From NCBI GenBank assembly GCA_030065755.1, contig JASJDA010000023.1:1-61610 (forward strand): 61,610 nt of DNA, given 5' to 3'. This DNA is from Prochloraceae cyanobacterium. GTDB taxonomy: Bacteria; Cyanobacteriota; Cyanobacteriia; Cyanobacteriales; JASJDA01. The position numbers were made by a program, and so were the translations under genes. Below the pieces are notes generated by a model. The model was not told the origin of the DNA, ran no database searches, and was given only the letters and a program-made list of their open reading frames with translations. Shown here piece by piece: positions 1 to 61,610 of this stretch (positions are counted from its first letter, which is position 1; each line of letters opens with the position of its first letter).

Positions 1-579
1 ATCAGGAAATGGTATTGATTTATCTTCAAGAGAAAGTATGACATAGTAACCGTCAGCTTTTCGTATTATAGTAGCAGTTTTAATCTTAAAACCATTGGGA
101 ATAGGTCGATATTGAATAAACCTTACTTCCCCTATTTTGGGCAACTTTATTTTTTTGCCATTAATACAGTCTTGCTTTATTTGAGGGTAGGTAAAGGAGT
201 GATATCTACCCATACCCTTAAATCTTGGTTTGCCAGATCGCTTACCGCTACTGTCTCCTTTTAGCCATCTATCAAAAGTTAATTTAACTCTTTTGATAAC
301 ATCCTGAAGAACTTGTGAATGGATACTCTTGTATTCAGGAAATAATTCTTTAGTATTGATTAAATCTTTCTTTTGACTGTAATAATTGGGGTTATCTTTA
401 AGCTGTGGTAGATGACAAATAAAAGGGCAAGAATTAATATTAGTTCTATTTTGTTCGTACCAGTTAAATCGCTCACCTAGTCTATAATTGTATTGACGAC
501 GCAACAAATTAAGCCAATTTTCAATGACTTCTATTTGTTGTTTGTTAGGTCGTAATTTATACTGGTAAGCTACTCTCAC
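1..579 (-). CDS. tnpB: TnpB / OrfB-type RNA-guided nuclease of an IS200/IS605-family element (partial, 3' end outside window)
   Basis: The reverse strand is open from a GTG at 579 to the window edge, giving 193 codons of the N-terminal part. It begins [15 protein letters not shown] and continues with a tryptophan- and arginine-rich helical segment ([19 protein letters not shown]). This is the usual N-terminal domain of OrfB/TnpB proteins. It is followed by the family segment [17 protein letters not shown] and the beta-rich part ([16 protein letters not shown]). The RuvC-like catalytic residues and the zinc finger would lie beyond position 1, so activity cannot be judged. TnpB proteins are RNA-guided nucleases that help IS200/IS605 elements persist. 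The guide RNA normally overlaps the 3' end of the gene, which is outside the window. The GTG start is preferred because an in-frame stop lies just upstream. No tnpA transposase is visible next to it. Confidence 0.85.
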
Positions 580-695
580 AATTATTCAAAAAGCTTTTAG
601 GCAATACCTGTATTTTACCAGATTTATTTACTTTAAAAACTTGATATATTAAAGTTTTAAACAAGCTGTTATATTTAAGATATAAACAACAATTT

Positions 696-860
696 CTCGC
701 GATTCATCTCGAAAGATGTATTTATTTTTATAGGGAACCCTTTTACTTATAATCTTATAACTCCGCAGTTAACTTAACTGCTATAGAAGGGTTCCCTATA
801 AAAATACAATCATTGTTATGCTGACCGCTATCGCGGTACAGACGTGAGATGAATCGCGAG
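696..860. repeat. Nested inverted-repeat element (three concentric stems)
   Basis: Three perfect inverted repeats sit inside one another. The outer arms of 15 bp are 696-710 and 846-860 (CTCGCGATTCATCTC and its complement). The middle arms of 20 bp are 723-742 and 787-806, built on TATAGGGAACCCTT. The inner 8-bp arms are 765-772 and 774-781 (GCAGTTAA-C-TTAACTGC). A small extra hairpin (ACCGC TATC GCGGT) lies between the middle and outer right arms. The structure sits upstream of tnpB, where the left end of that element would be expected. It may be an IS-derived non-autonomous palindromic element or the fused ends of two elements. No ORF fits it. Confidence 0.75.
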
Positions 861-905
861 TCGAGCTAATATAATTTAATAAGACCGAGTGGGGACGAGT
901 AAATT

Positions 906-1517
906 CTATCGACTTAATCCATAAGCGAAATACATGAATCGAGCTGAAATTAGTATCAGAAAAAGTATTGTCAGTCGATCGCCCCAAGTAAGTTGCTTAG
1001 CAACAGACAAACGGCAAGTACAATAGCTAAGCGGTGCTAATACCCCCAACTCAATCAATAAGTTGTAGTAAAGATAATAGTTAGAAAGGTGCAATTTTCC
1101 TGCACTTGGCAAAACTCCAAAGGACAATTTAAAAATTTGCGAACTTAGGGGCCACAAAAGTGGTAAGGGAGTGACTCCTACCAGTAGATCGAGAATTATT
1201 TGGGAAAAACCGATCGAGCTAACTTGTAGTCCAGCTATCAAAAGATCGCGCTTGCGCAGCCCCCATATCCACAAAAATAGAGTCGTTAAAATAGGTAAAA
1301 TTTGACAACTCAATAGAGAGTGGGTGATTCTCAATCCCTCATGAGCGGATGAATGGAGAGCAGGAATAAAAGCATCGAGATCTGGAGCAACTGCAACTAA
1401 AATTAGCCATCCAAGCCACAAAAGGCGATCGAGTTTTGTTGGAGTCTTATGAGGAGAAAATCCGATCGACTTGTGAATTGTCCATGCTGCTAAACTATGA
1501 CCGATGAAAGAAGACAT
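906..1517 (-). CDS. Membrane protein of the metal-dependent hydrolase (YdjM / DUF457-like) type
   Basis: This is a 203-residue protein with several hydrophobic segments, at roughly residues 32-48, 72-90, 100-122 and 160-200. It has the family-type start MSSFIGHSLAAW and a short His/Asp-rich stretch, APDLDAFIPALHSSAHEGLRITHS, at residues ~44-67. Histidines and aspartates in these positions are the putative metal ligands of the YdjM/DUF457 family. No reaction is established for the family. It starts 7 bp after the stop of tsaB on the same strand, so it is probably co-transcribed with tsaB and dnaE. Family assignment is from the overall pattern; the biological role is unknown. Confidence 0.6.
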   Translation of the reverse strand: MSSFIGHSLAAWTIHKSIGFSPHKTPTKLDRLLWLGWLILVAVAPDLDAFIPALHSSAHEGLRITHSLLSCQILPILTTLFLWIWGLRKRDLLIAGLQVSSIGFSQIILDLLVGVTPLPLLWPLSSQIFKLSFGVLPSAGKLHLSNYYLYYNLLIELGVLAPLSYCTCRLSVAKQLTWGDRLTILFLILISARFMYFAYGLSR

Positions 1518-1524
1518 AAGCTGT

Positions 1525-2151
1525 TTATTGAACTGGATGTTGTCCGTAAAATGGTAGCGCTTGCGACCAGTCAGGACATTTCCCCTGTTGTCGATCGAGA
1601 TATGCTAATTCGAGGAGGCTAATGACAGTATTTCCTAAGTTAACTGGAGTTTCAATTAACTTGTAGCTCATTTCTAGATTATCTAGGGTTTGCTGCCACT
1701 TTTCTGGTGTAGTGGTCGTATCTGGTAAATATTCTTTTAAACCCATACCGTCAGTAGATGGTTGGTAAATTGCCACAAACAACTGACCCCGTCTTGCTTG
1801 CATCTGCACTGCGATCGCCTCCCCATCTTGACATTTTTCTTTTTCTGAGAAAGCTACAGCCTTGAGGCTAGAAATAGCAAACAAGGGAATGTCTAATTGT
1901 TGTGCTAAAGTACGGGCAGTGACAACGCCAATGCGAGTAGCAGTAAAGCTACCTGGACCCTTAGCGACAGCAATAAATCCTAAGTCACTCCATGTCTGAG
2001 GTTGAAGAAATTCTTTGAGATATTGATGTAAATAAGAAGATAAATCTAGCCCTAATTCCCAAGTTGAAGAGCGAATATCGCCAGCAAAATTAGCGATCGC
2101 CAATCCTAAGTCGGGACTAGTAGTATGGAGGGCAAGACCGTATTTTGTCAT
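1525..2151 (-). CDS. tsaB: tRNA N6-threonylcarbamoyladenosine biosynthesis protein TsaB
   Basis: This 208-residue protein has the ASKHA-fold start typical of TsaB ([17 protein letters not shown]) and the hallmark segment [21 protein letters not shown] at residues ~63-83. TsaB is the non-catalytic partner of TsaD. Together with TsaE they transfer the threonylcarbamoyl group to A37 of ANN-decoding tRNAs in the cytoplasm. The length is close to that of short cyanobacterial TsaB proteins. Its ATG overlaps the dnaE stop as ATGA (2148-2151), a sign of translational coupling. The tsaD, tsaE and tsaC genes are not in this window. Confidence 0.9.
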
Positions 2152-5100
2152 GGCAATTTATTCCCCCCCATTGATATTTGTTTTAGTTCTAATCCGCGAT
2201 CGAAAATTTCGTCAATTGCTAGCATTTCACCGTCTTTTGTCATCAATTTATGGTCTTTAGTGGCGCGAATAATTGAACCGTCATCGAGAGTATATTCAAA
2301 TATTTCTCGTTCTCCTCTAAAGTGCCATTGAGCTATAGGTTGAGTATAAATGTAGCCATTACTATCTACACTGTAAACAGTGCAATCTATTTTTTCTTCA
2401 ACTATCTTGCCGATCGCCATTACTCCATATTCTACAGTCAGAATTTCCGTATCATAACTCAAACAATATTCGGCAAATTTTGTCATTTGTTCGTATAAAT
2501 TTTCAGCAATTTCTTTACTTACCCCATTCTTGGTTGCACCATCAATAAACTTATCTCTATGCTTTTGCATCTCCGCTACTTTTTTCTTACCCATAGCGCG
2601 ACGCAATAGGTCTGCTTCACCCAAAGAATATCCTGCCAAATCTTGAGCCATTTTCATAATTTGCTCTTGATAAACTAATACGGCGTATGTTTCTTGGAGA
2701 ATAGACTCTAATAGGGGATGGTCGTATTTAATTGGTTCTCGACCGTGTTTGCGATCGATAAAGATAGGAATTAAACCCGCATCTAATGGCCCTGGTCGAT
2801 AGAGAGCTAAAATAGAAGAAATATCTTCAATGCCAGAAGGCTTTAAATCTTTTACTATCTGACGCATTCCATCAGATTCTAATTGAAATATGCCTTCTAA
2901 ATCTCCTCTTTCTAGCAGCTTGTGAGTTTTTCCTATATCTTCTGGTAGTTTTTTAAGTTGTCCTTTAGCAATAATTTGTAAAGCTTTTCTTTCTTCTAAA
3001 GGTAAGTTATCTAAATCTAGAAAAACACCTTTATTTTCTTTAATTAAATCTGCTGTTTTTTGTAGAGTGGTTAAATTTTTTAACCCTAGAAAATCCATTT
3101 TTAGCAATCCCAGTGCTTCGAGATCTTCCATATAATATTGGGTAATTACAGCACCATCTTTATTTCTTTGTAGCGGCACAATTTCATCTAAAGGTTGAGA
3201 AGAAATCACCACACCAGCAGCATGAACGCCGAAGGTTTTGTTAGTTCCTTCCACCCTTATTGCCATATCTACCCAACGACGAACGGGAATTTCACCTACT
3301 ACTTCTTTATACTTATTTTCAATATTAGCTGTTTCGCTTTCGTATGCTTCTTTAAACTGTACTTCTGGGGTTTTATCGGAAATCATTACCTTGAGTTTAG
3401 CTGGTTTTCCTCTTGCTACTGGAATTAGTTTTGACATTCGATCGCGTTCGGAAAAAGGAATACCTAGTACTCTCCCTACGTCTTGAAGTACTGCTTTTGA
3501 AGTCATGCGGTTAAAGGTAATAATTTGAGCTACATTATCTTCTCCATATTGTTTAGTCACGTAGTCGATCATTTTATCCCGTTTTTCAATGCAGAAATCT
3601 GTATCTATATCTGGCATTGATTTGCGTTCTGGGTTCAAAAAACGCTCGAATAATAGTCCGTGGTGAACTGGATCGATGTTAGTAATTTTTAGAGCATATG
3701 CTACCAAAGAACCTGCCGCAGAATTGTGAATTGCTATTGAATTACCTACATAAGAAGTATCTCCAGGAACAGTTATGTCGTAGACTTTACCTTTATATTT
3801 CAATCTCTTAGTTTCTTTGATTTTGAGATAGATATACTTCTCATCTATGAAAAAACTATCGTTGCGATAAAACTTCTGTTGTTTGACTCCAATTGGAAAC
3901 TCTATAAAATCACTGTTCCAGTTCAAAAGTTGCTTACCTGATAATTTCACAGAATATTCGATCGCCCAATTTTCTTGCTTTCTTTTTCCTTTAATAATAG
4001 ATGCCCAGTATCCAAAACGTGCTAGTAGTAGTCTTAATTGTGATGCTAGAGTTGTAGAGGTAGTAGTGTATTTAATAGTTGTAGTTTTTTCTTTGTTTCC
4101 TGAATATCCATCTCCTCTAAAAAGATAGGCAACTAAAGTTTTAGTATATTCGGACTTGCCTTTAAGAATAATTTCAGCAGGTATCTGCTTATAGTTGGCT
4201 CCTTTTCCAGACAATGCAGTTAAAAATTCTCCAACAATTGTAGAATAACTAATAATTTGTATGGAGTTTTTTGTTTTATGAGGAATGATTTTACTCTCTA
4301 ACTTAAAAACTCGCTGTAAAAGTTGGCAAATTTCATTAGCATAATCTATTTCATTACTGGAAAGTCCAAAACCAACCGCACATTCTCTTTCTCCTAGTCT
4401 AGACCAACCTTCAGCAATATAATATCCCAAAAGTTTAGCAAAATCTGCATCAAAAGGTATGTATCTAGGAATCTTTTTGGTAGCTAAATTATTGGTTCCT
4501 ATTTCATACCATAGAAATTTTTTGTCGTATCTAAGATGTTCTTTTTGTGGGACAAATTCAAGGAGATCGAAACAAATTTCTTCTTCTGTTGAATTGACTC
4601 TAGGAAAAACAACAAAGTCATTTTTTGTGATGTTGCCAGCTTCAACCCATTTTAATTGATAATTTTTATATGGTTTTTCAGAACAGTAACGATTGCCAGA
4701 AGGTTGGCAGACATTTGCTATTTTAATGGAATTAACAATACAATCTTTACTAACAATTGCCCAGACTTTATGATCTGAAGTCAAAGATAATTCTTCGTTA
4801 GAAACTTGAATTTTTACTATCTCTTCATCACAATCGTATTCGTGCTTTTTAGTAACAGTTTGAATGTTACCTTGATGGGTAATTACCTGTTGTCCTACCT
4901 GAATATTTTTAATATAAATTTCTTGTCCGTGAGATAGCATCACCTTAGTTTTTCCGAGAAGACAACCTCTTCCTGGACCCACGGGTATATTGTTATCTCT
5001 AGCATATTTAATGTAGTCCCACACTACTAAAAAATAAGTAGAAAAACCCATCTGTTGCATCATTTTTAGTTCGTATTCCAGTCTTTGTTTGTAAACTGGA

Positions 5101-6080
5101 TCGATTTCTTCATGAGTGCGACATTTGAGACGCTCTTTTAGTCCGCACCAGGTAACTTCTTCTAAGTAAGTATCTGCAGTATGTCCGGACGGTACTGGAA
5201 AATCAGGAATTCGAGGTTCACCTAAAATATTGTACGGCTCAATTTTTGCCTCAACTTCTAGTGTATTGGCAATTGCTTCTTCTATGACTTCATCTGACAA
5301 GTGATCGCGAAATAGTTGCCGCATTTCTTCTGCTGATTTAAGATACTCGGTGCCGCTATAACGCATTCGTTTCTCATCAGTTATTAACTGACCTGTTTGA
5401 ATGCATAAAAGGGCATCGTGAGCTTCTACGTCATAGCAAGAGATAAAATGTGAATCGTTAGTTGCAACAATTTTTATATCAAGTTTGCGGGCAATTTTAA
5501 CTATTTCTACATTGACAATTCTATCTTCTTGGGAACCGTGGTCTTGAATTTCTAAATAGTAATCTTCACCAAATATTTTTTTATACCATTTAGCAGTTTC
5601 TTTAGCTCCTTTATAATCTCCTTTGAGAATTTTCTGGGGAACTTCACCTCCAAGACAAGCACTGGTGACAATTAAGCCTTCTCGATATTGTTCGAGTAGT
5701 TCTTTATTAATGCAAGGACGGGCAAATATTCCTCTTCCTCGGAAGCCTTTGAGATGAGAAATAGTGGTTAATTTAACTAAATTTTTATAACCTCGGGTAT
5801 TTTTTGCTAAGACTACTTGGTGATATTTTTTGTATTTTTTCTTTTTATCTTTATCTTCAATGTCGCCGTTGATTACATACATTTCATTGCCGATAATAGG
5901 CTTAATGTTTTTGCTGCGACAAGTTTTGATTAGTTCGATCGCTCCATACATAACTCCGTGATCCGTCAGGGCGATCGCGGGCATCCCTAATTCTACCGCT
6001 CGATCGATCAATTGAGAAATTTGAGATGCACCGTCTAGCAGACTGTAGTCGCTGTGAATGTGTAAACCAACGAAAGACAT
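2148..6080 (-). CDS. dnaE: DNA polymerase III alpha subunit, N-terminal half, with an internal intein and a C-terminal split-intein fragment
   Basis: This is the N-terminal half of the replicative polymerase alpha subunit. The PHP domain starts at [17 protein letters not shown]. The polymerase core contains GPGRG...SAAGS (interrupted by an intein), [14 protein letters not shown] with the catalytic aspartates, and [12 protein letters not shown]. The chain stops after KFAEY followed by a 105-residue split-intein N-fragment, so the C-terminal half must come from a second locus and be joined by protein trans-splicing. A further complete intein of 414 residues lies in the polymerase core. Removing both leaves about 791 host residues, a normal size for cyanobacterial DnaE-N. 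I chose ATG 6080 rather than the TTG three codons upstream because homologs begin [10 protein letters not shown]. The gene is divergent from the TetR gene and overlaps tsaB by 4 bp. Confidence 0.95.
2151..2465 (-). other. DnaE split intein, N-terminal fragment (105 residues)
   Basis: After host residues KFAEY the reading frame enters a classic DnaE split-intein N-half starting [14 protein letters not shown] and ending GGNKLP. The block B sequence is [14 protein letters not shown]. The fragment closely resembles the well-known Nostoc/Synechocystis DnaE intein N-halves, which are 102 and 123 residues long. It should associate with a C-fragment of about 36 residues carried by a separate dnaE-C gene elsewhere in the genome, and trans-splice the two polymerase halves. 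No C-fragment is present in this window. Confidence 0.96.
3723..4964 (-). other. Complete intein inside DnaE-N, with a LAGLIDADG-type homing endonuclease-like domain
   Basis: The host sequence GPGRG/SAAGS is interrupted by 414 residues. They begin with Cys ([18 protein letters not shown]) and end with HN before a Ser, the standard splice junctions (Cys1, terminal His-Asn, Ser+1). The block B region is seen as [12 protein letters not shown]. Two segments resemble the dodecapeptide motifs of LAGLIDADG endonucleases: [12 protein letters not shown] and [14 protein letters not shown]. The C-terminal splicing blocks F and G are seen as [15 protein letters not shown] and SIAIHN. All residues needed for cis-splicing appear present. 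In the endonuclease-like motifs, one acidic position is Glu (AEG) and the other Asp (GDG), so cleavage activity may persist. Confidence 0.92.
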
Positions 6081-6125
6081 CGTATTCAAGAACTAAAAGT
6101 GACTGGGATTATTGATTATAATTCA

Positions 6126-6155
6126 TTGACAACTATACTGTCTGGACGGTATATT
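6126..6155 (+). promoter_or_regulatory. Promoter of the TetR-P450 operon with an operator in its spacer
   Basis: TTGACA at 6126-6131 and TATATT at 6150-6155 are separated by 18 bp, a good sigma70-type promoter reading toward the TetR gene. The palindromic operator 6137-6150 fills most of the spacer, so a bound repressor would directly block RNA polymerase. The transcription start is inferred, not shown. Confidence 0.6.
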
Positions 6156-6183
6156 AATTCAAGTAACGTACCGTCTGGACGGT
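6137..6183. promoter_or_regulatory. Tandem palindromic operators of the TetR-family regulator
   Basis: Two nearly identical palindromes lie 33 bp apart, about three helical turns. The first is ACTGTCTGGACGGT at 6137-6150, with one arm mismatch. The second is ACCGTCTGGACGGT at 6170-6183, with perfect 6-bp arms around TG. This size and symmetry are typical of TetR-family operators. Their position between dnaE and the TetR gene suggests autoregulation and control of the downstream P450. Confidence 0.75.
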
Positions 6184-6210
6184 TAACAATTCAAGTTGGC
6201 TCGGAAGTAT

Positions 6211-6783
6211 ATGGCAAAAACAACAGCTAACACGAAAAGTAAATTATTGAAAGCAGCGAGTCAGGTCGTACGATCGCGAGGTGCTTCTCAACTGACACTA
6301 GAAGCAGTTGCAAAAGAAGCACGAGTGAGCAAAGGAGGCTTGCTGTACCACTATCGCAGCAAAAGAGCTCTTATAGAAGGAATGATTGCTCACTTGCTCG
6401 CTAGCTTTGAGAAAGACATAGAAAATCAAACAAAGTCAAACGAAGATCGGAGTGCGTGGTTAGAAGCATATGTAAAACTAAGTTTCGATCCTCACCTATC
6501 CCATTTAGAAGAAAGTGCTGCTCTCGTCGCAGCGATCGCCAATGACCCAGAATTGCTCGTACCAATCCAGGAGCAATACCTAGCTTGGCAAGAAGCTACA
6601 GAAGCAAGTGGTTTAGATCCGGCAATAGCTACAATAGTGCGTTTGGCTGCTGACGGACTTTGGTTTAACGAATTATTCGATTTATCTCCACTAACTGCCG
6701 AAAGACGAGCAGAAGTATTAGAAACACTGTTAAAAATTATTAAGGAAAGCCAAAATGACCGCCAAGATTGCGCCGAAAGCTAA
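6211..6783 (+). CDS. TetR/AcrR-family transcriptional regulator
   Basis: This is a regulator of about 190 residues. The N-terminal helix-turn-helix is clear: LLKAASQVVRSRGASQLTLE, then VAKEARVSKGGLLYHYRSKRALIEGMI, the usual TetR recognition helix with GLLYHY. The C-terminal part is a helical ligand and dimer domain (about residues 65-190) that resembles the TetR_C domain found with GLLYHY regulators. I chose ATG 6211, preceded by GGAAG, over an upstream TTG at 6196. The gene lies just downstream of two palindromic operators and overlaps the P450 start by 29 bp, so it probably represses its own operon until a ligand binds. The ligand is unknown; it may be the P450 substrate. Confidence 0.9.
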   Translation: MAKTTANTKSKLLKAASQVVRSRGASQLTLEAVAKEARVSKGGLLYHYRSKRALIEGMIAHLLASFEKDIENQTKSNEDRSAWLEAYVKLSFDPHLSHLEESAALVAAIANDPELLVPIQEQYLAWQEATEASGLDPAIATIVRLAADGLWFNELFDLSPLTAERRAEVLETLLKIIKESQNDRQDCAES

Positions 6784-8146
6784 AGAAATGCCTCTACTGG
6801 GGAGTTTAATTCCACTGTCAAAAAATCCCCTCAATCATCTGATGGAAATTTCACGCGATCGCGATGGAATCGTTAATTTCACAGTTCCTAACTCGAACTT
6901 ATATCTGCTACTACAGCCCGAAATAGTACGTGAAGTCTTAGTTGATAAAGTCGCTCAATTTCCCAAAGCAAAACAGGAAATAGCAATCTTAGGGAGGAAT
7001 CTTGGAGAAGGACTAATCGCAGTCAATGGGGCAAAACACAAAAAACAACGCAAATTGTCACAGCCTGCTTTTTACGCCAAGCGCATTGAAACCTACGCTC
7101 AGACGATCGTCGATTATGCAGCTGAGACGATCGAACATTGGAAGGCTGAAGAGGTTCGCGATCTGAGTGAGGAAATGTACCAATTGACCATGTATATAGT
7201 TTCTAAAACCCTCTTCGGTGCAGATAAATCTCAGATGATGAGTTCAGCACGCTCTGTTGCTCGCGCGATCGAGACAATACAAGAAGTTACCAATTCTGAA
7301 TTTGAGAACCCACTACTGAATCTATTGAGTTGGATTCCTACCCACTTCAATCAACAACGCAAACAAGCAAGAGCAGTGCTAGATGAGACCATTCTTAACC
7401 TCGTCGAACAACGGCGAGCTACAACTGGCTCTTCAGGACGAGTGGTGGATACAGGCGATTTGCTTTCTATGTTGCTGCTGGCACAAGATGAAGACAACAA
7501 CTATTTGAGTGAGAATGAGGTGTTGGGTATGCTTCTCAACTTGTTTATCGCCGGACACGAAACTACCTCTAATGCACTCACCTGGACCTGGTATTTACTC
7601 TCTTTACATCGAGAGGTAGAAGACAAATTTCAGGCAGAAATCGATACAGTTTTAGGAGAACGTTTGCCAACAATAGGAGATTTACAGCAGCTCAGCTACA
7701 CGCAAATGATTGTTAAAGAGAGCATGCGTCTTTTTCCTCCTGTATGGGCTTTGAGCGCTCGCGAGGCGATCGAGCATACAAGCGTTGGTGGCTATTCCAT
7801 TCCCAAAGGCGGTCAAATTTGGATTTCACCTTACGTGCTTCATCATCGCCCAGAATTGTTTCCTTCTCCAGAAAAGTTTGACCCTCAAAGGTTTAACCCC
7901 GCAAGAGTGGAAGAAATTCCTCGTTATGCCTATCTTCCTTTTGGTGCTGGCAATCGTGTTTGTATCGGGAATTCTTTCGCCATGATGGAAGCAACACTTA
8001 TTTTAGCTACAGTGGCGAGGAAATTTCGCTTTGAGCTAATGCCAAACCAATTTGTTGTCCCCAATCCCCAAATTACAATGTCGTCCAAGTATGGAATGCA
8101 GATGTGTCTTAAGGCGCGATCGAAGAGAGAGCGGGATATTAAATAA
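6755..8146 (+). CDS. Cytochrome P450
   Basis: This is a 463-residue soluble-type P450 monooxygenase. The I-helix oxygen-binding motif is AGHETTSN at residues ~268-275. The K-helix ExxR is in VKESMRLFPP at ~323-332, and the heme loop is FGAGNRVCIGNSFAMMEA with the thiolate Cys at ~409. No N-terminal membrane anchor is seen. The sequence is of the CYP102/CYP4-like bacterial kind often found in cyanobacteria; I do not assign a CYP number. Substrates in such enzymes are often fatty acids, alkanes or terpenoids. No ferredoxin or reductase gene is adjacent, so it must use shared electron donors. Its start overlaps the TetR gene by 29 bp, indicating one operon. An internal ATG eleven codons downstream is a possible alternative start. 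Confidence 0.93.
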   Translation: MTAKIAPKAKEMPLLGSLIPLSKNPLNHLMEISRDRDGIVNFTVPNSNLYLLLQPEIVREVLVDKVAQFPKAKQEIAILGRNLGEGLIAVNGAKHKKQRKLSQPAFYAKRIETYAQTIVDYAAETIEHWKAEEVRDLSEEMYQLTMYIVSKTLFGADKSQMMSSARSVARAIETIQEVTNSEFENPLLNLLSWIPTHFNQQRKQARAVLDETILNLVEQRRATTGSSGRVVDTGDLLSMLLLAQDEDNNYLSENEVLGMLLNLFIAGHETTSNALTWTWYLLSLHREVEDKFQAEIDTVLGERLPTIGDLQQLSYTQMIVKESMRLFPPVWALSAREAIEHTSVGGYSIPKGGQIWISPYVLHHRPELFPSPEKFDPQRFNPARVEEIPRYAYLPFGAGNRVCIGNSFAMMEATLILATVARKFRFELMPNQFVVPNPQITMSSKYGMQMCLKARSKRERDIK

Positions 8147-8391
8147 TTAGAGTGTCGATCGATAAGCCTCCATAAATTAATCGATCGATTACTAAAAATT
8201 GACATTTACTTTCTATTGCACTTCAGCCAAAGTAAAGAATAGTAAATATATTTGTAGAAAAAATTAAGTTTATCAATTAATAGAGATATTTCTCACCTGC
8301 TCGTGGATGGAAAATCTATATTCGTATTACATTCACTTGAAATTGAAGTGTTAAATTCGAGCAAAATAATAAGAATAAGGGAACGATTATA

Positions 8392-9168
8392 ATGGAGAAA
8401 CTGTCAGAAAATCTAGCAATAGTGGCTAACAACCCATTGTTTATTTTAGCTCCAATAGTGTTGGTAATAGCAGCGATCGTCCTAAAAAGTCAAGAGGAAA
8501 AATTAAATAAATTATTTCAACGAATAAAAAATTTGCCAGAGCAAGAGAGTCTAGAAGCGAGCAAATTAGAATTTAGTACAGTTCCAGAACAGTTTTCTTC
8601 TAAAGAATGGGGAACGTCTAAAAGAGGGCATTTCATCCAAGGGCCTTATTCATCTACTTTAATAGCCATAATATTTACTTTATTAATTTTATGGTTTTTT
8701 GTAACTAATATCGTTCCACAGATAATAGATTTTTCTTCCGTTCGCTCGATGGCGCTTGACAAGTTTTTAAACATAGAAACCGTACAAGCAGAAGTAGGCA
8801 CGCCAGTTGAAGTCAAGATGTTTAGCATCGATCTGAAAAACTGTGAAAAAATAGCAACTACTTCAACTCAATGCAACTTTGAAATAACCAATAAAGCAGG
8901 AGGCAGAGTCGTAACATTACTAAATGATGGAAGTAGAATGGTAGGAAATACAGGAGAAGTCCTTTCCAGTCAATTAGTTCAAATTGGCCAAAATACCCCT
9001 GACTCATCTTCCTCTAAATTGGTTCTACTGTCTCGAATTCCTATGAATGCAGTTTTTACTTTTGCAGGATTAGAAGAATCAGAAAACTCTGTAGGAGTAT
9101 TAGAAACTTTATTTGAATCAAACGGATCGATCTTTAGACTTCAATATCACGACGTAGCTCTAAATTAG
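8392..9168 (+). CDS. Conserved-type membrane protein of unknown function
   Basis: This is a 258-residue protein I do not recognise. It has one hydrophobic segment near the N-terminus (about residues 15-32, PLFILAPIVLVIAAIVL). A second lies at about 83-105 (TLIAIIFTLLILWFFVTNIV). The C-terminal domain of about 150 residues is beta-rich by eye, with one CEKIATTSTQC pair of cysteines that could be disulfide-bonded if exported. An AGGGAA ribosome site precedes the ATG. It stands alone between the P450 gene and a strong terminator. No function is proposed. Confidence 0.7.
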   Translation: MEKLSENLAIVANNPLFILAPIVLVIAAIVLKSQEEKLNKLFQRIKNLPEQESLEASKLEFSTVPEQFSSKEWGTSKRGHFIQGPYSSTLIAIIFTLLILWFFVTNIVPQIIDFSSVRSMALDKFLNIETVQAEVGTPVEVKMFSIDLKNCEKIATTSTQCNFEITNKAGGRVVTLLNDGSRMVGNTGEVLSSQLVQIGQNTPDSSSSKLVLLSRIPMNAVFTFAGLEESENSVGVLETLFESNGSIFRLQYHDVALN

Positions 9169-9251
9169 ATCGGGAAAAGGCAAAAGGTAGAGATGTTCCA
9201 GGGAACGTCTCTTGAAATCTATTCAAGGAACCAAATTCAATTTCAGCTTAC

Positions 9252-9283
9252 ATACCCCAAAAGCTTTTTGTCTTTTGGGGTAT
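9252..9283 (+). terminator. Hairpin terminator after the 8392-9168 gene
   Basis: Perfect 12-bp stem: ATACCCCAAAAG at 9252-9263 and its complement at 9272-9283, around an 8-nt loop (CTTTTTGT). The 3' arm is followed by a short mixed T-rich tail (TTGTTACT). Because the stem is flanked by A on one side and T on the other, it could work in both directions. Confidence 0.75.
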
Positions 9284-9348
9284 TTGTTACTAAGTGTTAA
9301 GAAAATAGCAGGGGAACCCAGAAAAGCATAAATACGAGCTTACATAGC

Positions 9349-9690
9349 ATGAGCGATACAATTTTTGGCAAAATAATTCGTCGAGAAATACCTGCAGATA
9401 TTGTCTATGAAGACGATCGAGCTTTAGCTTTCAAAGACATTAATCCGCAAGCACCGACTCACATTCTAGTAATTCCCAAAAAAAACATTACCAATTTAGA
9501 CGCTGCAACTCCAGAAGATCTGGATCTTCTAGGACATTTGTTACTAACTGTAAAGAAAGTAGCAGGACAAGCAGGATTGAGTAATGGTTATCGAGTAGTA
9601 ATAAATAACGGTGCTGATGCAGGTCAAACAGTATATCACATGCATTTCCACATACTAGGCGATCGCCCTCTAAAATGGCCTCCTGGGTGA
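9349..9690 (+). CDS. hinT: HIT-family (HinT-like) nucleotide phosphoramidase/hydrolase
   Basis: This 113-residue protein is the size of a single HIT domain. The catalytic histidine triad is seen as YHMHFHIL at residues ~97-104. The N-terminus [23 protein letters not shown] and the C-terminal WPPG are typical of bacterial HinT. Members hydrolyse AMP-lysine or other adenosine phosphoramidates in the cytoplasm; the physiological substrate is uncertain. The stop codon directly abuts an IS605-like structured end (see 9691-9835), so an insertion seems to have landed exactly at the 3' end without truncating the protein. Confidence 0.92.
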
Positions 9691-9835
9691 CATCCTCCCC
9701 GACTTGCGCTCAAGTTTGGACGGGGCTGACAAAACTCGCCATTTGGCTTTCCTGCTGCTGCGAGTGCCAGCTAGATTGATATTGCTACCAGTCCCCGCCG
9801 CGTTGCCGAATCACAGGCGTTTTCCTGGTTAAATT
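9691..9835 (-). mobile_element. Orphan right-end / omega-RNA-like remnant of an IS200/IS605 element
   Basis: Read on the minus strand, this stretch ends in a G-rich hairpin and then GGAGGATGTCAC. That is the arrangement I know from right ends of cyanobacterial TnpB elements, where the guide RNA scaffold lies. The hairpin is CCCCG-ACTTG-CGCT-CAAGT-(TTGGA)-CGGGG at 9697-9725. Upstream on the minus strand are GCAGGAAAGCC and CGGCAACGCGGCGGGGACTGG, also scaffold-like. No tnpB ORF follows to the right, so the nuclease gene is lost. Identification is by remembered pattern, not by search. Confidence 0.5.
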
Positions 9836-9979
9836 TAGTGACAAGTAAAAAACATCGTTTGAACGCACTCTAACTAAACTTCCGTTATAGTTGAGGGTTT
9901 TTTCGCAGTTTCTGCTCAACTAACTCGATAAGTTATCAATGCGCTTCAGATAGTATCTCGCAGTTATTTTAACAGTTGC

Positions 9980-10064
9980 CAGTTACCAATTATCAATTAT
10001 CAATTGATTCAAAAATGAATTCACAACTGATAACTGATAACTGATAACTGATAACTGATAACTG
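9980..10064. repeat. Heptameric tandem repeats (CTGATAA)5 with a 50-nt dispersed unit
   Basis: A 50-nt unit at 9980-10029 runs from CAGTTACCAATTATCAA to AATTCACAACTG. It is followed by five copies of CTGATAA (10027-10061). An inverted copy of the 50-nt unit occurs at 15888-15930 but is exactly one heptamer (TATCAAT) shorter. Cyanobacterial genomes are known for such short tandemly repeated repetitive (STRR) sequences. The rest of 9836-10181 is noncoding; no further structure is assigned. Confidence 0.85.
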
Positions 10065-10181
10065 GTATAACATGTTAGGCGATCGCGATCTTCAACGGTT
10101 TTCTGGTTAAACCCAATTTTTTATTCTGCGATTTTGGGCAGTTTGTGGGGAATCATAAATATAACGACTAACAAAAATACT

Positions 10182-10739
10182 ATGAAAAGAATTTTTGGTA
10201 CATTTTTATTGGCTATCGCCTCAATAACTTTAACATCTTCTCCCTCAAATTCCCAAGAATGCTATGGAAGGATATATGGATCTGATGGTAGGCAGGTTGA
10301 CATTGGTTCCCTGTGTGGTGGGGGACAAAATTCAGGAAATTTCTATCAAAATAATCCCGATCGCTCCTCTGGAGTATTTCGAGCTAGGATTATACGAAGA
10401 CTGAGTGGAGTTCCTGTTGTGGCTGTTAAGTTTAACGGTCAGCAATCTTATCCTATGCTATTGGACACTGGAGCTAGTTATACTGTAATAACTCCACAAA
10501 TGGCACGAGCTTTAGGAGTTAAAGAACAAGGCTCCATACCCGTTAGTACAGCTAGCGAGAGTGTAGTTCACTTTGGTACTGGTTACGTAGGTTCAGTGGA
10601 AGTAGGCGGTTTTATGAGTAGAAACCTTTACGTGGCGATCGCCTCCGATCAACTTGCTATCGGACTTCTCGGACAAAATTTCTTCGGCAATTATGACGTG
10701 ACTATTAGGAAAGATTATGTGGAGTTTCACCCCCGCTAA
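10182..10739 (+). CDS. Exported retropepsin-like aspartic protease
   Basis: A protein of 185 residues from ATG 10182, chosen because MKRIFGTFLLAIASITLTSSP makes a good signal peptide. The mature part has a single aspartic-protease domain with the active-site motif MLLDTGASYTVIT at about residues 100-112. The flap-side strand (VHFGTGYVGSVEVGGF) and the conserved GLLGQNFFGNYDV near the C-terminus complete it. Single-domain retropepsins work as homodimers. A Cys pair (ECYGR...GSLCG) near the mature N-terminus may form a disulfide. It stands about 500 bp after hinT and 15 bp before the nuclease-like gene. Its substrate is unknown. Confidence 0.8.
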   Translation: MKRIFGTFLLAIASITLTSSPSNSQECYGRIYGSDGRQVDIGSLCGGGQNSGNFYQNNPDRSSGVFRARIIRRLSGVPVVAVKFNGQQSYPMLLDTGASYTVITPQMARALGVKEQGSIPVSTASESVVHFGTGYVGSVEVGGFMSRNLYVAIASDQLAIGLLGQNFFGNYDVTIRKDYVEFHPR

Positions 10740-10754
10740 AAGCGATCGTAAGGA

Positions 10755-11546
10755 ATGGGTAAAACATTGTCTCTAACTCGCATATCTCAAAAACAGCTAA
10801 ATTTGCTCTCTACTTGCCCGCCCCAATTTCAACGTATATATTTAGAGAAGTTAGCAACTCCAGTTAATCCCGAACAACAGGAAAAGCTTCTTTGGGGCAG
10901 TCAATTTCATTTATTGATGCAGCAAAGAGAATTGGGATTGCCCATTGAATCTCTTATTACAGAAGACGATCGACTTCATCATTCTATTAATTCTTTAGTG
11001 GTTGCTGCTCCAGAAATATTACAGCAGCAGCCAAATAGTTGGCGCGAAGCAGAACATTACCGCGCTTTGAATTTTCAAAATTATATACTTACAGTTGTTT
11101 ACGACCTACTCGTTGCCGATCGCTCCTGGGCACAAATTATAGATTGGAAAACTTATCTCCAACCAGAAAATAAAGCTAAGTTGGCACAAAACTGGCAAAC
11201 TCGCCTTTACCTCTACGTCTTGGCAGAAACTTCTGAATATTTGCCAGAACAAATTTCGATGACTTATTGGTTTGTTCGACTTCCTACTCAACCCCAAAAG
11301 GTGACTTTTAATTACAATAGTGCTAAACACGAACAAACTCGACAAGATTTAACTCGCTATCTCAACTTACTCGATCGCTATTTTGACGATTATTACGATC
11401 GGGGTATTCCTTTTCCTCATTTGCCTAATTGTCACGAGAGTTGTCCTTTCTCTAAATATTTTTCGACACCTGAAGAAACATTGACAAATCAAGATATATC
11501 AATACATCAAGACTGGTTGACTTCAATTTCTGAGATTGAACTTTAG
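10755..11546 (+). CDS. PD-(D/E)XK nuclease-superfamily protein (RecB/Cas4-like fold)
   Basis: This 263-residue protein begins LSLTRISQKQLNLLSTCPPQFQ, a typical RecB-family nuclease start (S-x-S-x-L...C-P-x-x-F). It continues with GSQFHLLMQQREL (GxxxH), a probable acidic ligand in VVYDLLVADRSW, and QIIDWKTYL as the D-WKT catalytic strand. A C-terminal cluster, LPNCHESCPFSKYF, has two cysteines but not the four needed for the usual Cas4/AddB iron-sulfur site. The likely role is nucleic-acid cleavage or a degenerate relative; no cas genes are near. It follows the aspartic protease gene by 15 bp. The AAGGA before the ATG is unusually close to it. Confidence 0.75.
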   Translation: MGKTLSLTRISQKQLNLLSTCPPQFQRIYLEKLATPVNPEQQEKLLWGSQFHLLMQQRELGLPIESLITEDDRLHHSINSLVVAAPEILQQQPNSWREAEHYRALNFQNYILTVVYDLLVADRSWAQIIDWKTYLQPENKAKLAQNWQTRLYLYVLAETSEYLPEQISMTYWFVRLPTQPQKVTFNYNSAKHEQTRQDLTRYLNLLDRYFDDYYDRGIPFPHLPNCHESCPFSKYFSTPEETLTNQDISIHQDWLTSISEIEL

Positions 11547-11703
11547 CGCTACTTATGAGGAGAATATCGCGAAGGGAAAACAAACTTTTCGCTTTAGTAA
11601 CATTCTTAAAGCTACTCGAAGAATTTTATAACTAGAAAGACAAAAGCTGAGACAATAAACCACAATAACCACAATAAAAAGATCTCTTTAGGCTTAATTG
11701 AGG

Positions 11704-13443
11704 ATGAACTCCGTTTTTAGATGGATAACTTTTACTACTGCTTGTTTGAGTTTATCTATTAATTTACCTAAAAATGTAGGGGCAGTCCCCTTAAATGAAA
11801 CTACCCAATTAACAACTCAATTACCAACTCAATTACCAACTCAATTACCAACCCAATTACCAACCCAATTACCAAATCAATTACCAACTCAATTACCAAC
11901 TCAAGACTCAAAAGTTCCAAGTTTAGACGAAATAGAAAAAATTAGGAACCTATTGCAAAATTTTGACTCTGAAGATTACGATTATTGGGCGCAACTATGT
12001 CTCACCTTAGAAAAAAACAAAAAATATCCCGAAGCGCTTGCAGCTTGCGAAAAAGCTATTGCTAACAAACCACGGCGAGAGGAGATTCCCGATATTTGGA
12101 TGGCTCGCAGCAATAGTCTTTTTCACTTAAGAAGGTATTCTGAAGCAATAGTTTCCTACGATCGAGTTCTTAAAATCGATCGGAAATCTTCCATAGCTTT
12201 AACCTATCGCTGCGCCAGTAATTTTCACTTAGGTAAATATGATAATTCGATCGCTGATTGCCAAAAATCCATCCTGATAAATGGAGATTGGAGGAGAGGA
12301 AATCCAGCAATAGCTTGGTATTATCTCGGAGTTTCTTTGAGTCGAGCGGGTGACAAACAAGGTGCTTTAAGTGCTTTCTCTAGAGCCATATCGATCGAGC
12401 CAGAAAATAATTTAGCTTTGGCAGAACGCTGCCGTACTGTCTTAGAATTGGGTAGTGCCGAACCAGATCTCGAGATTTGTCCTCAACAACAAACTATCGG
12501 TCTCTACAATCGATGGCTATCTGTTAACTCTGACGATGACATCGCTCTAACTGATAAGGGAATTTACCTACAAGAAATCAGTCAATTCCAAAAAGCTCTA
12601 GCAGCTTATGACAAAGCACTTGAATATAATCATAAATCCTCCTACATACTAGGTCGTCGCTGCGAAGTATTAAACCGATTACAAAATTATCAACAAGCGC
12701 TAGCAAGCTGCGACAAAGCATTAGAAGGCGATCGCATTTGGGGCGATACTAGTCCAGCTCACGTTTGGAGTCAAAAAAGTCGAGCCCAAATAGGATTAAA
12801 TCAGTACCAACAAGCCCTTGTTTCCGCCGACAGAGCGATCGCCCTCGATCCCCAGAATATAGAGGCTTGGAACAATAAAGGAGTTAGCCTTTGGTATTTG
12901 CAGCAGTATCAGGCAGCTTTAGCATCCATACAAAAAGCGATCGATATTAATCCTCAATATACTCGCGGTTTATTTAATTACGGTCGCATATTTAGCTCGT
13001 TAAACAAATACGGAGAAGCGATCGCCATTTACGACACTATTCTCAAAGATAATGTCCGACAAACAGACAAAGTATTATATGCTGATATTTGGATAAATAA
13101 AAGTGCAGCTCTGTTGAACTTGGGTAGATGCCAAGAAGCTTTAAAGTCAACCCAAAAAGCTATCGCTCTCAATCCAAACTCTTTTGAAGCTTGGTATAAC
13201 CAAGGTGTTGTCTCATTCTGTTTGGGAAATTACGATCTAGCTTTAAATTCATATCAAAAAGCAAAAACTCTCAATCCAAAAAATGTCTATGTCCTTACTG
13301 GTATGGGAATAGTTCTAGAAAAATTAGGTCGCTATCAAGATGCACTTCAGGTTTTAGAACAAGCCTTGGATCTCAATCCCGATTATAGTCTGGCAAAAAA
13401 AAGTCGAGATAGATTATTAATTCAAATAAATCAAAATATCTAG
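11704..13443 (+). CDS. Exported TPR-repeat protein with a TQLP-repeat linker
   Basis: A protein of about 579 residues from ATG 11704 (TTG 11698 is an alternative). A signal-like N-terminus (FRWITFTTACLSLSINL) is followed by a low-complexity linker of TQLP repeats at residues ~34-68. Then come about ten tetratricopeptide units of the form W-x-x-G-x-x-L-x-x-Y-x-x-A-x-x-x-Y/F-x-K-A-I-x-x-x-P. Examples are GVSLSRAGDKQGALSAFSRA and GVSLWYLQQYQAALASIQKA. TPR arrays form a superhelical scaffold for protein binding, here probably in the periplasm or at the cell surface. The following pentapeptide-repeat gene begins about 10 bp downstream, so the pair is likely co-expressed. The partner is unknown. 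Confidence 0.85.
   Translation: MNSVFRWITFTTACLSLSINLPKNVGAVPLNETTQLTTQLPTQLPTQLPTQLPTQLPNQLPTQLPTQDSKVPSLDEIEKIRNLLQNFDSEDYDYWAQLCLTLEKNKKYPEALAACEKAIANKPRREEIPDIWMARSNSLFHLRRYSEAIVSYDRVLKIDRKSSIALTYRCASNFHLGKYDNSIADCQKSILINGDWRRGNPAIAWYYLGVSLSRAGDKQGALSAFSRAISIEPENNLALAERCRTVLELGSAEPDLEICPQQQTIGLYNRWLSVNSDDDIALTDKGIYLQEISQFQKALAAYDKALEYNHKSSYILGRRCEVLNRLQNYQQALASCDKALEGDRIWGDTSPAHVWSQKSRAQIGLNQYQQALVSADRAIALDPQNIEAWNNKGVSLWYLQQYQAALASIQKAIDINPQYTRGLFNYGRIFSSLNKYGEAIAIYDTILKDNVRQTDKVLYADIWINKSAALLNLGRCQEALKSTQKAIALNPNSFEAWYNQGVVSFCLGNYDLALNSYQKAKTLNPKNVYVLTGMGIVLEKLGRYQDALQVLEQALDLNPDYSLAKKSRDRLLIQINQNI
11809..11904 (+). repeat. 12-bp in-frame tandem repeat coding for (T/N)QLP units
   Basis: About eight copies of a 12-bp unit of the form ACCAACTCAATT lie inside the TPR gene and encode Thr-Gln-Leu-Pro. 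Because the unit is a multiple of three, copy-number changes would alter linker length without a frameshift. The copies differ by single bases (ACCAACCC, ACCAAATC), which suggests some age. Confidence 0.9.
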
Positions 13444-13452
13444 TGTTTGGCG

Positions 13453-14436
13453 ATGAAATATGCACTGATTTTATTCAAGCCAGTAATGGCGATCGCTTTA
13501 CTTAATGGACTGTGGTTTACTTCCTTGTGGCTAAATATTCCCGCGCAAGCTGAAGATTATGATTCTCTAAGAAGGTTGCGGGACAGTAGAGACTGTCGTG
13601 GTTGCGATCTTTACAGCGCCGATCTCGAAGGAATTTACTTGCGAAATGCCAGCCTCGATCGCGCCGATCTCCGCAAGGCTAATTTGAAAAATGCCGATTT
13701 ACAAGGTGCTTTTCTGCTGAATGCAGATCTAACAGATGCCAATCTGCAAAACGCCGATCTCAGATATGCCGATCTCAGGGGTGCTAATCTCAGGGGTGCT
13801 AAATTAGACGGCGCTATTATTAATAAGACTACTCTTTTGGATCCCAAATGGCTTTTAGTTTCGCAGCTGGCTAATAGATCTGTTAGGGAAACCAATCTGG
13901 CTCAAATAGATCTACAACAAGGAAATCTCAACGGTATTGACTTGAGAAAGTTTAACCTAGAAGGAGCAAATTTGGCACGAGCTAATCTTATTCGTACTAA
14001 TTTGCGCAAAATGAATCTTCAAAGTGCTAACTTGGAAAAAGCCAATCTATCTATTGCCGATTTACAGGAAGCAAATTTAAGTTTTACTAACTTAGAAAGA
14101 GCTAATTTAGATGGAGCAAACTTAGCAAGAGCAAATCTGTCTAGGGCTAATATGAGAGAGGTAAATTTACAAAATGCCAACTTAAAAGGGGCGACTTTAA
14201 GTGGTTCGGATTTGAGAGACGCTAATCTAAATAATCTCGACTTAAGTAACGCAGATTTAAGAAACGTAAATCTAACAGGTGCTAATATTGGAGCAGTTCG
14301 TATCGATGGCGCTGACTTAAGAGGAGCGAATTTGAACGGTGCTAGATTTGAAAGATTAGATCTAGGCGCGATCGAAGAAATAGACGTTAAATTATGCGGT
14401 GCAATTCTGCCTAATGGAAGGGAATATGTTTGTTGA
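13453..14436 (+). CDS. Exported pentapeptide-repeat protein
   Basis: A protein of about 327 residues from ATG 13453. The hydrophobic N-terminus (KPVMAIALLNGLWFTSLWLNIPAQA) is a probable signal peptide. Two long blocks of A(D/N)LXX pentapeptides follow, at about residues 50-115 and 155-310, for example ADLRKANLKNADLQGAFL. These fold into a right-handed quadrilateral beta-helix. The short interruption between blocks (about residues 120-150) lacks the motif. Cyanobacteria have many such proteins in the periplasm or thylakoid lumen, most without a known role. A CRGCDLYSADL segment precedes the first block. It lies 10 bp after the TPR gene. Confidence 0.9.
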   Translation: MKYALILFKPVMAIALLNGLWFTSLWLNIPAQAEDYDSLRRLRDSRDCRGCDLYSADLEGIYLRNASLDRADLRKANLKNADLQGAFLLNADLTDANLQNADLRYADLRGANLRGAKLDGAIINKTTLLDPKWLLVSQLANRSVRETNLAQIDLQQGNLNGIDLRKFNLEGANLARANLIRTNLRKMNLQSANLEKANLSIADLQEANLSFTNLERANLDGANLARANLSRANMREVNLQNANLKGATLSGSDLRDANLNNLDLSNADLRNVNLTGANIGAVRIDGADLRGANLNGARFERLDLGAIEEIDVKLCGAILPNGREYVC

Positions 14437-14472
14437 ATTGTCCGATTTTTGAGAGCATTTTAACTAAGGATG

Positions 14473-14582
14473 AAGGATGAAATGTAAAGGATGAATTTTT
14501 TGAGTTTTCTAATAATGTTTTAGTAACAATGGAAACCAGTGAGGTTTAAGTTCTCATCTTTCATCCTTTTACTTTTATCCTT
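14473..14582. repeat. Imperfect inverted repeat of AAGGATGA-type heptamers downstream of the pentapeptide gene
   Basis: The 23-nt arm 14473-14495 (AAGGATGAAATGTAAAGG...) is matched by the inverse of 14560-14582 with a few mismatches; the loop is about 64 nt. It falls in the gap between the pentapeptide gene and the first CIS-locus gene and could form a long hairpin that ends the transcript. No T-tract follows, so termination is only possible. Confidence 0.5.
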
Positions 14583-14650
14583 ACTTTTAACTAGTTTGTA
14601 GCCAAATGTAGCCGATAGAAAATATAAATCTGTTTGCATTTATTTGTAAG

Positions 14651-15853
14651 ATGAACGAGCCATTTTTTCCGCCACCGTCGATCGACCCCATAAAAAACCT
14701 GCGATCTCTCGAACGTCTTCGAGTTTATGACAGCTTGATGATTAATGCCGATCGCTGGCGTAAAGCACACGAATATCATCGGCAACGTCAAAATATTCAC
14801 TATCAATCTCTCGACCAGCCTGGGATTGTTTACGGACTGGGAGTGCGTAAAATTGAAGCACCACAAGAGGTTTCCGCTCAGTTTCGCAACATGCTTTGGG
14901 TGCAAGTTCAACCAGGGATTGCTATTGACTGGGAAGGTAATCCGATCGTAGTTCCAGAGGCGATCGACTTTCCATTTACTTTACCTCAATTTTCCTCAGA
15001 CGACCCCTTGACAGTATACTTGGTGGTTAGCTTTCGAGATCCAGAAAATTTAAGCAAAAAAAACGCCCAAGAGACATTTTTAGAAACTTTTAGGCTAGAC
15101 CAAAAAACTGTCATTCCCATTCACGGAGAAGTGGAATTATGCCGCATTCTTTGGGAACCAGGAACTACAAAAATTGAAAAGCCTCAAGACGTTTTATTTC
15201 CCAAGCCCAATCAATTAGACTTGCGCTACCGACTTCAAGCTAAGAGCAGACCGCAAGCTAATGTGCGTATTGGAGCCTTAGATAATTTACCTCAAAATAC
15301 CAAAGACAATCTCTCCTCTCTAATGGCTTGCGTATCTGCTCTTTACCCAGCTTTCCAAGGAGTCGAAGAAGTAGGCTCCGTGCTGTTGAGAACTCAACAA
15401 TCTGTTGCCGATTATGACCTATTTTATCTTTCCGACCGCGATTTTCAGACCCTCAAGGAAAGGGAATTTCAGATTCTCAAAGACTATTTGAAGACAGGGG
15501 GGGTTCTTTTTATTGAAGCACCTACAGGAGATCGATCTATAGAAAGTTTGAGTGCTTTAATTCCAGAAAAGCTAAATATAGGCTCATTAACTTGGGAAAA
15601 TTTAGGGAAAGATCACCCCCTCAGAAGGCAACCTTTCTTGTTTGTGGCACTGCCAGAAATTAACAGATATCCGATCGAAGTATGGCACGACGGCGGAGGT
15701 ATTATTTTAGTAGAAGGGGAACTATCTGCTGCTTGGGGATTTGACGAGGAGCTTTTTCTTTCTCGCAATGATATCCGTACAGCTCAAGAATTTGGCATTA
15801 ACCTCCTACATTTTGCTTGGCAGCGAAGAAATTTGACCGATTTGCTCAGCTAA
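14651..15853 (+). CDS. CIS-locus protein with an N-terminal CIS-associated domain and a DUF4159-like C-terminal domain
   Basis: A 400-residue soluble protein. The N-terminal part (RLRVYDSLMINADRWRKAHEYHRQRQ, then QPGIVYGLGV and VQVQPGIAIDWEGNPIVVP) matches a pattern I know from proteins encoded in contractile injection loci of diverse bacteria. Those usually start with L-x-V-x-D-G-x-x-L-x-x-x-D-W. The C-terminal part (DYDLFYLSDRDFQTL, then DYLKTGGVLFIEAPTG) resembles DUF4159, a Rossmann-like glutamine-amidotransferase-type fold without an obvious catalytic Cys. It is convergent with the cap-protein gene, separated by a 112-bp repeat. A structural or assembly role in the CIS is inferred from position only. 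Confidence 0.65.
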   Translation: MNEPFFPPPSIDPIKNLRSLERLRVYDSLMINADRWRKAHEYHRQRQNIHYQSLDQPGIVYGLGVRKIEAPQEVSAQFRNMLWVQVQPGIAIDWEGNPIVVPEAIDFPFTLPQFSSDDPLTVYLVVSFRDPENLSKKNAQETFLETFRLDQKTVIPIHGEVELCRILWEPGTTKIEKPQDVLFPKPNQLDLRYRLQAKSRPQANVRIGALDNLPQNTKDNLSSLMACVSALYPAFQGVEEVGSVLLRTQQSVADYDLFYLSDRDFQTLKEREFQILKDYLKTGGVLFIEAPTGDRSIESLSALIPEKLNIGSLTWENLGKDHPLRRQPFLFVALPEINRYPIEVWHDGGGIILVEGELSAAWGFDEELFLSRNDIRTAQEFGINLLHFAWQRRNLTDLLS

Positions 15854-15859
15854 TTAAAT

Positions 15860-15962
15860 CAGTTATCAGTTATCAGTTATCAGTGAACAGTTGTGAATTC
15901 ATTTTTGAATCAATTGATAATTGGTAACTGACAGCTGATAACTGTTCGCTGTTCACTGACAA
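15860..15962. repeat. Heptameric (TTATCAG) repeat with an inverted copy of the 9980 unit
   Basis: Three TTATCAG copies are followed by the 43-nt unit 15888-15930, which is the reverse complement of 9980-10029 minus one heptamer. The unit contains an internal ATTCA-TTTT-TGAAT hairpin. The repeat fills the gap between two convergent genes (stops at 15853 and 15966), where it may serve as a shared transcription end. Confidence 0.85.
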
Positions 15963-15965
15963 CTG

Positions 15966-17330
15966 TTAAAGAGGAGGTAAGAAAAACTGCGATCGTTCTT
16001 TGGAGGAATCGACGCGAACAGCCTTGGTGTCTAAGAAATCTCCCTCGAGATCGTCGTCATCATTTTCCCCAATGATTATTTTCGGTTCGCAATACTGACC
16101 CACAGTCATACTATTCGGATTGGTATCGATCCTTAAAGGACTTTCAGCACCATCTATTTGTACCCTTACCAAGTACGTGCCTGCTTTAACACCGTTAGCT
16201 GGAAAAACAATTAAGTTAGTATTATTTCCACGCCTTTTAGCTGGAAAAACGTAACTTTCTGGGTTCTTATTTGATGTTTCATTGAGTAGCAAATAAACTC
16301 GCTGTCTTTTAGTAACTTTTAAATCTACTTGAATATTTATATTAGCTGAATATAATTGCTGCCAATCCTCATTTCGATCGGTAACCGTAACTTTGCCAAC
16401 AATATTAGGGCACAATACGAAAGGAACTATATTAGATTCAATAGTGCGAATGTAGTTATTTGTATTGTTTTTTGAGGGAGATTGAATAATTTGCAAACTT
16501 TGAACCCCTGCTCGTAACTCTTTACTCTCTGCTAGAAAAAGTGCGGACAGATCTAATCGAACATTATTATTTTGAATGTTCTGAGGCGTTATTTTTGCTT
16601 CGCCGATCTTGATTTGTGTATTATTACCTTGCAGTTTTTGACCGTAAATAATTAGATTGCTCTTTGCTGTAATCGTTCCTCTGGGTTTGCTATCTGACTC
16701 TATTCTCTCAATTAGAGGACGGGCAGGTGCTACATGAGTTGCAACGCTGCGTACTGGTAATGCAGATTGTCCTTTCTTTTCACCTTCAATTAAAACTGCT
16801 TTTACTAGATAGGATAAGGACAGAGAATAAGGAGACTGAAACATGACTGACCACAATCGAGATAATTCTTCTGCCTTCATCATGGTGGGGTAAAATCTTA
16901 CTTCCTGAAGCTGTTCGGCTAAGTTAGATTCAGCTAGAAAAGGCGATCGAAAAATAGTCTCGCGAATTATTTCTGGGGTGAGCGCTGCTCGATCGACCAG
17001 AGTTCGCACCACACAGCCGAGTAATTGCTGCGGTTCCAATTCCGTCTCATTACCCAAAAAAGTAAATAAATAGTGAAGGTCTAAAGCTAGCACCTTACTT
17101 TGTGTTAATCCTGATTGGGGACGACGGGGGCGCAAATCCATATTGCGCAAAGCGTCGCTAGGAGCAGCATGGTATAAAAAGATATTAATTTTGCGCTCTT
17201 TTACCCCGCTAGCCAAAGTGTCGGGGCGTACTGTTGTGACTTGAGTACCAGGTAAGTCATTTTTTATACCAGTTTGCAATATGTTTTTCAGCGCTGCTGT
17301 TACGGTAGCAATGGCTAGATAATTGCTCAT
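15966..17330 (-). CDS. CIS cap/tail-terminator protein (DUF4255, Pvc16/Cis16-like)
   Basis: A 454-residue protein. The first ~190 residues are a DUF4255 domain: an N-terminal helix (YLAIATVTAALKNIL), the segment RKINIFLYHAAPSDALRNMDLRPRRP, then ALDLHYLFTFLGNETELEPQQLLGCVVRTL. DUF4255 proteins (Pvc16, Afp16) cap the sheath and tube at the end distal to the baseplate. The C-terminal ~260 residues add Ig-like/IPT-type beta domains (for example TITAKSNLIIYGQKL), an extension seen in some relatives. The gene is on the opposite strand to the sheath gene, so both may be controlled from the shared 304-bp gap at 17331-17634. Confidence 0.88.
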   Translation of the reverse strand: MSNYLAIATVTAALKNILQTGIKNDLPGTQVTTVRPDTLASGVKERKINIFLYHAAPSDALRNMDLRPRRPQSGLTQSKVLALDLHYLFTFLGNETELEPQQLLGCVVRTLVDRAALTPEIIRETIFRSPFLAESNLAEQLQEVRFYPTMMKAEELSRLWSVMFQSPYSLSLSYLVKAVLIEGEKKGQSALPVRSVATHVAPARPLIERIESDSKPRGTITAKSNLIIYGQKLQGNNTQIKIGEAKITPQNIQNNNVRLDLSALFLAESKELRAGVQSLQIIQSPSKNNTNNYIRTIESNIVPFVLCPNIVGKVTVTDRNEDWQQLYSANINIQVDLKVTKRQRVYLLLNETSNKNPESYVFPAKRRGNNTNLIVFPANGVKAGTYLVRVQIDGAESPLRIDTNPNSMTVGQYCEPKIIIGENDDDDLEGDFLDTKAVRVDSSKERSQFFLPPL

Positions 17331-17634
17331 GAATTTAAATTATATATGATTTTAGTAAGTTATAAGTACGTATATCTTCTACTCTACTCTTTCTGGTTCT
17401 GGAGTTACCGTAATTTTTTATGCTTATAAAATCAATTTAAGTATTTTTTCTATTTTTTGCTTTGAATTTAAGCTAAATTATAAAATTAAACTTAATATTT
17501 TGAACGACAAAAAACATTAAATTTAATCTTTTGTTTTTTTTTTAAATATCTTGTATCATAATTTATGAGAACATACGGGTTCTCTAGGAAAAACTTAATA
17601 TTTCAGTGTTTACACTAAACAAGAGTATTTATTT
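17331..17634 (+). promoter_or_regulatory. AT-rich divergent control region before the CIS sheath gene
   Basis: The 304-bp gap between the cap gene and the sheath gene is very AT-rich, with T-runs at 17533-17543. It holds a 6-bp hairpin GAGAAC-ATACGG-GTTCTC at 17567-17584. The 17-nt motif ACTAAACAAGAGTATTT at 17614-17630 ends four bases before the sheath ATG. A near-identical copy lies upstream of the tube gene (19384-19400). The region must hold the promoters for both directions, but I see no clean -35/-10 pair. Confidence 0.5.
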
Positions 17635-19359
17635 ATGGCTCGTTTAGATTATTCTGCTCCTGGTGTCTACGTCGAAGAGATTCGGCGCGGTAGTATGCCG
17701 ATTGACGGAGTAACTATGAGTGTTGGTGGATTTATTGGTTTTACTCAAGAGGTGCGAGCTGGTGCTCGACTTTTTGAACCAACTCTAGTAACCAGTTGGG
17801 ACCAATATCTAGAATACTTTGCTACTCCTGGTTCCGAAGGCTACACTTCTTTTGGATCTTATCTACCCTATGCTGTCCGAGGATGGTTTGAAAACGGGGG
17901 AGGTCGCTGCTGGATTGTAAGTATCGGCACTCAACTTCCCAATGCTAAAGCCAAAAAGAACTCTACTGGTGAAGCGGCGACAATGACAATTAATACTGTC
18001 GGAAAGCGTCCTAGCCTAGAGTTTAAAATTAAGCCAGAACAAGCGGAAAACGGCAGACTTAATATCCGAATCGAACCCGACGAACCTCGTCCATCTGAAG
18101 ATCCTGAAGACGAACCTTTTGATACTGGGGAATACTTTAAGCTCTCAGTTATAAGGGGCGACATAACTGTCACAGAGACTGTTATAGATGCCGACGGTGA
18201 AGAGCAGGAAGTTGAAGCTGTTTACAGGCATCTGACTCTCAATAGAGACGTAGCTCAAGAAGAAGGCACTTATGTGGAAACGGCACTTGCCGATTCTAGC
18301 TATGTAGAAGTTAATATCGCGTCCGAAAGAGGGCTTCCTCTGGCTCGCAGACCTGCTGACGGTCAATACGAAATCAGTCCCCCACCAGTTCTCTATAACA
18401 CTAAAGAATTGGCATATAAGATGTACGGGAAAAATAATGACCGTACAGGGATTCAAGGTTTATTTGAAATCGATGAAGTCTCTATGATTTCCTGTCCCGA
18501 CCTGATGTTTACCTATCAAAAGGGTTTACTAAACTTAGATCAGGTTCACGGGTTGATGGAGATGATGATTACCAAATGCGAGAACTCAAGTCCCAATCCT
18601 TCTTATCGAATGGTCGTCTTAGACATTCCTCCTGTAAGAGTAGGACAAAATGATGACAAACCCGTTCTTCCAGAACAGAACCGACCCCAGGACGTTGCTC
18701 GTTGGTTAGATTACTTCGGACGACGCTCTCCATACGCGGCTACTTACTATCCTTGGATTAAGGTTCCAGATCCTGCCAAAAGAGGACAGCCAATTCTCAT
18801 TCCTCCTTCCGGCCACATGATGGGAATTTGGTGTCGCACTGACGAAAGTCGCGGAATTCACAAAGCTCCAGCTAACATAACTCCCAGAGGAGTTATCGGT
18901 ATGGCTTACGATACTAATTTTCGCGAGCAAGAACTTTTAAACCCTCTAGGGGTTAACTGTATACGCAAATTCCCTAACCGTGGAATTCAGGTTTGGGGGG
19001 CTCGTACTCTGGTAGAACCTGCTGACACTGAATGGCGCTATATTAACGTTCGCCGATTAATGAGTTACATTGCTCGCTCTGTAGAGCTAGGAACTCAGTG
19101 GGCAGTTTTTGAACCTAACGACGAAGATCTTTGGGCGAGAGTTAAGCGAACTGTTGTTAATTTTCTAGATAGGCTCTGGAAAGAAGGAGCACTATACGGC
19201 AGTACTGCTGACGAAGCTTTTTACGTAAAATGCGATGCCCAATTAAATACTCCAGAAACCATAAAATTGGGTCGGCTTTACGTAGAAGTAGGCGTTTCTC
19301 CTGTAAGACCAGCGGAATTTGTTGTCTTCCGTATCGGTCAGACGAGTACTAACGAATAG
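17635..19359 (+). CDS. CIS contractile sheath protein
   Basis: A 574-residue phage-tail-sheath-family protein, the contractile outer layer that drives the inner tube. The N-terminus MARLDYSAPGVYVEEIRRG is the typical sheath linker start. The C-terminal domain is diagnostic: WRYINVRRLMSYIARSVE, FEPNDEDLWARVKRTVVNFL, LWKEGALYGSTADEAFYVKC and LYVEVGVSPVRPAEFVVFRIGQ. The middle (about residues 100-260) is a variable surface domain. It is the first gene of a forward run and is followed after 91 bp by the tube gene. Only one sheath gene is present. Confidence 0.97.
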   Translation: MARLDYSAPGVYVEEIRRGSMPIDGVTMSVGGFIGFTQEVRAGARLFEPTLVTSWDQYLEYFATPGSEGYTSFGSYLPYAVRGWFENGGGRCWIVSIGTQLPNAKAKKNSTGEAATMTINTVGKRPSLEFKIKPEQAENGRLNIRIEPDEPRPSEDPEDEPFDTGEYFKLSVIRGDITVTETVIDADGEEQEVEAVYRHLTLNRDVAQEEGTYVETALADSSYVEVNIASERGLPLARRPADGQYEISPPPVLYNTKELAYKMYGKNNDRTGIQGLFEIDEVSMISCPDLMFTYQKGLLNLDQVHGLMEMMITKCENSSPNPSYRMVVLDIPPVRVGQNDDKPVLPEQNRPQDVARWLDYFGRRSPYAATYYPWIKVPDPAKRGQPILIPPSGHMMGIWCRTDESRGIHKAPANITPRGVIGMAYDTNFREQELLNPLGVNCIRKFPNRGIQVWGARTLVEPADTEWRYINVRRLMSYIARSVELGTQWAVFEPNDEDLWARVKRTVVNFLDRLWKEGALYGSTADEAFYVKCDAQLNTPETIKLGRLYVEVGVSPVRPAEFVVFRIGQTSTNE

Positions 19360-19383
19360 AATCTTTTCAAATCCAGCATTTGA

Positions 19384-19400
19384 ACTAAACCAGAGTATTT
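19384..19400 (+). repeat. 17-nt motif upstream of the tube gene, repeated from upstream of the sheath gene
   Basis: ACTAAACCAGAGTATTT at 19384-19400 differs by one base from ACTAAACAAGAGTATTT at 17614-17630. Both lie in the leaders of the two most highly needed structural genes. A role in expression or RNA processing is only inferred. Confidence 0.6.
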
Positions 19401-19450
19401 TTCAAGCACAAAAAGCAAGTAAATCAATAAGTTGATAAAGGAGAAAATCA

Positions 19451-19939
19451 ATGACATTTGCAATTGAGACTAATAACAGTGGGGTAGGAGAACTACTAAC
19501 AGGTTGTAAGTTCTATTTAGAAGCTGACGGTATCTCTGACAAATTAATTTTAGAAGTAAGTGGTTTATCCGTAGAAAGCAAAGTAGCAGGAGAAAAAGTA
19601 AGCGGTTCGGGAAGAGGCGGTCAAAAACTGCGTCAAGCTACTCCAACTAGCGAAACTTTTGAGCATCTCAAAATCAAAGTAGCAGCTACTGTAGACCTCG
19701 ATCTTTACGATTGGTATAAAAACTGTAACGATAATGCTGGCGGTGCGTCTCAATGGGCATCTAATCGAAAAGCATTATCTGTAAGTGCTTACAACCAAGC
19801 TGGTGAAATGAAAGCTCGTTGGGAAGTAGTTAACTGTTATCCTTGCAAATATTCTGGTCCAGAATTTAAATCCGAAGACGAAAACTTAGCAAATGAAACT
19901 ATTGAATGTACTCATGAAGGAATTCACAGAGTACAGTAG
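19451..19939 (+). CDS. CIS inner tube protein 1 (gp19/Hcp-like fold)
   Basis: A 162-residue protein of the T4 gp19-like tail tube family. The family pattern is visible as KFYLEADGISDKLILEVSGLSVES, then LKIKVAATVDLDLYDWYKNC, KALSVSAYNQAGEMKARWEVVNCYP and a closing beta-strand ANETIECTHEGIHRV. Tube subunits stack as hexameric rings inside the sheath. The AAGGAG site 8 bp before the ATG is strong, as expected for a protein needed in many copies. It directly follows the sheath gene. Of the three tube paralogs here this is the best candidate for the main tube subunit. Confidence 0.92.
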   Translation: MTFAIETNNSGVGELLTGCKFYLEADGISDKLILEVSGLSVESKVAGEKVSGSGRGGQKLRQATPTSETFEHLKIKVAATVDLDLYDWYKNCNDNAGGASQWASNRKALSVSAYNQAGEMKARWEVVNCYPCKYSGPEFKSEDENLANETIECTHEGIHRVQ

Positions 19940-20025
19940 GCAATCAATTAACTTTTAAAAATATTTACAGAAGCTTTGTGTCTCTAACAAAGCTTCTTTC
20001 ACTTAAGTTTTTTGGAACAGGTTGG

Positions 20026-20487
20026 ATGGAACTCCCAGAAATTCTTACAGCTAGTCATTTTCATCTTCAAATAGAATTAGATGGTTCTACTCTAATAGAC
20101 GGATATTTTCTCGAATGTAAAGGATTTAAGTTGGCTGCGGATTTAGTTGAAATTGCCGAAGTTACTCCTGGTGGTAGAGTTGTTCGCACCAAAATCCCTG
20201 GCAATCTAAAAACAGGAGGCAATCTTACTCTCAGACGAGGCATGACCAATTCTGAAACCTTGTGGGAATGGTTTAGTATAGTTCAACAAGGACAATGGGC
20301 TAAAAAGCGCACCAATGGCGCTTTAATTATTTACAATCAAAGTGCCAATCGACAAACTAGGTTTGAGTTTGAGGAATCTTGGCCAGTTAGTTATGTAGTT
20401 GCTGACGTGCGCGCTGATTCTGGAGACCTTGAAATCGAAGAATTAGTAGTAGCTTATAGCTTGTTTAATCGAGTTGATGTGGGGTAG
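20026..20487 (+). CDS. CIS inner tube paralog 2 (tube or tube-initiator)
   Basis: A gp19-like protein of about 153 residues from ATG 20026, preceded by GGAACAGG; a GTG at 19978 is an alternative that would add 16 residues. Family features: ASHFHLQIELDGSTLIDGYFLECKG, GNLKTGGNLTLRRGMTNSETLWEWF, GALIIYNQSANRQTRFEFEESWPVSY and the closing ELVVAYSLFNRVD. Afp/PVC-type systems carry more than one tube-like protein, and the extra copies form the rings nearest the spike. This one may play that role. It follows tube 1 by less than 90 bp. Confidence 0.88.
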   Translation: MELPEILTASHFHLQIELDGSTLIDGYFLECKGFKLAADLVEIAEVTPGGRVVRTKIPGNLKTGGNLTLRRGMTNSETLWEWFSIVQQGQWAKKRTNGALIIYNQSANRQTRFEFEESWPVSYVVADVRADSGDLEIEELVVAYSLFNRVDVG

Positions 20488-20581
20488 TTTATATTAACTT
20501 TATCTAAGTCCTGAAAATGGTCGATAAGAAAGGTTAGAAACAGTCCTCTCATAGATAAGTAAATATCAATAAAGGCTTACT

Positions 20582-23044
20582 GTGAAGTTAGTAGACGTAT
20601 TCAATTTTGTTGAAAGAAAGTATTCTGAAGTTGCCAACTTCGTTACCTATCCTGGTCAAGTTTTATACATGAGGGCCAGACTCTTATTTCACCATAAAAT
20701 GAGAGAAATAGACGTTCCTATTGGCGACGATAAATCTTCTAGACAGACTTCCAGAAATAACAGAAAGAACAGAAATAAAGATCTAGTACAAGAATTTCAA
20801 GAAAGAGCAAGCGAGTATAAAAGATTCTTACCTGGAGGAGACGATCGGGATCGAGAAGAATCTGTTGAACCCCAAAATAAATCTCGTAGAAGTAGACGAA
20901 GAAGAAGTAAAATAGCCGCTACCCAGACAGAAGATCCTGTTGTTGTCGAAGTTGCTCCTGGAGAAATTCCTCCCTTACAAGAAGGTCAAGAAATTCGCGG
21001 ACGTAGAGGTAGATATAAATGTTCTGGAGAAATTCTTTTACAAGAACAGACAGTTCGCGTTTATAAAGGAATTCACACCCAAAGCAATAAAGCAGTAATT
21101 ATTAAAGAATATTTGCTTCTCGATCGAGATTATAATGAAGAAGAACGTAGAGCTTGTAAAGAAAAATTTGCTAACGTCTCCAACATTAATTTTAGAAACG
21201 GAAGTAGTAAAGATTTTCGCATTTTTAGCCCCATAGAAGCGATCGCTCCTCCAAGAGAAAAACGTTGCTATCTAATTACTCAACCAGTTGAAAATAGTAT
21301 AACTTTAAAAGAATATATAGAAAGAGAAGGTTCTTTAGCTCCTTCCCAAGTAGTAAGTATCTTAGATCAAGTTTTACAAACCCTTTGGTTTCTTCACACT
21401 AACCGAATTCGCTTACCCTCCAATAACCAAGTTCAAAAGGGAATTCCCCACGGTAACTTAAACCTTTCAACAATCTCTATTGTTCTCAGCGAGAGTTACT
21501 CTGAAAATAGTGACGAACCGCTACCTTTAGCTTACGTATCGGATTTAGCAGTTTGGGAACATTTATTTTTACCTCCCAATTCTCCCTCTATTAAAACTTC
21601 GGTCAGTCAAGATTTAGCTGACTTAGGAACTGTTAGTTTCCATCTCTTAGCTGGTGAAACTGTAGATAGTAAGACTAATCTACCTTTGGATCCTCGCGAT
21701 GAAGAAAACTGGCCGTATACAGATGAAGTACTTATAGAATATATCGAACGTCTTTTAAGAATAAATGGTAAATTTCAGAGCGCTTTCGTAGCTCGTCAAG
21801 AATTATTAAAGCTAAAGAACAACAAGGAATTTGAATATCAAAATATTGACGAGACAGAGACAGAAGTTCGACAAAACTATTTAGAGGAAGCGACTAAAAA
21901 AGTTTCCCCAATAACAGGATGTTTGACATTATTAGGTTTATTAGGAGTACTGGGATTAATAGGAGGAGGCTCTTATTTCTTAGTTAACCGATTTTTTATT
22001 GCACATAAGAGAGCTTATAAACATTTTTCCACAGAAGAGCCTGCTGTTTGTTGTTTTAATAAAGTGAAGCTAGCAAACGGACAATTTGACTATACAGTTA
22101 GTAATGGAATCTGGGAACGGGTATTCGATCGTCGAGGAGCTGTACAACACAACGTCAGTTTAAAACAAGAGCTAGAAAACCGAGATCCGATATTAAAACA
22201 GTATAAATATATTAAATATTCAAACGAGGATCCAATAGAAGCTCTCAAAAATGGAGATATAGATTTTGCCTTAGGGAGATGGAACGAGAATCTCTCTGAG
22301 GATTTAGAACAAGAAATTGTAGCTTATCACGGTTTAGCTGTTTTTGTAGCCTACAGCGACGATCTAACCAAGAAAAGTCTTCCTAAAGCTTTTTCTGGAA
22401 AAATATCTCTTGACGACTTGCGAAAGCTCTATACAGGTAAAGGAGGAGACTGGAAACAACCAAAAGAGGTAAAAGATTGGAAAGTGAAATTATACGCTCC
22501 CTTCGAGATGGACGCGATCGCCTTATTTGAAGAAATACTTTTTGGCAGCGATCGAAGCGATAAGATTGAAGAATATAGAGAATTTACCGATCGAATTATC
22601 TCCAGACAAAAACAAACACTAAGCGAAGAGAAGATCGATCGACCGAGAACTGGATATTTGCTTGGTGAAGTATTTCAAGATTTTGAAAATCAGCAAACAG
22701 TTGGGATTGGTTTTAGTTATCTAAGTACGATTTTCGGTCAATGTTCTGTCTATCCACTAGCAATAGTAAAGGACAAGAAAGAAATTCAGCCCTTAGCTAC
22801 AGTCGATGGGAAAGCGATTTCAACCAAAACAGATTTATGTGATGATAAAGGAGGGTATTGGCCTAATGTTGAAGCTTTCAAATCGCAACAATACGCTTTA
22901 GGATATAGCCTAGTGGTGGTCTATCCTAAAAACGACAAAGAGCGAGCTTTGGCTGGCAAAAGATTTGCCGATTTTCTCAAAACTGATGAAGGACAATATT
23001 TACTGAGAGAAGCTGGATTAGTTCCTTTACGAGTCTTACCATAG
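20582..23044 (+). CDS. Pseudokinase - transmembrane - PstS-like solute-binding fusion inside the CIS locus
   Basis: An 820-residue, three-part protein starting at GTG 20582. Residues 1-50 form a short unknown domain, followed by a very basic linker (RNNRKNRNKD, RRSRRRRSK). Residues ~140-400 have a protein-kinase fold: AVIIKEYL keeps the ATP-site Lys. The catalytic loop reads HGNLNLSTI (HRD Asp replaced by Asn) and SDLAVW stands where DFG should be, so it is very likely a pseudokinase. One membrane span lies at ~443-466 (GCLTLLGLLGVLGLIGGGSYFLV). Residues ~475-820 resemble a PstS-type solute-binding protein (LDDLRKLYTGKGGDWKQ; final GQYLLREAGLVPLRVLP). The kinase part should face the cytoplasm and the binding domain the periplasm or lumen. 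It lies between tube genes in the same direction, so a CIS role as sensor or anchor is plausible but unproven. Confidence 0.85.
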   Translation: MKLVDVFNFVERKYSEVANFVTYPGQVLYMRARLLFHHKMREIDVPIGDDKSSRQTSRNNRKNRNKDLVQEFQERASEYKRFLPGGDDRDREESVEPQNKSRRSRRRRSKIAATQTEDPVVVEVAPGEIPPLQEGQEIRGRRGRYKCSGEILLQEQTVRVYKGIHTQSNKAVIIKEYLLLDRDYNEEERRACKEKFANVSNINFRNGSSKDFRIFSPIEAIAPPREKRCYLITQPVENSITLKEYIEREGSLAPSQVVSILDQVLQTLWFLHTNRIRLPSNNQVQKGIPHGNLNLSTISIVLSESYSENSDEPLPLAYVSDLAVWEHLFLPPNSPSIKTSVSQDLADLGTVSFHLLAGETVDSKTNLPLDPRDEENWPYTDEVLIEYIERLLRINGKFQSAFVARQELLKLKNNKEFEYQNIDETETEVRQNYLEEATKKVSPITGCLTLLGLLGVLGLIGGGSYFLVNRFFIAHKRAYKHFSTEEPAVCCFNKVKLANGQFDYTVSNGIWERVFDRRGAVQHNVSLKQELENRDPILKQYKYIKYSNEDPIEALKNGDIDFALGRWNENLSEDLEQEIVAYHGLAVFVAYSDDLTKKSLPKAFSGKISLDDLRKLYTGKGGDWKQPKEVKDWKVKLYAPFEMDAIALFEEILFGSDRSDKIEEYREFTDRIISRQKQTLSEEKIDRPRTGYLLGEVFQDFENQQTVGIGFSYLSTIFGQCSVYPLAIVKDKKEIQPLATVDGKAISTKTDLCDDKGGYWPNVEAFKSQQYALGYSLVVVYPKNDKERALAGKRFADFLKTDEGQYLLREAGLVPLRVLP

Positions 23045-23054
23045 AATTAAAAAA

Positions 23055-23216
23055 ATGACAGATAAAGATAGAGCTAGAGAAATTGACGAATTAGCAAGGA
23101 AAGTTTTAGAAAACGACTTACTGTTATTTCGCGTTACTGAAGCAGTTCGTGAAAAGATAAAAGAAGATTTAGACAATCAACGCGAGCGATCGCTCGCAAG
23201 GAGGAAGTTGTACTAA
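23055..23216 (+). CDS. Small charged protein (53 residues) in the CIS operon
   Basis: A 53-residue ORF starts at ATG 23055, ten bases after the fusion gene. It is highly charged and helical by eye (TDKDRAREIDELARKVLEND, ending ERSLARRKLY). Its TAA overlaps the ATG of the next tube gene by one base (TAATG), and its 3' end carries that gene's strong AAGGAGG ribosome site. Tight packing and coupling support a real gene. Small baseplate-associated proteins are common in CIS loci, but I do not recognise this one. Confidence 0.65.
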   Translation: MTDKDRAREIDELARKVLENDLLLFRVTEAVREKIKEDLDNQRERSLARRKLY

Positions 23217-23821
23217 TGGCTGCTGGAAACGAAATCGGAAATATATTAGGTAGTACGGGTGGTGGTGCAAAGCTCAATACGACCGAGCTTGCTGGATTGC
23301 CCGAAGAGGCTTTTAGCAAGGACAGCCAAAATAACTACGTTACTGCTAATCGCTTTTATGTGGAAATGGGTAGCGCCAATGTAGCTGCATTTGCGGAATG
23401 CTCGTCTTTAAGTGTTAAAATTGACCACGAAAAAATCCATGAAGGTGGAGCTAACGATCGACAAAGAATTCTGATAAAACAGGCTCAGTTTGACGATATA
23501 ACTCTCAAGCGGGGTATTACTAATAACTTTGCTTTTTGGAATTGGACGCACGATGTCATGACAGGCAAGGTACAACGCCGAAATATTAATATTCTCGTCT
23601 ACAACCAAGCTGGCAAAGTTATGCAAGCCTGGGGTTTGAAGGCTGCTGTTCCAGTTGCCTGGAAAACCCCTGCTTTACAAGCAGATGCTAAGGTTGTAGC
23701 TATAGAAGAATTAACTCTTGCTTATGAAACAATAGAAGTATCTAACGCAAAATTGGGAGGTGCAATTCTTCTCAAGCCAGGAAGGGGCCTGCTAGGGGAA
23801 TATACCGATAGTATTCTTTAA
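23216..23821 (+). CDS. CIS inner tube paralog 3 with an N-terminal extension
   Basis: A 201-residue gp19-like protein. The tube domain starts near residue 40 (YVTANRFYVEMGSANVAAFAECSSL). It continues with QAQFDDITLKRGITNNFAFWNW, INILVYNQAGKVMQAWGLKAAVPVAW and ELTLAYETIEV. The first ~40 residues (glycine-rich, then LAGLPEEAFSKDSQ) and the last ~20 are extensions not found in the other two copies. Such longer tube-like proteins usually sit at the tube-spike junction (the Afp5 or gp54-like position); that placement is inferred. It is translationally coupled to the upstream 53-residue ORF. Confidence 0.88.
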   Translation: MAAGNEIGNILGSTGGGAKLNTTELAGLPEEAFSKDSQNNYVTANRFYVEMGSANVAAFAECSSLSVKIDHEKIHEGGANDRQRILIKQAQFDDITLKRGITNNFAFWNWTHDVMTGKVQRRNINILVYNQAGKVMQAWGLKAAVPVAWKTPALQADAKVVAIEELTLAYETIEVSNAKLGGAILLKPGRGLLGEYTDSIL

Positions 23822-23911
23822 AGGCGATTGTCAACTAAATATATCCAGGTCTTTTGCCAATCAATAATACTGATTTTACTAATTGTAATCTTTTAAAAAA
23901 AGACAAAAGCT

Positions 23912-24367
23912 ATGTCCGACCAACCTAAAGACAGCAGTACTAGAAATGCAACCAATAATTTAGCTGAAAGTAGAGATGGAAACAAGCCTAAATCTTTCGC
24001 TCGAAGTAAAAAAGATCAAATCAGTGATGAAGAAATAGAACTATTAGCAGAAAACATCTATATCCGTTTGCGAGATTATTTATATACTGAAAGAGAACGC
24101 AAATATGGTTTTAATGATGCCTATCTTCCTTGGTCAACTAAGATTGTAAAAAGTAATGTATTTGGGAGCGGTACTTCTTTGAGCGGTACTTCTTTGGATG
24201 GAGAAGATACAGCTCTATATAAAGTCGATATGGATTATTCTGTATCAACAATTCAAAATCAGTTAGAGCTGCTTACTAAAGAAGTATATGTAATAATACA
24301 ATTCCTAACGAAAACAGAAAAAGAGCGCATGGGAGCATACGCTCATACCTTTCTTTACGACTATTAA
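23912..24367 (+). CDS. Unknown CIS-locus protein (151 residues)
   Basis: Not recognised with confidence. The first ~35 residues are polar and probably disordered. A helical stretch follows (DEEIELLAENIYIRLRDYLYTERERKYG). A GTSLSGTSLDGEDTALYKVD linker leads to a C-terminal helix pair (STIQNQLELLTKEVYVIIQFL) and the aromatic end AHTFLYDY. There is a tandem 12-bp repeat (GGTACTTCTTTGAGC) at about 24170-24195 inside the gene. It lies in the forward CIS run, 90 bp after tube paralog 3, so a minor structural or adaptor role is likely. Confidence 0.7.
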   Translation: MSDQPKDSSTRNATNNLAESRDGNKPKSFARSKKDQISDEEIELLAENIYIRLRDYLYTERERKYGFNDAYLPWSTKIVKSNVFGSGTSLSGTSLDGEDTALYKVDMDYSVSTIQNQLELLTKEVYVIIQFLTKTEKERMGAYAHTFLYDY

Positions 24368-24384
24368 AAAAACGGGTGTGGTGT

Positions 24385-24933
24385 TTAGAAAAAATCATCA
24401 AAAATATTGCCAATAAATGAGTCTGAGTGATGATTATTATTGGTATCAGTACTAGTAGTTCTCTTAGGTTTAATGGCACCTCCACCACCGTCATTGGTCT
24501 GTTCGGCTTCTTTGAGAGTTAGAGAATCAAACACAGCTCTTGCTGGGGTCCCATTAGCCAGAAACATAGTATATTTAAAGGACAGGTCTTGTACAAAGCA
24601 ACGTTTTATGTATATTTCACCACCCCACCTAAATGTATAAATAGGAGGACGTTGTAACCCTGGAGCAAATTCAATTGCTTGTTGAAATTTTGATATATAT
24701 TCTTCTGTAACACTTTTTCCCTGCTCGTATGTATCAAATATTATATTTTTGAGTGTAATTTCAAGAGGTTTACGGTTAGAATAACTAACTTTTGGAATAC
24801 CTTTGTCAGAGCGAGCGCCTTTACTATCAGCCGTTTCTATACCTACTTTTACTGGTATTTCTTGGGGATTAAACATAAAAATAATATCAGGAGTCCCATC
24901 AAGTGACTGAAGCATTGCTTTAGTTGTGTTCAT
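24385..24933 (-). CDS. CIS tube/LysM-type adaptor protein, short form without LysM (Cis7/Pvc7-like)
   Basis: A 182-residue protein. Its N-terminal pattern is that of the CIS tube-adaptor domain (Pvc7/Afp7/T4 gp53-like): FMFNPQEIPVKVGIE, the small aromatic SYSNRKPLEITLKNIIFDTYEQG, IEFAPGLQRPPIYTFRWGG and FVQDLSFKYTMFLANGTPARAVFDSLTLKE. Relatives usually carry a C-terminal LysM domain that joins tube and baseplate. Here the C-terminus is a short low-complexity Gly/Lys/Asn/Asp tail, and no LysM is seen. It is encoded on the minus strand between two forward CIS genes, which is odd for a structural component and suggests separate regulation or an inversion. Confidence 0.78.
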   Translation of the reverse strand: MNTTKAMLQSLDGTPDIIFMFNPQEIPVKVGIETADSKGARSDKGIPKVSYSNRKPLEITLKNIIFDTYEQGKSVTEEYISKFQQAIEFAPGLQRPPIYTFRWGGEIYIKRCFVQDLSFKYTMFLANGTPARAVFDSLTLKEAEQTNDGGGGAIKPKRTTSTDTNNNHHSDSFIGNIFDDFF

Positions 24934-25096
24934 ATTTATTCCTGTTCAAACCATATATAATTCTTGTCATTACGTACTTAGATTATTATCTAAGATGCTT
25001 TATGTTCTAGCATTAAAAAACCTTTGATAAAAGATTTTATTTCGAGATTAATTATAGCTTAAAATAGATTTATCAGCAAAAAACATAGAGTTAATT

Positions 25097-26893
25097 ATGG
25101 GATTAAATGGTTCTTCTGGTGATAAAAAAGATTATCAATTTGAACTGGCTATTAAAGTTAATGGGTCAGAGGTAAGTCAAACTATATTACAAAACATCTT
25201 ACAAGTGGTTGTAGAAGAAAGTCTCTATATGCCCTCCATGTTCACTATTGTCATCCGAAACGATCTCGGTCCAGGAGGAGAGGGAGATAGGATCTGGCAA
25301 TACGACCAGTTTACAATCGGTCAGAAAATAACAATTGGTTTTGCTATGGTCCAGACTCAAGTTTTTGTGGGTCCAGAACAAAACCCATACCTTTGTCAAG
25401 GAAAAATCTCTGCCGTACAAATTCCTTTTAGTAAAAGATCTCAAGCTCCTATAGTAATAAGAGGGTATAGCGAAGAGTATCCTCTTCATTTAGGACGCAT
25501 TAATCGCACTTTTGTAGATCAAACTGACAGCCAAATTGTTCGCAAAATTCTTACAGAACACGGTCTGGAGATAGATAGAATAGACGATACTGGGGTGAGG
25601 CGCAAACACGTATACCAGGCCAATATAACCAACATGGAGTTTATCCGGCAACTGGCTGTCCGCAACGGTTATGAATTCTACTCCCAATTCGACACCCAGA
25701 AAAAGACGACCGTGGTGGGTTTTTGCAAATCTCATTCTAGGGGCAAACTAAAAACCAAATGGCTTGACAAAGGTACGAGCGGTAGCAAAACTTTCACCCC
25801 AGATAGTAGCGATTTAATTGTTTTAGATGGTATTCGGCTAACGTTGAATGCTGCCGAACAAGTTAAAAAAGTCAAGGTAAATTCTTGGTTTTATCAGAAA
25901 AAGGAATTAATACATTCTGAAAAGTCAAAAAATAAGACAGTTGTTAGTGAGTCTGACGCACTTAAAGCCGACGACGTACCTGGGAAAATGGGAGGTGGAG
26001 CTTCAGAACTGTCAGTAGTAAATCTGCAATGTCAAAATCCTGAGGAAGCAGACCATATCGCTCAAGGTATTTGCGATCGAGTTAGAGGAGAATTTCTTCA
26101 GGCTGAGATAGAAGCAGAAGGCAATCCAAAAGTTAAGCCAGGAAAGGTTATCGAACTCCAAGACGAAGATCTCGGCAGATATAAAGGCGAATATTACATT
26201 GGCGACACTCGCCACGTTTACCAACCAGACCGCGAAAGGACTTATACCGTCCATTTTACAATTCGAGGTCTCAAAGGAGGAAATTTAGTATCTTCTCTAT
26301 CTAGTCCCAATCAGCTCGAACCAGGACAAACCCTTTTGATTGGACTCGTTACAGACAACGAAGACCCAGATAACATGGGTAGAGTAAAAGTTAAGTTTCC
26401 CACCCTCACAGAAGAACATACTAGCTATTGGGCGAGAGTTGTCAGTGTTGGTGGTGGAAAAAAAAGAGGAGTTGAATGGCTCCCAGAGATAGATGATGAA
26501 GTATTAGTAGGATTTGAACACGGAAATATAAATAAACCCTATGTAGTTGGCGGTCTCTGGAATGGCAAGGACGAACCGCCAACCAACGTTAAAGAAACTG
26601 TTGTTGACAATAAAGTACGCCTGCGCACCCTCCAGAGTCGAGTTGGTCACATAATCCAGTTGATCGACGAAGATAAAGGCGAAAGTAAAACAGGAATTCA
26701 CATTATTACCGAAGCAGGACACCAAATTTATTTAAACGATAGCGACAAAAAAATTCTTATTAAATCAAAAGCAGGTCATACAGTTGAACTTAACGACGGG
26801 ACCAAAACCATGAATATTGAATCTATAGGAGATTTGAATATAAAAGCTGCTGGCAATATCACAATACAAGGAGTAACGATCGCCCTCAACTAA
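25097..26893 (+). CDS. CIS spike protein, VgrG-type (gp27-gp5-like)
   Basis: A 598-residue spike protein. Residues ~1-390 form the gp27-like late-control-D part (YQFELAIKVNGSEV, PIVIRGYSEEYPLHLGRINRTF, TDSQIVRKILTEHGLE). Residues ~405-490 form the gp5 OB-fold (IGLVTDNEDPDNMGRVKVKFP, ARVVSVGGGKKRGVEWLPEIDDEVLVGFEHG). The C-terminal beta-helix runs from GHQIYLNDSDKKILI to the end. The trimer should sit at the baseplate centre under the tube, and a PAAR protein would sharpen its tip. No toxic C-terminal extension is present: the chain ends with the helix. It starts 160 bp past the divergent adaptor gene. Confidence 0.95.
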   Translation: MGLNGSSGDKKDYQFELAIKVNGSEVSQTILQNILQVVVEESLYMPSMFTIVIRNDLGPGGEGDRIWQYDQFTIGQKITIGFAMVQTQVFVGPEQNPYLCQGKISAVQIPFSKRSQAPIVIRGYSEEYPLHLGRINRTFVDQTDSQIVRKILTEHGLEIDRIDDTGVRRKHVYQANITNMEFIRQLAVRNGYEFYSQFDTQKKTTVVGFCKSHSRGKLKTKWLDKGTSGSKTFTPDSSDLIVLDGIRLTLNAAEQVKKVKVNSWFYQKKELIHSEKSKNKTVVSESDALKADDVPGKMGGGASELSVVNLQCQNPEEADHIAQGICDRVRGEFLQAEIEAEGNPKVKPGKVIELQDEDLGRYKGEYYIGDTRHVYQPDRERTYTVHFTIRGLKGGNLVSSLSSPNQLEPGQTLLIGLVTDNEDPDNMGRVKVKFPTLTEEHTSYWARVVSVGGGKKRGVEWLPEIDDEVLVGFEHGNINKPYVVGGLWNGKDEPPTNVKETVVDNKVRLRTLQSRVGHIIQLIDEDKGESKTGIHIITEAGHQIYLNDSDKKILIKSKAGHTVELNDGTKTMNIESIGDLNIKAAGNITIQGVTIALN

Positions 26894-27481
26894 ATAAGAC
26901 GAGAAAACAGGTGGACAAACCAGCACTGTCCCGAAGTCCACCTGGTGCGATCGTGAAAGAGAGAGGGAGAGGGGGAGAGGGGGAGTGTGGGGAGTGTGGG
27001 AAGTGTGGGGAGAGGGGGAGAAAGATATGTAAATATAATTTAGCAATTTGGGATAACAATAACTATCTTTATATTTGTGGAAATTATCGAGCAAAAATTA
27101 GACTTTGTTGTCTAAAAAATCCTAAAAATATTTTGTCTTAATAAGGCAGTTAAGAGTTAAATATTCTAGAGCAAAAAATATACTTTATTAGCAAGAAATA
27201 AACAAAAATAAATAATTTTATAAAAACTTAAGAGAAAGTATTTAACTTCTGACTTCTGACTTCACACTTCTGACTTCGAGCGAAGCGATAAAGCTGGGCA
27301 AATTAATCATTATTGACTCGATCGAAATGCAAATATTCCAATTATAGGAGCCCTTTCTGACGTACTTTTTACAAAAATTAACAAAAAAAATAGAAGTTTC
27401 ATTTAAATAAAACTTTTAACCTTTTAAAATGTCTTAATATCAGTAATAATATAATAAAGTAGTAAAAATTAGCTGAAGAAT
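26894..27481. repeat. Noncoding gap with G-rich and heptameric repeats
   Basis: The 588 bp between the spike and gp25 genes hold a purine-rich run (26956-27020, GGGAGAGGGGGAGAGG and GTGTGGGGA units). They also hold heptameric (TTCTGAC)n repeats near 27244-27283, then a very AT-rich stretch with TATAAT at 27450-27455 that could be the -10 box of the baseplate operon. No gene is supported; a 76-codon ORF here is made of the repeat itself. Confidence 0.7.
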
Positions 27482-27913
27482 ATGGCGGGTAAAGCTAATA
27501 AAGACGACGATTACGTCGGTTATGGATTTGCTTATCCTTTACGAGTAAATCTTCAAGGAGAGTTCGATCTGAGCAGCGGAGAAACAAATATAGAGGAATC
27601 GATTAAAATTATCTTGCGCACCAATCTAGGAGAGCGATTATATCGACCTGATTTTGGCTCTCGCTTGTCCGAGTTAGAATTTGAACCAGTCAACGCGGAA
27701 ACTCTTTTACTTAGCAAAATGTATACTGAAGAAGCAATCAAGAAATGGGAACCAAGAATTAGTTTAAAACAAGTAATAGCCGAGCCAAAAATGGATGGAA
27801 GCTTAATAGACCTCAGGATCGTGTATGAAATTAAAAAAACTCGCAATACCCATAGTATGATATACCCATTTTATGTAGTTCCAGAAGACAACAGTTTTGA
27901 AAGCCCTTCTTGA
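27482..27913 (+). CDS. Baseplate wedge protein, gpW/gp25 family (Cis9-like)
   Basis: A 143-residue protein of the GPW_gp25 family. The signature is GETNIEESIKIILRTNLGERLYRPDFGSRL, then LEFEPVNAETLLLSKMYTEEAIKKWEPRI. gp25-like proteins start sheath polymerisation at the baseplate: their fold mimics a sheath subunit. It opens the baseplate gene run gp25 - gpJ-like - gpI-like, as in Afp/PVC clusters. Length is normal for the family. Confidence 0.95.
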   Translation: MAGKANKDDDYVGYGFAYPLRVNLQGEFDLSSGETNIEESIKIILRTNLGERLYRPDFGSRLSELEFEPVNAETLLLSKMYTEEAIKKWEPRISLKQVIAEPKMDGSLIDLRIVYEIKKTRNTHSMIYPFYVVPEDNSFESPS

Positions 27914-27999
27914 GAAAGGACATTTTGTAGTTAGCAATTAGAACTAATATAAAAATCGCCACAAAGTAATTAATATTAAACACTTCTAGAATAATTTCC

Positions 28000-30297
28000 A
28001 TGGAAGAACTTGACTTTTTGCCAGATTTACCCAAGCCCAACCTGGACGATCGGAAATTTGAGGATTTGCTGAATGAGTGCATTCTGCGCATTCCTCGCTA
28101 CTGTCCGGAGTGGACTAATCACAACCCCAGCGATCCAGGTATAACCTTGATCGAACTATTTTCTTGGCTCACCGAGCAAATGTTAATGCGGTTCAATCAA
28201 GTTCCTTTAAGAAATTACGTAAGTTTTCTGGAGTTGTTAGGCATTCGCCTAGACCCTCCCATTCCAGCCCAGGCTATCCTGACATTTTACTTTACAAAGG
28301 TGCGTCCAGGTGCGGTTATAATTCCCAACCAAACGGAAGTGTCAATAAGTAACGACCAAACACAAGAGCCGATCGTCTTTACCACAGCTCGCGAATTGCA
28401 CGTTGGCAACCCTATTATCAAGCACTTTCTAACCGCTAAACTCAACGTCAAACCATCTCAAACCCACCTGCGCAACTATACTCCCATCCCCCGCAACCCA
28501 GATGACCCAATAACACAAGAACAGTGGCGATATCTAGGCGAGTTTAAAGATGTCGTTCTCTTTGAAGAATCTAGACCTGGTAACTGTCTGTATATAGTAT
28601 TAGACGACTCAGAGCCAGATTGCACCGTAGCTGGAAACGTTATTTCAATTAATTTCAGAGGAGAAGCGGCTAGAGCTACTGGAATCAACCCCGACAATCC
28701 TCCCCTCCTGTGGGAAGCTTGGAATGGGAAAGAGTGGCAGTCAGGTATTCTCAGCAACAAAGAAGACGATCGAACTCAGGGATTTAGTTTTGACGATGCC
28801 GGACAGCAAGGAACAAATCCGATCAGACAAGGAGCAGAGGTAGAGTTACACTTGCCATTGGAGTTGCCAAAAACTAATTTAGGAACTAATTACAGAGGAT
28901 ACTGGGTTCGCTGCACCTATACTCCTCCCAATGAAAACCAGCCAGGTTACAATAGCTCTCCGATTATTTTGGGCTTGTCAGTCAAGTCTATTGGTAGCGC
29001 AGTTAAAGCAACCGAGTGCGTCCAAATTCAGCGAGAAATGCTAGGAGTTAGTAACGGTAAAGCGGGACAAAATTTTCAATTGCGAGAAACCCCTGTAATA
29101 CAAAGGCAACTGGAGTTAGACGAATATATAGAATTAGTTTTACCCAGCGGGGAAACAGAAAAATGGGAAGAAGTCGAGAACTTCGCTAATTCCGCTGGGG
29201 AAGACCCCCACTATACTATTGATTCGAGAACGGGTATAGTTCAATTTGGACCCCTAATTAGAGAACCAGCAGCACTCCAGCAAAAAACGCGGCAGCGGCT
29301 TCAAGTTCAACCGAAAACTGCTAAGTGGGAATACCGCAGAACAGGCGATCGCCGTCTCGCTCCTAGCAGCAAAGCAGCAGATTTAGATAAAACCCTACCC
29401 GAAAGACAATACGGTAAAGTTCCCCCTCCAGGCGCAGAAGTATATATGGTTGCTTACCGTACCGGAGGAGGAAGCAAGGGAAATGTCAAAGCTGGAACTC
29501 TCACTAGATTGAAAACTTCCATACCCTATGTTAAAACCGTTATCAATCACGAAGCAGCACGGGGTGGAGTTGACGCAGAATCTTTAACAGACGCAGCCTT
29601 AAGAGTTCCAGAGATACTGCGCTCTCGCGAAACCGCAGTTACTCCCAAGGATTTTGAAGTTATTACTCGAGCGGCGAGTAAGAAAGTTGCTCGCGCTCAT
29701 TGCGTCACAAATGCTGACAGTAACGTCCCAGGAACCGTACGTCTGCTTATTGTTCCAGCGATCGAAGCCAATTCGATCGACTTTCGGGGGAAATTTGTTA
29801 AAGGAATGGATCCAAATGAAGTTTTTGCTCTAGATGACGAACTCCAAAAAGACATTCAAGCTTATCTGCGAGAGCGCAAACCCTTGGGAGTGCAAGTCAA
29901 ATTAGAAGAGCCCGATTACGTAGGAGTTAAAGTAGAAATAGAAGTCATATTAGAACCCAGATACAATAACGTAGAAGACAAAGTAGAGATCCGTCAGCTA
30001 ATATTAGCTACTTTGTATCGCTTTCTCAATCCTATTACTGGGGGTCTAGAAAGAGAAGGTTGGCCCTTAGGTCGTCCTTTATATTCCTCAGATATCGTAT
30101 CTCAATGTCGAAATATTTCTGGGGTACGCAATCTCGGAACTGTCACCTTGTTTGAATCCCGTAAAGACTCTCAAGGCTGGTTTCTCCAAAACAGACCCCT
30201 CTCAACCATCCACCCTGGAGATAGAGGAATTATTTGTTCTTGGGACGATAAAGACCAAACCCTACCGTCGGGACACCGCATTAGTTTTATCGATTAA
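28000..30297 (+). CDS. Baseplate J-like protein (gp6/Afp11-like; Cis11)
   Basis: A 765-residue baseplate protein. The N-terminal motif NHNPSDPGITLIELFSWLTEQMLMRFNQVP (residues ~45-75) is characteristic of the Afp11/Pvc11 group. A baseplate-J-like domain follows in the second half (VKTVINHEAARGGVDAESLTDAALRVPEILRSRETAVTPKDFEVI). The C-terminal segment LATLYRFLNPITGGLEREGWPLGR is also conserved. It forms the wedge ring that links spike and sheath. It is 86 bp after gp25 and 27 bp before the gpI-like gene. Confidence 0.95.
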   Translation: MEELDFLPDLPKPNLDDRKFEDLLNECILRIPRYCPEWTNHNPSDPGITLIELFSWLTEQMLMRFNQVPLRNYVSFLELLGIRLDPPIPAQAILTFYFTKVRPGAVIIPNQTEVSISNDQTQEPIVFTTARELHVGNPIIKHFLTAKLNVKPSQTHLRNYTPIPRNPDDPITQEQWRYLGEFKDVVLFEESRPGNCLYIVLDDSEPDCTVAGNVISINFRGEAARATGINPDNPPLLWEAWNGKEWQSGILSNKEDDRTQGFSFDDAGQQGTNPIRQGAEVELHLPLELPKTNLGTNYRGYWVRCTYTPPNENQPGYNSSPIILGLSVKSIGSAVKATECVQIQREMLGVSNGKAGQNFQLRETPVIQRQLELDEYIELVLPSGETEKWEEVENFANSAGEDPHYTIDSRTGIVQFGPLIREPAALQQKTRQRLQVQPKTAKWEYRRTGDRRLAPSSKAADLDKTLPERQYGKVPPPGAEVYMVAYRTGGGSKGNVKAGTLTRLKTSIPYVKTVINHEAARGGVDAESLTDAALRVPEILRSRETAVTPKDFEVITRAASKKVARAHCVTNADSNVPGTVRLLIVPAIEANSIDFRGKFVKGMDPNEVFALDDELQKDIQAYLRERKPLGVQVKLEEPDYVGVKVEIEVILEPRYNNVEDKVEIRQLILATLYRFLNPITGGLEREGWPLGRPLYSSDIVSQCRNISGVRNLGTVTLFESRKDSQGWFLQNRPLSTIHPGDRGIICSWDDKDQTLPSGHRISFID

Positions 30298-30324
30298 AGA
30301 AAATTTTTACTTTCGGTAATAAAA

Positions 30325-31320
30325 ATGGTTCAAACTGAATCTGTTGCACCTTTATCGTTACAACTCGCCCCCCAGCGTTTTTTAGACGCAACCTCTCCCA
30401 CTGGGGAAAATGTGTTGAATCTGCTAATATATCCAGGAATAATCAGCGACCTGCTATTTCAACTGGAGAATACTAGCAATCGCTCTTTGCGATGGAGACT
30501 TGAATTAGAGGGAGAGTTTCCCTCCAATTGGTACAATTGGACACAGGAAGAAGATGAAAAAGAAATTGCTTCCCATCAAAAAATAACCAAAACAATTCGC
30601 TTCTTTATTCCTGGAGACTTTTTTGAAAATCAGTTTGCAGTAACCGATCGACAACCTCAATTAAAACTAAACTATGAAGCGCGAATTCTCTTGTACGTCG
30701 AGCAAAACAATAGAAGCCAGTTAGTCGTATACCGACTTTTTTCTATTTTCGTGCGTCTTCCCAGCACCTATATAAATCTTTTGCCCCCAATGTACAAAGA
30801 AGTCGATTTCTTAAATCGATTTTTAAATATTTTCGAGCAAACTTTCGATCCAGCCGTGCAGACTTTAGGAGTTCTCTGGGCGTATTTAGACCCTTTGACA
30901 GCACCAGAATCGATGTTGCCTTTTCTGGCTCGTTGGGTCGCTTGGGAAATAGACGATCGCTTGGATATTAAACGACAGCGACGTTTAATAAGTAATGCCG
31001 TTACACTATATCGCTGGCACGGAACTCTTTTTGGACTGCGTTTCTATCTTCATTTATGCACTGGTTTGCCTCTAGACGAGCATTTACCAGAACCAGAAAA
31101 ACACATTGGCATCGAAGAAGTTTTTAATGACGGCTTCATTTTAGGCGAAACTATCCTCGGTCAAGACTCCATAATTGGAGGCGGACGACCATATCATTTC
31201 TTCGTCTATTTGCGTCCCGAAAAATCTCAGCAAATAGAAGAGAATTTAGTCAGAGAAATAATCGAGCGAGAAAAACCTGCTTTTTGTACTTACGAACTCA
31301 ACATTATTTATCGAGACTAA
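30325..31320 (+). CDS. Baseplate protein of the tail P2 gpI type (Afp12/Cis12-like)
   Basis: A 331-residue protein. The second half holds the phage-tail gpI pattern: LLPPMYKEVDFLNRFLNIFEQTFDPAVQTL, then LPFLARWVAWEID and ISNAVTLYRWHGTLFGLRFYLHLCTGLPL. The first ~140 residues are a beta-rich domain (LSLQLAPQRFLDATSPTGENVLNLLIYP) that resembles the Ig-like start of the next two genes. With the gpJ-like protein it should form the baseplate wedge heterodimer. The downstream gene begins 55 bp later. Confidence 0.9.
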   Translation: MVQTESVAPLSLQLAPQRFLDATSPTGENVLNLLIYPGIISDLLFQLENTSNRSLRWRLELEGEFPSNWYNWTQEEDEKEIASHQKITKTIRFFIPGDFFENQFAVTDRQPQLKLNYEARILLYVEQNNRSQLVVYRLFSIFVRLPSTYINLLPPMYKEVDFLNRFLNIFEQTFDPAVQTLGVLWAYLDPLTAPESMLPFLARWVAWEIDDRLDIKRQRRLISNAVTLYRWHGTLFGLRFYLHLCTGLPLDEHLPEPEKHIGIEEVFNDGFILGETILGQDSIIGGGRPYHFFVYLRPEKSQQIEENLVREIIEREKPAFCTYELNIIYRD

Positions 31321-31375
31321 CAATTAAATAACAGTGAATAAATACTTCAGTCAATCTTGAGAAGGAGTCAAATTA

Positions 31376-33694
31376 GTGCGAAATGAAATCAAAGCAGTTG
31401 TTTCCAAAAAGCGACTTAAACTAATTCCAGATATTGCTATTGACGGATTCGATCGCAGTAGTGACAAAGACAATCAATTTAAAGTGTTGGTTACCAACGA
31501 AAGCGATCGATTTGCTAGCTTTCAAGTAGAATTAGAAGCAATAGGAATTGAAGGAAAAGTAGAAGCAGAGTGGTATCAAGTAGATCCAGAACTTTGTGCG
31601 AAAAAACCACCAGGAGACGAGACAGAATTTGACGTAGTAATTATTCAGCCGCCCTTTCCTGTTTATCAAACTACTATAGATTTAAAAGTAAAAGTATTCT
31701 CGGTTGAATATGCCGATTTATATACAGAGCAAAGAATCAGCCTGACTATTGAAAAACCCAGGCGATCTTTAAAAGTTTATCTGCCAATTAAAGATTTTCA
31801 AGTTTTTCCTGGAGATCTAGTCAAAATTCCCGTCTTAATTTACAATCTCAGTCCCAAAAGTATAGAAATAATTCTCAATTTATCCGGACTTGAATCATAT
31901 TGGTTCGAGGGAAATACCAGACAAGAAATACAAATAGCCCCTGGAGATTCGAGAGAAGAACACTTTCTCTGTCAACCGCCACGAGACGTTCAAATAATAA
32001 GCCAAGCTTACGAATTTGCCATCGAGACAACTAGCAAAGGTGGCTATACTCCCCCGATCGAGAGGGGAACTTTAACAATTCTTCCCTACGGAGTAGTTAA
32101 GCTTAATTGTCCCGAAGAAAAACTGACCATTCCCACGAAGAAGAAAAACTTTTTTGCTCCCAGTTATAACCGTGCAACCTACGAACTAGAATTTACGAAT
32201 AAAAGTAATTTAGTTCAGGAAATAGATCTAGAAATTTCCGAAGAAGATCGGAAAAAATGTGCTTTAGAGTTGCCAGAACCAATAGAAATAGAACCAGGAC
32301 AAAAAGATAGTAATTATCTCGTGGCCAGAAGGCGGCGACCCTGGTTAGGAAGAGAAAAAAGACTATTTTTTAAACTCATTCCCATACTATCAAGTAAAAT
32401 TGATACCGAGGAAGAAGTAGAAGCCGATAAAGAAGAATTAAATACTAAAGTCCGCTGCGATCCCAGCGTACAAAACCTAGAATTGCGGGTCAAACCTATA
32501 GTTCCATTTCCATTGCAAATTCTCGGAGGACTTTTAGGACTGATATTACTGTGGCTGCTTTGGTATCTTTTCCCCCCTCATCATAAAGGTCCAGTCAATT
32601 CAGTGCGAATCATTGGCAACGCAGGTACAGTTATAAGTGGTTCGAGCGATCGAACCATTCGCAGGTGGCAAATTAATAGTGGTAAGTGGTATTTCTTTAC
32701 TCGTCGTCTCAATTATGAAGGTGAGATTGCCTCTGACACCAAACAACCAGTCCGCGTCATTCGTCAAAGTACTAGGGACGACGACGTGATAGCTGCTGGA
32801 TTAGACAATGGAGATATTAATATCTGGAATATCTTGTCGGAGAAGCAAACGAGCATGTATCGAAGCAACGATCGCGTTTTCGACCTAGATTTTACCAAAG
32901 ATGCTCGTTATCTGTTTAGCGTTCACGGCAGTGGTTTTATCTATAAGTGGAACTTACTTCCAGATAATAGCGAACCAAGGCGAAGAGTCTATCTCAAAAA
33001 TATTGCTCTGTACTCGATGGCTATTAGCGATATAGGGGAAAATAAGCCCATTTTGGTACTTGTTGGCGGACGCTACGGTAGATTTGGCGTGTGGGAGTGG
33101 AAAGGGGAAAAATTTTACGATATTAAATATAAAATAAATACAGATGCAGGTTTCGACAAACTTTTCGGTCAGAACCATTACGTCAATAGTTTAGCCATTT
33201 CTAGAGAAAAACAACTTTTAGCAATGGCAGACAATCGAGGATATATTACTCTGTGGAATCTCAATAAGATGCGTCAATGTATTAATGATTATACAGGGAC
33301 AGCAAAGAGAAAAACGGATTCTAAAAATATTGGTGATGACGGTATAATTACCTCTAAAAAAATCATAGAATGCGATAGTGCTGTTGTAGACCAATGGCAA
33401 GAAAACAATAAAAGCCAACCCGTTCACTCTATAGCTATTACTAAAAGAGGTTGTTATCTAGCTAGTGTGGGAGATGATGAAAAAATCGTGCTTTGGCCTC
33501 TAGAAAAAGAGGGCGAGCGATCGCCTTCTGCCAAAGAAGGTAAAGTGATTGCTAAATCTTCCGACGTTCTACTAAAAACTGTAGACATAAAAGCAATAGA
33601 TGACAAACTTCTTATAGCGAACAACGCCAAAAATTATCGCGTTAATATATATCGAACTAAGAGAATGGATGTAAATGCAGAGTGTTATCAATAA
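31376..33694 (+). CDS. Ig-like - transmembrane - WD40-type propeller protein of the CIS locus
   Basis: A 772-residue protein from GTG 31376, behind AAGGAG. Residues ~1-375 contain three or so Ig-like beta domains (FKVLVTNESDRFASFQVELE; VYLPIKDFQVFPGDLVKIPVLIYNLSPKSIE), ending in the segment RRRRPWLGREKRLFF. One membrane span lies at ~380-398 (LQILGGLLGLILLWLLWYLF). The C-terminal ~370 residues are a beta-propeller with six or seven WD-type blades (GSSDRTIRRWQI, DNGDINIWNI, GSGFIYKWNL, NRGYITLWNL, GDDEKIVLWPL). A large propeller across a membrane from Ig-domains suggests a platform or anchor for the machine. It overlaps the next gene by 20 bp and belongs to the baseplate operon. Cytoplasmic side is not determined. 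Confidence 0.82.
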   Translation: MRNEIKAVVSKKRLKLIPDIAIDGFDRSSDKDNQFKVLVTNESDRFASFQVELEAIGIEGKVEAEWYQVDPELCAKKPPGDETEFDVVIIQPPFPVYQTTIDLKVKVFSVEYADLYTEQRISLTIEKPRRSLKVYLPIKDFQVFPGDLVKIPVLIYNLSPKSIEIILNLSGLESYWFEGNTRQEIQIAPGDSREEHFLCQPPRDVQIISQAYEFAIETTSKGGYTPPIERGTLTILPYGVVKLNCPEEKLTIPTKKKNFFAPSYNRATYELEFTNKSNLVQEIDLEISEEDRKKCALELPEPIEIEPGQKDSNYLVARRRRPWLGREKRLFFKLIPILSSKIDTEEEVEADKEELNTKVRCDPSVQNLELRVKPIVPFPLQILGGLLGLILLWLLWYLFPPHHKGPVNSVRIIGNAGTVISGSSDRTIRRWQINSGKWYFFTRRLNYEGEIASDTKQPVRVIRQSTRDDDVIAAGLDNGDINIWNILSEKQTSMYRSNDRVFDLDFTKDARYLFSVHGSGFIYKWNLLPDNSEPRRRVYLKNIALYSMAISDIGENKPILVLVGGRYGRFGVWEWKGEKFYDIKYKINTDAGFDKLFGQNHYVNSLAISREKQLLAMADNRGYITLWNLNKMRQCINDYTGTAKRKTDSKNIGDDGIITSKKIIECDSAVVDQWQENNKSQPVHSIAITKRGCYLASVGDDEKIVLWPLEKEGERSPSAKEGKVIAKSSDVLLKTVDIKAIDDKLLIANNAKNYRVNIYRTKRMDVNAECYQ

Positions 33695-36497
33695 TCCTCT
33701 ATTACTTAGAGAAAAAGAATCTCCAGCGGGTACGAGTCCAATAGTTGAAAGTGGTTCTACTGTCGAACGTCGTTTTGTGGTGTTTAATTTGGGCAAAAAA
33801 AATGCCGAAATCAACATATCTTTTACCGTCGCAGATAAAAAATCCGAACAGCTACAACAGTGGGTTACTCTAGAACCTAATTCCATAACTTTAGAAGCTG
33901 GAGACAGTAAAGAAATTTCCCTGAGTTTTGAAATACCTCAACAAGCCACACCAGGGAATTATAGATATGAAATTTTCCTCGAAGCACCAGCACAATATCC
34001 AGACAAATTTTTCCGCTCTTCTCAACAGATAGTAGTCGATCGGCCACAACAGGAAAATAAATGGGGAGAAGCTGCCAAATTTACTTTAAAACCACCTGCT
34101 AGTTCTAATAAACCTTATCGCCTTAAAATTGAACAAAAGGTAGAAATAAAAATTGAGGTAGAAAATTCTTCCCTCTTGGTAGACTCTTTTGAGTTGAGTT
34201 GTCCCGATTTAGAAACAAAATGGTATACCATTCACTATCCAGAACGGGACATAGAATTAACAGGTTTGGTAACTGAAACAGAAGGACTAAAACTCAATCC
34301 AGGCAAAAAAGGAGAAATAACTTTAGTATTACATCCACCCCAGTCTACCCTAGCAGGGGATTATATTCGCACCATTAAACTAGCTTCGCAAAACCGACCC
34401 GATCTAGTTTTGTTAGACGCACTCTATCTAAAAATTCTTCCCGACGATCGACTAGACGGAGATGGTATGGAGATAACTCCCCTTCGTCGTACCTTACCAC
34501 AAGACAAAGGGGAATTTGAGATCTCGATTACCAATCAAGGCAACATTCAGCGCGACCTCACTGTCGGTATTAGGGACGAGCAAAACTTATTTGCCTATAC
34601 TTTTAAGTCAAACCAACTACTATTATTACCAACTCAGAAAGAGACCCTAGCGTTTACAGCCAAACCTCGTTGGTTCATGTTTTGGCGACGACCGTTTTGG
34701 GGAAAAGGATTAGAAGTAAAATTCGCTCCAGAAGTGCAAAATACCGAGGATTTGGTTCTACCAGAAACCAGAAGACCTCCAGCACTCCCCACAGACGTAC
34801 CTCAAGGAACAATAGTTTGGTCTCGTCGCCCCTTATGGCATTTAATATTATTAATAACACTACTTGTCACTGGTGTGAGTGGAACGATCTTTTTCCTTTG
34901 GTGGCAGTTTTTCCGATTGCCCCCAGCTCCAAGAATTAAAGCATTTGGAACTACTAAAGTTATCGACGAAACAACAGAAACAGAATCTGTTGTTTTTAAT
35001 TGGGAAATTGACAATCTCGAACAGTTGCAAAAAATATCAATTACCAGCACCGACGACAATAATAAAAAAGAACATAAGTCATATAGAAATTTAAATGAAT
35101 GCGATGGAAATGAATTGCAAAAATGTATTCCTCAAGAAATAGTTAATTTTTGTAATATTGAAAATCGAATTCTTAACTGTCAGAAAATAACGACAAATAT
35201 TGAAGAATCTGGAAAATACACTTTTGAATTACAGCTATTTCCCAAACCAGTAAGAAAATTATTTGCTAGAAGAAACTCTAACCAGCCAACCGATTCCGAC
35301 TTATCAGATACGATCGCAATTGCAGACCCCGCAAAAGTTCAGGCGGTTAGTGACAGTGGGTTAATAACTTCGAGATCCACAGATGCAGATGGACAAAACG
35401 AATTGATTGAATTGAGGTGGGAAATAGATCGATTTAGTAAATTGAAAAGAATTAATGTTTTAGCCAAAGAAAACGGTGGCAAAACAGAAGTTTATCCTTA
35501 TTCTATTTCAGAAATTACAGGAAACCCAGTGCCAATGCCAGGTTCTGGTCAACGCAGCGATCTCCTGGCATGTTCTCCGATCGAACACCGTTTGGATGCA
35601 AAAAACTGCTTGTGGAGTATTGAAAGATCTTCTTTACCTAATGGAGATTATAAATTTGATATAGAATTATTTGCTGATAATAATTCAGATAAACCATCAG
35701 ATACATTAACTAGCAAAAATACGATTACAATCGCTCCTCAATCGTCAGAATCCGCGCCGAAAATTGAGGAAGTTAATATTACCGAACGCTCCTATGAAGA
35801 AGAAAAAGATCCAGTTCTCCTTAATTGGACGATCGCTAATGCCAATGAAATTCAATCCATAATAGTTAAAGCGATTTCCTCCGACGGTTCTTCCCGCGAA
35901 TTAACTACCTACAGAAATACCAACGCAATTAGGCAATTCTGTTCGAGTGCGACGAGAACGAGAAATTCACTCACTTGTAGAAACGTTCCTGTTGGTACCC
36001 TACCAGCAGGAAACTACAGCTTCGAGCTAGTTGTTATTCCTCAACAACAGCGAGAAAACCTTAAAATCGCTCAAAAAACAGACACAATTACAATTCAACC
36101 CCAACCTTTTGAAATTACTTCTTTTACTATCAATGGAAAAGAAGTAAAACAAGGATCGACTTATCTTTATCCTCGTCAAAAAGGCGCACCTGTTATTCTC
36201 GACGTGGCTTGGTCAGTTAAAGGAGGTAACAATCTCACAATTCAATTGCTGCCTTTCGATGGAAAACAAAAACCAAAAGATTCTCTAAGATATTCTATTC
36301 CCGCAGAATCAAATCGCGAAAAGCTCACCCTAAAAGTTACCGATCGACTCGGACAACAACAAACGCGATCGATATTGGTGCAACCGTACATCTCAAATAG
36401 TCCTGCTACGTCAACAGATAATATACCTGGTTCGTCCCCCTCTTTTGAAGATCCGACTAGACCCGAGCCGATAGAAATAGCACCCCAACCTAATTAA
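33675..36497 (+). CDS. Ig-like - transmembrane - repeat protein of the CIS locus (candidate membrane anchor)
   Basis: A 940-residue protein whose N-terminal half is paralogous in layout to the preceding gene. It has Ig-like domains (VERRFVVFNLGKKNAEINISFTV; KLNPGKKGEITLVLHPPQ), then the related segment FMFWRRPFWGKGLEVKF. One membrane span lies at ~387-410 (WHLILLITLLVTGVSGTIFFLWW). The C-terminal ~500 residues contain four diverged repeats of about 110-130 residues (VVFNWEIDNLEQLQKI; ELRWEIDRFSKLKRI; LLNWTIANANEIQSI; LDVAWSVKGGNNLTI). They show Cys pairs that suggest an oxidising compartment. It is the last gene of the CIS run. Thylakoid- or plasma-membrane anchoring of the baseplate is inferred. 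Confidence 0.82.
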   Translation: MQSVINNPLLLREKESPAGTSPIVESGSTVERRFVVFNLGKKNAEINISFTVADKKSEQLQQWVTLEPNSITLEAGDSKEISLSFEIPQQATPGNYRYEIFLEAPAQYPDKFFRSSQQIVVDRPQQENKWGEAAKFTLKPPASSNKPYRLKIEQKVEIKIEVENSSLLVDSFELSCPDLETKWYTIHYPERDIELTGLVTETEGLKLNPGKKGEITLVLHPPQSTLAGDYIRTIKLASQNRPDLVLLDALYLKILPDDRLDGDGMEITPLRRTLPQDKGEFEISITNQGNIQRDLTVGIRDEQNLFAYTFKSNQLLLLPTQKETLAFTAKPRWFMFWRRPFWGKGLEVKFAPEVQNTEDLVLPETRRPPALPTDVPQGTIVWSRRPLWHLILLITLLVTGVSGTIFFLWWQFFRLPPAPRIKAFGTTKVIDETTETESVVFNWEIDNLEQLQKISITSTDDNNKKEHKSYRNLNECDGNELQKCIPQEIVNFCNIENRILNCQKITTNIEESGKYTFELQLFPKPVRKLFARRNSNQPTDSDLSDTIAIADPAKVQAVSDSGLITSRSTDADGQNELIELRWEIDRFSKLKRINVLAKENGGKTEVYPYSISEITGNPVPMPGSGQRSDLLACSPIEHRLDAKNCLWSIERSSLPNGDYKFDIELFADNNSDKPSDTLTSKNTITIAPQSSESAPKIEEVNITERSYEEEKDPVLLNWTIANANEIQSIIVKAISSDGSSRELTTYRNTNAIRQFCSSATRTRNSLTCRNVPVGTLPAGNYSFELVVIPQQQRENLKIAQKTDTITIQPQPFEITSFTINGKEVKQGSTYLYPRQKGAPVILDVAWSVKGGNNLTIQLLPFDGKQKPKDSLRYSIPAESNREKLTLKVTDRLGQQQTRSILVQPYISNSPATSTDNIPGSSPSFEDPTRPEPIEIAPQPN

Positions 36498-36540
36498 AAT
36501 TAGAGTATTTCTGCTCAAAGTAGCGATCGTATCGTGAATT

Positions 36541-36572
36541 AAGCGATCGACAAGGCAAGCTGTCGATCGCTT
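36541..36572 (+). terminator. Hairpin at the end of the CIS gene run
   Basis: Perfect 12-bp stem AAGCGATCGACA (36541-36552) and TGTCGATCGCTT (36561-36572) around an 8-nt loop, 44 bp after the last CIS gene. No T-tract follows, so it may be an mRNA-stabilising stem rather than an intrinsic terminator. It is built from two HIP1-like cores. Confidence 0.5.
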
Positions 36573-36710
36573 GAGAAGTTAGCTCAACTCGCGATAAGCC
36601 CTACACTGTAATTAATTACCAACGATCGTGAGAGGGAGTGTGGGGAGGGGAAGCAGGGAACGCAGAGCGCCAACATTTAATATTAATCAATATACCTCAG
36701 ACTTGCACAA

Positions 36711-38531
36711 ATGACTGTTTACTCCAAGCCAGGATCCACAAAAGGCAGCCGCAAACGCCGCCAAAATGATTGGCGACTTCTCAGAAAATTGTTACCTTAT
36801 GTTCGTCGCCATCGAGTTTTGGCGCTCGTTTCACTTTTGCTGTTAATCCCTTTGTCATTAGCAGGAGCAATTCAACCTTTAATTATCGGACAGACCATAT
36901 CCGTAATCAGCCAAGAACAGACTTGGAAATTTCTTGAACAACTTTCTGTCAGTCAAGCGGTTAACTTTCTCATCTCTATTCTGCTCGTAACCATTGTAAT
37001 ACGACTGATATTCGTCTCTCTTCAAGGATTTTTAGTACAGAAACTCGGACAAGAAATTACCGCAGGATTGCGTCAGGACTTATTTACTCACGTCAGTTCC
37101 CTCCCAGCTCAATTTTTCGATCGAATGCCAGTAGGAAAGTTAGTTACGCGCATGACTAGCGACGTAGAGTCATTGGGAGACGTATTTGCTACTGGAGCAA
37201 TTGGAATTGTCAGCGACGTTATTTATATTTTAGTGATGACGATCGCTATTTTTATTACCCAATGGCAGTTAGCTTTAATGCTATTTTTAATGCTGCCGTT
37301 AGTAATGGCTTCAATTATTTATTTCCAGCGGCAATATCGCAAAGCTAATTATCAAGCTAGAGAAGAACTCTCCAAACTCAATTCAATGTTACAGGAGAAT
37401 GTTACTGGAATTAATATCGTGCAGCTATTTCGCCGCGAAAAATTTAATTCCGAGATGTTTCGCTCTGCCAACCAAAGCTACCGCGGTGAAATCAATAAAA
37501 CTATTTTCCACGATTCAGCAGTTTCAGCAACTTTAGAATGGATGTCTTTAGTGGCGATCGCCGGAGTTCTCTGGTTGGGTGGCGTATTTATCCTCAACAA
37601 ACAAATTAATTTTGGTACTTTCACGACTTTTATTGTCTTTGCTCAACGTTTATTTAATCCCTTGCAACAGTTTGCTAATAAATTTACCGTCTTTCAATCT
37701 GGTTTTACTGCTATTGAAAGAATCAGCGAATTAATGAGCGAACCAATTGAAATTCAGACTGCTACCAAACAATTAAAACTCCAAACAGATAAGCAAAATT
37801 CTGGTGGTGAAATTCGTTTTGAAAATGTTTGGTTTGCTTACAAAGAAGACGAATACGTTCTTAAAGGTTTAGATTTTATCATTCATCCAGGAGAAAAAGT
37901 TGCTCTAGTAGGACCCACAGGTGCTGGTAAAAGTTCTATTATTCGTCTTTTATGTCGCCTTTACGAACCAAGCAAAGGTCGCATTCTCGTAGACGGAATT
38001 GATATTCGCGACGTGCCTCAAACCGAATTAAGACGTTATATTGGCGTAATTCTTCAGGAGACTTTTCTCTTTGCTGGAGACTTGAAAGGCAATATTACTT
38101 TAGGGGAAAACTACTCTTTAGAAGAAGTAAAAGAGTCAGCTAAATTGACTAATATCGATCGCTTCATCGAAGAATTGCCCCGAGGTTACGAGACTCAATT
38201 GCGGGAAAGAGGTTCTAATTTATCAGGAGGACAGAAACAATTAATAGCATTTGCTCGCGTTGCTATTCGCAATCCTCGCGTTTTAGTCTTAGATGAAGCA
38301 ACTTCTAGTTTGGATGTAGCTACAGAATCTCTAATTCAAGAGGCATTAGATCGTCTTTTAGAGCAAAGAACTGCCATAATTATCGCTCACCGACTATCTA
38401 CTATCCGCAATGTAGATAAAATTTTAGTACTTAAAAAAGGTCAGTTAGAAGAATCAGGAAGCCACGACGAACTAATCGATCGAGATGGTTTATATGCCAA
38501 TTTGTACAAGTTGCAAATGTTAGGAACTTGA
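36711..38531 (+). CDS. ABC-type exporter, fused membrane and ATPase domains (type IV/MsbA-like half transporter)
   Basis: A 606-residue half transporter that should work as a homodimer. The six-helix membrane domain covers residues ~30-330, with spans such as LALVSLLLLIPLSLAGAIQP and VSDVIYILVMTIAIFI. The ATPase domain covers ~365-600: Walker A GPTGAGKSSIIRLL, Q-loop VILQETFLF, signature NLSGGQKQLIAFAR, Walker B LVLDEATSSLD and H-loop IIAHRLSTI. Substrates in this family are lipids, peptides or drugs; the sequence alone does not tell. It is a stand-alone gene after the CIS locus. Confidence 0.93.
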   Translation: MTVYSKPGSTKGSRKRRQNDWRLLRKLLPYVRRHRVLALVSLLLLIPLSLAGAIQPLIIGQTISVISQEQTWKFLEQLSVSQAVNFLISILLVTIVIRLIFVSLQGFLVQKLGQEITAGLRQDLFTHVSSLPAQFFDRMPVGKLVTRMTSDVESLGDVFATGAIGIVSDVIYILVMTIAIFITQWQLALMLFLMLPLVMASIIYFQRQYRKANYQAREELSKLNSMLQENVTGINIVQLFRREKFNSEMFRSANQSYRGEINKTIFHDSAVSATLEWMSLVAIAGVLWLGGVFILNKQINFGTFTTFIVFAQRLFNPLQQFANKFTVFQSGFTAIERISELMSEPIEIQTATKQLKLQTDKQNSGGEIRFENVWFAYKEDEYVLKGLDFIIHPGEKVALVGPTGAGKSSIIRLLCRLYEPSKGRILVDGIDIRDVPQTELRRYIGVILQETFLFAGDLKGNITLGENYSLEEVKESAKLTNIDRFIEELPRGYETQLRERGSNLSGGQKQLIAFARVAIRNPRVLVLDEATSSLDVATESLIQEALDRLLEQRTAIIIAHRLSTIRNVDKILVLKKGQLEESGSHDELIDRDGLYANLYKLQMLGT

Positions 38532-38657
38532 GTCAGAACGCAAGTCGATCGCAGCGAAGGGGCTAAATTAGGTTAGGATGATAAATTAGACTAAAAATCT
38601 AATAATTAGTCTAAATTCGAGCGTCAGTTTTTAGCCGTCAATATCTCCCTTTTACAA

Positions 38658-39497
38658 ATGAAATCCTATCTAGCCGCAGCCATTCAAATGACCAGCAAGC
38701 CAGATCTCGACAAAAATCTGACAGAGGCAGAAGTATTAATTGAACTTGCCGTACGTCAGGGAGCAGAATTAGTAGGCTTGCCAGAAAATTTTGCTTTCTT
38801 GGGTAAAGAAGAAGATAAATTAGCTCTAGCCAAGACGATCGCCCAAAAGACTGAAAAATTTCTCAAAACTATGGCGCAACGCTTCCAAATAACCATCTTA
38901 GGAGGCGGCTTTCCTATTCCTGTAGAGGGCAATGAAAATAAAGCATATAACACTGCTCTTTTAGTAGATTGTAACGGGAAAGAACTGGCTCGCTATCAGA
39001 AAATACATTTGTTTGACGTTAACCTCCCTGATGGTAATACCTATCGAGAATCTAGCACTGTCATGGCAGGTAAGGAATTACCCCCCATCTATTTTTCTCA
39101 GAATCTAGGTAATATAGGTATTTCTATTTGCTACGACGTGCGCTTTCCCGAAATCTATCGCCACCTTTCTCATAAAGGTGCTGAGGTGATCTTTATTCCC
39201 GCTGCTTTCACTGCTTATACTGGTAAAGACCACTGGCAAATACTTTTGCAAGCTAGAGCTATTGAAAATACTTGTTATGTTATTGCTCCAGCACAGACAG
39301 GAAATCATTACGAGAGACGTTATACTAACGGTCACGCCACGATCGTCGATCCTTGGGGCATAATTTTAGCTGATGCAGGAGAACAACCAGGAGTGGCGAT
39401 CGCCGAAATTGACCCCGATCGCTTACAACAGATACGTCAACAAATGCCTTCTTTACAACATCGCGTTTTGCTTGAAGGAGGAGGTACTTTGCGCTGA
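38658..39497 (+). CDS. Carbon-nitrogen hydrolase, Nit1-like (deaminated glutathione amidase type)
   Basis: A 279-residue nitrilase-superfamily protein. The catalytic triad is clear: Glu in GLPENFAFLG (~43), Lys in YQKIHLFDVNLPDG (~114) and Cys in GISICYDVRFPE (~155). The HLFDVNLP and YTAYTGKDHWQ-like segments (here FTAYTGKDHW) match the Nit1/YbeM branch, whose members clear deaminated glutathione in the cytoplasm. Length and order are normal. It follows the ABC exporter by about 125 bp; no functional link is evident. Confidence 0.9.
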   Translation: MKSYLAAAIQMTSKPDLDKNLTEAEVLIELAVRQGAELVGLPENFAFLGKEEDKLALAKTIAQKTEKFLKTMAQRFQITILGGGFPIPVEGNENKAYNTALLVDCNGKELARYQKIHLFDVNLPDGNTYRESSTVMAGKELPPIYFSQNLGNIGISICYDVRFPEIYRHLSHKGAEVIFIPAAFTAYTGKDHWQILLQARAIENTCYVIAPAQTGNHYERRYTNGHATIVDPWGIILADAGEQPGVAIAEIDPDRLQQIRQQMPSLQHRVLLEGGGTLR

Positions 39498-39502
39498 AAC
39501 AG

Positions 39503-39625
39503 CAGGGGGGAGAGGGGGAGAGGGGGAGAGGGGGAGAAGGGGAGACGAGGGAAATGAGGCAGATGAGGCAGATGGGGCCAACAGTCAACAGCCAACAGCC
39601 AGCAGCAAACAGCAATCATCCAAAC
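39503..39625. repeat. Composite repeat: GGGGAGA run followed by AACAGCC heptamers
   Basis: After the amidase gene, four or more G(4-5)AGA units (39505-39545) lead into a GAGGCAGAT pair and then CAACAGC-type heptamers (39580-39617). The same order (G-rich run, then AACAGCC) recurs at 50340-50452 and, inverted, at 60510-60655. The G-runs could form a G-quadruplex. Confidence 0.8.
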
Positions 39626-39642
39626 ACTCCTCGCACAGATAT

Positions 39643-40380
39643 TTAAAATTTACTCTTAAAATAATCTAAATATTTTCTATAAAATTGAATATAATTGCTG
39701 CCAAAATTATTGCTATGATTGTCTATTTCTTTTTCGGATATTGCTAATAAATTAGATAATTCTCCTGGTTTACTAATTTTATCTACTTCTCTAGAATCGA
39801 TCGCTATTTTGAGAAAAAAAACGAAATGGTAAGAATAATTATAATAGTCTAGAGAAACTAATTTGAGCTTTTCTGGATTGAGATTTAATCTAGTTTCTTC
39901 TCGCAGCTCTCTAGCCGCAAATAATCTAACATCTTCAAGGTTGCTAATTTTACTTTCGTCGTAGTTTAAGCTTCCTCCTATGAAACATATTTGACCTTTT
40001 CTAAAATATCCATCTTTTCCAACTACTCCAAAGATATATTTATTATCTGCAGTCACGGGAATGACAATCACACCTACATGAGAAAAAAGATAATTGCGAT
40101 CGTAATTTTTAGCCAGAATATCGGCACCACCATTTTTTTTAAAGAGGATATCTTTATATTGGCAAGTACTTAAATCGATTATAATTTTTTGCTCAGATAA
40201 AATTAATATATTTTCAACAGTATAAACAGTTCCATTCCATAAGTTATCCCCACAAATTAATTTTTGCTCTTGCCAAACTTTTTCTCGATCGCTTAGATAA
40301 CGATCGCAATATTCCCTCACATTATCGGCAAATCTGAGAATGATTTCTTCAAAACTTTTGTCCGACAAATCTATCATCAT
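39643..40380 (-). CDS. Nudix-domain protein with an expanded Nudix box
   Basis: A 245-residue protein. The C-terminal half is a Nudix hydrolase domain (VGVIVIPVTADNKYIFGVVGKDGYFRKGQICFIGGSLNYDE; then AARELREETRLNL). The Nudix box is present as G-x5-E and REL-REE, but the spacing between them is about 14 residues instead of 7. The usual Gly near the end of the box is replaced by Arg. Active Nudix enzymes need this box to bind metal, so the protein may be inactive or act on an unusual substrate. The first ~95 residues are an unrecognised alpha/beta region. Two adjacent ATGs (40380 and 40377) can start it. Confidence 0.75.
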   Translation of the reverse strand: MMIDLSDKSFEEIILRFADNVREYCDRYLSDREKVWQEQKLICGDNLWNGTVYTVENILILSEQKIIIDLSTCQYKDILFKKNGGADILAKNYDRNYLFSHVGVIVIPVTADNKYIFGVVGKDGYFRKGQICFIGGSLNYDESKISNLEDVRLFAARELREETRLNLNPEKLKLVSLDYYNYSYHFVFFLKIAIDSREVDKISKPGELSNLLAISEKEIDNHSNNFGSNYIQFYRKYLDYFKSKF

Positions 40381-40430
40381 ATCGAGGTCAAAATTATTGA
40401 GTAGCTATAATGAAAACACGGTAGAATAAT

Positions 40431-41363
40431 CTAAGTGACGATCGGTTTTGAGTGCCAGAGAGCCTCTTTCTTAAGAGTGATTGATAAATAATTTTTGAGT
40501 AATTCGAGAAAACGTTTAACTTTTAAAGGAATACGATCGCCATATGGATGAACTGCATAGATAGGAGATTCGTAAGCATACCAGTGAGGCAGTACAGGAG
40601 TTAATTGACCCTTTTCAAAGAAAGGATAGACAAAGATATTAGGGAGCAGAGCAAATCCCATGGCTAGGGAGGCTAAATGAGCAGCAGTCGGGGAGTTATT
40701 GACTTGAATTTTAGGTTGGAGAGACAGGCAGAGCTGACCGCGAGACGGATGAAAAATCTGGTGCTCCTTGTGGCCTTGTTGCCAATTAGTAGCAATAAAG
40801 GGATAAGGATGAAGTTCGACAGGATCTTGAATTGAAGCTATGTGAGGGATGAGATCGGGGGAAGCACAGAAAATATCTCTCAAACTACCTAAATAAGAAA
40901 TACGATAATTACTATCGCGCAAAGAACCAACGGAAATAGCCAGATCGAGATTGTGTTTGACTAAATCGAGTCGTCGATCGGTAATTAAGAGTCGCAGCTG
41001 GAGCTGAGGAAAGATTTGAGATAATTCTGACAAAACCGGTAAGATGAGACCTGTTTCGAGAGCGTGAGGAGCAGTTAAGGATAAAGTGCCTTGAGGAAGT
41101 TGTTCAAATTCTTGGACTTCATCGAGAGTTTGATTGACCAGAGCTTGTAATTGAAAGCATCGTTGTGCAAATTGCTGGCCAATATCGGTCAAGGACAAAC
41201 AGCGAGTGGTACGGTTAATTAGGCGAGTGCCAAGTTCTTTCTCGAGCTGTGTAATGTGTTGGCTAACATTGGATTTGTTCATCTGAAGAGCATCTGCGGC
41301 CAATGTAAAAGAGCCTTGTTTGACAACTTCAGCAAAGATGAGCATCCGAGAGATAGATTTCAT
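40431..41363 (-). CDS. LysR-family transcriptional regulator
   Basis: A regulator of about 310 residues. The N-terminal winged helix is KSISRMLIFAEVVKQGSFTLAADALQMNKSNVSQHITQLEKELGTRLINRTTR, with the typical G-SFT-AA--L-x-x-S-x-V-S recognition pattern. The C-terminal part is the substrate-binding effector domain (LPVLSELSQIFPQLQLRLLITDRR; ending YPFFEKGQLTPVLPHWYA). It looks like the CrgA/DmlR branch. I prefer ATG 41363 (MKSISRML) to a start seven codons upstream. The LysR target is often divergent, but only noncoding DNA lies upstream here, so the target gene may have been lost. Confidence 0.9.
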   Translation of the reverse strand: MKSISRMLIFAEVVKQGSFTLAADALQMNKSNVSQHITQLEKELGTRLINRTTRCLSLTDIGQQFAQRCFQLQALVNQTLDEVQEFEQLPQGTLSLTAPHALETGLILPVLSELSQIFPQLQLRLLITDRRLDLVKHNLDLAISVGSLRDSNYRISYLGSLRDIFCASPDLIPHIASIQDPVELHPYPFIATNWQQGHKEHQIFHPSRGQLCLSLQPKIQVNNSPTAAHLASLAMGFALLPNIFVYPFFEKGQLTPVLPHWYAYESPIYAVHPYGDRIPLKVKRFLELLKNYLSITLKKEALWHSKPIVT

Positions 41364-41665
41364 AAGTTCAAAAAAACTAAACAAAGAGTTCTTTAAGACA
41401 GGCTTTATTTAATAAATTAGAACATTTATAATTGCGATAGTTCGATTTTAGAGAAAAAAAAATCCAACCTTTTCCGAATTTGCCATGATGTTTTAAACAA
41501 GTAATCGAGCAAGAAGCTAGGCTGTCAGTCGCGATCGAGATTACTGAAACAGACTTAGTAAACCTGCTCAAATTAATTCCGTAGATCTTGCTGGTGATGA
41601 GGGGATGATTTTTTCCAGTTTAATTTAAAGGAAAACAATACCAAAAGAATTTAATTAAGAAAAAC

Positions 41666-41836
41666 ATGAAAACTATTTTTCCCAAGAGAGATTCTTTACT
41701 AAATCACAAACTAAATCTTTTAACACCAGAGCAATTTACAGGACAAGTACAAATTAAATCGAACAATATCATCAGCAAGAAAATAATAATTTATAAAGAT
41801 TTTATCGTAACAGTAAAGTGGAAGTGTTCCTCTTAA
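41666..41836 (+). pseudogene. Truncated fragment, possibly of a PatA-type (DUF4388) response regulator
   Basis: A 56-codon ORF whose middle reads LNLLTPEQFTGQVQIKSNN. This resembles the N-terminal start of cyanobacterial PatA-like response regulators (commonly ...QFTGRLDIKS...). After about 35 residues the similarity fades and a stop follows. The frame ends four bases before an IS605-like end (41841), so the gene was probably broken by that insertion. Assignment is weak and based on a short pattern. Confidence 0.35.
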
Positions 41837-41840
41837 TGTA

Positions 41841-42040
41841 GTTGACGCTCTCACCGTTAACCTCCTTACGTCGGTTTAACGGGAGATTCTTGCTTCAGTG
41901 ACTCTTGACTAGATCGAACAGGTTTAACTGGACAACCCCCGTCAGACCGTGGAAAGCCCCGAGCGGGCGAGAAATGTTTTTATTTTTACCCGCAGAAGTC
42001 CTTTTACGACAACTTATCGCTCTTGGTAATGTGCGTTAAC
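41841..42040 (-). mobile_element. Orphan IS200/IS605-type right-end / omega-RNA-like remnant
   Basis: On the minus strand the stretch ends in GAAGCAAGAATC, then a hairpin built from GGTTTAACGG and CCGTTAACC (arms 41854-41862 and 41872-41881), and GAGAGCGTCAAC. This is the same layout as the element at 9691 and as cyanobacterial TnpB right ends. Further inside are GGGGCTTTCCACGGTC and GGGTTGTCCAGTTAAACC, which also look scaffold-like. No tnpB ORF is found to the right. Identified by pattern only. Confidence 0.45.
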
Positions 42041-42854
42041 TAACTTTATTAATTTTAATCGTCATTTTTTAAACTCATATTTATTGTTTTTTGTCAACAG
42101 CAAAAGTGGCAGAGTTTTTCAGACTTTTTTTCAATTCAATAATAAAAAAACACAGCAATAATAAAAAACAGCTTGGTAAGGTAGTCGATTACCCTTTTGG
42201 GAAAATCGACTTTTTTTTAACTCCATTAAAATTACTTACTCTAAAAAAAATGTTTGAAGAGATGGCTAGAAATAATACTAAATTAATAATAATTAGAAGA
42301 ACAGATTGCTAAATTTTTAGCACGATCGAATTGGAAGAGCCGAAAAAGAAGTGGGCCTGCTCCTATTGATTAATAATTAATTAATTTGGGCTCTACCGAA
42401 CTTACAATATCAATTGTGGAACTTAAATACCTGCACCTCTTGTTTAACAAGATTTTTAGCGCTTCGATCGCTAGTTTTGGACAATAAATATTGTAGTAAA
42501 AGCCTTAAACTCTTGCTAAATAAGGCTTTACCGCTCTAATCCCTCCAAGAATAGAGATACCTCCCTTCTGAGTGAATTTTTATTAAGGGAAGGTAAAGAA
42601 CGGGCACTCTTAGACCATCTTAATTGACCAGTGGCCAGTATCTTGGGGGGAATTAAAACAGAAGCCCTATTTTCCTAAGGTATGAAGCTCGCGCGAGCCC
42701 CACGAGCTGTGCTGACAGTATAGTATTTCACCTTAAATCAAATCTTTCTTATTATTCTTTTAATAGTATTCTTTATAATCCGCTAATAATATGGGAGTTA
42801 TAAATTTTCTCGATTTAATTTGTTGAAAGCCCATTTATCAGGAGATTTTGAATC
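42041..42854. other. Gene-poor stretch before the solute-binding protein gene
   Basis: No convincing gene. A 73-codon ORF at 42091-42312 is Lys/Asn/Phe/Ile-rich, lacks a ribosome site and looks like chance reading of AT-rich DNA. A 9-bp hairpin AAAGCCTTA / TAAGGCTTT lies at 42499-42529 with a 13-nt loop. The stretch may be decayed DNA around the IS605 remnant. Confidence 0.5.
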
Positions 42855-43973
42855 TTGACAGCTCCACAGGGGCAGAATCACATTGAGCCCCTTCATTTAC
42901 TAACTTCTATAGGTATAGGAATAACCTCTTCGGTTTGGGTATTCTTAATAGGAATTAACTGGAATTCAGAAAGTCTAACTAAAGAAACCCAAAAGGAATC
43001 TCTAATTAACTCAAATCAGCATTTTATTGCTTCAAAAACAAGCTCAGATTTCCCTCTAAAAAATTTAGAATTAGTTTCTAAATTTATTGAGCTTGAAGAT
43101 GTTCCTTATGGTAGCTTTAAGTCTGGTGGCAGCACAACTTGGGCTCCGATTAGAAACCAGATCGAACCCCAAATTCGCTCTGCCTGGCCAGAATTTAAAT
43201 TTCATTACACCCAACATCCCGTTCATTCTCCCAGTTCCCGAACGGGTATTTATATGTTGCTACATAATCAATTAACTTTTGCTCAATCTTCCCGTCCTCT
43301 TTCTCTTTCAGAATACTCTCAAGCCAATGAAATTGGTTTTAATCTTCAACAAATTCCTATAGCCCTCAACCCTATTGTTTTTGCGGTTCATCCCAGCTTG
43401 AATATTCGAGGGTTATCCTTAAATGAACTCAGAGATATTTATACAGGCACAATTACTAATTGGAAACAAGTTGGCGGCCCGAACTTAGAAATAACTGTTT
43501 ACTCTAAATCTCCCCAATTTAGCGGCGAGGCTCAGTTCTTGATCGACAAAGTTTTATCAGGGCAAAAATTGGCTCCTAATGTGAACGTAGTTGACAACAT
43601 TACTAAAACCCTTCGACAAGTTGCTACCGATCGAGGTGCTATTTTCTATGCTTCTGCTCCTGAAATTGTGGGACAGTGCCAGGTAAAACCCCTTTCGATC
43701 GGTAATACCCCCCAAACCCTAATCTCACCTTATGTCACACCTTATATAGAACCTCAACAATGTCCAGCGCGCCGAAATCAGCTCAATTACCAGGTGTTTC
43801 AAAATCGCAGTTATCCCCTACTTCATGAAGTATATGTGATCGTTAAAGAAAACGGGGGCATTGAAGAGCAAGCAGGATTTGCCTATGCCAGCTTACTTCT
43901 TTCTCAAGAAGGACAAAAGCTGATTCAAAAAACTGGTTTTGTTCCCGTCCGCTCATTCCCATTTTCTCAATAA
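42855..43973 (+). CDS. Membrane-anchored PstS-like solute-binding protein
   Basis: A 372-residue protein starting at TTG 42855 with an AGGAG site upstream. One N-terminal membrane anchor lies at residues ~12-35 (LLTSIGIGITSSVWVFLIGINW). The rest is a PBP-like domain of the phosphate-binding kind: DVPYGSFKSGGSTTWAPI, SSRPLSLSEYSQANEIGF, IALNPIVFAVHP, LSLNELRDIYTGTITNWKQVGG and the end GQKLIQKTGFVPVRSFP. Its C-terminal pattern matches the solute-binding half of the CIS-locus fusion at 20582. There are no pstC, pstA or pstB genes nearby, so it is probably a sensor or scavenging protein rather than part of a local transporter. Confidence 0.85.
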   Translation: MTAPQGQNHIEPLHLLTSIGIGITSSVWVFLIGINWNSESLTKETQKESLINSNQHFIASKTSSDFPLKNLELVSKFIELEDVPYGSFKSGGSTTWAPIRNQIEPQIRSAWPEFKFHYTQHPVHSPSSRTGIYMLLHNQLTFAQSSRPLSLSEYSQANEIGFNLQQIPIALNPIVFAVHPSLNIRGLSLNELRDIYTGTITNWKQVGGPNLEITVYSKSPQFSGEAQFLIDKVLSGQKLAPNVNVVDNITKTLRQVATDRGAIFYASAPEIVGQCQVKPLSIGNTPQTLISPYVTPYIEPQQCPARRNQLNYQVFQNRSYPLLHEVYVIVKENGGIEEQAGFAYASLLLSQEGQKLIQKTGFVPVRSFPFSQ

Positions 43974-44316
43974 TTGCTACAAATTATTTGACTTAATGTT
44001 AGTCTACGCTCCGCTAGCAAAAATTAGATGAGTTGGCCCTGGGGGTGGGGCGATCGCTTTTTCTACAAGTATTATTGCTGAGAATTCTAGCAATTGCTTT
44101 AACCTGCTTTCTAGCTTATTGTTGCCGCCTTCTCTTCTGTAAATCTACGCATATTGTCTTAAAAATCTTCAGTAATTTGGCTGATAAAATTGAATGTCTT
44201 TTTTCTAAGATAATAATCATGTGTTTATAAACTTTAGAAAAACTTTGTAAATCATCTCCAGCGAAAAATTGCTGGATGCAACTTTAATTTACTATCGGGA
44301 TTGGGATTAAATAAAA

Positions 44317-44850
44317 ATGGATAAAAATCAACGTAGAGTACTGGCAGTATTAATGATGCGTTTTGGGCTAAATCCTTATGAAGCAATACCTCTAGCATCT
44401 CAATGGTTCTTAACTCATCCAACCGCTTCTTGGAGTACATTGAGCAAATTACTTCTGACGGGAGAGGTAATTTTAAAAAATGGCATCTTACATGATGTTA
44501 CCCCAACAGAAATAAAAATACTTACTAACCAGATGCGCGGTCAAAATGGAATAGAAATTAAAAATCGTTGGTATAGTTTCAAACTGTATCCTAAATGCTT
44601 TACAGGTGTTGATGCGGTAGACTGGTTTGTTAAAACTCAGCAGGTAACTAGAGAAGAAGCAATTCAAATAGGAGAAATGTTAATCGCTCGTCAGATAATT
44701 CATCACGTTCACGACGCGCATAACTTTAAAGACGAGTATTTGTTTTATCGTTTTTATGTTGATGAAAAGGTGGCCACTTATTCTGAGTCTAATTCGGAGT
44801 TAGCTTCAGAAAATGTACGTTCTAGAATTATTGGGCAAGATCTAGTTTGA
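44317..44850 (+). CDS. DEP-domain protein
   Basis: A 177-residue protein with a DEP domain at about residues 80-155: IEIKNRWYSFKLYPKCFTGVDAVDWFV, then REEAIQIGEMLIARQIIHHV and the closing EYLFYRFYVDE. DEP domains mostly target proteins to membranes or receptors. In cyanobacteria they often occur with signalling domains, but here the domain stands alone with an N-terminal helical part (RVLAVLMMRFGLNPYEAIPLASQWF). No direct neighbour suggests a partner. Confidence 0.82.
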   Translation: MDKNQRRVLAVLMMRFGLNPYEAIPLASQWFLTHPTASWSTLSKLLLTGEVILKNGILHDVTPTEIKILTNQMRGQNGIEIKNRWYSFKLYPKCFTGVDAVDWFVKTQQVTREEAIQIGEMLIARQIIHHVHDAHNFKDEYLFYRFYVDEKVATYSESNSELASENVRSRIIGQDLV

Positions 44851-44965
44851 ATGAAGCGTCGGAAACTGCCTCCGTCGTCCAGACAGGGGTAGCAGTTCAT
44901 GAATGTTGACTGGGGGAGGAAGGGGAGATCTAGCTCAGACAAAAAAATACCAGCCGAGTGCTATA

Positions 44966-45169
44966 TTATAAGCCTTTTAGCGCTGGCAATCTCCTTTTTG
45001 GTGATAAATGGCGTTTATCTAGATCGACAGGTCTATTTAATACACATCCAGCATTATCAGGACTAACACTACAACCATTGGCATCTGATTTTAATGCAGC
45101 TAAAATACTGACCGAGCTCGTAAAGCTGAGAAAAATTATAAAACCGACCATAAATAAATTATCAGACAT
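44966..45169 (-). CDS. Possible small exported protein (67 residues)
   Basis: From ATG 45169 the ORF gives a hydrophobic start (DNLFMVGFIIFLSFTSSVSIL) followed by a short polar tail with two cysteines. This resembles a signal peptide plus a small mature protein. No clear ribosome site is seen and I know no homolog. It is the only candidate in the 463-bp gap 44851-45313. An overlapping forward ORF of 73 codons (44958-45179) is a less likely alternative. Confidence 0.3.
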   Translation of the reverse strand: MSDNLFMVGFIIFLSFTSSVSILAALKSDANGCSVSPDNAGCVLNRPVDLDKRHLSPKRRLPALKGL

Positions 45170-45313
45170 ATTTGTCTGAGTTTCTTGTCTTCTCAATATC
45201 ATTCAATATTCCTTTTTACTTAAGAGACTTTTACTATTGCCAATATTAGTTTTTTCTAGATCTTATTATTACCGAAAAAGTCTGAAAAATCTTGAGTGGA
45301 TACGATATTTATC

Positions 45314-46150
45314 TTATAGAAAAATGCGATCGCTACCTGAATAGATATTAAATCGTTGTCCCCGTAAGAAGCCTATCAAAGTAATACCAAATTCTTCAGC
45401 TAGAGATACTGCTAAACTACTAGGTGCAGACACAGCACATATTATTGGAACCTTAGCTACGATACACTTTTGTACTATTTCAAAACTAGAACGTCCGCTA
45501 ACCATTACAATTCGATCGCTTAAAGGTAATTCACCTGCTAAAAAAGCAGAACCCACTAACTTATCGACTGCGTTGTGTCGTCCTACGTCTTCTCTTAATT
45601 TCAACAGTTGTCCGGATAAGTCAAATAATGCCGCAGCGTGTAAACCACCTGTAGCGGTGAATATTCCCTGAGCCGAGCGCAATTTATCGGGTAAGCTGTA
45701 GATTACATCTGCTGTTACTTGTTTCTCAACAGAAATAACTGGACAACCTCTAATTTTTAAAGCTTCGATATTAGCTTTTCCACAAACTCCACAAGCGCTA
45801 GTGGTGAAAAAATGACGTTCTAGAGAAGGCAAATTAAGAAGCAATCCTTCTCTCAATTTAACATTGACAATGTTATAGAGTTGTTCTTCTTTTAAATCGC
45901 GATCGACACAATAACTTATTTGCTCGATATCTTCTCGCTTGCTCGCCACTCCCTCACTGTAGAGAAAGCCAGCAGCTAGATCGAAATCTGCGCCTGGAGT
46001 CCGCATGGTTATTGCTAGTGTTTGTTGCGGATTAACCAGACGAATTTGTAAAGGTTCTTCTATAGCTAAATAATCCGATCGCGATATTTGTTTATTATTT
46101 TCTACTACCAATATTGTTGTTTTAGTTTTGCTTCTGTGAGGTTTAGTCAT
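45314..46150 (-). CDS. fdhD: Formate dehydrogenase accessory sulfurtransferase FdhD
   Basis: A 278-residue FdhD protein. The catalytic cysteine pair is in TTSACGVCGKANIEAL at residues ~116-131. Other family segments are TMRTPGADFDLAAGFLYSEG, ATGGLHAAALF, LREDVGRHNAVDKLVG and VSGRSSFEIVQK. FdhD moves sulfur from IscS-type desulfurases to the molybdenum cofactor, which is needed for formate-dehydrogenase-type enzymes. It is encoded 18 bp after the molybdoenzyme gene, on the same strand, which fits a dedicated maturation role. Confidence 0.95.
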   Translation of the reverse strand: MTKPHRSKTKTTILVVENNKQISRSDYLAIEEPLQIRLVNPQQTLAITMRTPGADFDLAAGFLYSEGVASKREDIEQISYCVDRDLKEEQLYNIVNVKLREGLLLNLPSLERHFFTTSACGVCGKANIEALKIRGCPVISVEKQVTADVIYSLPDKLRSAQGIFTATGGLHAAALFDLSGQLLKLREDVGRHNAVDKLVGSAFLAGELPLSDRIVMVSGRSSFEIVQKCIVAKVPIICAVSAPSSLAVSLAEEFGITLIGFLRGQRFNIYSGSDRIFL

Positions 46151-46168
46151 TAGTTATTTTGCGCGATA

Positions 46169-48391
46169 TTAAACCTTATCTAAACGCACCAAAGCATTAT
46201 AATCTGGAACTCCTTCAAGCGATCGCTTGCTCTTATCCAACAAAACATTTCCTTCGGGCCAATGTATCTGTAAATTACCAGGTTTCATAGGTGCCATATA
46301 AACCCGTCCTTTATATTCGCCCAAATCGTTTTTTAAAACTACTTTATCCCCATCTTTCAAATTCAATTTTTCAGCATCCACCGAACTAATCAAAACAGCT
46401 TCTCGCGCCGCACCAGTAATAGCATCTTTGTTTTCCTGAACCATACTATTAAACTGCTTTCCTCGACGAGTTGCTACTAAAAAATGTCCCTCTGGTATCT
46501 CTTTTGACGATGAAGACAAAGCTATAAACTGAGCCCGACCATTTGGTGTGGAAAAATTCCAACCAAAACACAGATGTTTTCCGCCATATTGAAACTCGTC
46601 ACCAGCTTCTTTTAAGTGTTGAATTCCTGCATATTGAGGAATCACCATAGCAATTTCTTTGCGTATTTCTTCTGTATTTTCAAACTGCAACTTATCGGCT
46701 ATATCAGGACGTACCCGCCTCGCCAATTCCAGAAATACTTCCCATTCCGATCGCGCTTCTCCTATTCTTCTTCCTGGTATTTCTGGACTAAAAATAACCC
46801 GTCTTTCTGTAGAAGTTTCTGTAACTCCTCCTGGTATTTCATAGCGAGTAGTCGCAGGAAGTAATACCACTGTTTCCCCTGGTTCCAAAAGCATTTGTTG
46901 GCTGCAAACAATATCCACATGCACCCGCAGAGGAATATTCAATAAAGCCGATTTTACATAGTCTGGATCTGGTAAAACATCTAAAAAATTCCCGCCTACA
47001 GAAAATAAGACATCTAAATTATTATTCGCCGCCGCATCTATCATTTCTGGAGCAATTAATCCTCGATCGCTCGGCACTTCAAAACCCCAAATATTGCTCA
47101 TCTCTTTGGCATTTTCTACATTTACTTTTCTGCCCCCAGGAAACACCGTAGAATAACATCCCATTTCCGCCCCACCCTGAACTCCAGAATGTCCGCGAAT
47201 CGGCATTAAACCGCAGCCTTCTCGCCCTACAAAACCCTTAGTTAAAGCTAAATTAATAATGGCTTTGACATTATCTTCCCCGCACTCGTGTTGGGTAATG
47301 CCCATACTCCAGACAAATATAGCTTTGTCTGCTTCTTTTACCATCTTGGCAAAGGCATACATATCCTCGCGAGTTACCCCCGAAATTAACTCTAATTCTT
47401 CCCAAGATTGAGCCTCTAAAGCTGATTTTAATTCCTTAAAATTGCTGGTGTAATTGTTAATAAAGTAGTCGTCGTGCCATTTTTCATTTATGATATGTTT
47501 AATGGTACCATTGAGCAATGCTATATCTCCCCCCAGGTTGACCAGAAAAAAGTCTTCAGCAAACTTAGTCCCAAACAACGCACTTTCAGGAATAGAAGGC
47601 ACCCAATAACGCTCCATTCCTGGTTCTCGATAAGTATTTATAACTACTATGCGAGTGCCTGCTTTTTTCGCCCAGTGGAGATATTTGACCGTGACGGGTT
47701 GATTGTTGGCAACATTGGAACCGATAAAAACTAATAAATCGGTGCCGATCCAGTCTTTATAAGAGCAAGTGGTCGCTGCTGCCCCTATAGTAGTTTTAAG
47801 TGCGTTAGTACTGGGAGAATGGCAGATTCTAGCAGCATTATCCACGTTGTTAGTACCCATCGCCCTAACTGCTTTTTGGGCAGCGTAATAGGTTTCGTTG
47901 ACAGTACCCCGACTGGTAAGATAGTAGGCTGTACGATCGGGCTTAGTGTTACGAACGCGATCGGCAATCAACTCTAGTGCTTCATCCCAACTAATGGGTC
48001 GGAAGCCTTTATCTCCTTTGTCTCGTCGCATGGGATAGGGCAGTCGCCCTAAAGATCTCAGTTGGCTGCCGCTTTTAGCTTGCAGTTTAGAGACATCTTC
48101 TAGTAATTTAGGTTTTAGTGCTGGCATAGTGTTAAGTTTGAGAAGTCGCAGCCGCACATTACACAGGTGGATGCCATCTAAAGTCCAGTCTTTCATACCC
48201 GTGGTGCCTAAAGAACAGCCGTCACAGACTCCGTTATTGAGAATCCGCCAAGCATAGGGTAACTGGTCGAAGTTAACCAATCCTGCTCGAATTACTTCCC
48301 AATAGTTGTTAGGATATTCTTCGCCGATACCGAAGGGTTTCCAGCTTGCCCAAATTGAAGGATTCCAGAGTTTTTTGGGTTTTTTTAGCAT
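46169..48391 (-). CDS. Molybdopterin oxidoreductase of the FdhF/YdeP family
   Basis: A 740-residue molybdenum bis-guanylyl-cofactor enzyme. The N-terminal region NNGVCDGCSLGTTGMKDWTLDGIHLCNVRL has cysteines in the FdhF/YdeP pattern; whether they hold an iron-sulfur cluster is uncertain. The core shows DRTAYYLTSRGTVNETYYAAQKA, ARICHSPSTNALK, DLLVFIGSNVANNQPVTVKYL, GITQHECGEDNVKAIINLAL and GCGLMPIRGHSGVQGG. The C-terminal cofactor domain has GRAQFIAL and DAEKLNLKDGDKVVLKN. The family is related to formate dehydrogenases, but the substrate of most members is unproven. FdhD follows directly; no separate electron-transfer subunit is present. Confidence 0.92.
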   Translation of the reverse strand: MLKKPKKLWNPSIWASWKPFGIGEEYPNNYWEVIRAGLVNFDQLPYAWRILNNGVCDGCSLGTTGMKDWTLDGIHLCNVRLRLLKLNTMPALKPKLLEDVSKLQAKSGSQLRSLGRLPYPMRRDKGDKGFRPISWDEALELIADRVRNTKPDRTAYYLTSRGTVNETYYAAQKAVRAMGTNNVDNAARICHSPSTNALKTTIGAAATTCSYKDWIGTDLLVFIGSNVANNQPVTVKYLHWAKKAGTRIVVINTYREPGMERYWVPSIPESALFGTKFAEDFFLVNLGGDIALLNGTIKHIINEKWHDDYFINNYTSNFKELKSALEAQSWEELELISGVTREDMYAFAKMVKEADKAIFVWSMGITQHECGEDNVKAIINLALTKGFVGREGCGLMPIRGHSGVQGGAEMGCYSTVFPGGRKVNVENAKEMSNIWGFEVPSDRGLIAPEMIDAAANNNLDVLFSVGGNFLDVLPDPDYVKSALLNIPLRVHVDIVCSQQMLLEPGETVVLLPATTRYEIPGGVTETSTERRVIFSPEIPGRRIGEARSEWEVFLELARRVRPDIADKLQFENTEEIRKEIAMVIPQYAGIQHLKEAGDEFQYGGKHLCFGWNFSTPNGRAQFIALSSSSKEIPEGHFLVATRRGKQFNSMVQENKDAITGAAREAVLISSVDAEKLNLKDGDKVVLKNDLGEYKGRVYMAPMKPGNLQIHWPEGNVLLDKSKRSLEGVPDYNALVRLDKV

Positions 48392-48544
48392 GGTAAGTAC
48401 TTGTATTTTTATTTAAGACACCAAAAGCCGAGGTGCGGAGAAAGAGAGCAAACAGACGTTATAGAAATTTATTATAAAAAGGAAACAATTACGAGCGAGA
48501 TTTATTAAGTTTTGCTGATTCTTGAAAAGGAATTTCTTCGCTAA

Positions 48545-49384
48545 CTACCTGGGGTTTGACGGCGGATAGTTCGCACTCTTTTTTTGGTATATTCCTGTAG
48601 AAGACAGCTTAATGAGTTGGCTTTTTCCATTAATAGGTAAGGATTCTTTTTTTCCAATCACGAGAATTCCTTCTGGTACTAACCGATCGAGAATTCCTTG
48701 TAAGACTTTCTGCTGCAACATTGGTTCAAAGTAGGTGAAGGCGAGATAGCGACAAAGTATGAGGTGGAATAAGCTATCTGGCATCTGTTTTCGGATGTCT
48801 TGCTGTTCAAACTCGATTCCCTCTCTAAAGGCAGATTTGAGACAATATTGCCGATCTCCATCAAAAGCTTTGGCTATCCACGGTTTGGGGAGTTCTTTGA
48901 GCGTTCCTTTGGGATAACAGCCGCGCCTAGCCCTTGACAAAAGATACTCGTCTATATCGGTTCCCAGGATATGTAAAGGTAAAAACAATTTTAAACCAGA
49001 CAAACGGAAATGTTCGATCGGCTTGAGGGTATAAACTTCTTCTCCAGAAGCACAACCAGCACACCAACAACAAATACTGCTGTCTCTTCTCTCTTGTCCT
49101 AACTGTATTAGTGTTGGCAGAACCTGACATAATTGCTCGAAAACTACCGCATCTCGATAGAAACGAGAAATAGTAATCCTACAGCAAGCATCGACATTAG
49201 ACCACTCATCGGGATGGTCGAGTAAATAGGTCCTATAGCTGGTAAAATCTTCTAACCCTAGTTTGAGGAAACGATTCCTTAATCGCCGACAAACCTGCCG
49301 CCGTACTCGCTGAAAACCCGACCAGCGCAAGTGCAATTTGGGCAGGATTTGCTGCAAGAAGTTAACACAATCGGGGTCTTTCAA
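48545..49384 (-). CDS. CheR-like SAM-dependent methyltransferase
   Basis: A 279-residue protein. The N-terminal helical CheR domain (QVCRRLRNRFLKLGLEDFTSYRTYLLDHPDEW) leads to CRITISRFYRDAVVFEQL. The SAM-binding core shows CWCAGCASGEEVYTL (motif I), LHILGTDIDEYLLSRARRGCYPKGTLKELP and FHLILCRYLAFTYF. Its size and order match chemotaxis receptor methyltransferases, but no chemotaxis genes are nearby, and the usual CRN-x-x-IYF is CRYLAFTYF. It may methylate another protein or a small molecule. Confidence 0.85.
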   Translation of the reverse strand: MKDPDCVNFLQQILPKLHLRWSGFQRVRRQVCRRLRNRFLKLGLEDFTSYRTYLLDHPDEWSNVDACCRITISRFYRDAVVFEQLCQVLPTLIQLGQERRDSSICCWCAGCASGEEVYTLKPIEHFRLSGLKLFLPLHILGTDIDEYLLSRARRGCYPKGTLKELPKPWIAKAFDGDRQYCLKSAFREGIEFEQQDIRKQMPDSLFHLILCRYLAFTYFEPMLQQKVLQGILDRLVPEGILVIGKKESLPINGKSQLIKLSSTGIYQKKSANYPPSNPR

Positions 49385-49506
49385 GTTTCGCCGCCATCTA
49401 GATTTGAGAAATTATACTCCCTCAATGGGATTGTAGAACAGTCATCACATAAATAACAATAGAAAGCGAATAGCAAACAGCTAAAAGCCAACAGCAATAA
49501 ATAACA

Positions 49507-50337
49507 ATGCCAGTACGTCAGACTTTAAAATTAGCTAATCTAGAGATTTCTTACTTAGAATGGAACCGAGGAAAACAACCACTAATGTTGTTACACGGTT
49601 TAGCAGATTGTGCCCTAGTTTGGTCGAGTTTAGCAGATTCTTTGGCTTTAAATTATCACGTCATAGCTCCAGATTTACGCGGTCACGGGGAAAGTAGCAA
49701 ACCAGAGACTGGCTATACTTTCGAGCAAGCGATCGCCGATTTAGAAGCACTCATGGATAGTTTGGGATGGGTCGATACTCACGTTGTAGCTCACTCCTGG
49801 AGTGCTAAATTATTAGCGATTTGGGCAACAAAACATCCGCAACGCTTCCGCAGTTTGATTTTAGTCGATCCCTTTTTTATTAGCACAATTCCCAGTTTTT
49901 TCGAGATAACTTTCCCGATTTTGTATCGAGTTTTGCCATTTCTCCAGGCTATGGGACCGTTTAGTACTTATGAAGAAGCCGAAAAATTAGCGCGATCGCT
50001 AAAGCAATATAGAGGATGGTCTCAATTACAACAGCAAGCCTTTCAAGCAGGAATGGAACAAAAACCGGACGGATCTTGGGGGTCTAAATTTACTGTAGCT
50101 GCTCGTGACGAGATTTTTGCAGAAGTAATGAAGGTAGAAGGACTTACCCAACCAATTGAAATACCCACTCTATTCATTAAACCAAAACAAGGTTTAAATC
50201 GCACCCAATGGCAACTCAAACCATATAAAACCTATTTGAAAAATTTATCTATCTCTGAAGTCCCAGGCAATCATTGGCCATTTTTGGTAGAACCCGATGC
50301 GTTTAACCATACTGTCAAATCATTTCTGACTAGTTGA
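49507..50337 (+). CDS. Alpha/beta-hydrolase-fold protein
   Basis: A 276-residue hydrolase. The oxyanion strand is LMLLHGLADCALVWSSLADSL. The nucleophile elbow is AHSWSAKLLA (Ser at ~98, in the form HSWSA rather than GxSxG). LILVDPFF holds a following Asp, and PGNHWPFLVEP holds the catalytic His. The family includes esterases, lipases and haloalkane dehalogenases; the substrate cannot be told. It is divergent from the CheR-like gene and followed by a composite repeat. Confidence 0.85.
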   Translation: MPVRQTLKLANLEISYLEWNRGKQPLMLLHGLADCALVWSSLADSLALNYHVIAPDLRGHGESSKPETGYTFEQAIADLEALMDSLGWVDTHVVAHSWSAKLLAIWATKHPQRFRSLILVDPFFISTIPSFFEITFPILYRVLPFLQAMGPFSTYEEAEKLARSLKQYRGWSQLQQQAFQAGMEQKPDGSWGSKFTVAARDEIFAEVMKVEGLTQPIEIPTLFIKPKQGLNRTQWQLKPYKTYLKNLSISEVPGNHWPFLVEPDAFNHTVKSFLTS

Positions 50338-50339
50338 CA

Positions 50340-50452
50340 AGAGGGGAGTTTGGGGAGATGGGGAGAGGGGGAGACGGGGAGAGGGGGGATGGGGAGACTG
50401 CGAAAATAGCCAACAGCCAACAGCTAACAGCAAATAGCCAACAGCCAACCAC
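50340..50452. repeat. Composite repeat: GGGGAGA run followed by AACAGCC heptamers (second copy)
   Basis: G-rich units (GGGGAGATGGGGAGAGGGGG and similar) at about 50343-50397 precede CCAACAGCC/CTAACAGC heptamers at 50408-50451. Order and spacing match the copies at 39503 and 60510 (inverted). Confidence 0.8.
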
Positions 50453-50489
50453 AACGTTGTATAATCACAACAGAATTTGGTGAGGATTG

Positions 50490-50939
50490 ATGATCGTTCA
50501 GATGAAATCGAGTAGTAACAACATAGAAAAATATCTGAAAAAGAAAGTAAGAGAAATTGTTGCTAGTAAAGGAATTGATGTCGCAACGAGAAAAGGAAGT
50601 AAAGAATTAAATATCTTAGTTAAAAATATTTCTTATATAGATTTTCCTAACCAAGAAGAAGCAGGAAAAGTAGCGGAACAATTAGGAGAGAAAATTGTCG
50701 AAATTTCTCAGCAAAGAAATAAAAAATTTTTAGATAAAGGAGTGGTCCGACAAATAGTAACTGCTGGTTTTGTTCAGTCTTTATCTGGAAGCTATAGCTC
50801 ATCTTCTGCAGAAGAACCAGCAGCTTCAACAGATACACCAGCTCCAGTCGAGGAAGCACCTGTTGCAGAGTCAGAACCTGCTCCAACGGAAGAGAAACCT
50901 CCAGAAAGTGAGGGAGATAATTCCCAAGAAAACGGTTAA
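50490..50939 (+). CDS. Unknown protein with an acidic Pro/Glu/Ala-rich tail
   Basis: A 149-residue protein from ATG 50490 (GGTGAGG upstream). Residues ~1-100 are lysine-rich, mixed helix and strand (KSSSNNIEKYLKKKVREIVA; SKELNILVKNISYIDFPNQ; RNKKFLDKGVVRQIVTAGFV). The last ~45 residues are a disordered, acidic, Pro/Ala/Glu-rich tail. No membrane span. I do not recognise a family. Its gene is convergent with the FHA-ABC gene, with only 6 bp between stops. Confidence 0.7.
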   Translation: MIVQMKSSSNNIEKYLKKKVREIVASKGIDVATRKGSKELNILVKNISYIDFPNQEEAGKVAEQLGEKIVEISQQRNKKFLDKGVVRQIVTAGFVQSLSGSYSSSSAEEPAASTDTPAPVEEAPVAESEPAPTEEKPPESEGDNSQENG

Positions 50940-50945
50940 AAACCG

Positions 50946-53657
50946 TTAAATAATATCTTTACGCTTCTGGATCCAGATAATTAAGCCGAACATAATAGCA
51001 ATCAATAAACTTTGCATCATCCAATGCTTGGTGACATTTACATTAAACATTGAGCCATTGTTTTTATAAAACGTCTCCAGCACGCCTTCGGCTTCCCCTA
51101 TAGCACCTTCATATTTCTCTTTCCAGTTGCTATAGTCTTCTTGCCATTGCTTCATGTCTTCTTGGTATTCCTTCATTTGTTTCTTGAAAGATAGAAAAGC
51201 TTCGGCAGTGGTGACATTGCTTATGTCCAGATCGGCAGGTCTTTTGGGTTCTGGCTCTTCTAAGATCGGATTATATTTAGATTGAATTCCAGGAAAGTTG
51301 CAACCGTTAAAGATTTTTTTTCCTAAACATTGGCAATCATTATTTTTTTCAGCATCGGTGAGGTCTTTGCGCTTATCTTCGGGTAAATTCCAGCAGCTAT
51401 CGGTGGCAATATCTTTACCTATTTCGGTAATAGTTACTAAGGACTCGAAAGACCATTTCGTAAAAGAGACTTGATTTAATACTCTGCCTGCAGTGCCAAA
51501 ATTATCTACTGGTAATATTCCTCCGCCAAAAGTAAATTGAGGGACTAAGAAAATTACGGTGAGCAAAGGAGCGATATTTTGATTTGGAGAAACAGCAGAA
51601 ATTAGCAAACCCATCACCATACCAGCTATCGTTGCTAAGAGTAAAGTTACATACATTTTTCCCAAAGCATCTGGAGAATGAGGAAAGTCTATGGGTAATT
51701 TAAACAGTAAGAAAATAGCAGCTTGATATATAGCTAAAACGATGCTGACCCAGATCTTGGATAAAATGTAGGGGATAACTTGTAAGCCAATGGTGCGCTC
51801 TCGGCGATAGATTTCTTGCTCTTTGACAATTTCTCGCATAGTAGCAAGGCTGCCAACCATAATCGCAATTATAGTCATGATAAAGAGCATAGTTAGTGCT
51901 TGACCTGGATCTCCTGTTTCACTGCCGAACAATTCAAATGGCCAAGTGATCAGATCGAGTATTCCCAGAATGGGAGCGATCGCCAGCATGAGAATTAAAC
52001 TAGCTCGATCGCGGGCGAGAATGGCTAAATTGCGCTGAGAAAGGATGATCAATTGCTGCCAACTAGAGATATGCTTGTTTGTAGGGCTGGCAAGCTGTTT
52101 GGTTTTAGTCTTAGGTTTTTTGGAAGAGTTGGAGTTAACAAGATTGTTTTCTCCTCGATCGTCTGGATTTAAATTGGTCTGTTTTTGGATAACGCATTTT
52201 TCGTATTGAGGCGATCGCATGTATTCTTCTTGCCACTCCTGGGGCGATGATTTTTCCTTCTCTACTTTGGGATAAATTTCATTAAACCTACTCACCCCAA
52301 AATAGGATAGAGCCTCTTTAGGCGGACCAAAATAGGCTACATTACCCCCTTTGGCTAGAAATACCACCAAGTCGCACAACATGACATTTTCTGTTGCGTG
52401 AGTAATTAACAAAATAGTGCGACCTCCATCGGCTAACTTGCGCAACAGTCTCATTAGCTCGGTTTCTGTACCTGGATCTAGCCCAGAAGTTGCCTCATCT
52501 AAGAAAAACAGATCGGGTTTAGTTAACAACTCCATTCCGATCGATACTCTTTTGATTTGACCTCCACTGAGAGTTTTTACCTGTACGTCTCTGCGGTGAG
52601 TTAAATCTAAATCTTGTAGTACCTCATCTACTCGTTTGCGTCGCTCTTTTGGGCTGATATCTGCTGGCATTCGCAGTTGAGCGGCATAGTCGAGGGCTTG
52701 CTCGACTGTCAATTCCATGTGAACTATATCTTTTTGAGGCACGTAGCCAATTTCCGTGCGGTAGCAATCAAAGTTTTGATAGAGGTTTGTACCGTTGACT
52801 AAAACTGACCCACTAGTCGCCGGACGGAAACCATTGAGAGCGTCGAGTAGAGTTGATTTTCCCGCACCGCTTACCCCTGCAATCACCACGAAGTTACGAG
52901 GGGGAATAGAAAGGGAGATATTATTGAGCAGGTTAACCCCTTTTCCTACCACTTTGTTCAAATTGACCGCATCGAGGCGCAGATTCCCTTCTTCGTCTTC
53001 TGTAACTAGGGTTTCATCTATGTTTAATACGAGACGATAAGAACCAATGCGGATATTATCCCCCACCATGAGCGCCCTTTTGTTCTCAATCTGCTTGCCA
53101 TTGACAAAGGTGCCATTGAGAGAATTTAGATCGGTTATGTAAAAAGAGCCGTTTTCTCTCTCGATTTGGGCGTGGAAACGGGATATAACTGGTTGGTCTA
53201 TCTGTATGTCATTTTCGGGATCTCGCCCTATGCCGATCTTGTTGTGACCTTGAAGAGAAAAATCCTCTAATTTTGGTCTATCTTTATTAACTTCTCCTTT
53301 AGTTGGATCTCGTAATATAGTCGCATCAGCAAAAACAGTTTTTGGTAAGCTTTTTTTAGCCTCTACCTGAAATCTTAATCGAAAGTTGCCAATTTTTATT
53401 GTATCCCCATTAGCTAAATTTTGCGAATTAGAAGGAGATAGTTTTTTATCATTTAAATAAGTGCCATAAGTACTTTCTAGGTCTGTAACTACATATCCTT
53501 CAGATGTTTTACTCACTAGAGCGTGATAGCGAGAGATAACTGGATCGTCGAAAACAATAACATTATCTGGAGAGCGACCTATGGAGATTGAATCCTCTTT
53601 TAATGTCAAATCGCGAACAATTTTTTTGCCTTCAAAAATCACTAATTTTTCCTGCAT
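50946..53657 (-). CDS. FHA-FHA-ABC transporter fusion (ABCG-like), copy 1
   Basis: A 903-residue protein. Two FHA domains lie at about residues 5-90 (DSISIGRSPDNVIVFDDPVISRYHA) and 135-210 (IGIGRDPENDIQIDQPVISRFHA), each keeping the R...S..H phosphothreonine-binding residues. The ATPase follows at ~235-450: Walker A GVSGAGKSTLLDAL, signature LSGGQIKRVSIG, Walker B LFFLDEATSGLDPGTE. The ABC2-type membrane domain covers ~540-750. Then comes a Cys-rich and coiled-coil segment and a last span at the C-terminus (SLLIAIMFGLIIWIQKRK). FHA domains suggest control by Ser/Thr phosphorylation. It is a tandem duplicate of the next gene, 208 bp away. Confidence 0.93.
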   Translation of the reverse strand: MQEKLVIFEGKKIVRDLTLKEDSISIGRSPDNVIVFDDPVISRYHALVSKTSEGYVVTDLESTYGTYLNDKKLSPSNSQNLANGDTIKIGNFRLRFQVEAKKSLPKTVFADATILRDPTKGEVNKDRPKLEDFSLQGHNKIGIGRDPENDIQIDQPVISRFHAQIERENGSFYITDLNSLNGTFVNGKQIENKRALMVGDNIRIGSYRLVLNIDETLVTEDEEGNLRLDAVNLNKVVGKGVNLLNNISLSIPPRNFVVIAGVSGAGKSTLLDALNGFRPATSGSVLVNGTNLYQNFDCYRTEIGYVPQKDIVHMELTVEQALDYAAQLRMPADISPKERRKRVDEVLQDLDLTHRRDVQVKTLSGGQIKRVSIGMELLTKPDLFFLDEATSGLDPGTETELMRLLRKLADGGRTILLITHATENVMLCDLVVFLAKGGNVAYFGPPKEALSYFGVSRFNEIYPKVEKEKSSPQEWQEEYMRSPQYEKCVIQKQTNLNPDDRGENNLVNSNSSKKPKTKTKQLASPTNKHISSWQQLIILSQRNLAILARDRASLILMLAIAPILGILDLITWPFELFGSETGDPGQALTMLFIMTIIAIMVGSLATMREIVKEQEIYRRERTIGLQVIPYILSKIWVSIVLAIYQAAIFLLFKLPIDFPHSPDALGKMYVTLLLATIAGMVMGLLISAVSPNQNIAPLLTVIFLVPQFTFGGGILPVDNFGTAGRVLNQVSFTKWSFESLVTITEIGKDIATDSCWNLPEDKRKDLTDAEKNNDCQCLGKKIFNGCNFPGIQSKYNPILEEPEPKRPADLDISNVTTAEAFLSFKKQMKEYQEDMKQWQEDYSNWKEKYEGAIGEAEGVLETFYKNNGSMFNVNVTKHWMMQSLLIAIMFGLIIWIQKRKDII

Positions 53658-53865
53658 GTATCTATCTTGCCTCTATTAGTACTATTAGGGTTTTTAATTG
53701 TATTTCTACAGGTAAATTCATCCTATTCTTCTCCGCAGCTCAAAAGGAATAGATCTATTTATTTTTTATAATCTAGCCTTTTATATCGCTGCGATCGAAT
53801 TCAAAAGTCGATCGTTCAATTTTAATAAAAGATTTGCCTGGCTAGACGATCGAAAATGAACTTTA

Positions 53866-56643
53866 TTAAATAATATCTTTGCGCTTCTGTATCCAGATAA
53901 TCAAGGCAAACATACTACTAATCAATATACTCAGTATCGTCCAATGCCGAGTAACATTTACATTAAACATAAAACCATTATTTTTATGGAATCTGGCAAG
54001 GATACCTTCGGCTTCACCTATGGCACTTTCATATTTCTCTTTCCAGTGGGTATATTTGTCTTGCCAATCTTGCAATTGGTCTTGGTATTTATCGATTTTG
54101 TCAATGTAAGATTCGATCGTGGTTTGATAATTTTCTAAATCTTTTTGGTATTGTCTTTGCGCTACTGGTGAATTTGTTTTAGGTTTAGAAGGTAGTTTAG
54201 GAGGATCCTCAGGTTGAGCGGGCTTTTGAGGTTCTGGCTCGTCTACGATCGGGGTATATTTGGATTTAATTCCAGGAAAGTCGCAGACCTGAAAAATTTT
54301 TTTTCCTAAACATTGACAATCATTTTTTTGGGCATCGGTGAGACTTTTGCGCTTATCTTCGGGTAAATTCCAGCATCGATCGCCAGCAACATCTTTACCC
54401 AAATCAGTAATAGTTACTAAAGACTCGAAAGACCACTTAGTTAAAGAGATTTCATTTAATATTTTTCCTGCGGGGCCAAAAGTATGTACTGGTAATATTC
54501 CTCCACCAAAAGTAATTTGGGGAACCAGGAAAATTATGGTGAGCAAAGGAGCAATATTTTGATTGGGTGAAATAGCAGAAACTAGCAATCCCATCACCAT
54601 ACCAGCGATGGTTGCTAAGAGTAAAGTTATATATATTTTGCCTAAAATCTCTGCAGAATGAGGAAAGTCTAAAGGTAATTTAAACAATAAGAAAATAGCA
54701 GCCTGATAGAGAGCTAAAACGATGCTGACCCAAATCTTGGATAAGACATAGGGAATAACTTGCAAGCCAATTGTACGCTCTCGGCGATAGATTTCCTGCT
54801 CTTTAACGATTTCTCGCATAGTAGCAAGGCTGCCAACCATAACCGCAATTAGAGAAGCGGTGAAGAGCATAGTCAGTGCTTGACCGGCATCCCCTTCAGT
54901 GTTGTCAAATAATTTATTTTGCCAAGTGAGGAGATCGAGTATTCCTAGAATGGGAGCGATCGCCAGCATGAGAATTAAACTGGCTCGATCGCGCATGATA
55001 ATGGCTAAATTGCGCTGAGAAAGGATGATAAATTGCCGCCAACTAGAAACGCGCTTAACTTTGGGAGTTCCAAGCTTTTGGGTCTTAGTCTTAGGTTTTT
55101 TGCCAGGTTTAAAGTTAATAAGCGTCTTTTGCGGTTGGGGTTCGAGGTTTAAATTCTTCTGCTGTTGGGCAACAAATTCTTCGTATTGAGGCGATCGAAG
55201 GTATTGTTCCTGCCATTTTTGTGGCGATTTTTCATTTTCTACTTTGGGATAAATTTCATTAAACCTACTCACCCCAAAATAGGCTAGAGCCTCTTTAGGC
55301 GGACCAAAATAGGCTAAATGTCCCCCTTTTGCCAAAAATACTACTAAGTCGCACAACATGACATTTTCTGTTGCGTGAGTAATTAGCAAAATAGTGCGAC
55401 CTCGATCGGCTAACTTTCGCAACAACTGCATCAGATCTGCTTCCGTACCTGGATCTAGACCGGAAGTTGCCTCATCTAAGAAAAACAGATCTGGCTTAGT
55501 TAATAACTCTACTCCGATCGATACCCTCTTAATTTGACCGCCACTGAGGGTTTTTACCTGTACGTCTCTGCGGTGAATCAAACCTAAATCTTGTAGTACT
55601 TCATCTACTCGTTTGCGTCGCTCTGTTGGGCTGATATCTGCTGGCATTCGCAGTTGAGCGGCATAGTCGAGGGCTTGCTCGACTGTCAATTCCATGTGAA
55701 CTATATCTTTTTGGGGTACGTAGCCAATCTCTGTACGATAAGAATCAAAGTTTTGATAGAGGTCTGTCCCGTTGACTAAAACTGACCCACTAGTCGCCGG
55801 ACGAAAACCATTGAGAGCGTCGAGTAGAGTCGATTTTCCCGCACCGCTTACCCCTGCAATCACCGAAAATTTGCGAGCGGGAATGGAAATGGAGATATTA
55901 TTGAGTAGGTTAACACCTTTGCCTACCACTTTATTCAAATTGACGGCATCGAGGCGCAGATTCCCTTCTTCATCTTCTCTGATTAGGGTTTCGTCTATGT
56001 TTAATGTCAGACGACAAGGGCCAATGCGGATATTATCCCCCACCATTAGCACCCGTTTGTCTTTAATCTGCTTGCCGTTGACGAAGGTGCCGTTAATCGA
56101 ATCGAGATCGGCTATGTAAAAAGAGCCTGTTTCTCTCTCGATTCTGGCGTGGAAACGGGATATAACTGGGTGATCTATAGATATATCGTTTTGAGGATCG
56201 CGCCCTATACTGATGGTGTTGCGACCTTGAAGAGATAATTTCTCTGATGTTATAGTATCGTGATAAGTTTTTCTTTTTGTTGAAGCATCTTCGCTAAAAG
56301 AATTTGCAGAAGCCGTTTCAGGTAAAGATTCTATAACTTTTGTATAAAATATCAAGCGAAAATTGCCAACTTTGATGAGGTCGCCATCAGTTAAAATTTC
56401 CGAGTTAGAAGGAGATAGTTTTTTATCGTTTAAGTAAGTTCCATCACTACTCTCTAGGTCTGTAATTACATAGCCTTCCGCTTTTTTGCTAACTAGAGCG
56501 TGGAAACGAGAAATAACGGGCTCGTTGAGAACGACAACATTATCTGGAGATCGACCTATGGAGATCGAATCATCTTTTAATATCAACTCACGAACAGTTT
56601 TATTGCCCCGAAATATTACGAGTTTGCTCACAGATACGGGCAT
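53866..56643 (-). CDS. FHA-FHA-ABC transporter fusion (ABCG-like), copy 2
   Basis: About 925 residues from ATG 56643 (a TTG five codons upstream is possible). Domain order equals that of copy 1: FHA, FHA, ABC ATPase (GVSGAGKSTLLDAL; LSGGQIKRVSIG; LFFLDEATSGLDPGTE), membrane domain, coiled coil, last span. The ATPase regions are almost identical to copy 1. The differences are concentrated between the first and second FHA domains, after the ATPase, and in the C-terminal loop, where copy 2 has an extra Pro/Lys-rich and coiled-coil segment (EDPPKLPSKPKTNSPVAQRQ). The two may form a heterodimer. Confidence 0.93.
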   Translation of the reverse strand: MPVSVSKLVIFRGNKTVRELILKDDSISIGRSPDNVVVLNEPVISRFHALVSKKAEGYVITDLESSDGTYLNDKKLSPSNSEILTDGDLIKVGNFRLIFYTKVIESLPETASANSFSEDASTKRKTYHDTITSEKLSLQGRNTISIGRDPQNDISIDHPVISRFHARIERETGSFYIADLDSINGTFVNGKQIKDKRVLMVGDNIRIGPCRLTLNIDETLIREDEEGNLRLDAVNLNKVVGKGVNLLNNISISIPARKFSVIAGVSGAGKSTLLDALNGFRPATSGSVLVNGTDLYQNFDSYRTEIGYVPQKDIVHMELTVEQALDYAAQLRMPADISPTERRKRVDEVLQDLGLIHRRDVQVKTLSGGQIKRVSIGVELLTKPDLFFLDEATSGLDPGTEADLMQLLRKLADRGRTILLITHATENVMLCDLVVFLAKGGHLAYFGPPKEALAYFGVSRFNEIYPKVENEKSPQKWQEQYLRSPQYEEFVAQQQKNLNLEPQPQKTLINFKPGKKPKTKTQKLGTPKVKRVSSWRQFIILSQRNLAIIMRDRASLILMLAIAPILGILDLLTWQNKLFDNTEGDAGQALTMLFTASLIAVMVGSLATMREIVKEQEIYRRERTIGLQVIPYVLSKIWVSIVLALYQAAIFLLFKLPLDFPHSAEILGKIYITLLLATIAGMVMGLLVSAISPNQNIAPLLTIIFLVPQITFGGGILPVHTFGPAGKILNEISLTKWSFESLVTITDLGKDVAGDRCWNLPEDKRKSLTDAQKNDCQCLGKKIFQVCDFPGIKSKYTPIVDEPEPQKPAQPEDPPKLPSKPKTNSPVAQRQYQKDLENYQTTIESYIDKIDKYQDQLQDWQDKYTHWKEKYESAIGEAEGILARFHKNNGFMFNVNVTRHWTILSILISSMFALIIWIQKRKDII

Positions 56644-56844
56644 AGTCAGTTTTGTCAAATTAAGTAACGCTAGGCTTAAATTCTCTTAAAGTATCTCAAA
56701 CTAACCTAAAGTATGACACGATCTAAATCGGAAATGTTTCTGTAAAATTTATAAAATTAACTGGCAAATGGTAACTAGTCAGGCAAGACAAAGGTTATTG
56801 TAATTAAAGAAAATTTTTAACAATTAAGAACAAAAAAGCCCACG

Positions 56845-57327
56845 ATGAACTTGCGAATTGGTAACGGCTATGACATTCACCGTCTGGTAGAAGGAAGACC
56901 GTTGATTTTAGGTGGGGTAGAAATTCCTCACCATTTGGGGTTGCTAGGACACAGCGATGCAGATGTTCTCACCCATGCAATTATGGATGCTATGTTAGGT
57001 GCATTGAGTTTGGGAGATATCGGTCATTATTTTCCCCCCTCCGACCCAAAATGGGCAGGAGCAAATAGTCTATTGCTCTTAGAACAAGTCAATGAGTTAG
57101 TTAGAGCGCAAGATTGGCAAATTGGCAACATAGACTCGGTAATTGTAGCAGAACGTCCTAAACTCAAACCCCATCTCAAAAATATGCGCGATCGCCTCGC
57201 TACTACTTTAGCGATCGCTCCCGATCGAATTGGCATTAAAGCTACTACAAATGAAAAATTAGGGCCAGTTGGACGAGAAGAAGGTATTTGCGTCTATGCT
57301 GTAGCATTATTACTCAAAAAACAATGA
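56845..57327 (+). CDS. ispF: 2-C-methyl-D-erythritol 2,4-cyclodiphosphate synthase
   Basis: A 160-residue MEP-pathway enzyme that cyclises CDP-methylerythritol 2-phosphate to MEcPP and CMP on the way to isoprenoids. Zinc ligands are in [12 protein letters not shown] (Asp8, His10) and [21 protein letters not shown] (His42 region). [19 protein letters not shown] and [20 protein letters not shown] complete the family pattern. Length is normal. It opens a tight cluster: its TGA overlaps the next ATG (ATGA). Confidence 0.97.
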
Positions 57328-58127
57328 AATCTGTTGCGGTCATCCTCGGAAGTGCCTTCGGCGAACAATTTCCTCAAGATCTTTCTCTCAAACAAAGAGA
57401 AATTGCAACCCCTTGGGGACAACAACAGCTATACCAAGTAATTAATACTAACCGCCCAGCTTATCTCATATTTCGCCACGGAATACCTCACCGACTGCTG
57501 CCCAATCAAATATCCTATCGAGCGCAAGCTTGGGTGCTACGAGAGCTTAATTGTGGAGCCCTAATGGTAACTAGCTCTGTGGGAGTCCTAAACGATCGAC
57601 TGCCTTTATATCGTCCCATGCTAGTTACCGATTTGATTATGCTAGAAAATCGGCTGCCAGATGGAACTACTTGCACTATGTTTGTAGAACCTCGATCGCT
57701 TCAAGGACATTTAATTCTCAACGAGGGACTGTTTTCTGTTGCGCTCAGACAACAGGTATACAAATTAGCACCAGAATTAATCGAGTCGCCAGAAATAGAA
57801 CTAATATTTGCTTATGTAGGAGGCCCCAGAGTTAAAACAGCAGCCGAAAATCGCACGTGGCACAAATTAGGTGCAGACGTTAACTCAATGACACTTGCGC
57901 CAGAAATAGTCTTGGCTAATGAATTAGAAATACCTTGCGTCGGTTTGGTTGTAGGACATAAATACTCTCTACCTGGAATTAAAGTATCAGGCGATCGCTT
58001 TGCCGTATCCGAGTCTCTAGAATCATCTCGTCGTGCAATGGAAGAAATTATTATTAGGTTTTTAAAAGAAGCAACAGAAGTACCTTTCAGCAATCAAATT
58101 TTTCGGTTTAACAACACTAATGAATAA
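57324..58127 (+). CDS. Purine nucleoside phosphorylase-type protein (MTA phosphorylase-like)
   Basis: About 267 residues from ATG 57324. It belongs to the PNP/MTAP superfamily: [13 protein letters not shown] at the start, [107 protein letters not shown]. That last stretch is the ribose/base-binding loop of MTA phosphorylases (normally ..TRAES..G.D.V.M.T..E). Activity is phosphorolysis of methylthioadenosine or a purine nucleoside, most likely in methionine salvage. Its stop overlaps the next gene by 8 bp. Confidence 0.8.
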
Positions 58128-58578
58128 AATATATAAGGGTGGATGCCAATGCGGGCGCATAAGATATGAAATTACAGGAGAACCTCTAACAATTTATGCC
58201 TGTCACTGCAAAGAGTGTCAAAAGCAATCTTCGAGCGCTTTTGGAATGTCTATGCCAGTCAAGCGCGAAGCAGTTGCGATCGTCCGAGGAAAGCCAAAAC
58301 AATGGACTAGAAGGTCTGAGAGTGGACGGGAGGTTTCTTGTCTGTTTTGCGGAGATTGCGGCACTAGATTATTTCACCATCCATCGCGCAACCCGAAGAT
58401 CGCAAATGTCAAACCTGGCACTCTCGACGATACTAGCTGGTTGCAGCCAGTTGGCAATTTGTGGACTAAACGCGCTCAGCCATGGGTACACCTCTCAGAA
58501 GAAATGCTCAATTACGAAGGTCAACCAGATGAATATTCAAAAATGTTTGAGCAGTGGAAAAATGCTAAAAACGGCTAA
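58120..58578 (+). CDS. GFA-family (CENP-V/formaldehyde-activating-like) zinc protein
   Basis: A 152-residue protein. Zinc-binding cysteines are seen as GGCQCGRIRYEITGEP, YACHCKECQKQSSSAFG and FCGDCGTRLFHHP, the standard GFA arrangement. The family is named after a glutathione-dependent formaldehyde-activating enzyme, but most members' reactions are unknown. The ATG overlaps the phosphorylase gene; the kinase-like gene begins 3 bp after its stop, so all four genes form an operon. Confidence 0.9.
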   Translation: MNKIYKGGCQCGRIRYEITGEPLTIYACHCKECQKQSSSAFGMSMPVKREAVAIVRGKPKQWTRRSESGREVSCLFCGDCGTRLFHHPSRNPKIANVKPGTLDDTSWLQPVGNLWTKRAQPWVHLSEEMLNYEGQPDEYSKMFEQWKNAKNG

Positions 58579-58581
58579 AAA

Positions 58582-59649
58582 ATGAATCAATTAGAGACGG
58601 AAAATATAATAAATTTAGTCGATCGCCACCTCAGTTGGTTTGAACCGAAAGGAAAACCTCAACGATTAAAAGGCGGTAACCTCAATTACGTTTGGCGAAT
58701 TGAAGGTAAACCTCGATCGATTATTTTTAAATATTTTGCGCCTCATATCGCTGTAGCTCCAGAAATTCCTCTAGATTTACAGAGAATGCTTATAGAAGCT
58801 AGATGTCTTCAAGCATTTTCAGAAAATGGAGAATTTGCACCTATAAGTAACCCAGAAATTCGTCCCCCGCAAATTTATTATTTTGACAAGCAGGGACACT
58901 TTTTAGTAATAGAAGATGTAGAAAATTCTAGCGACAATAACTCTAATAATAATTGGGTTTTCCAATACTTTTCTGGTCAAAAAGCAGGGGAAGCGATCGG
59001 TAATTTTATCGGTAATTTGCACGCAATTAGTTTTAAAAAAGAACACTTAGCAAAACATTTTGATAATTTAGGAATTCAAAAAACTCGCTTACAATTACAA
59101 TACAAAGCTATTGTCGATTTACTAGAAAAAGCAGGTATTTCCGATTTTAAAATATTAGGAAAAAGGGTAGAAGAACTAGGAAAAAAATACCTTGACAAAG
59201 GACAAAATCTTATTATGGGAGATCTTTGGCCGCGATCGATTCTTCCTACTCCTCAAGGACTGAGAATAATTGACTGGGAATTAGCCCACTACGGTCGTCC
59301 CGCACAAGATTTAGGTCATTTTGCTGCTCATTTGTGGATGATGTTCCATCGGGCAAAAGAACAGCAAAAAATAGAAATAAAGAATATGTTGGAAAGTTTT
59401 TTTATTAGTTATAACGAGGCATTAGGAGAAAGAAAATACGAGATACTAAAGCCAGAAGAAATTATCGATTGTTCCATTCATTTTGGAGCAGAAATTTTAG
59501 TGAGAACAATAGGAAGATTTCAAAGTGGTTATCTTTATGACGGACTAGATTTAGGCGATCGTATTATTCGAGAAGCACTACAAACAGCAGCATTACACAT
59601 TCGATCGCCAGAAAAATTAGACACTTTTTCTTTATTAAAATACAATTGA
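58582..59649 (+). CDS. APH-type phosphotransferase
   Basis: A 355-residue protein with the aminoglycoside-phosphotransferase/choline-kinase fold. The P-loop-like strand is RLKGGNLNYVWRI, IIFKYFAPH carries the ATP-site Lys, LIMGDLWPRSILPTPQGLRIIDWELAHYG holds the catalytic-loop Asp and the metal-binding DWE, and DLGHFAAHLWMMFH follows. The catalytic motif is MGDLWPRSIL instead of HGDLHxxNIL, a form I know from several bacterial and fungal relatives. The substrate is unknown; the neighbouring phosphorylase suggests a sugar or nucleoside. It ends the ispF cluster. Confidence 0.85.
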   Translation: MNQLETENIINLVDRHLSWFEPKGKPQRLKGGNLNYVWRIEGKPRSIIFKYFAPHIAVAPEIPLDLQRMLIEARCLQAFSENGEFAPISNPEIRPPQIYYFDKQGHFLVIEDVENSSDNNSNNNWVFQYFSGQKAGEAIGNFIGNLHAISFKKEHLAKHFDNLGIQKTRLQLQYKAIVDLLEKAGISDFKILGKRVEELGKKYLDKGQNLIMGDLWPRSILPTPQGLRIIDWELAHYGRPAQDLGHFAAHLWMMFHRAKEQQKIEIKNMLESFFISYNEALGERKYEILKPEEIIDCSIHFGAEILVRTIGRFQSGYLYDGLDLGDRIIREALQTAALHIRSPEKLDTFSLLKYN

Positions 59650-59708
59650 CGTTGCTAGAAACGACGTTAGAATAGGCAAGAAAAAATACCATTAAAATTA
59701 TAAATTTT

Positions 59709-60125
59709 ATGAAATTTTCTCTAAGCAAGGTAGCTCTTATTCTAATTTGGGGAGGCTTTTTTCTAAGTAGTTGGGGAAGTTATTTGCGGATTGAATCAAG
59801 TAAATTCCATAAATGGCTTGAAAGTGTTCACAGCCAATATGACGATCTTCCTGGAGCTGGGCTATGGCTTGCTTATTGCTGGCAATGTACTGGATTCATT
59901 TATTTAATTTCCACTATTTTTATTACTTTTATACTCTTTTTAAGAGAAGAAACCTCCGATACAATAACGATTAATTTTTTCACTATAATGTTTCTGTTTA
60001 TATCATTCCTAATATTAATTTCTGCTTTACAAAGCTTATTTTATGTTTTTTTTGCCATCGCTATTGGACAAATTCTTTTAACAATTGGCATATTATGTGG
60101 AATTGCTAGATGGCACTGGTTGTGA
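59709..60125 (+). CDS. Small membrane protein, unknown
   Basis: A 138-residue protein with four likely membrane spans: ALILIWGGFFLSSWGSYL, GLWLAYCWQCTGFIYLISTIFI, TINFFTIMFLFISFLILISAL and VFFAIAIGQILLTIGILCGIA. No family is recognised. It is separated by only 16 bp from the convergent PAAR gene. Confidence 0.65.
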   Translation: MKFSLSKVALILIWGGFFLSSWGSYLRIESSKFHKWLESVHSQYDDLPGAGLWLAYCWQCTGFIYLISTIFITFILFLREETSDTITINFFTIMFLFISFLILISALQSLFYVFFAIAIGQILLTIGILCGIARWHWL

Positions 60126-60141
60126 TTAACTAACAAAATTT

Positions 60142-60435
60142 CTAATCACCAATTAAAACAGTTAGACACCCTTCCATAATTGTATTAATCCCACCACCTT
60201 CTTCGATAATTTCATCTTCTTGACGACAAGCAGGATATCCGTTAATTGTTACTGTCAAGCTGCCAATAGTTACTCCAGGTCCGTGAATAGGACAAACATG
60301 AGCTTGTTTCTCTATTCCCAGCCAAGCTGGTTGACCTCCGATAAACACGTCGAGACTAAATGCTGTTCCTGTTAATACAAACCCAGGTGGATGAGCTACT
60401 AGATCCCCTATTCTTGCTGCTGGTTTAGCTAACAT
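60142..60435 (-). CDS. PAAR-domain spike-tip protein
   Basis: A 97-residue PAAR protein: KPAARIGDLVAH at the start, CPIHGPGVTIGSLTVTINGYPACRQEDE (with the conserved Cys and His of the zinc site) and GCLTVLIGD at the end. PAAR proteins cap VgrG-type spikes with a sharp, metal-stabilised cone. No VgrG gene is adjacent; the only one in the window is at 25097-26893. There is no fused effector. It is a good candidate for the missing tip (Cis10/Afp10) of the CIS encoded in the centre. Confidence 0.92.
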   Translation of the reverse strand: MLAKPAARIGDLVAHPPGFVLTGTAFSLDVFIGGQPAWLGIEKQAHVCPIHGPGVTIGSLTVTINGYPACRQEDEIIEEGGGINTIMEGCLTVLIGD

Positions 60436-60509
60436 TTTCTCTGTTTGTTTTAGGTTTAATTAATATTAATAATGATATCTCAATCGAGACTTTTTCGCTA
60501 AGTCAGAAG

Positions 60510-60655
60510 TTTGTTGTTTGTTGTTTGTTGTTGGCTGTTGGCTGTTGGCTGTTGGCTGTTGGCTGTTAGCTGTTAATTATCTCCCCTGCTCCCCCTCTCC
60601 CCCTCTCCCCCTGCTCCCCATCTCCCCACACTTCCCACACTCCCCTGACCTCTGA
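60510..60655. repeat. Composite repeat, inverted copy: GGCTGTT heptamers and CCCCTCTCC run
   Basis: GTTGTTTGTTGTTG is followed by about six (TTGGCTG) heptamers (60526-60568), then CTCCCC-rich units (60580-60655). Read on the minus strand this is the same composite as at 39503 and 50340: G-rich run followed by AACAGCC units. It lies in the 228-bp gap between the PAAR gene and the Ig-repeat protein gene. Confidence 0.8.
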
Positions 60656-60663
60656 CCCCATTC

Positions 60664-61610
60664 CTAAACAGGAGTACCGTTCCAACCTGGTGCAACCGCA
60701 CTCACAGCCCTGCTGAGGTTAGGTATAAAAGCGATCGTATAATTAAACGGAGAACTAATACCAGGGGTAGTTTGCTGCATTCGATTTGTATCGATTCCAC
60801 GGGGTCCGAAAGCCGATCGTGTTTCTAAAACTAAATTGTTGTTAGAGAAAGACAAACCAGTTGGAGTAGCTGTATTCGTCCTGCCACTATTTAATATAGC
60901 TGAAACAAAAGTACCAGTTCCACTAGGAGCGATCGCAGTCCCTTGTCCTCCTGTATTTGGATCTAGTTTAGCTACAACAGTGACTTTTGGGCCTCCTCCC
61001 CTACCGTAGCTTGACAGCCATCCATTGCGTGCCAAACTTTCTAAACCACTGCCTCCTCCATCTACGGTAAATGCTGCGTAGAGTTGACTCCCACCATCCC
61101 ACAACAATCCTACACCCCGTCCGTCTGGGCCTCCTGTTTCGTAATCGTTTTTAACCCAGTCCCTCCTACCATTGGTAAAACTAGTAATAATCGGATTTTG
61201 ATTGTTAGCACTAACTTGTTGAATTCCAATATAAATACTAGTAGAACCAAAAGTCACTTTAGCCGCACCTTTAGCATCAAGTGTGGCTTGGGTGTCTGTT
61301 GGGGTAAATTTAACTTCATTCAAATCGATCGCGCTCAAACCTGTTGGTGTTGTGGGTGGTAAATTGACATTGAGGTTAGTTGAGAGTCGGTTTCCTGCAA
61401 TATCTATTGCTGTCAGAGAGAGAGAGTTTACTCCTGTTGTCAATTGATTTATATCTAGCTGAGAGTTAAATGTTCCAGTTGCAGTAGTCGTTAGGGGTAT
61501 GGCTGTACCGTTATTAATACTGTACGTCAGTGAAGCGATATTAGAGCCAGTCCCATTTGCTACTCCACTGAGTCGATCGCCAGCACTAATATTGCTATTA
61601 GCTGCGGGAG
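60664..61610 (-). CDS. C-terminal part of a large Ig-repeat surface protein (5' end outside window)
   Basis: The reverse strand is open from the right edge to a stop at 60664 (315 codons including stop). The visible N-terminal part is a bacterial Ig-like repeat (DRLSGVANGTGSNIASLTYSINNG; LTTGVNSLSLTAIDIAGNRLST). The last ~210 residues form a glycine-rich C-terminal domain (GVGLLWDGGSQLYAAFTVDGGGSGLESLARNGW; SYGRGGGPKVTVVAKLDPNTGGQGT). I know this kind of domain from cyanobacterial secreted or surface proteins, but not its function. A TTG at 61443 has been read as a start, but the frame continues past it. Confidence 0.75.
   Translation of the reverse strand, partial: PAANSNISAGDRLSGVANGTGSNIASLTYSINNGTAIPLTTTATGTFNSQLDINQLTTGVNSLSLTAIDIAGNRLSTNLNVNLPPTTPTGLSAIDLNEVKFTPTDTQATLDAKGAAKVTFGSTSIYIGIQQVSANNQNPIITSFTNGRRDWVKNDYETGGPDGRGVGLLWDGGSQLYAAFTVDGGGSGLESLARNGWLSSYGRGGGPKVTVVAKLDPNTGGQGTAIAPSGTGTFVSAILNSGRTNTATPTGLSFSNNNLVLETRSAFGPRGIDTNRMQQTTPGISSPFNYTIAFIPNLSRAVSAVAPGWNGTPV

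Follow-up and report, generated by a model that had tools for sequence, protein, structure and literature searches.

A predicted one-pass receptor pseudokinase accompanying Streptomyces-like CIS in cyanobacteria

Membrane partners of injection and secretion machines

How free-floating intracellular CIS particles find the membrane and decide on firing has a partial answer in Streptomyces. CisA (SCO4242) of S. coelicolor is described as a one-pass protein with a cytoplasmic N-terminus and an extracytoplasmic C-terminal domain that was likened to solute-binding domains (PMC12237407). The same authors propose it as a sensor and checkpoint that is needed for firing, or contraction, in the cell, report no density for it in the particle structure and place its peptides in crude preparations obtained after nisin (PMC12237407). 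Another report records CisA peptides in three out of three purifications (PMC10020575), and a 2026 study states that Roseiflexus, which belongs to the same CIS lineage, is devoid of close CisA homologues (PMC12998442). Other machines have been described with membrane or kinase-fold components. In the type VIIb secretion machine, the cytoplasmic domain of EssB/YukC is a pseudokinase whose role is non-catalytic (PMC12599244), PpkA and Fha govern the assembly of the T6SS (PMC12607579), and the tCIS of Anabaena is anchored in thylakoids by means of a membrane span in Cis13 and an extension of Cis12 (PMC8894136). The word "kinase" is absent from the main text of the tCIS paper (PMC8894136). Finally, CP1 pseudokinases are a bacterial family annotated in cyanobacteria, without membrane spans and linked to COG3899 (PMC12599244).

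Here we analyse a cyanobacterial protein, called KINPBP, of which no published description as a CIS component was found in the literature. A preliminary description had stated that no CIS component of this kind was known; this holds for KINPBP itself, but not for its proposed way of working, to which CisA comes close (PMC12237407).

The CIS operon

The window, that is, the whole stretch of 61,610 nucleotides analysed from a Prochloraceae cyanobacterium, holds the following CIS operon:

14651..15853, + strand, protein with a partial, sub-cut-off CIS13-family match and a DUF4159 C-terminus; hydropathy shows no span
15966..17330, - strand, Pvc16/Cis16-like cap or terminator protein (Pfam Pvc16_N, E 7e-41)
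17635..19359, + strand, sheath, matching 8bky (Streptomyces CIS) best among solved structures
19451..19939, + strand, tube protein 1 (gp19; Pfam)
19978..20487, + strand, tube protein 2 (gp19), ending 94 nt upstream of KINPBP
20582..23044, + strand, KINPBP (820 aa), from GTG at 20582 to TAG at 23044, no internal stops
23055..23216, + strand, 53-codon ORF between KINPBP and tube protein 3, starting 10 nt past the KINPBP stop and overlapping the tube 3 ATG
23216..23821, + strand, tube protein 3 (gp19), 171 nt downstream of KINPBP
23912..24367, + strand, short protein, no Pfam match; many other loci have here a low-complexity-looking protein of about 900 aa
24385..24933, - strand, Cis7-like CIS_tube protein (Pfam)
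25097..26893, + strand, Cis8/VgrG-related spike (Pfam/NCBIfam or profile matches)
27482..27913, + strand, Cis9/gp25 (Pfam)
28000..30297, + strand, Cis11 baseplate J, matching 9gtp (Streptomyces CIS) best among solved structures, 3e-99
30325..31320, + strand, Cis12-like Tail_P2_I protein (family match)
31376..33694, + strand, Ig-like part, membrane span and WD40; architecture resembling Sco4256 as described
33675..36497, + strand, Ig/NEW3-like part, membrane span and C-terminal part without Pfam match (Pfam, hydropathy)

The placement of KINPBP between tube genes with short gaps, as first read from the letters, is confirmed by the gp19-type genes on both flanks. The 53-codon ORF has no family match of its own and is placed like a DUF6760 gene in a Streptomyces CIS. 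A CisA-like or Sco4256-like occupant of the between-tubes slot in Streptomyces was considered and rejected, the protein found there in S. cadmiisoli being long, of low complexity and without a span.

The sheath of the window matches 8bky at 5e-112 and the Anabaena tCIS sheath at 2e-49, and both 8bky and 9gtp are structure entries of the Streptomyces CIS papers. By its best sheath and Cis11 matches, and not by a formal subtype tree, the host CIS is classified as Streptomyces-like cytoplasmic (type IId-like). Like the Anabaena tCIS, this system is a cyanobacterial CIS, and it too would be tied to a membrane. Hydropathy reveals no membrane span in its Cis11, Cis12 and Cis13-like proteins. The two Ig proteins of the operon that do carry a span could act as anchors instead, which weighs against such a role for KINPBP.

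A degenerate kinase half

By Pfam, profiles, hydropathy and alignment, KINPBP opens with an N-terminal motif, which is followed by a degenerate kinase domain, a single membrane span and a PstS-like binding domain. Its alignment was made from 53 sequences, from which L084, L086, L087 and L089 were dropped as short or cut, leaving 49 rows that include the window protein, and orthologs can be aligned across both halves. The features of the protein are these:

20582..20722, + strand, N-terminal segment of about 47 residues; by-eye likeness among orthologs located within the structural operon
20999..21817, + strand, degenerate protein kinase domain, residues about 140-412 (Pfam, family profile, hhalign, motifs)
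21104..21106, + strand, ATP-site Lys175 in VIIKEY; Lys present in 40/49 rows
21449..21457, + strand, HGN (290-292) where HRD is expected; catalytic Asp missing in 49/49 rows
21542..21550, + strand, DLA (321-323) where DFG is expected; Asp in 46/49 rows, Gly in 2/49
21911..21985, + strand, single membrane span, residues about 444-468 (hydropathy, Lys/Arg counts)
22085..23032, + strand, PstS-like (PBP_like_2) domain, residues about 502-817, predicted extracytoplasmic (Pfam, profile, hhalign, Lys/Arg counts)
22742..22840, + strand, stretch from Cys721 to Cys753 (GQC...LC); both Cys in 49/49 rows

The initial reading of a kinase-like half joined through a membrane span to a PstS-like half inside a CIS operon is therefore upheld by Pfam matches below cut-off, the family profile, hydropathy and the flanking tube genes. 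When a profile of 45 family rows was compared with solved structures, it matched the PstS-type proteins 4q8r (2e-9) and Sll0540 (8e-9) and the Ser/Thr kinase 4eqm (2e-6). The folds are thus assigned from sequence profiles, and what is said of function we infer. The N-terminal segment, compared in L090-L093, L095, L110, L039, L063, L078, L079, L083 and L167, is a possible docking segment. A CxxC is present in the first 200 residues of 93 of the 129 orthologs of at least 690 aa, and precedes the kinase domain in those inspected.

In the window protein, the Pfam Pkinase match covers residues 159-276 at 21.6 bits, below the cut-off of 31.7. Kinase homology is indicated by the profile match to 4eqm and by L008, an active-looking kinase of the same genome that is collinear with KINPBP from the kinase domain through the span to the binding domain (probability 99.9 and E 4e-36 in hhalign). 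The retained Lys of VIIKEY and the HGNL (residues 290-293) substituting for HRDL had been correctly noticed, while the replacement of DFG by SDLAVW stands only for its Phe-Gly part, since the Asp itself (D321) is kept. With the HRD Asp retained in 0/49 rows and PpkA-type active kinase motifs absent from the 49-row alignment, this half is a predicted, non-catalytic pseudokinase. Identity with CP1 pseudokinases was set aside on the described features of that family alone (no spans, link to COG3899), KINPBP having a span.

Active-looking cyanobacterial Ser/Thr receptor kinases of the same kinase-span-PBP architecture do exist. L008 has HRDIKLSN and L193 HRDIKPGN, both with DFG, whereas KINPBP lacks the HRD Asp, and no CIS structural gene occurs in their fetched flanks, that of L193 being short because of a contig end. 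Both are separated from the KINPBP family by a long, fully supported branch in a tree that has no outgroup and includes only two active-looking rows; the direction from active to dead is therefore one we infer. Most likely, KINPBP derives from active receptor kinases of this architecture in cyanobacteria.

The membrane span and the PstS-like outer half

A single membrane span separating the halves, as originally claimed, is borne out by hydropathy in every one of the 49 rows, five of which show extra weak hydrophobic stretches. Lys and Arg flanking the span average 3.4 on the kinase side and 2.0 on the other, the kinase side being higher in 30 rows, equal in 13 and lower in 6. The window protein has three on either side, so its topology is taken from its relatives. 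KINPBP is accordingly predicted to be a one-pass protein with a cytoplasmic N-terminus and an extracytoplasmic C-terminus, the topology of CisA.

The outer half of the window protein matches Pfam PBP_like_2 over residues 542-801 at 20.2 bits, under the cut-off of 27, which is exceeded by the orthologs L064 (43.8 bits) and L112 (33.6 bits); the ortholog L110 gave no PBP match in Pfam. Together with the PstS-type profile matches down to 2e-9, this supports PBP_like_2 homology for the family and the earlier claim of a solute-binding domain across the membrane. Cys721 and Cys753 probably form a disulfide. Many invariant alignment columns fall in this domain, and its binding-loop residues vary. SGT is the phosphate-binding motif of PstS-type loop 3. 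It is absent from the aligned loop-3 stretch in 49/49 rows, although it is also missing from L008, the paralog that looks active. Given these differences in the binding loops, a phosphate receptor is unsupported, and the suggestion of phosphate as the ligand found no support.

Comparison with CisA and other systems

KINPBP and CisA are both one-pass membrane proteins of the same CIS lineage. CisA was compared through two candidates, P0002 and P0003, the former chosen by place and architecture, and the SCO4242 sequence itself was not among them. KINPBP shows no sequence similarity to P0002. Each candidate combines zinc ribbons with a C-terminus of the F5/8C type (P0003 matches PF25302 at 2e-12, P0002 weakly F5_F8_type_C at 0.014), with no kinase or PstS-like domain, so the C-terminal domains of KINPBP and the candidates were not found to be homologous. 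The window KINPBP also lacks the Cys-rich zinc-binding segment that CisA-type proteins have just before the span, and its gene lies between tube genes whereas that of CisA is directly downstream of the baseplate genes. A weakly controlled search of 20 KINPBP carriers gave no match to a CisA candidate or to its domain family in any of them: the 14 control genomes were silent, a positive control for P0002 was lacking, and of two Streptomyces plasmids the family model matched one. Membership of the CisA family is ruled out against these candidates by sequence, domain content and gene place, and on these sequence comparisons KINPBP is analogous rather than homologous to the CisA candidates examined.

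EssB/YukC is single-pass and its extracytoplasmic part is not known to be PstS-like. It has in common with KINPBP a pseudokinase in an export machine, but the machine differs, and the two are likened by description and not by sequence. PpkA is an inner-membrane kinase-fold protein that is paired with an FHA protein and controls a contractile machine (PMC12607579), as KINPBP may do; however, PpkA is catalytically active and phosphorylates Fha, whereas KINPBP has no catalytic Asp and adjoins an FHA-type gene in a fraction of its loci. The F5/8C-type finding agrees with the "sugar-binding" and "carbohydrate" readings of CisA in PMC10066040 and PMC10020575.

Association with Streptomyces-like CIS

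Co-occurrence was scored in two partly overlapping samples, with 8 matching genomes common to both. In the class sample of 194 cyanobacterial genomes (KINPBP at E<=1e-20, sheath at 1e-20 and sorted by score), 50 have a Streptomyces-like sheath, 50 have KINPBP and 49 have both; these become 49 sheath genomes, 48 of them shared, if G003 is removed, which was scored from a partial sheath match at a contig end (67%, residues 3-106). In the second sample of 386 genomes (sheath at 1e-80), the numbers are 22, 22 and 21. Over both samples, 64 of 66 KINPBP carriers possess the Streptomyces-like sheath; in the class sample, KINPBP was found in none of the 30 genomes with other sheath types only. The Fisher test treats genomes as independent, and since these are related its values overstate that independence. 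Within genera g6, g10 and g16 both genes come and go jointly, G107 has two of each, and among 72,556 plasmid records the only 3 with KINPBP are also those ranking top for the Streptomyces-like sheath. The association is near-obligatory, and the coupling to CIS that had been proposed is real.

KINPBP and CIS genes are often not neighbours and are still found in the same genomes, which rules out chance placement beside a CIS. Nor is the fusion itself due to chance, as its orthologs can be aligned along the two halves and are found together with this CIS. A component of an Anabaena-type tCIS is ruled out by the weaker sheath match and the 0/30 result. Whether the fusion lies mostly outside CIS loci, as asked at the outset, has a divided answer: the generic architecture is found away from CIS (L008 and the C291 copy), but the pseudokinase family occurs in genomes with this CIS in 64 of 66 cases, even though not all of its loci show a CIS gene nearby. 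That KINPBP is a bystander receptor of unrelated function, which such relatives and the loci without CIS genes in their flanks might suggest, is hardly credible against these counts.

Exceptions are few. G184, with a sheath and no full KINPBP, has in its CIS region a diverged relative adjoining tube, Cis7 and Cis8 genes, in which the family model recognises the binding half alone. In G469, KINPBP adjoins tube, Cis7, Cis8, gp25 and Cis11 genes and no matching sheath was found. In favour of the coupling, the copy that is truncated belongs to G115, a genome with no sheath match at 1e-5. The G184 copy and the variable binding loops would fit a passive tether, with both halves degenerate and holding the particle at the membrane without a ligand. 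Retention of the ATP-site Lys in 40/49 rows and the many invariant columns of the outer domain argue against it, and we consider it improbable. It is very improbable that KINPBP serves the particle as cargo or effector, or is a matching immunity protein: it does lie inside the cluster in the window, but it has a membrane span, has no toxin domain by Pfam or NCBIfam and is near-universal for Streptomyces-like CIS while often not adjacent.

Among 132 ortholog loci, which include some places fetched twice, 95 have a structural gene of a CIS in the flank that was fetched, most commonly of the tube protein 3 type (77 loci), and 37 do not. These 37 loci, G469 without a matching sheath and G184 without a recognised kinase half weigh against a CIS role. 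An FHA-type gene cluster (FHA domain found in its representative L148 alone, E 1e-13) directly follows KINPBP on the same strand in 27/132 loci, and a cluster that is histidine-kinase-like by its representative is nearby in 46/132, chiefly just upstream. In a Deinococcus CIS, one gene encodes a kinase-FHA-Ig protein that shows the motifs HGD and DFG and a single stretch of strong hydrophobicity. Such data, and the control of T6SS assembly by PpkA and Fha (PMC12607579), could point to an assembly regulator instead of an anchor or trigger, in which KINPBP would gate where or whether particles assemble and scaffold the FHA protein and other kinases. With the catalytic Asp missing in 49/49 rows, KINPBP cannot work by the mechanism of PpkA itself, and the FHA gene is present in a minority of loci, so we regard this as rather unlikely. 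Deinococcus CIS clusters of the same lineage encode kinase-fold proteins, one with HGD and one with HGN.

A proposed role for KINPBP

Given that KINPBP accompanies the Streptomyces-like CIS with very few exceptions, it probably ties the CIS to the membrane and signals when to fire. The reading that we moderately favour is that of a dedicated part of the cyanobacterial Streptomyces-like (type IId-like) CIS, a receptor pseudokinase that would bring the particle to the membrane and allow it to fire, as CisA does in Streptomyces. The kinase half would face the cytoplasm and bind the baseplate or tube end of the particle, perhaps with nucleotide as a switch, and in lineages possessing one it may also bind the FHA protein of the neighbouring gene. 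The binding half would lie in the periplasm or in the lumen of the thylakoid and respond there to a ligand, to a protein or to a state of stress, and the resulting change would pass through the membrane without phosphotransfer, so that the particle is recruited and firing permitted. Of the receptor-like CIS component originally envisaged, the architecture, the pseudokinase and the coupling to CIS stand, and the phosphate ligand does not. A more tentative extension is that a self-killing or lysing CIS has been armed with a ligand-sensing receptor through the capture of an active kinase, whose phosphotransfer was lost and which would now, by changing shape, transmit a signal from the periplasm or lumen directly to the baseplate; the kinase-fold proteins of Deinococcus CIS would then be a second, parallel capture.

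For cyanobacteria, in which CIS of this sort may contribute to programmed cell death and lysis, KINPBP is a strong candidate for the missing membrane and firing part. If this is true, CIS would be the second protein-export machine, after type VII secretion with EssB, to use a membrane pseudokinase as a structural part, and KINPBP provides a named gene as well as a named outer domain in which to seek the signal.

A degenerate kinase joined to a PstS-like domain

KINPBP (20582-23044, + strand) is encoded by an unbroken ORF of 820 aa in which a single hydrophobic span separates the kinase and binding halves. Its protein kinase and PBP_like_2 domains both score under the Pfam cut-off and a weak PstS-family match is the sole one in NCBIfam; when a family profile of 45 rows was compared with solved structures, the kinase and PstS-like assignments were both significant. 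The preliminary description of these two halves in one protein within a contractile injection system (CIS) operon is confirmed. In the family alignment (49 rows, window copy included) the Asp of the HRD motif is missing from every row, with Asn in 43, and the DFG motif retains its Asp in 46 rows and its Gly in two. Forty rows retain the ATP-site Lys, and both the Trp of DLALWE and a Cys pair in the outer domain (GQC...LC) are present in all 49. All rows also have the span, with extra weak hydrophobic stretches in five, and the Lys and Arg residues flanking it average 3.4 on the kinase side versus 2.0 on the opposite side; the window copy carries three on each. By eye, a common N-terminal segment of around 45 residues is seen in the orthologs located within the structural operon; many others carry CxxC pairs instead, with CxxC found within the first 200 residues in 93/129.

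The same genome encodes two active-looking kinase-TM-PBP proteins, L008 and L193, which retain HRDIKLSN and HRDIKPGN, respectively, together with DFG. L008 is collinear with the KINPBP family (hhalign probability 99.9, E 4e-36), and the existence of such proteins makes it most likely that the family arose from an active receptor kinase through loss of catalytic function, the direction of this change being inferred. In the tree, 27 family rows are split from L008 and L193 by a long, fully supported branch, and no CIS structural genes were seen in the fetched flanks of either relative, that of L193 being short because of a contig end. The KINPBP type of PBP is also fused in this genome (L002-L008) behind many different N-terminal parts, the kinase among them; others, named by look, we take to be TPR-like, CHAT-like and further types. 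These fusions form a large receptor-like family. A PBP_like_2 protein of 372 aa (42855-43973, +), related to the KINPBP outer domain and apparently starting with a hydrophobic stretch, lies 20 kb downstream.

The surrounding CIS operon

Before KINPBP lie Pvc16/Cis16, the sheath and two tube genes; after it come a 53-codon ORF, the third tube gene, a short gene of unknown identity, Cis7, a VgrG-like Cis8, gp25, Cis11 and Cis12, and then a pair of Ig-like membrane proteins. Selected members of this region, a CIS13-like gene among them, are the following.

Selected features of the CIS region
14651-15853, +, partial CIS13-family match with a DUF4159 C-terminus
23055-23216, +, 53-codon ORF starting 10 nt past the KINPBP stop and running into the start codon (ATG) of the third tube gene
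31376-33694, +, Ig-like membrane protein with a WD40 propeller, 3' end of the operon
33675-36497, +, second Ig-like membrane protein, 3' end of the operon

The spacing and overlap of the 53-codon ORF suggest that KINPBP, this ORF and the third tube gene belong to one transcript. The ORF has no family match, and its position resembles that of the DUF6760 gene of a Streptomyces CIS. The Ig-like membrane proteins are in the style of Streptomyces Sco4256 (Ig-like domain, span, variable C-terminus), and the CIS13-like protein, unlike the membrane-anchoring Cis13 of Anabaena, is devoid of a span. Among solved structures the sheath matches 8bky (5e-112) and 8bl4 (6e-110) best, followed by 9ezm (4e-90) and only then by All3325 of the thylakoid-anchored CIS (tCIS) of Anabaena (7b5h, 2e-49), and Cis11 matches 9gtp (3e-99); 8bky, 8bl4 and 9gtp are entries from Streptomyces CIS papers. 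Therefore, by its sheath and Cis11 matches, the system can be classed as type IId-like and not as the Anabaena tCIS.

KINPBP accompanies one sheath type

At E<=1e-20, KINPBP was detected in 50 of 194 genomes of the class. Any sheath match was found in 80, of which 50 have the window type (49 by score plus G003, where the match is partial and lies at the end of a contig). The two occur together in 49 genomes, and at that threshold KINPBP is present in none of the 30 with other sheath types only. One exception, G184, has the sheath and a diverged relative found by profile, located inside the CIS region, where it is flanked by a TPR gene and the third tube gene; its binding domain matches a family model at 3e-29 (search of one sequence) and its N-terminal half is not recognised. 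The other, G115, has a KINPBP frame truncated beyond the span, at 370 aa, and gave no match to a sheath at 1e-5. A second sample covered 386 genomes, eight of the genomes with hits being common to both samples. In it, KINPBP was found in 22, the sheath (1e-80) in 22 and both in 21, the exceptions being G184 again and G469, whose KINPBP copy adjoins tube, Cis7, Cis8, gp25 and Cis11 genes in a CIS cluster (L185), other sheath types only being found in that genome. Pooling both samples, 64 of 66 carriers (truncated G115 copy and G184 relative included) have the window sheath type, a coupling stronger than originally claimed, and all 64 sheath genomes have KINPBP if the G184 relative is counted.

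Both genes also travel together within genera: they are present in G107 and G471 of genus g6, where G087 and G129 have other sheaths only and no KINPBP; in G291 of g10, with neither in G136, G178 and G240; and in G289, G324, G415 and G506 of g16, with neither in G191. Plasmid matches to KINPBP are restricted to three of 72,556 (Kovacikia, Pseudanabaena and Brasilonema), the same three being the top records for the sheath type.

Gene linkage is looser than co-occurrence. Among 132 fetched loci (52 from the genome survey and 80 from named records, the latter set being the best 80 out of 151 matches, and some places appearing twice), a CIS structural gene lies inside the fetched flank in 95 (35/52 and 60/80) and none was seen there in 37. 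In G013, KINPBP and sheath are 3.8 Mb apart on a single 4.66-Mb contig, or 0.8 Mb if circular. The third tube gene is the commonest CIS neighbour (77/132), and 89 loci have gp19-type tube genes nearby. Other neighbours include a cluster of about 377 aa (46 loci; representative histidine-kinase-like by look) and another in 38 loci with a representative that resembles a DUF4157-type effector in its motif. In 27 loci the gene immediately downstream, on the KINPBP strand, belongs to a cluster represented by L148, which contains an FHA domain and weakly matches a zinc ribbon. The Brasilonema FHA gene overlaps the 3' end of the gene for the kinase-PBP protein, upstream of which the annotation places a histidine kinase and a response regulator.

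Kinase-like proteins also occur in Deinococcus CIS clusters, where two proteins of about 1600 aa start with a kinase-like domain (L172:11631-16409 and L189:1662-6470). The L172 protein, of 1592 aa, continues with FHA and Ig-like parts, has HGD and DFG, and shows a single strong hydrophobic stretch; the other, of similar length and from the D. grandis cluster, has HGN and DFG. Elsewhere in the window, two adjacent ABC transporters (50946-53657 and 53866-56658, -) bear two N-terminal FHA domains each, and a DnaE frame (2148-6089, -) is apparently interrupted by an intein, its end presumably corresponding to the N-half of a split DnaE intein.

Comparison with CisA

The preliminary description knew of no CIS component of this kind. 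For KINPBP itself, no description was found among the open-licence papers listed that combine contractile injection systems with pseudokinase, cyanobacteria and kinase, FHA or solute-binding terms, or among those listed on pseudokinases and receptors in cyanobacteria. The word kinase is absent from the main text of PMC8894136, PMC12237407, PMC10020575, PMC12998442, PMC11566945 and PMC10066040, its three uses in PMC8213781 do not describe KINPBP, and a 2025 review of bacterial pseudokinases lacks the word contractile. The claim must be amended in that CisA offers a functional parallel. Streptomyces CisA is reported as a one-pass protein required for contraction in the cell, a Cis11 contact is predicted, and its C-terminal domain is likened by its authors to solute-binding domains and proposed as a sensor (PMC12237407). 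KINPBP likewise combines one span with a PstS-like outer domain. CisA gave no density in the particle and its peptides were detected in crude preparations after nisin (PMC12237407); another group reports them in 3/3 purifications (PMC10020575). Homologues are reported from Streptomyces and other actinomycetes, close ones being described as absent in Roseiflexus (PMC12998442).

Homology between KINPBP and CisA was considered with P0002 and P0003, candidates picked by gene place and architecture as stand-ins for the S. coelicolor sequence. Both combine zinc ribbons with a C-terminus of the F5/8C type, which fits the sugar-binding reading in PMC10066040. P0002 has no similarity to KINPBP, and neither P0002, used without a positive control, nor PF25302, found in 1/2 Streptomyces plasmids and 0/14 control genomes, matched in any of 20 carriers. 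Because of this dissimilarity, the differing domains and the missing matches, KINPBP is read, with these candidates as reference, as an analogue and not a homologue of CisA. The data show its architecture, the missing catalytic Asp and the co-occurrence with the sheath; beyond these, KINPBP would be oriented with its binding domain outward and may contact the particle, sense a signal and trigger the system. The earlier proposal of phosphate as its ligand does not stand. CisA is to be named as its closest functional parallel, and across cyanobacteria KINPBP is the near-obligatory companion of a single CIS lineage.
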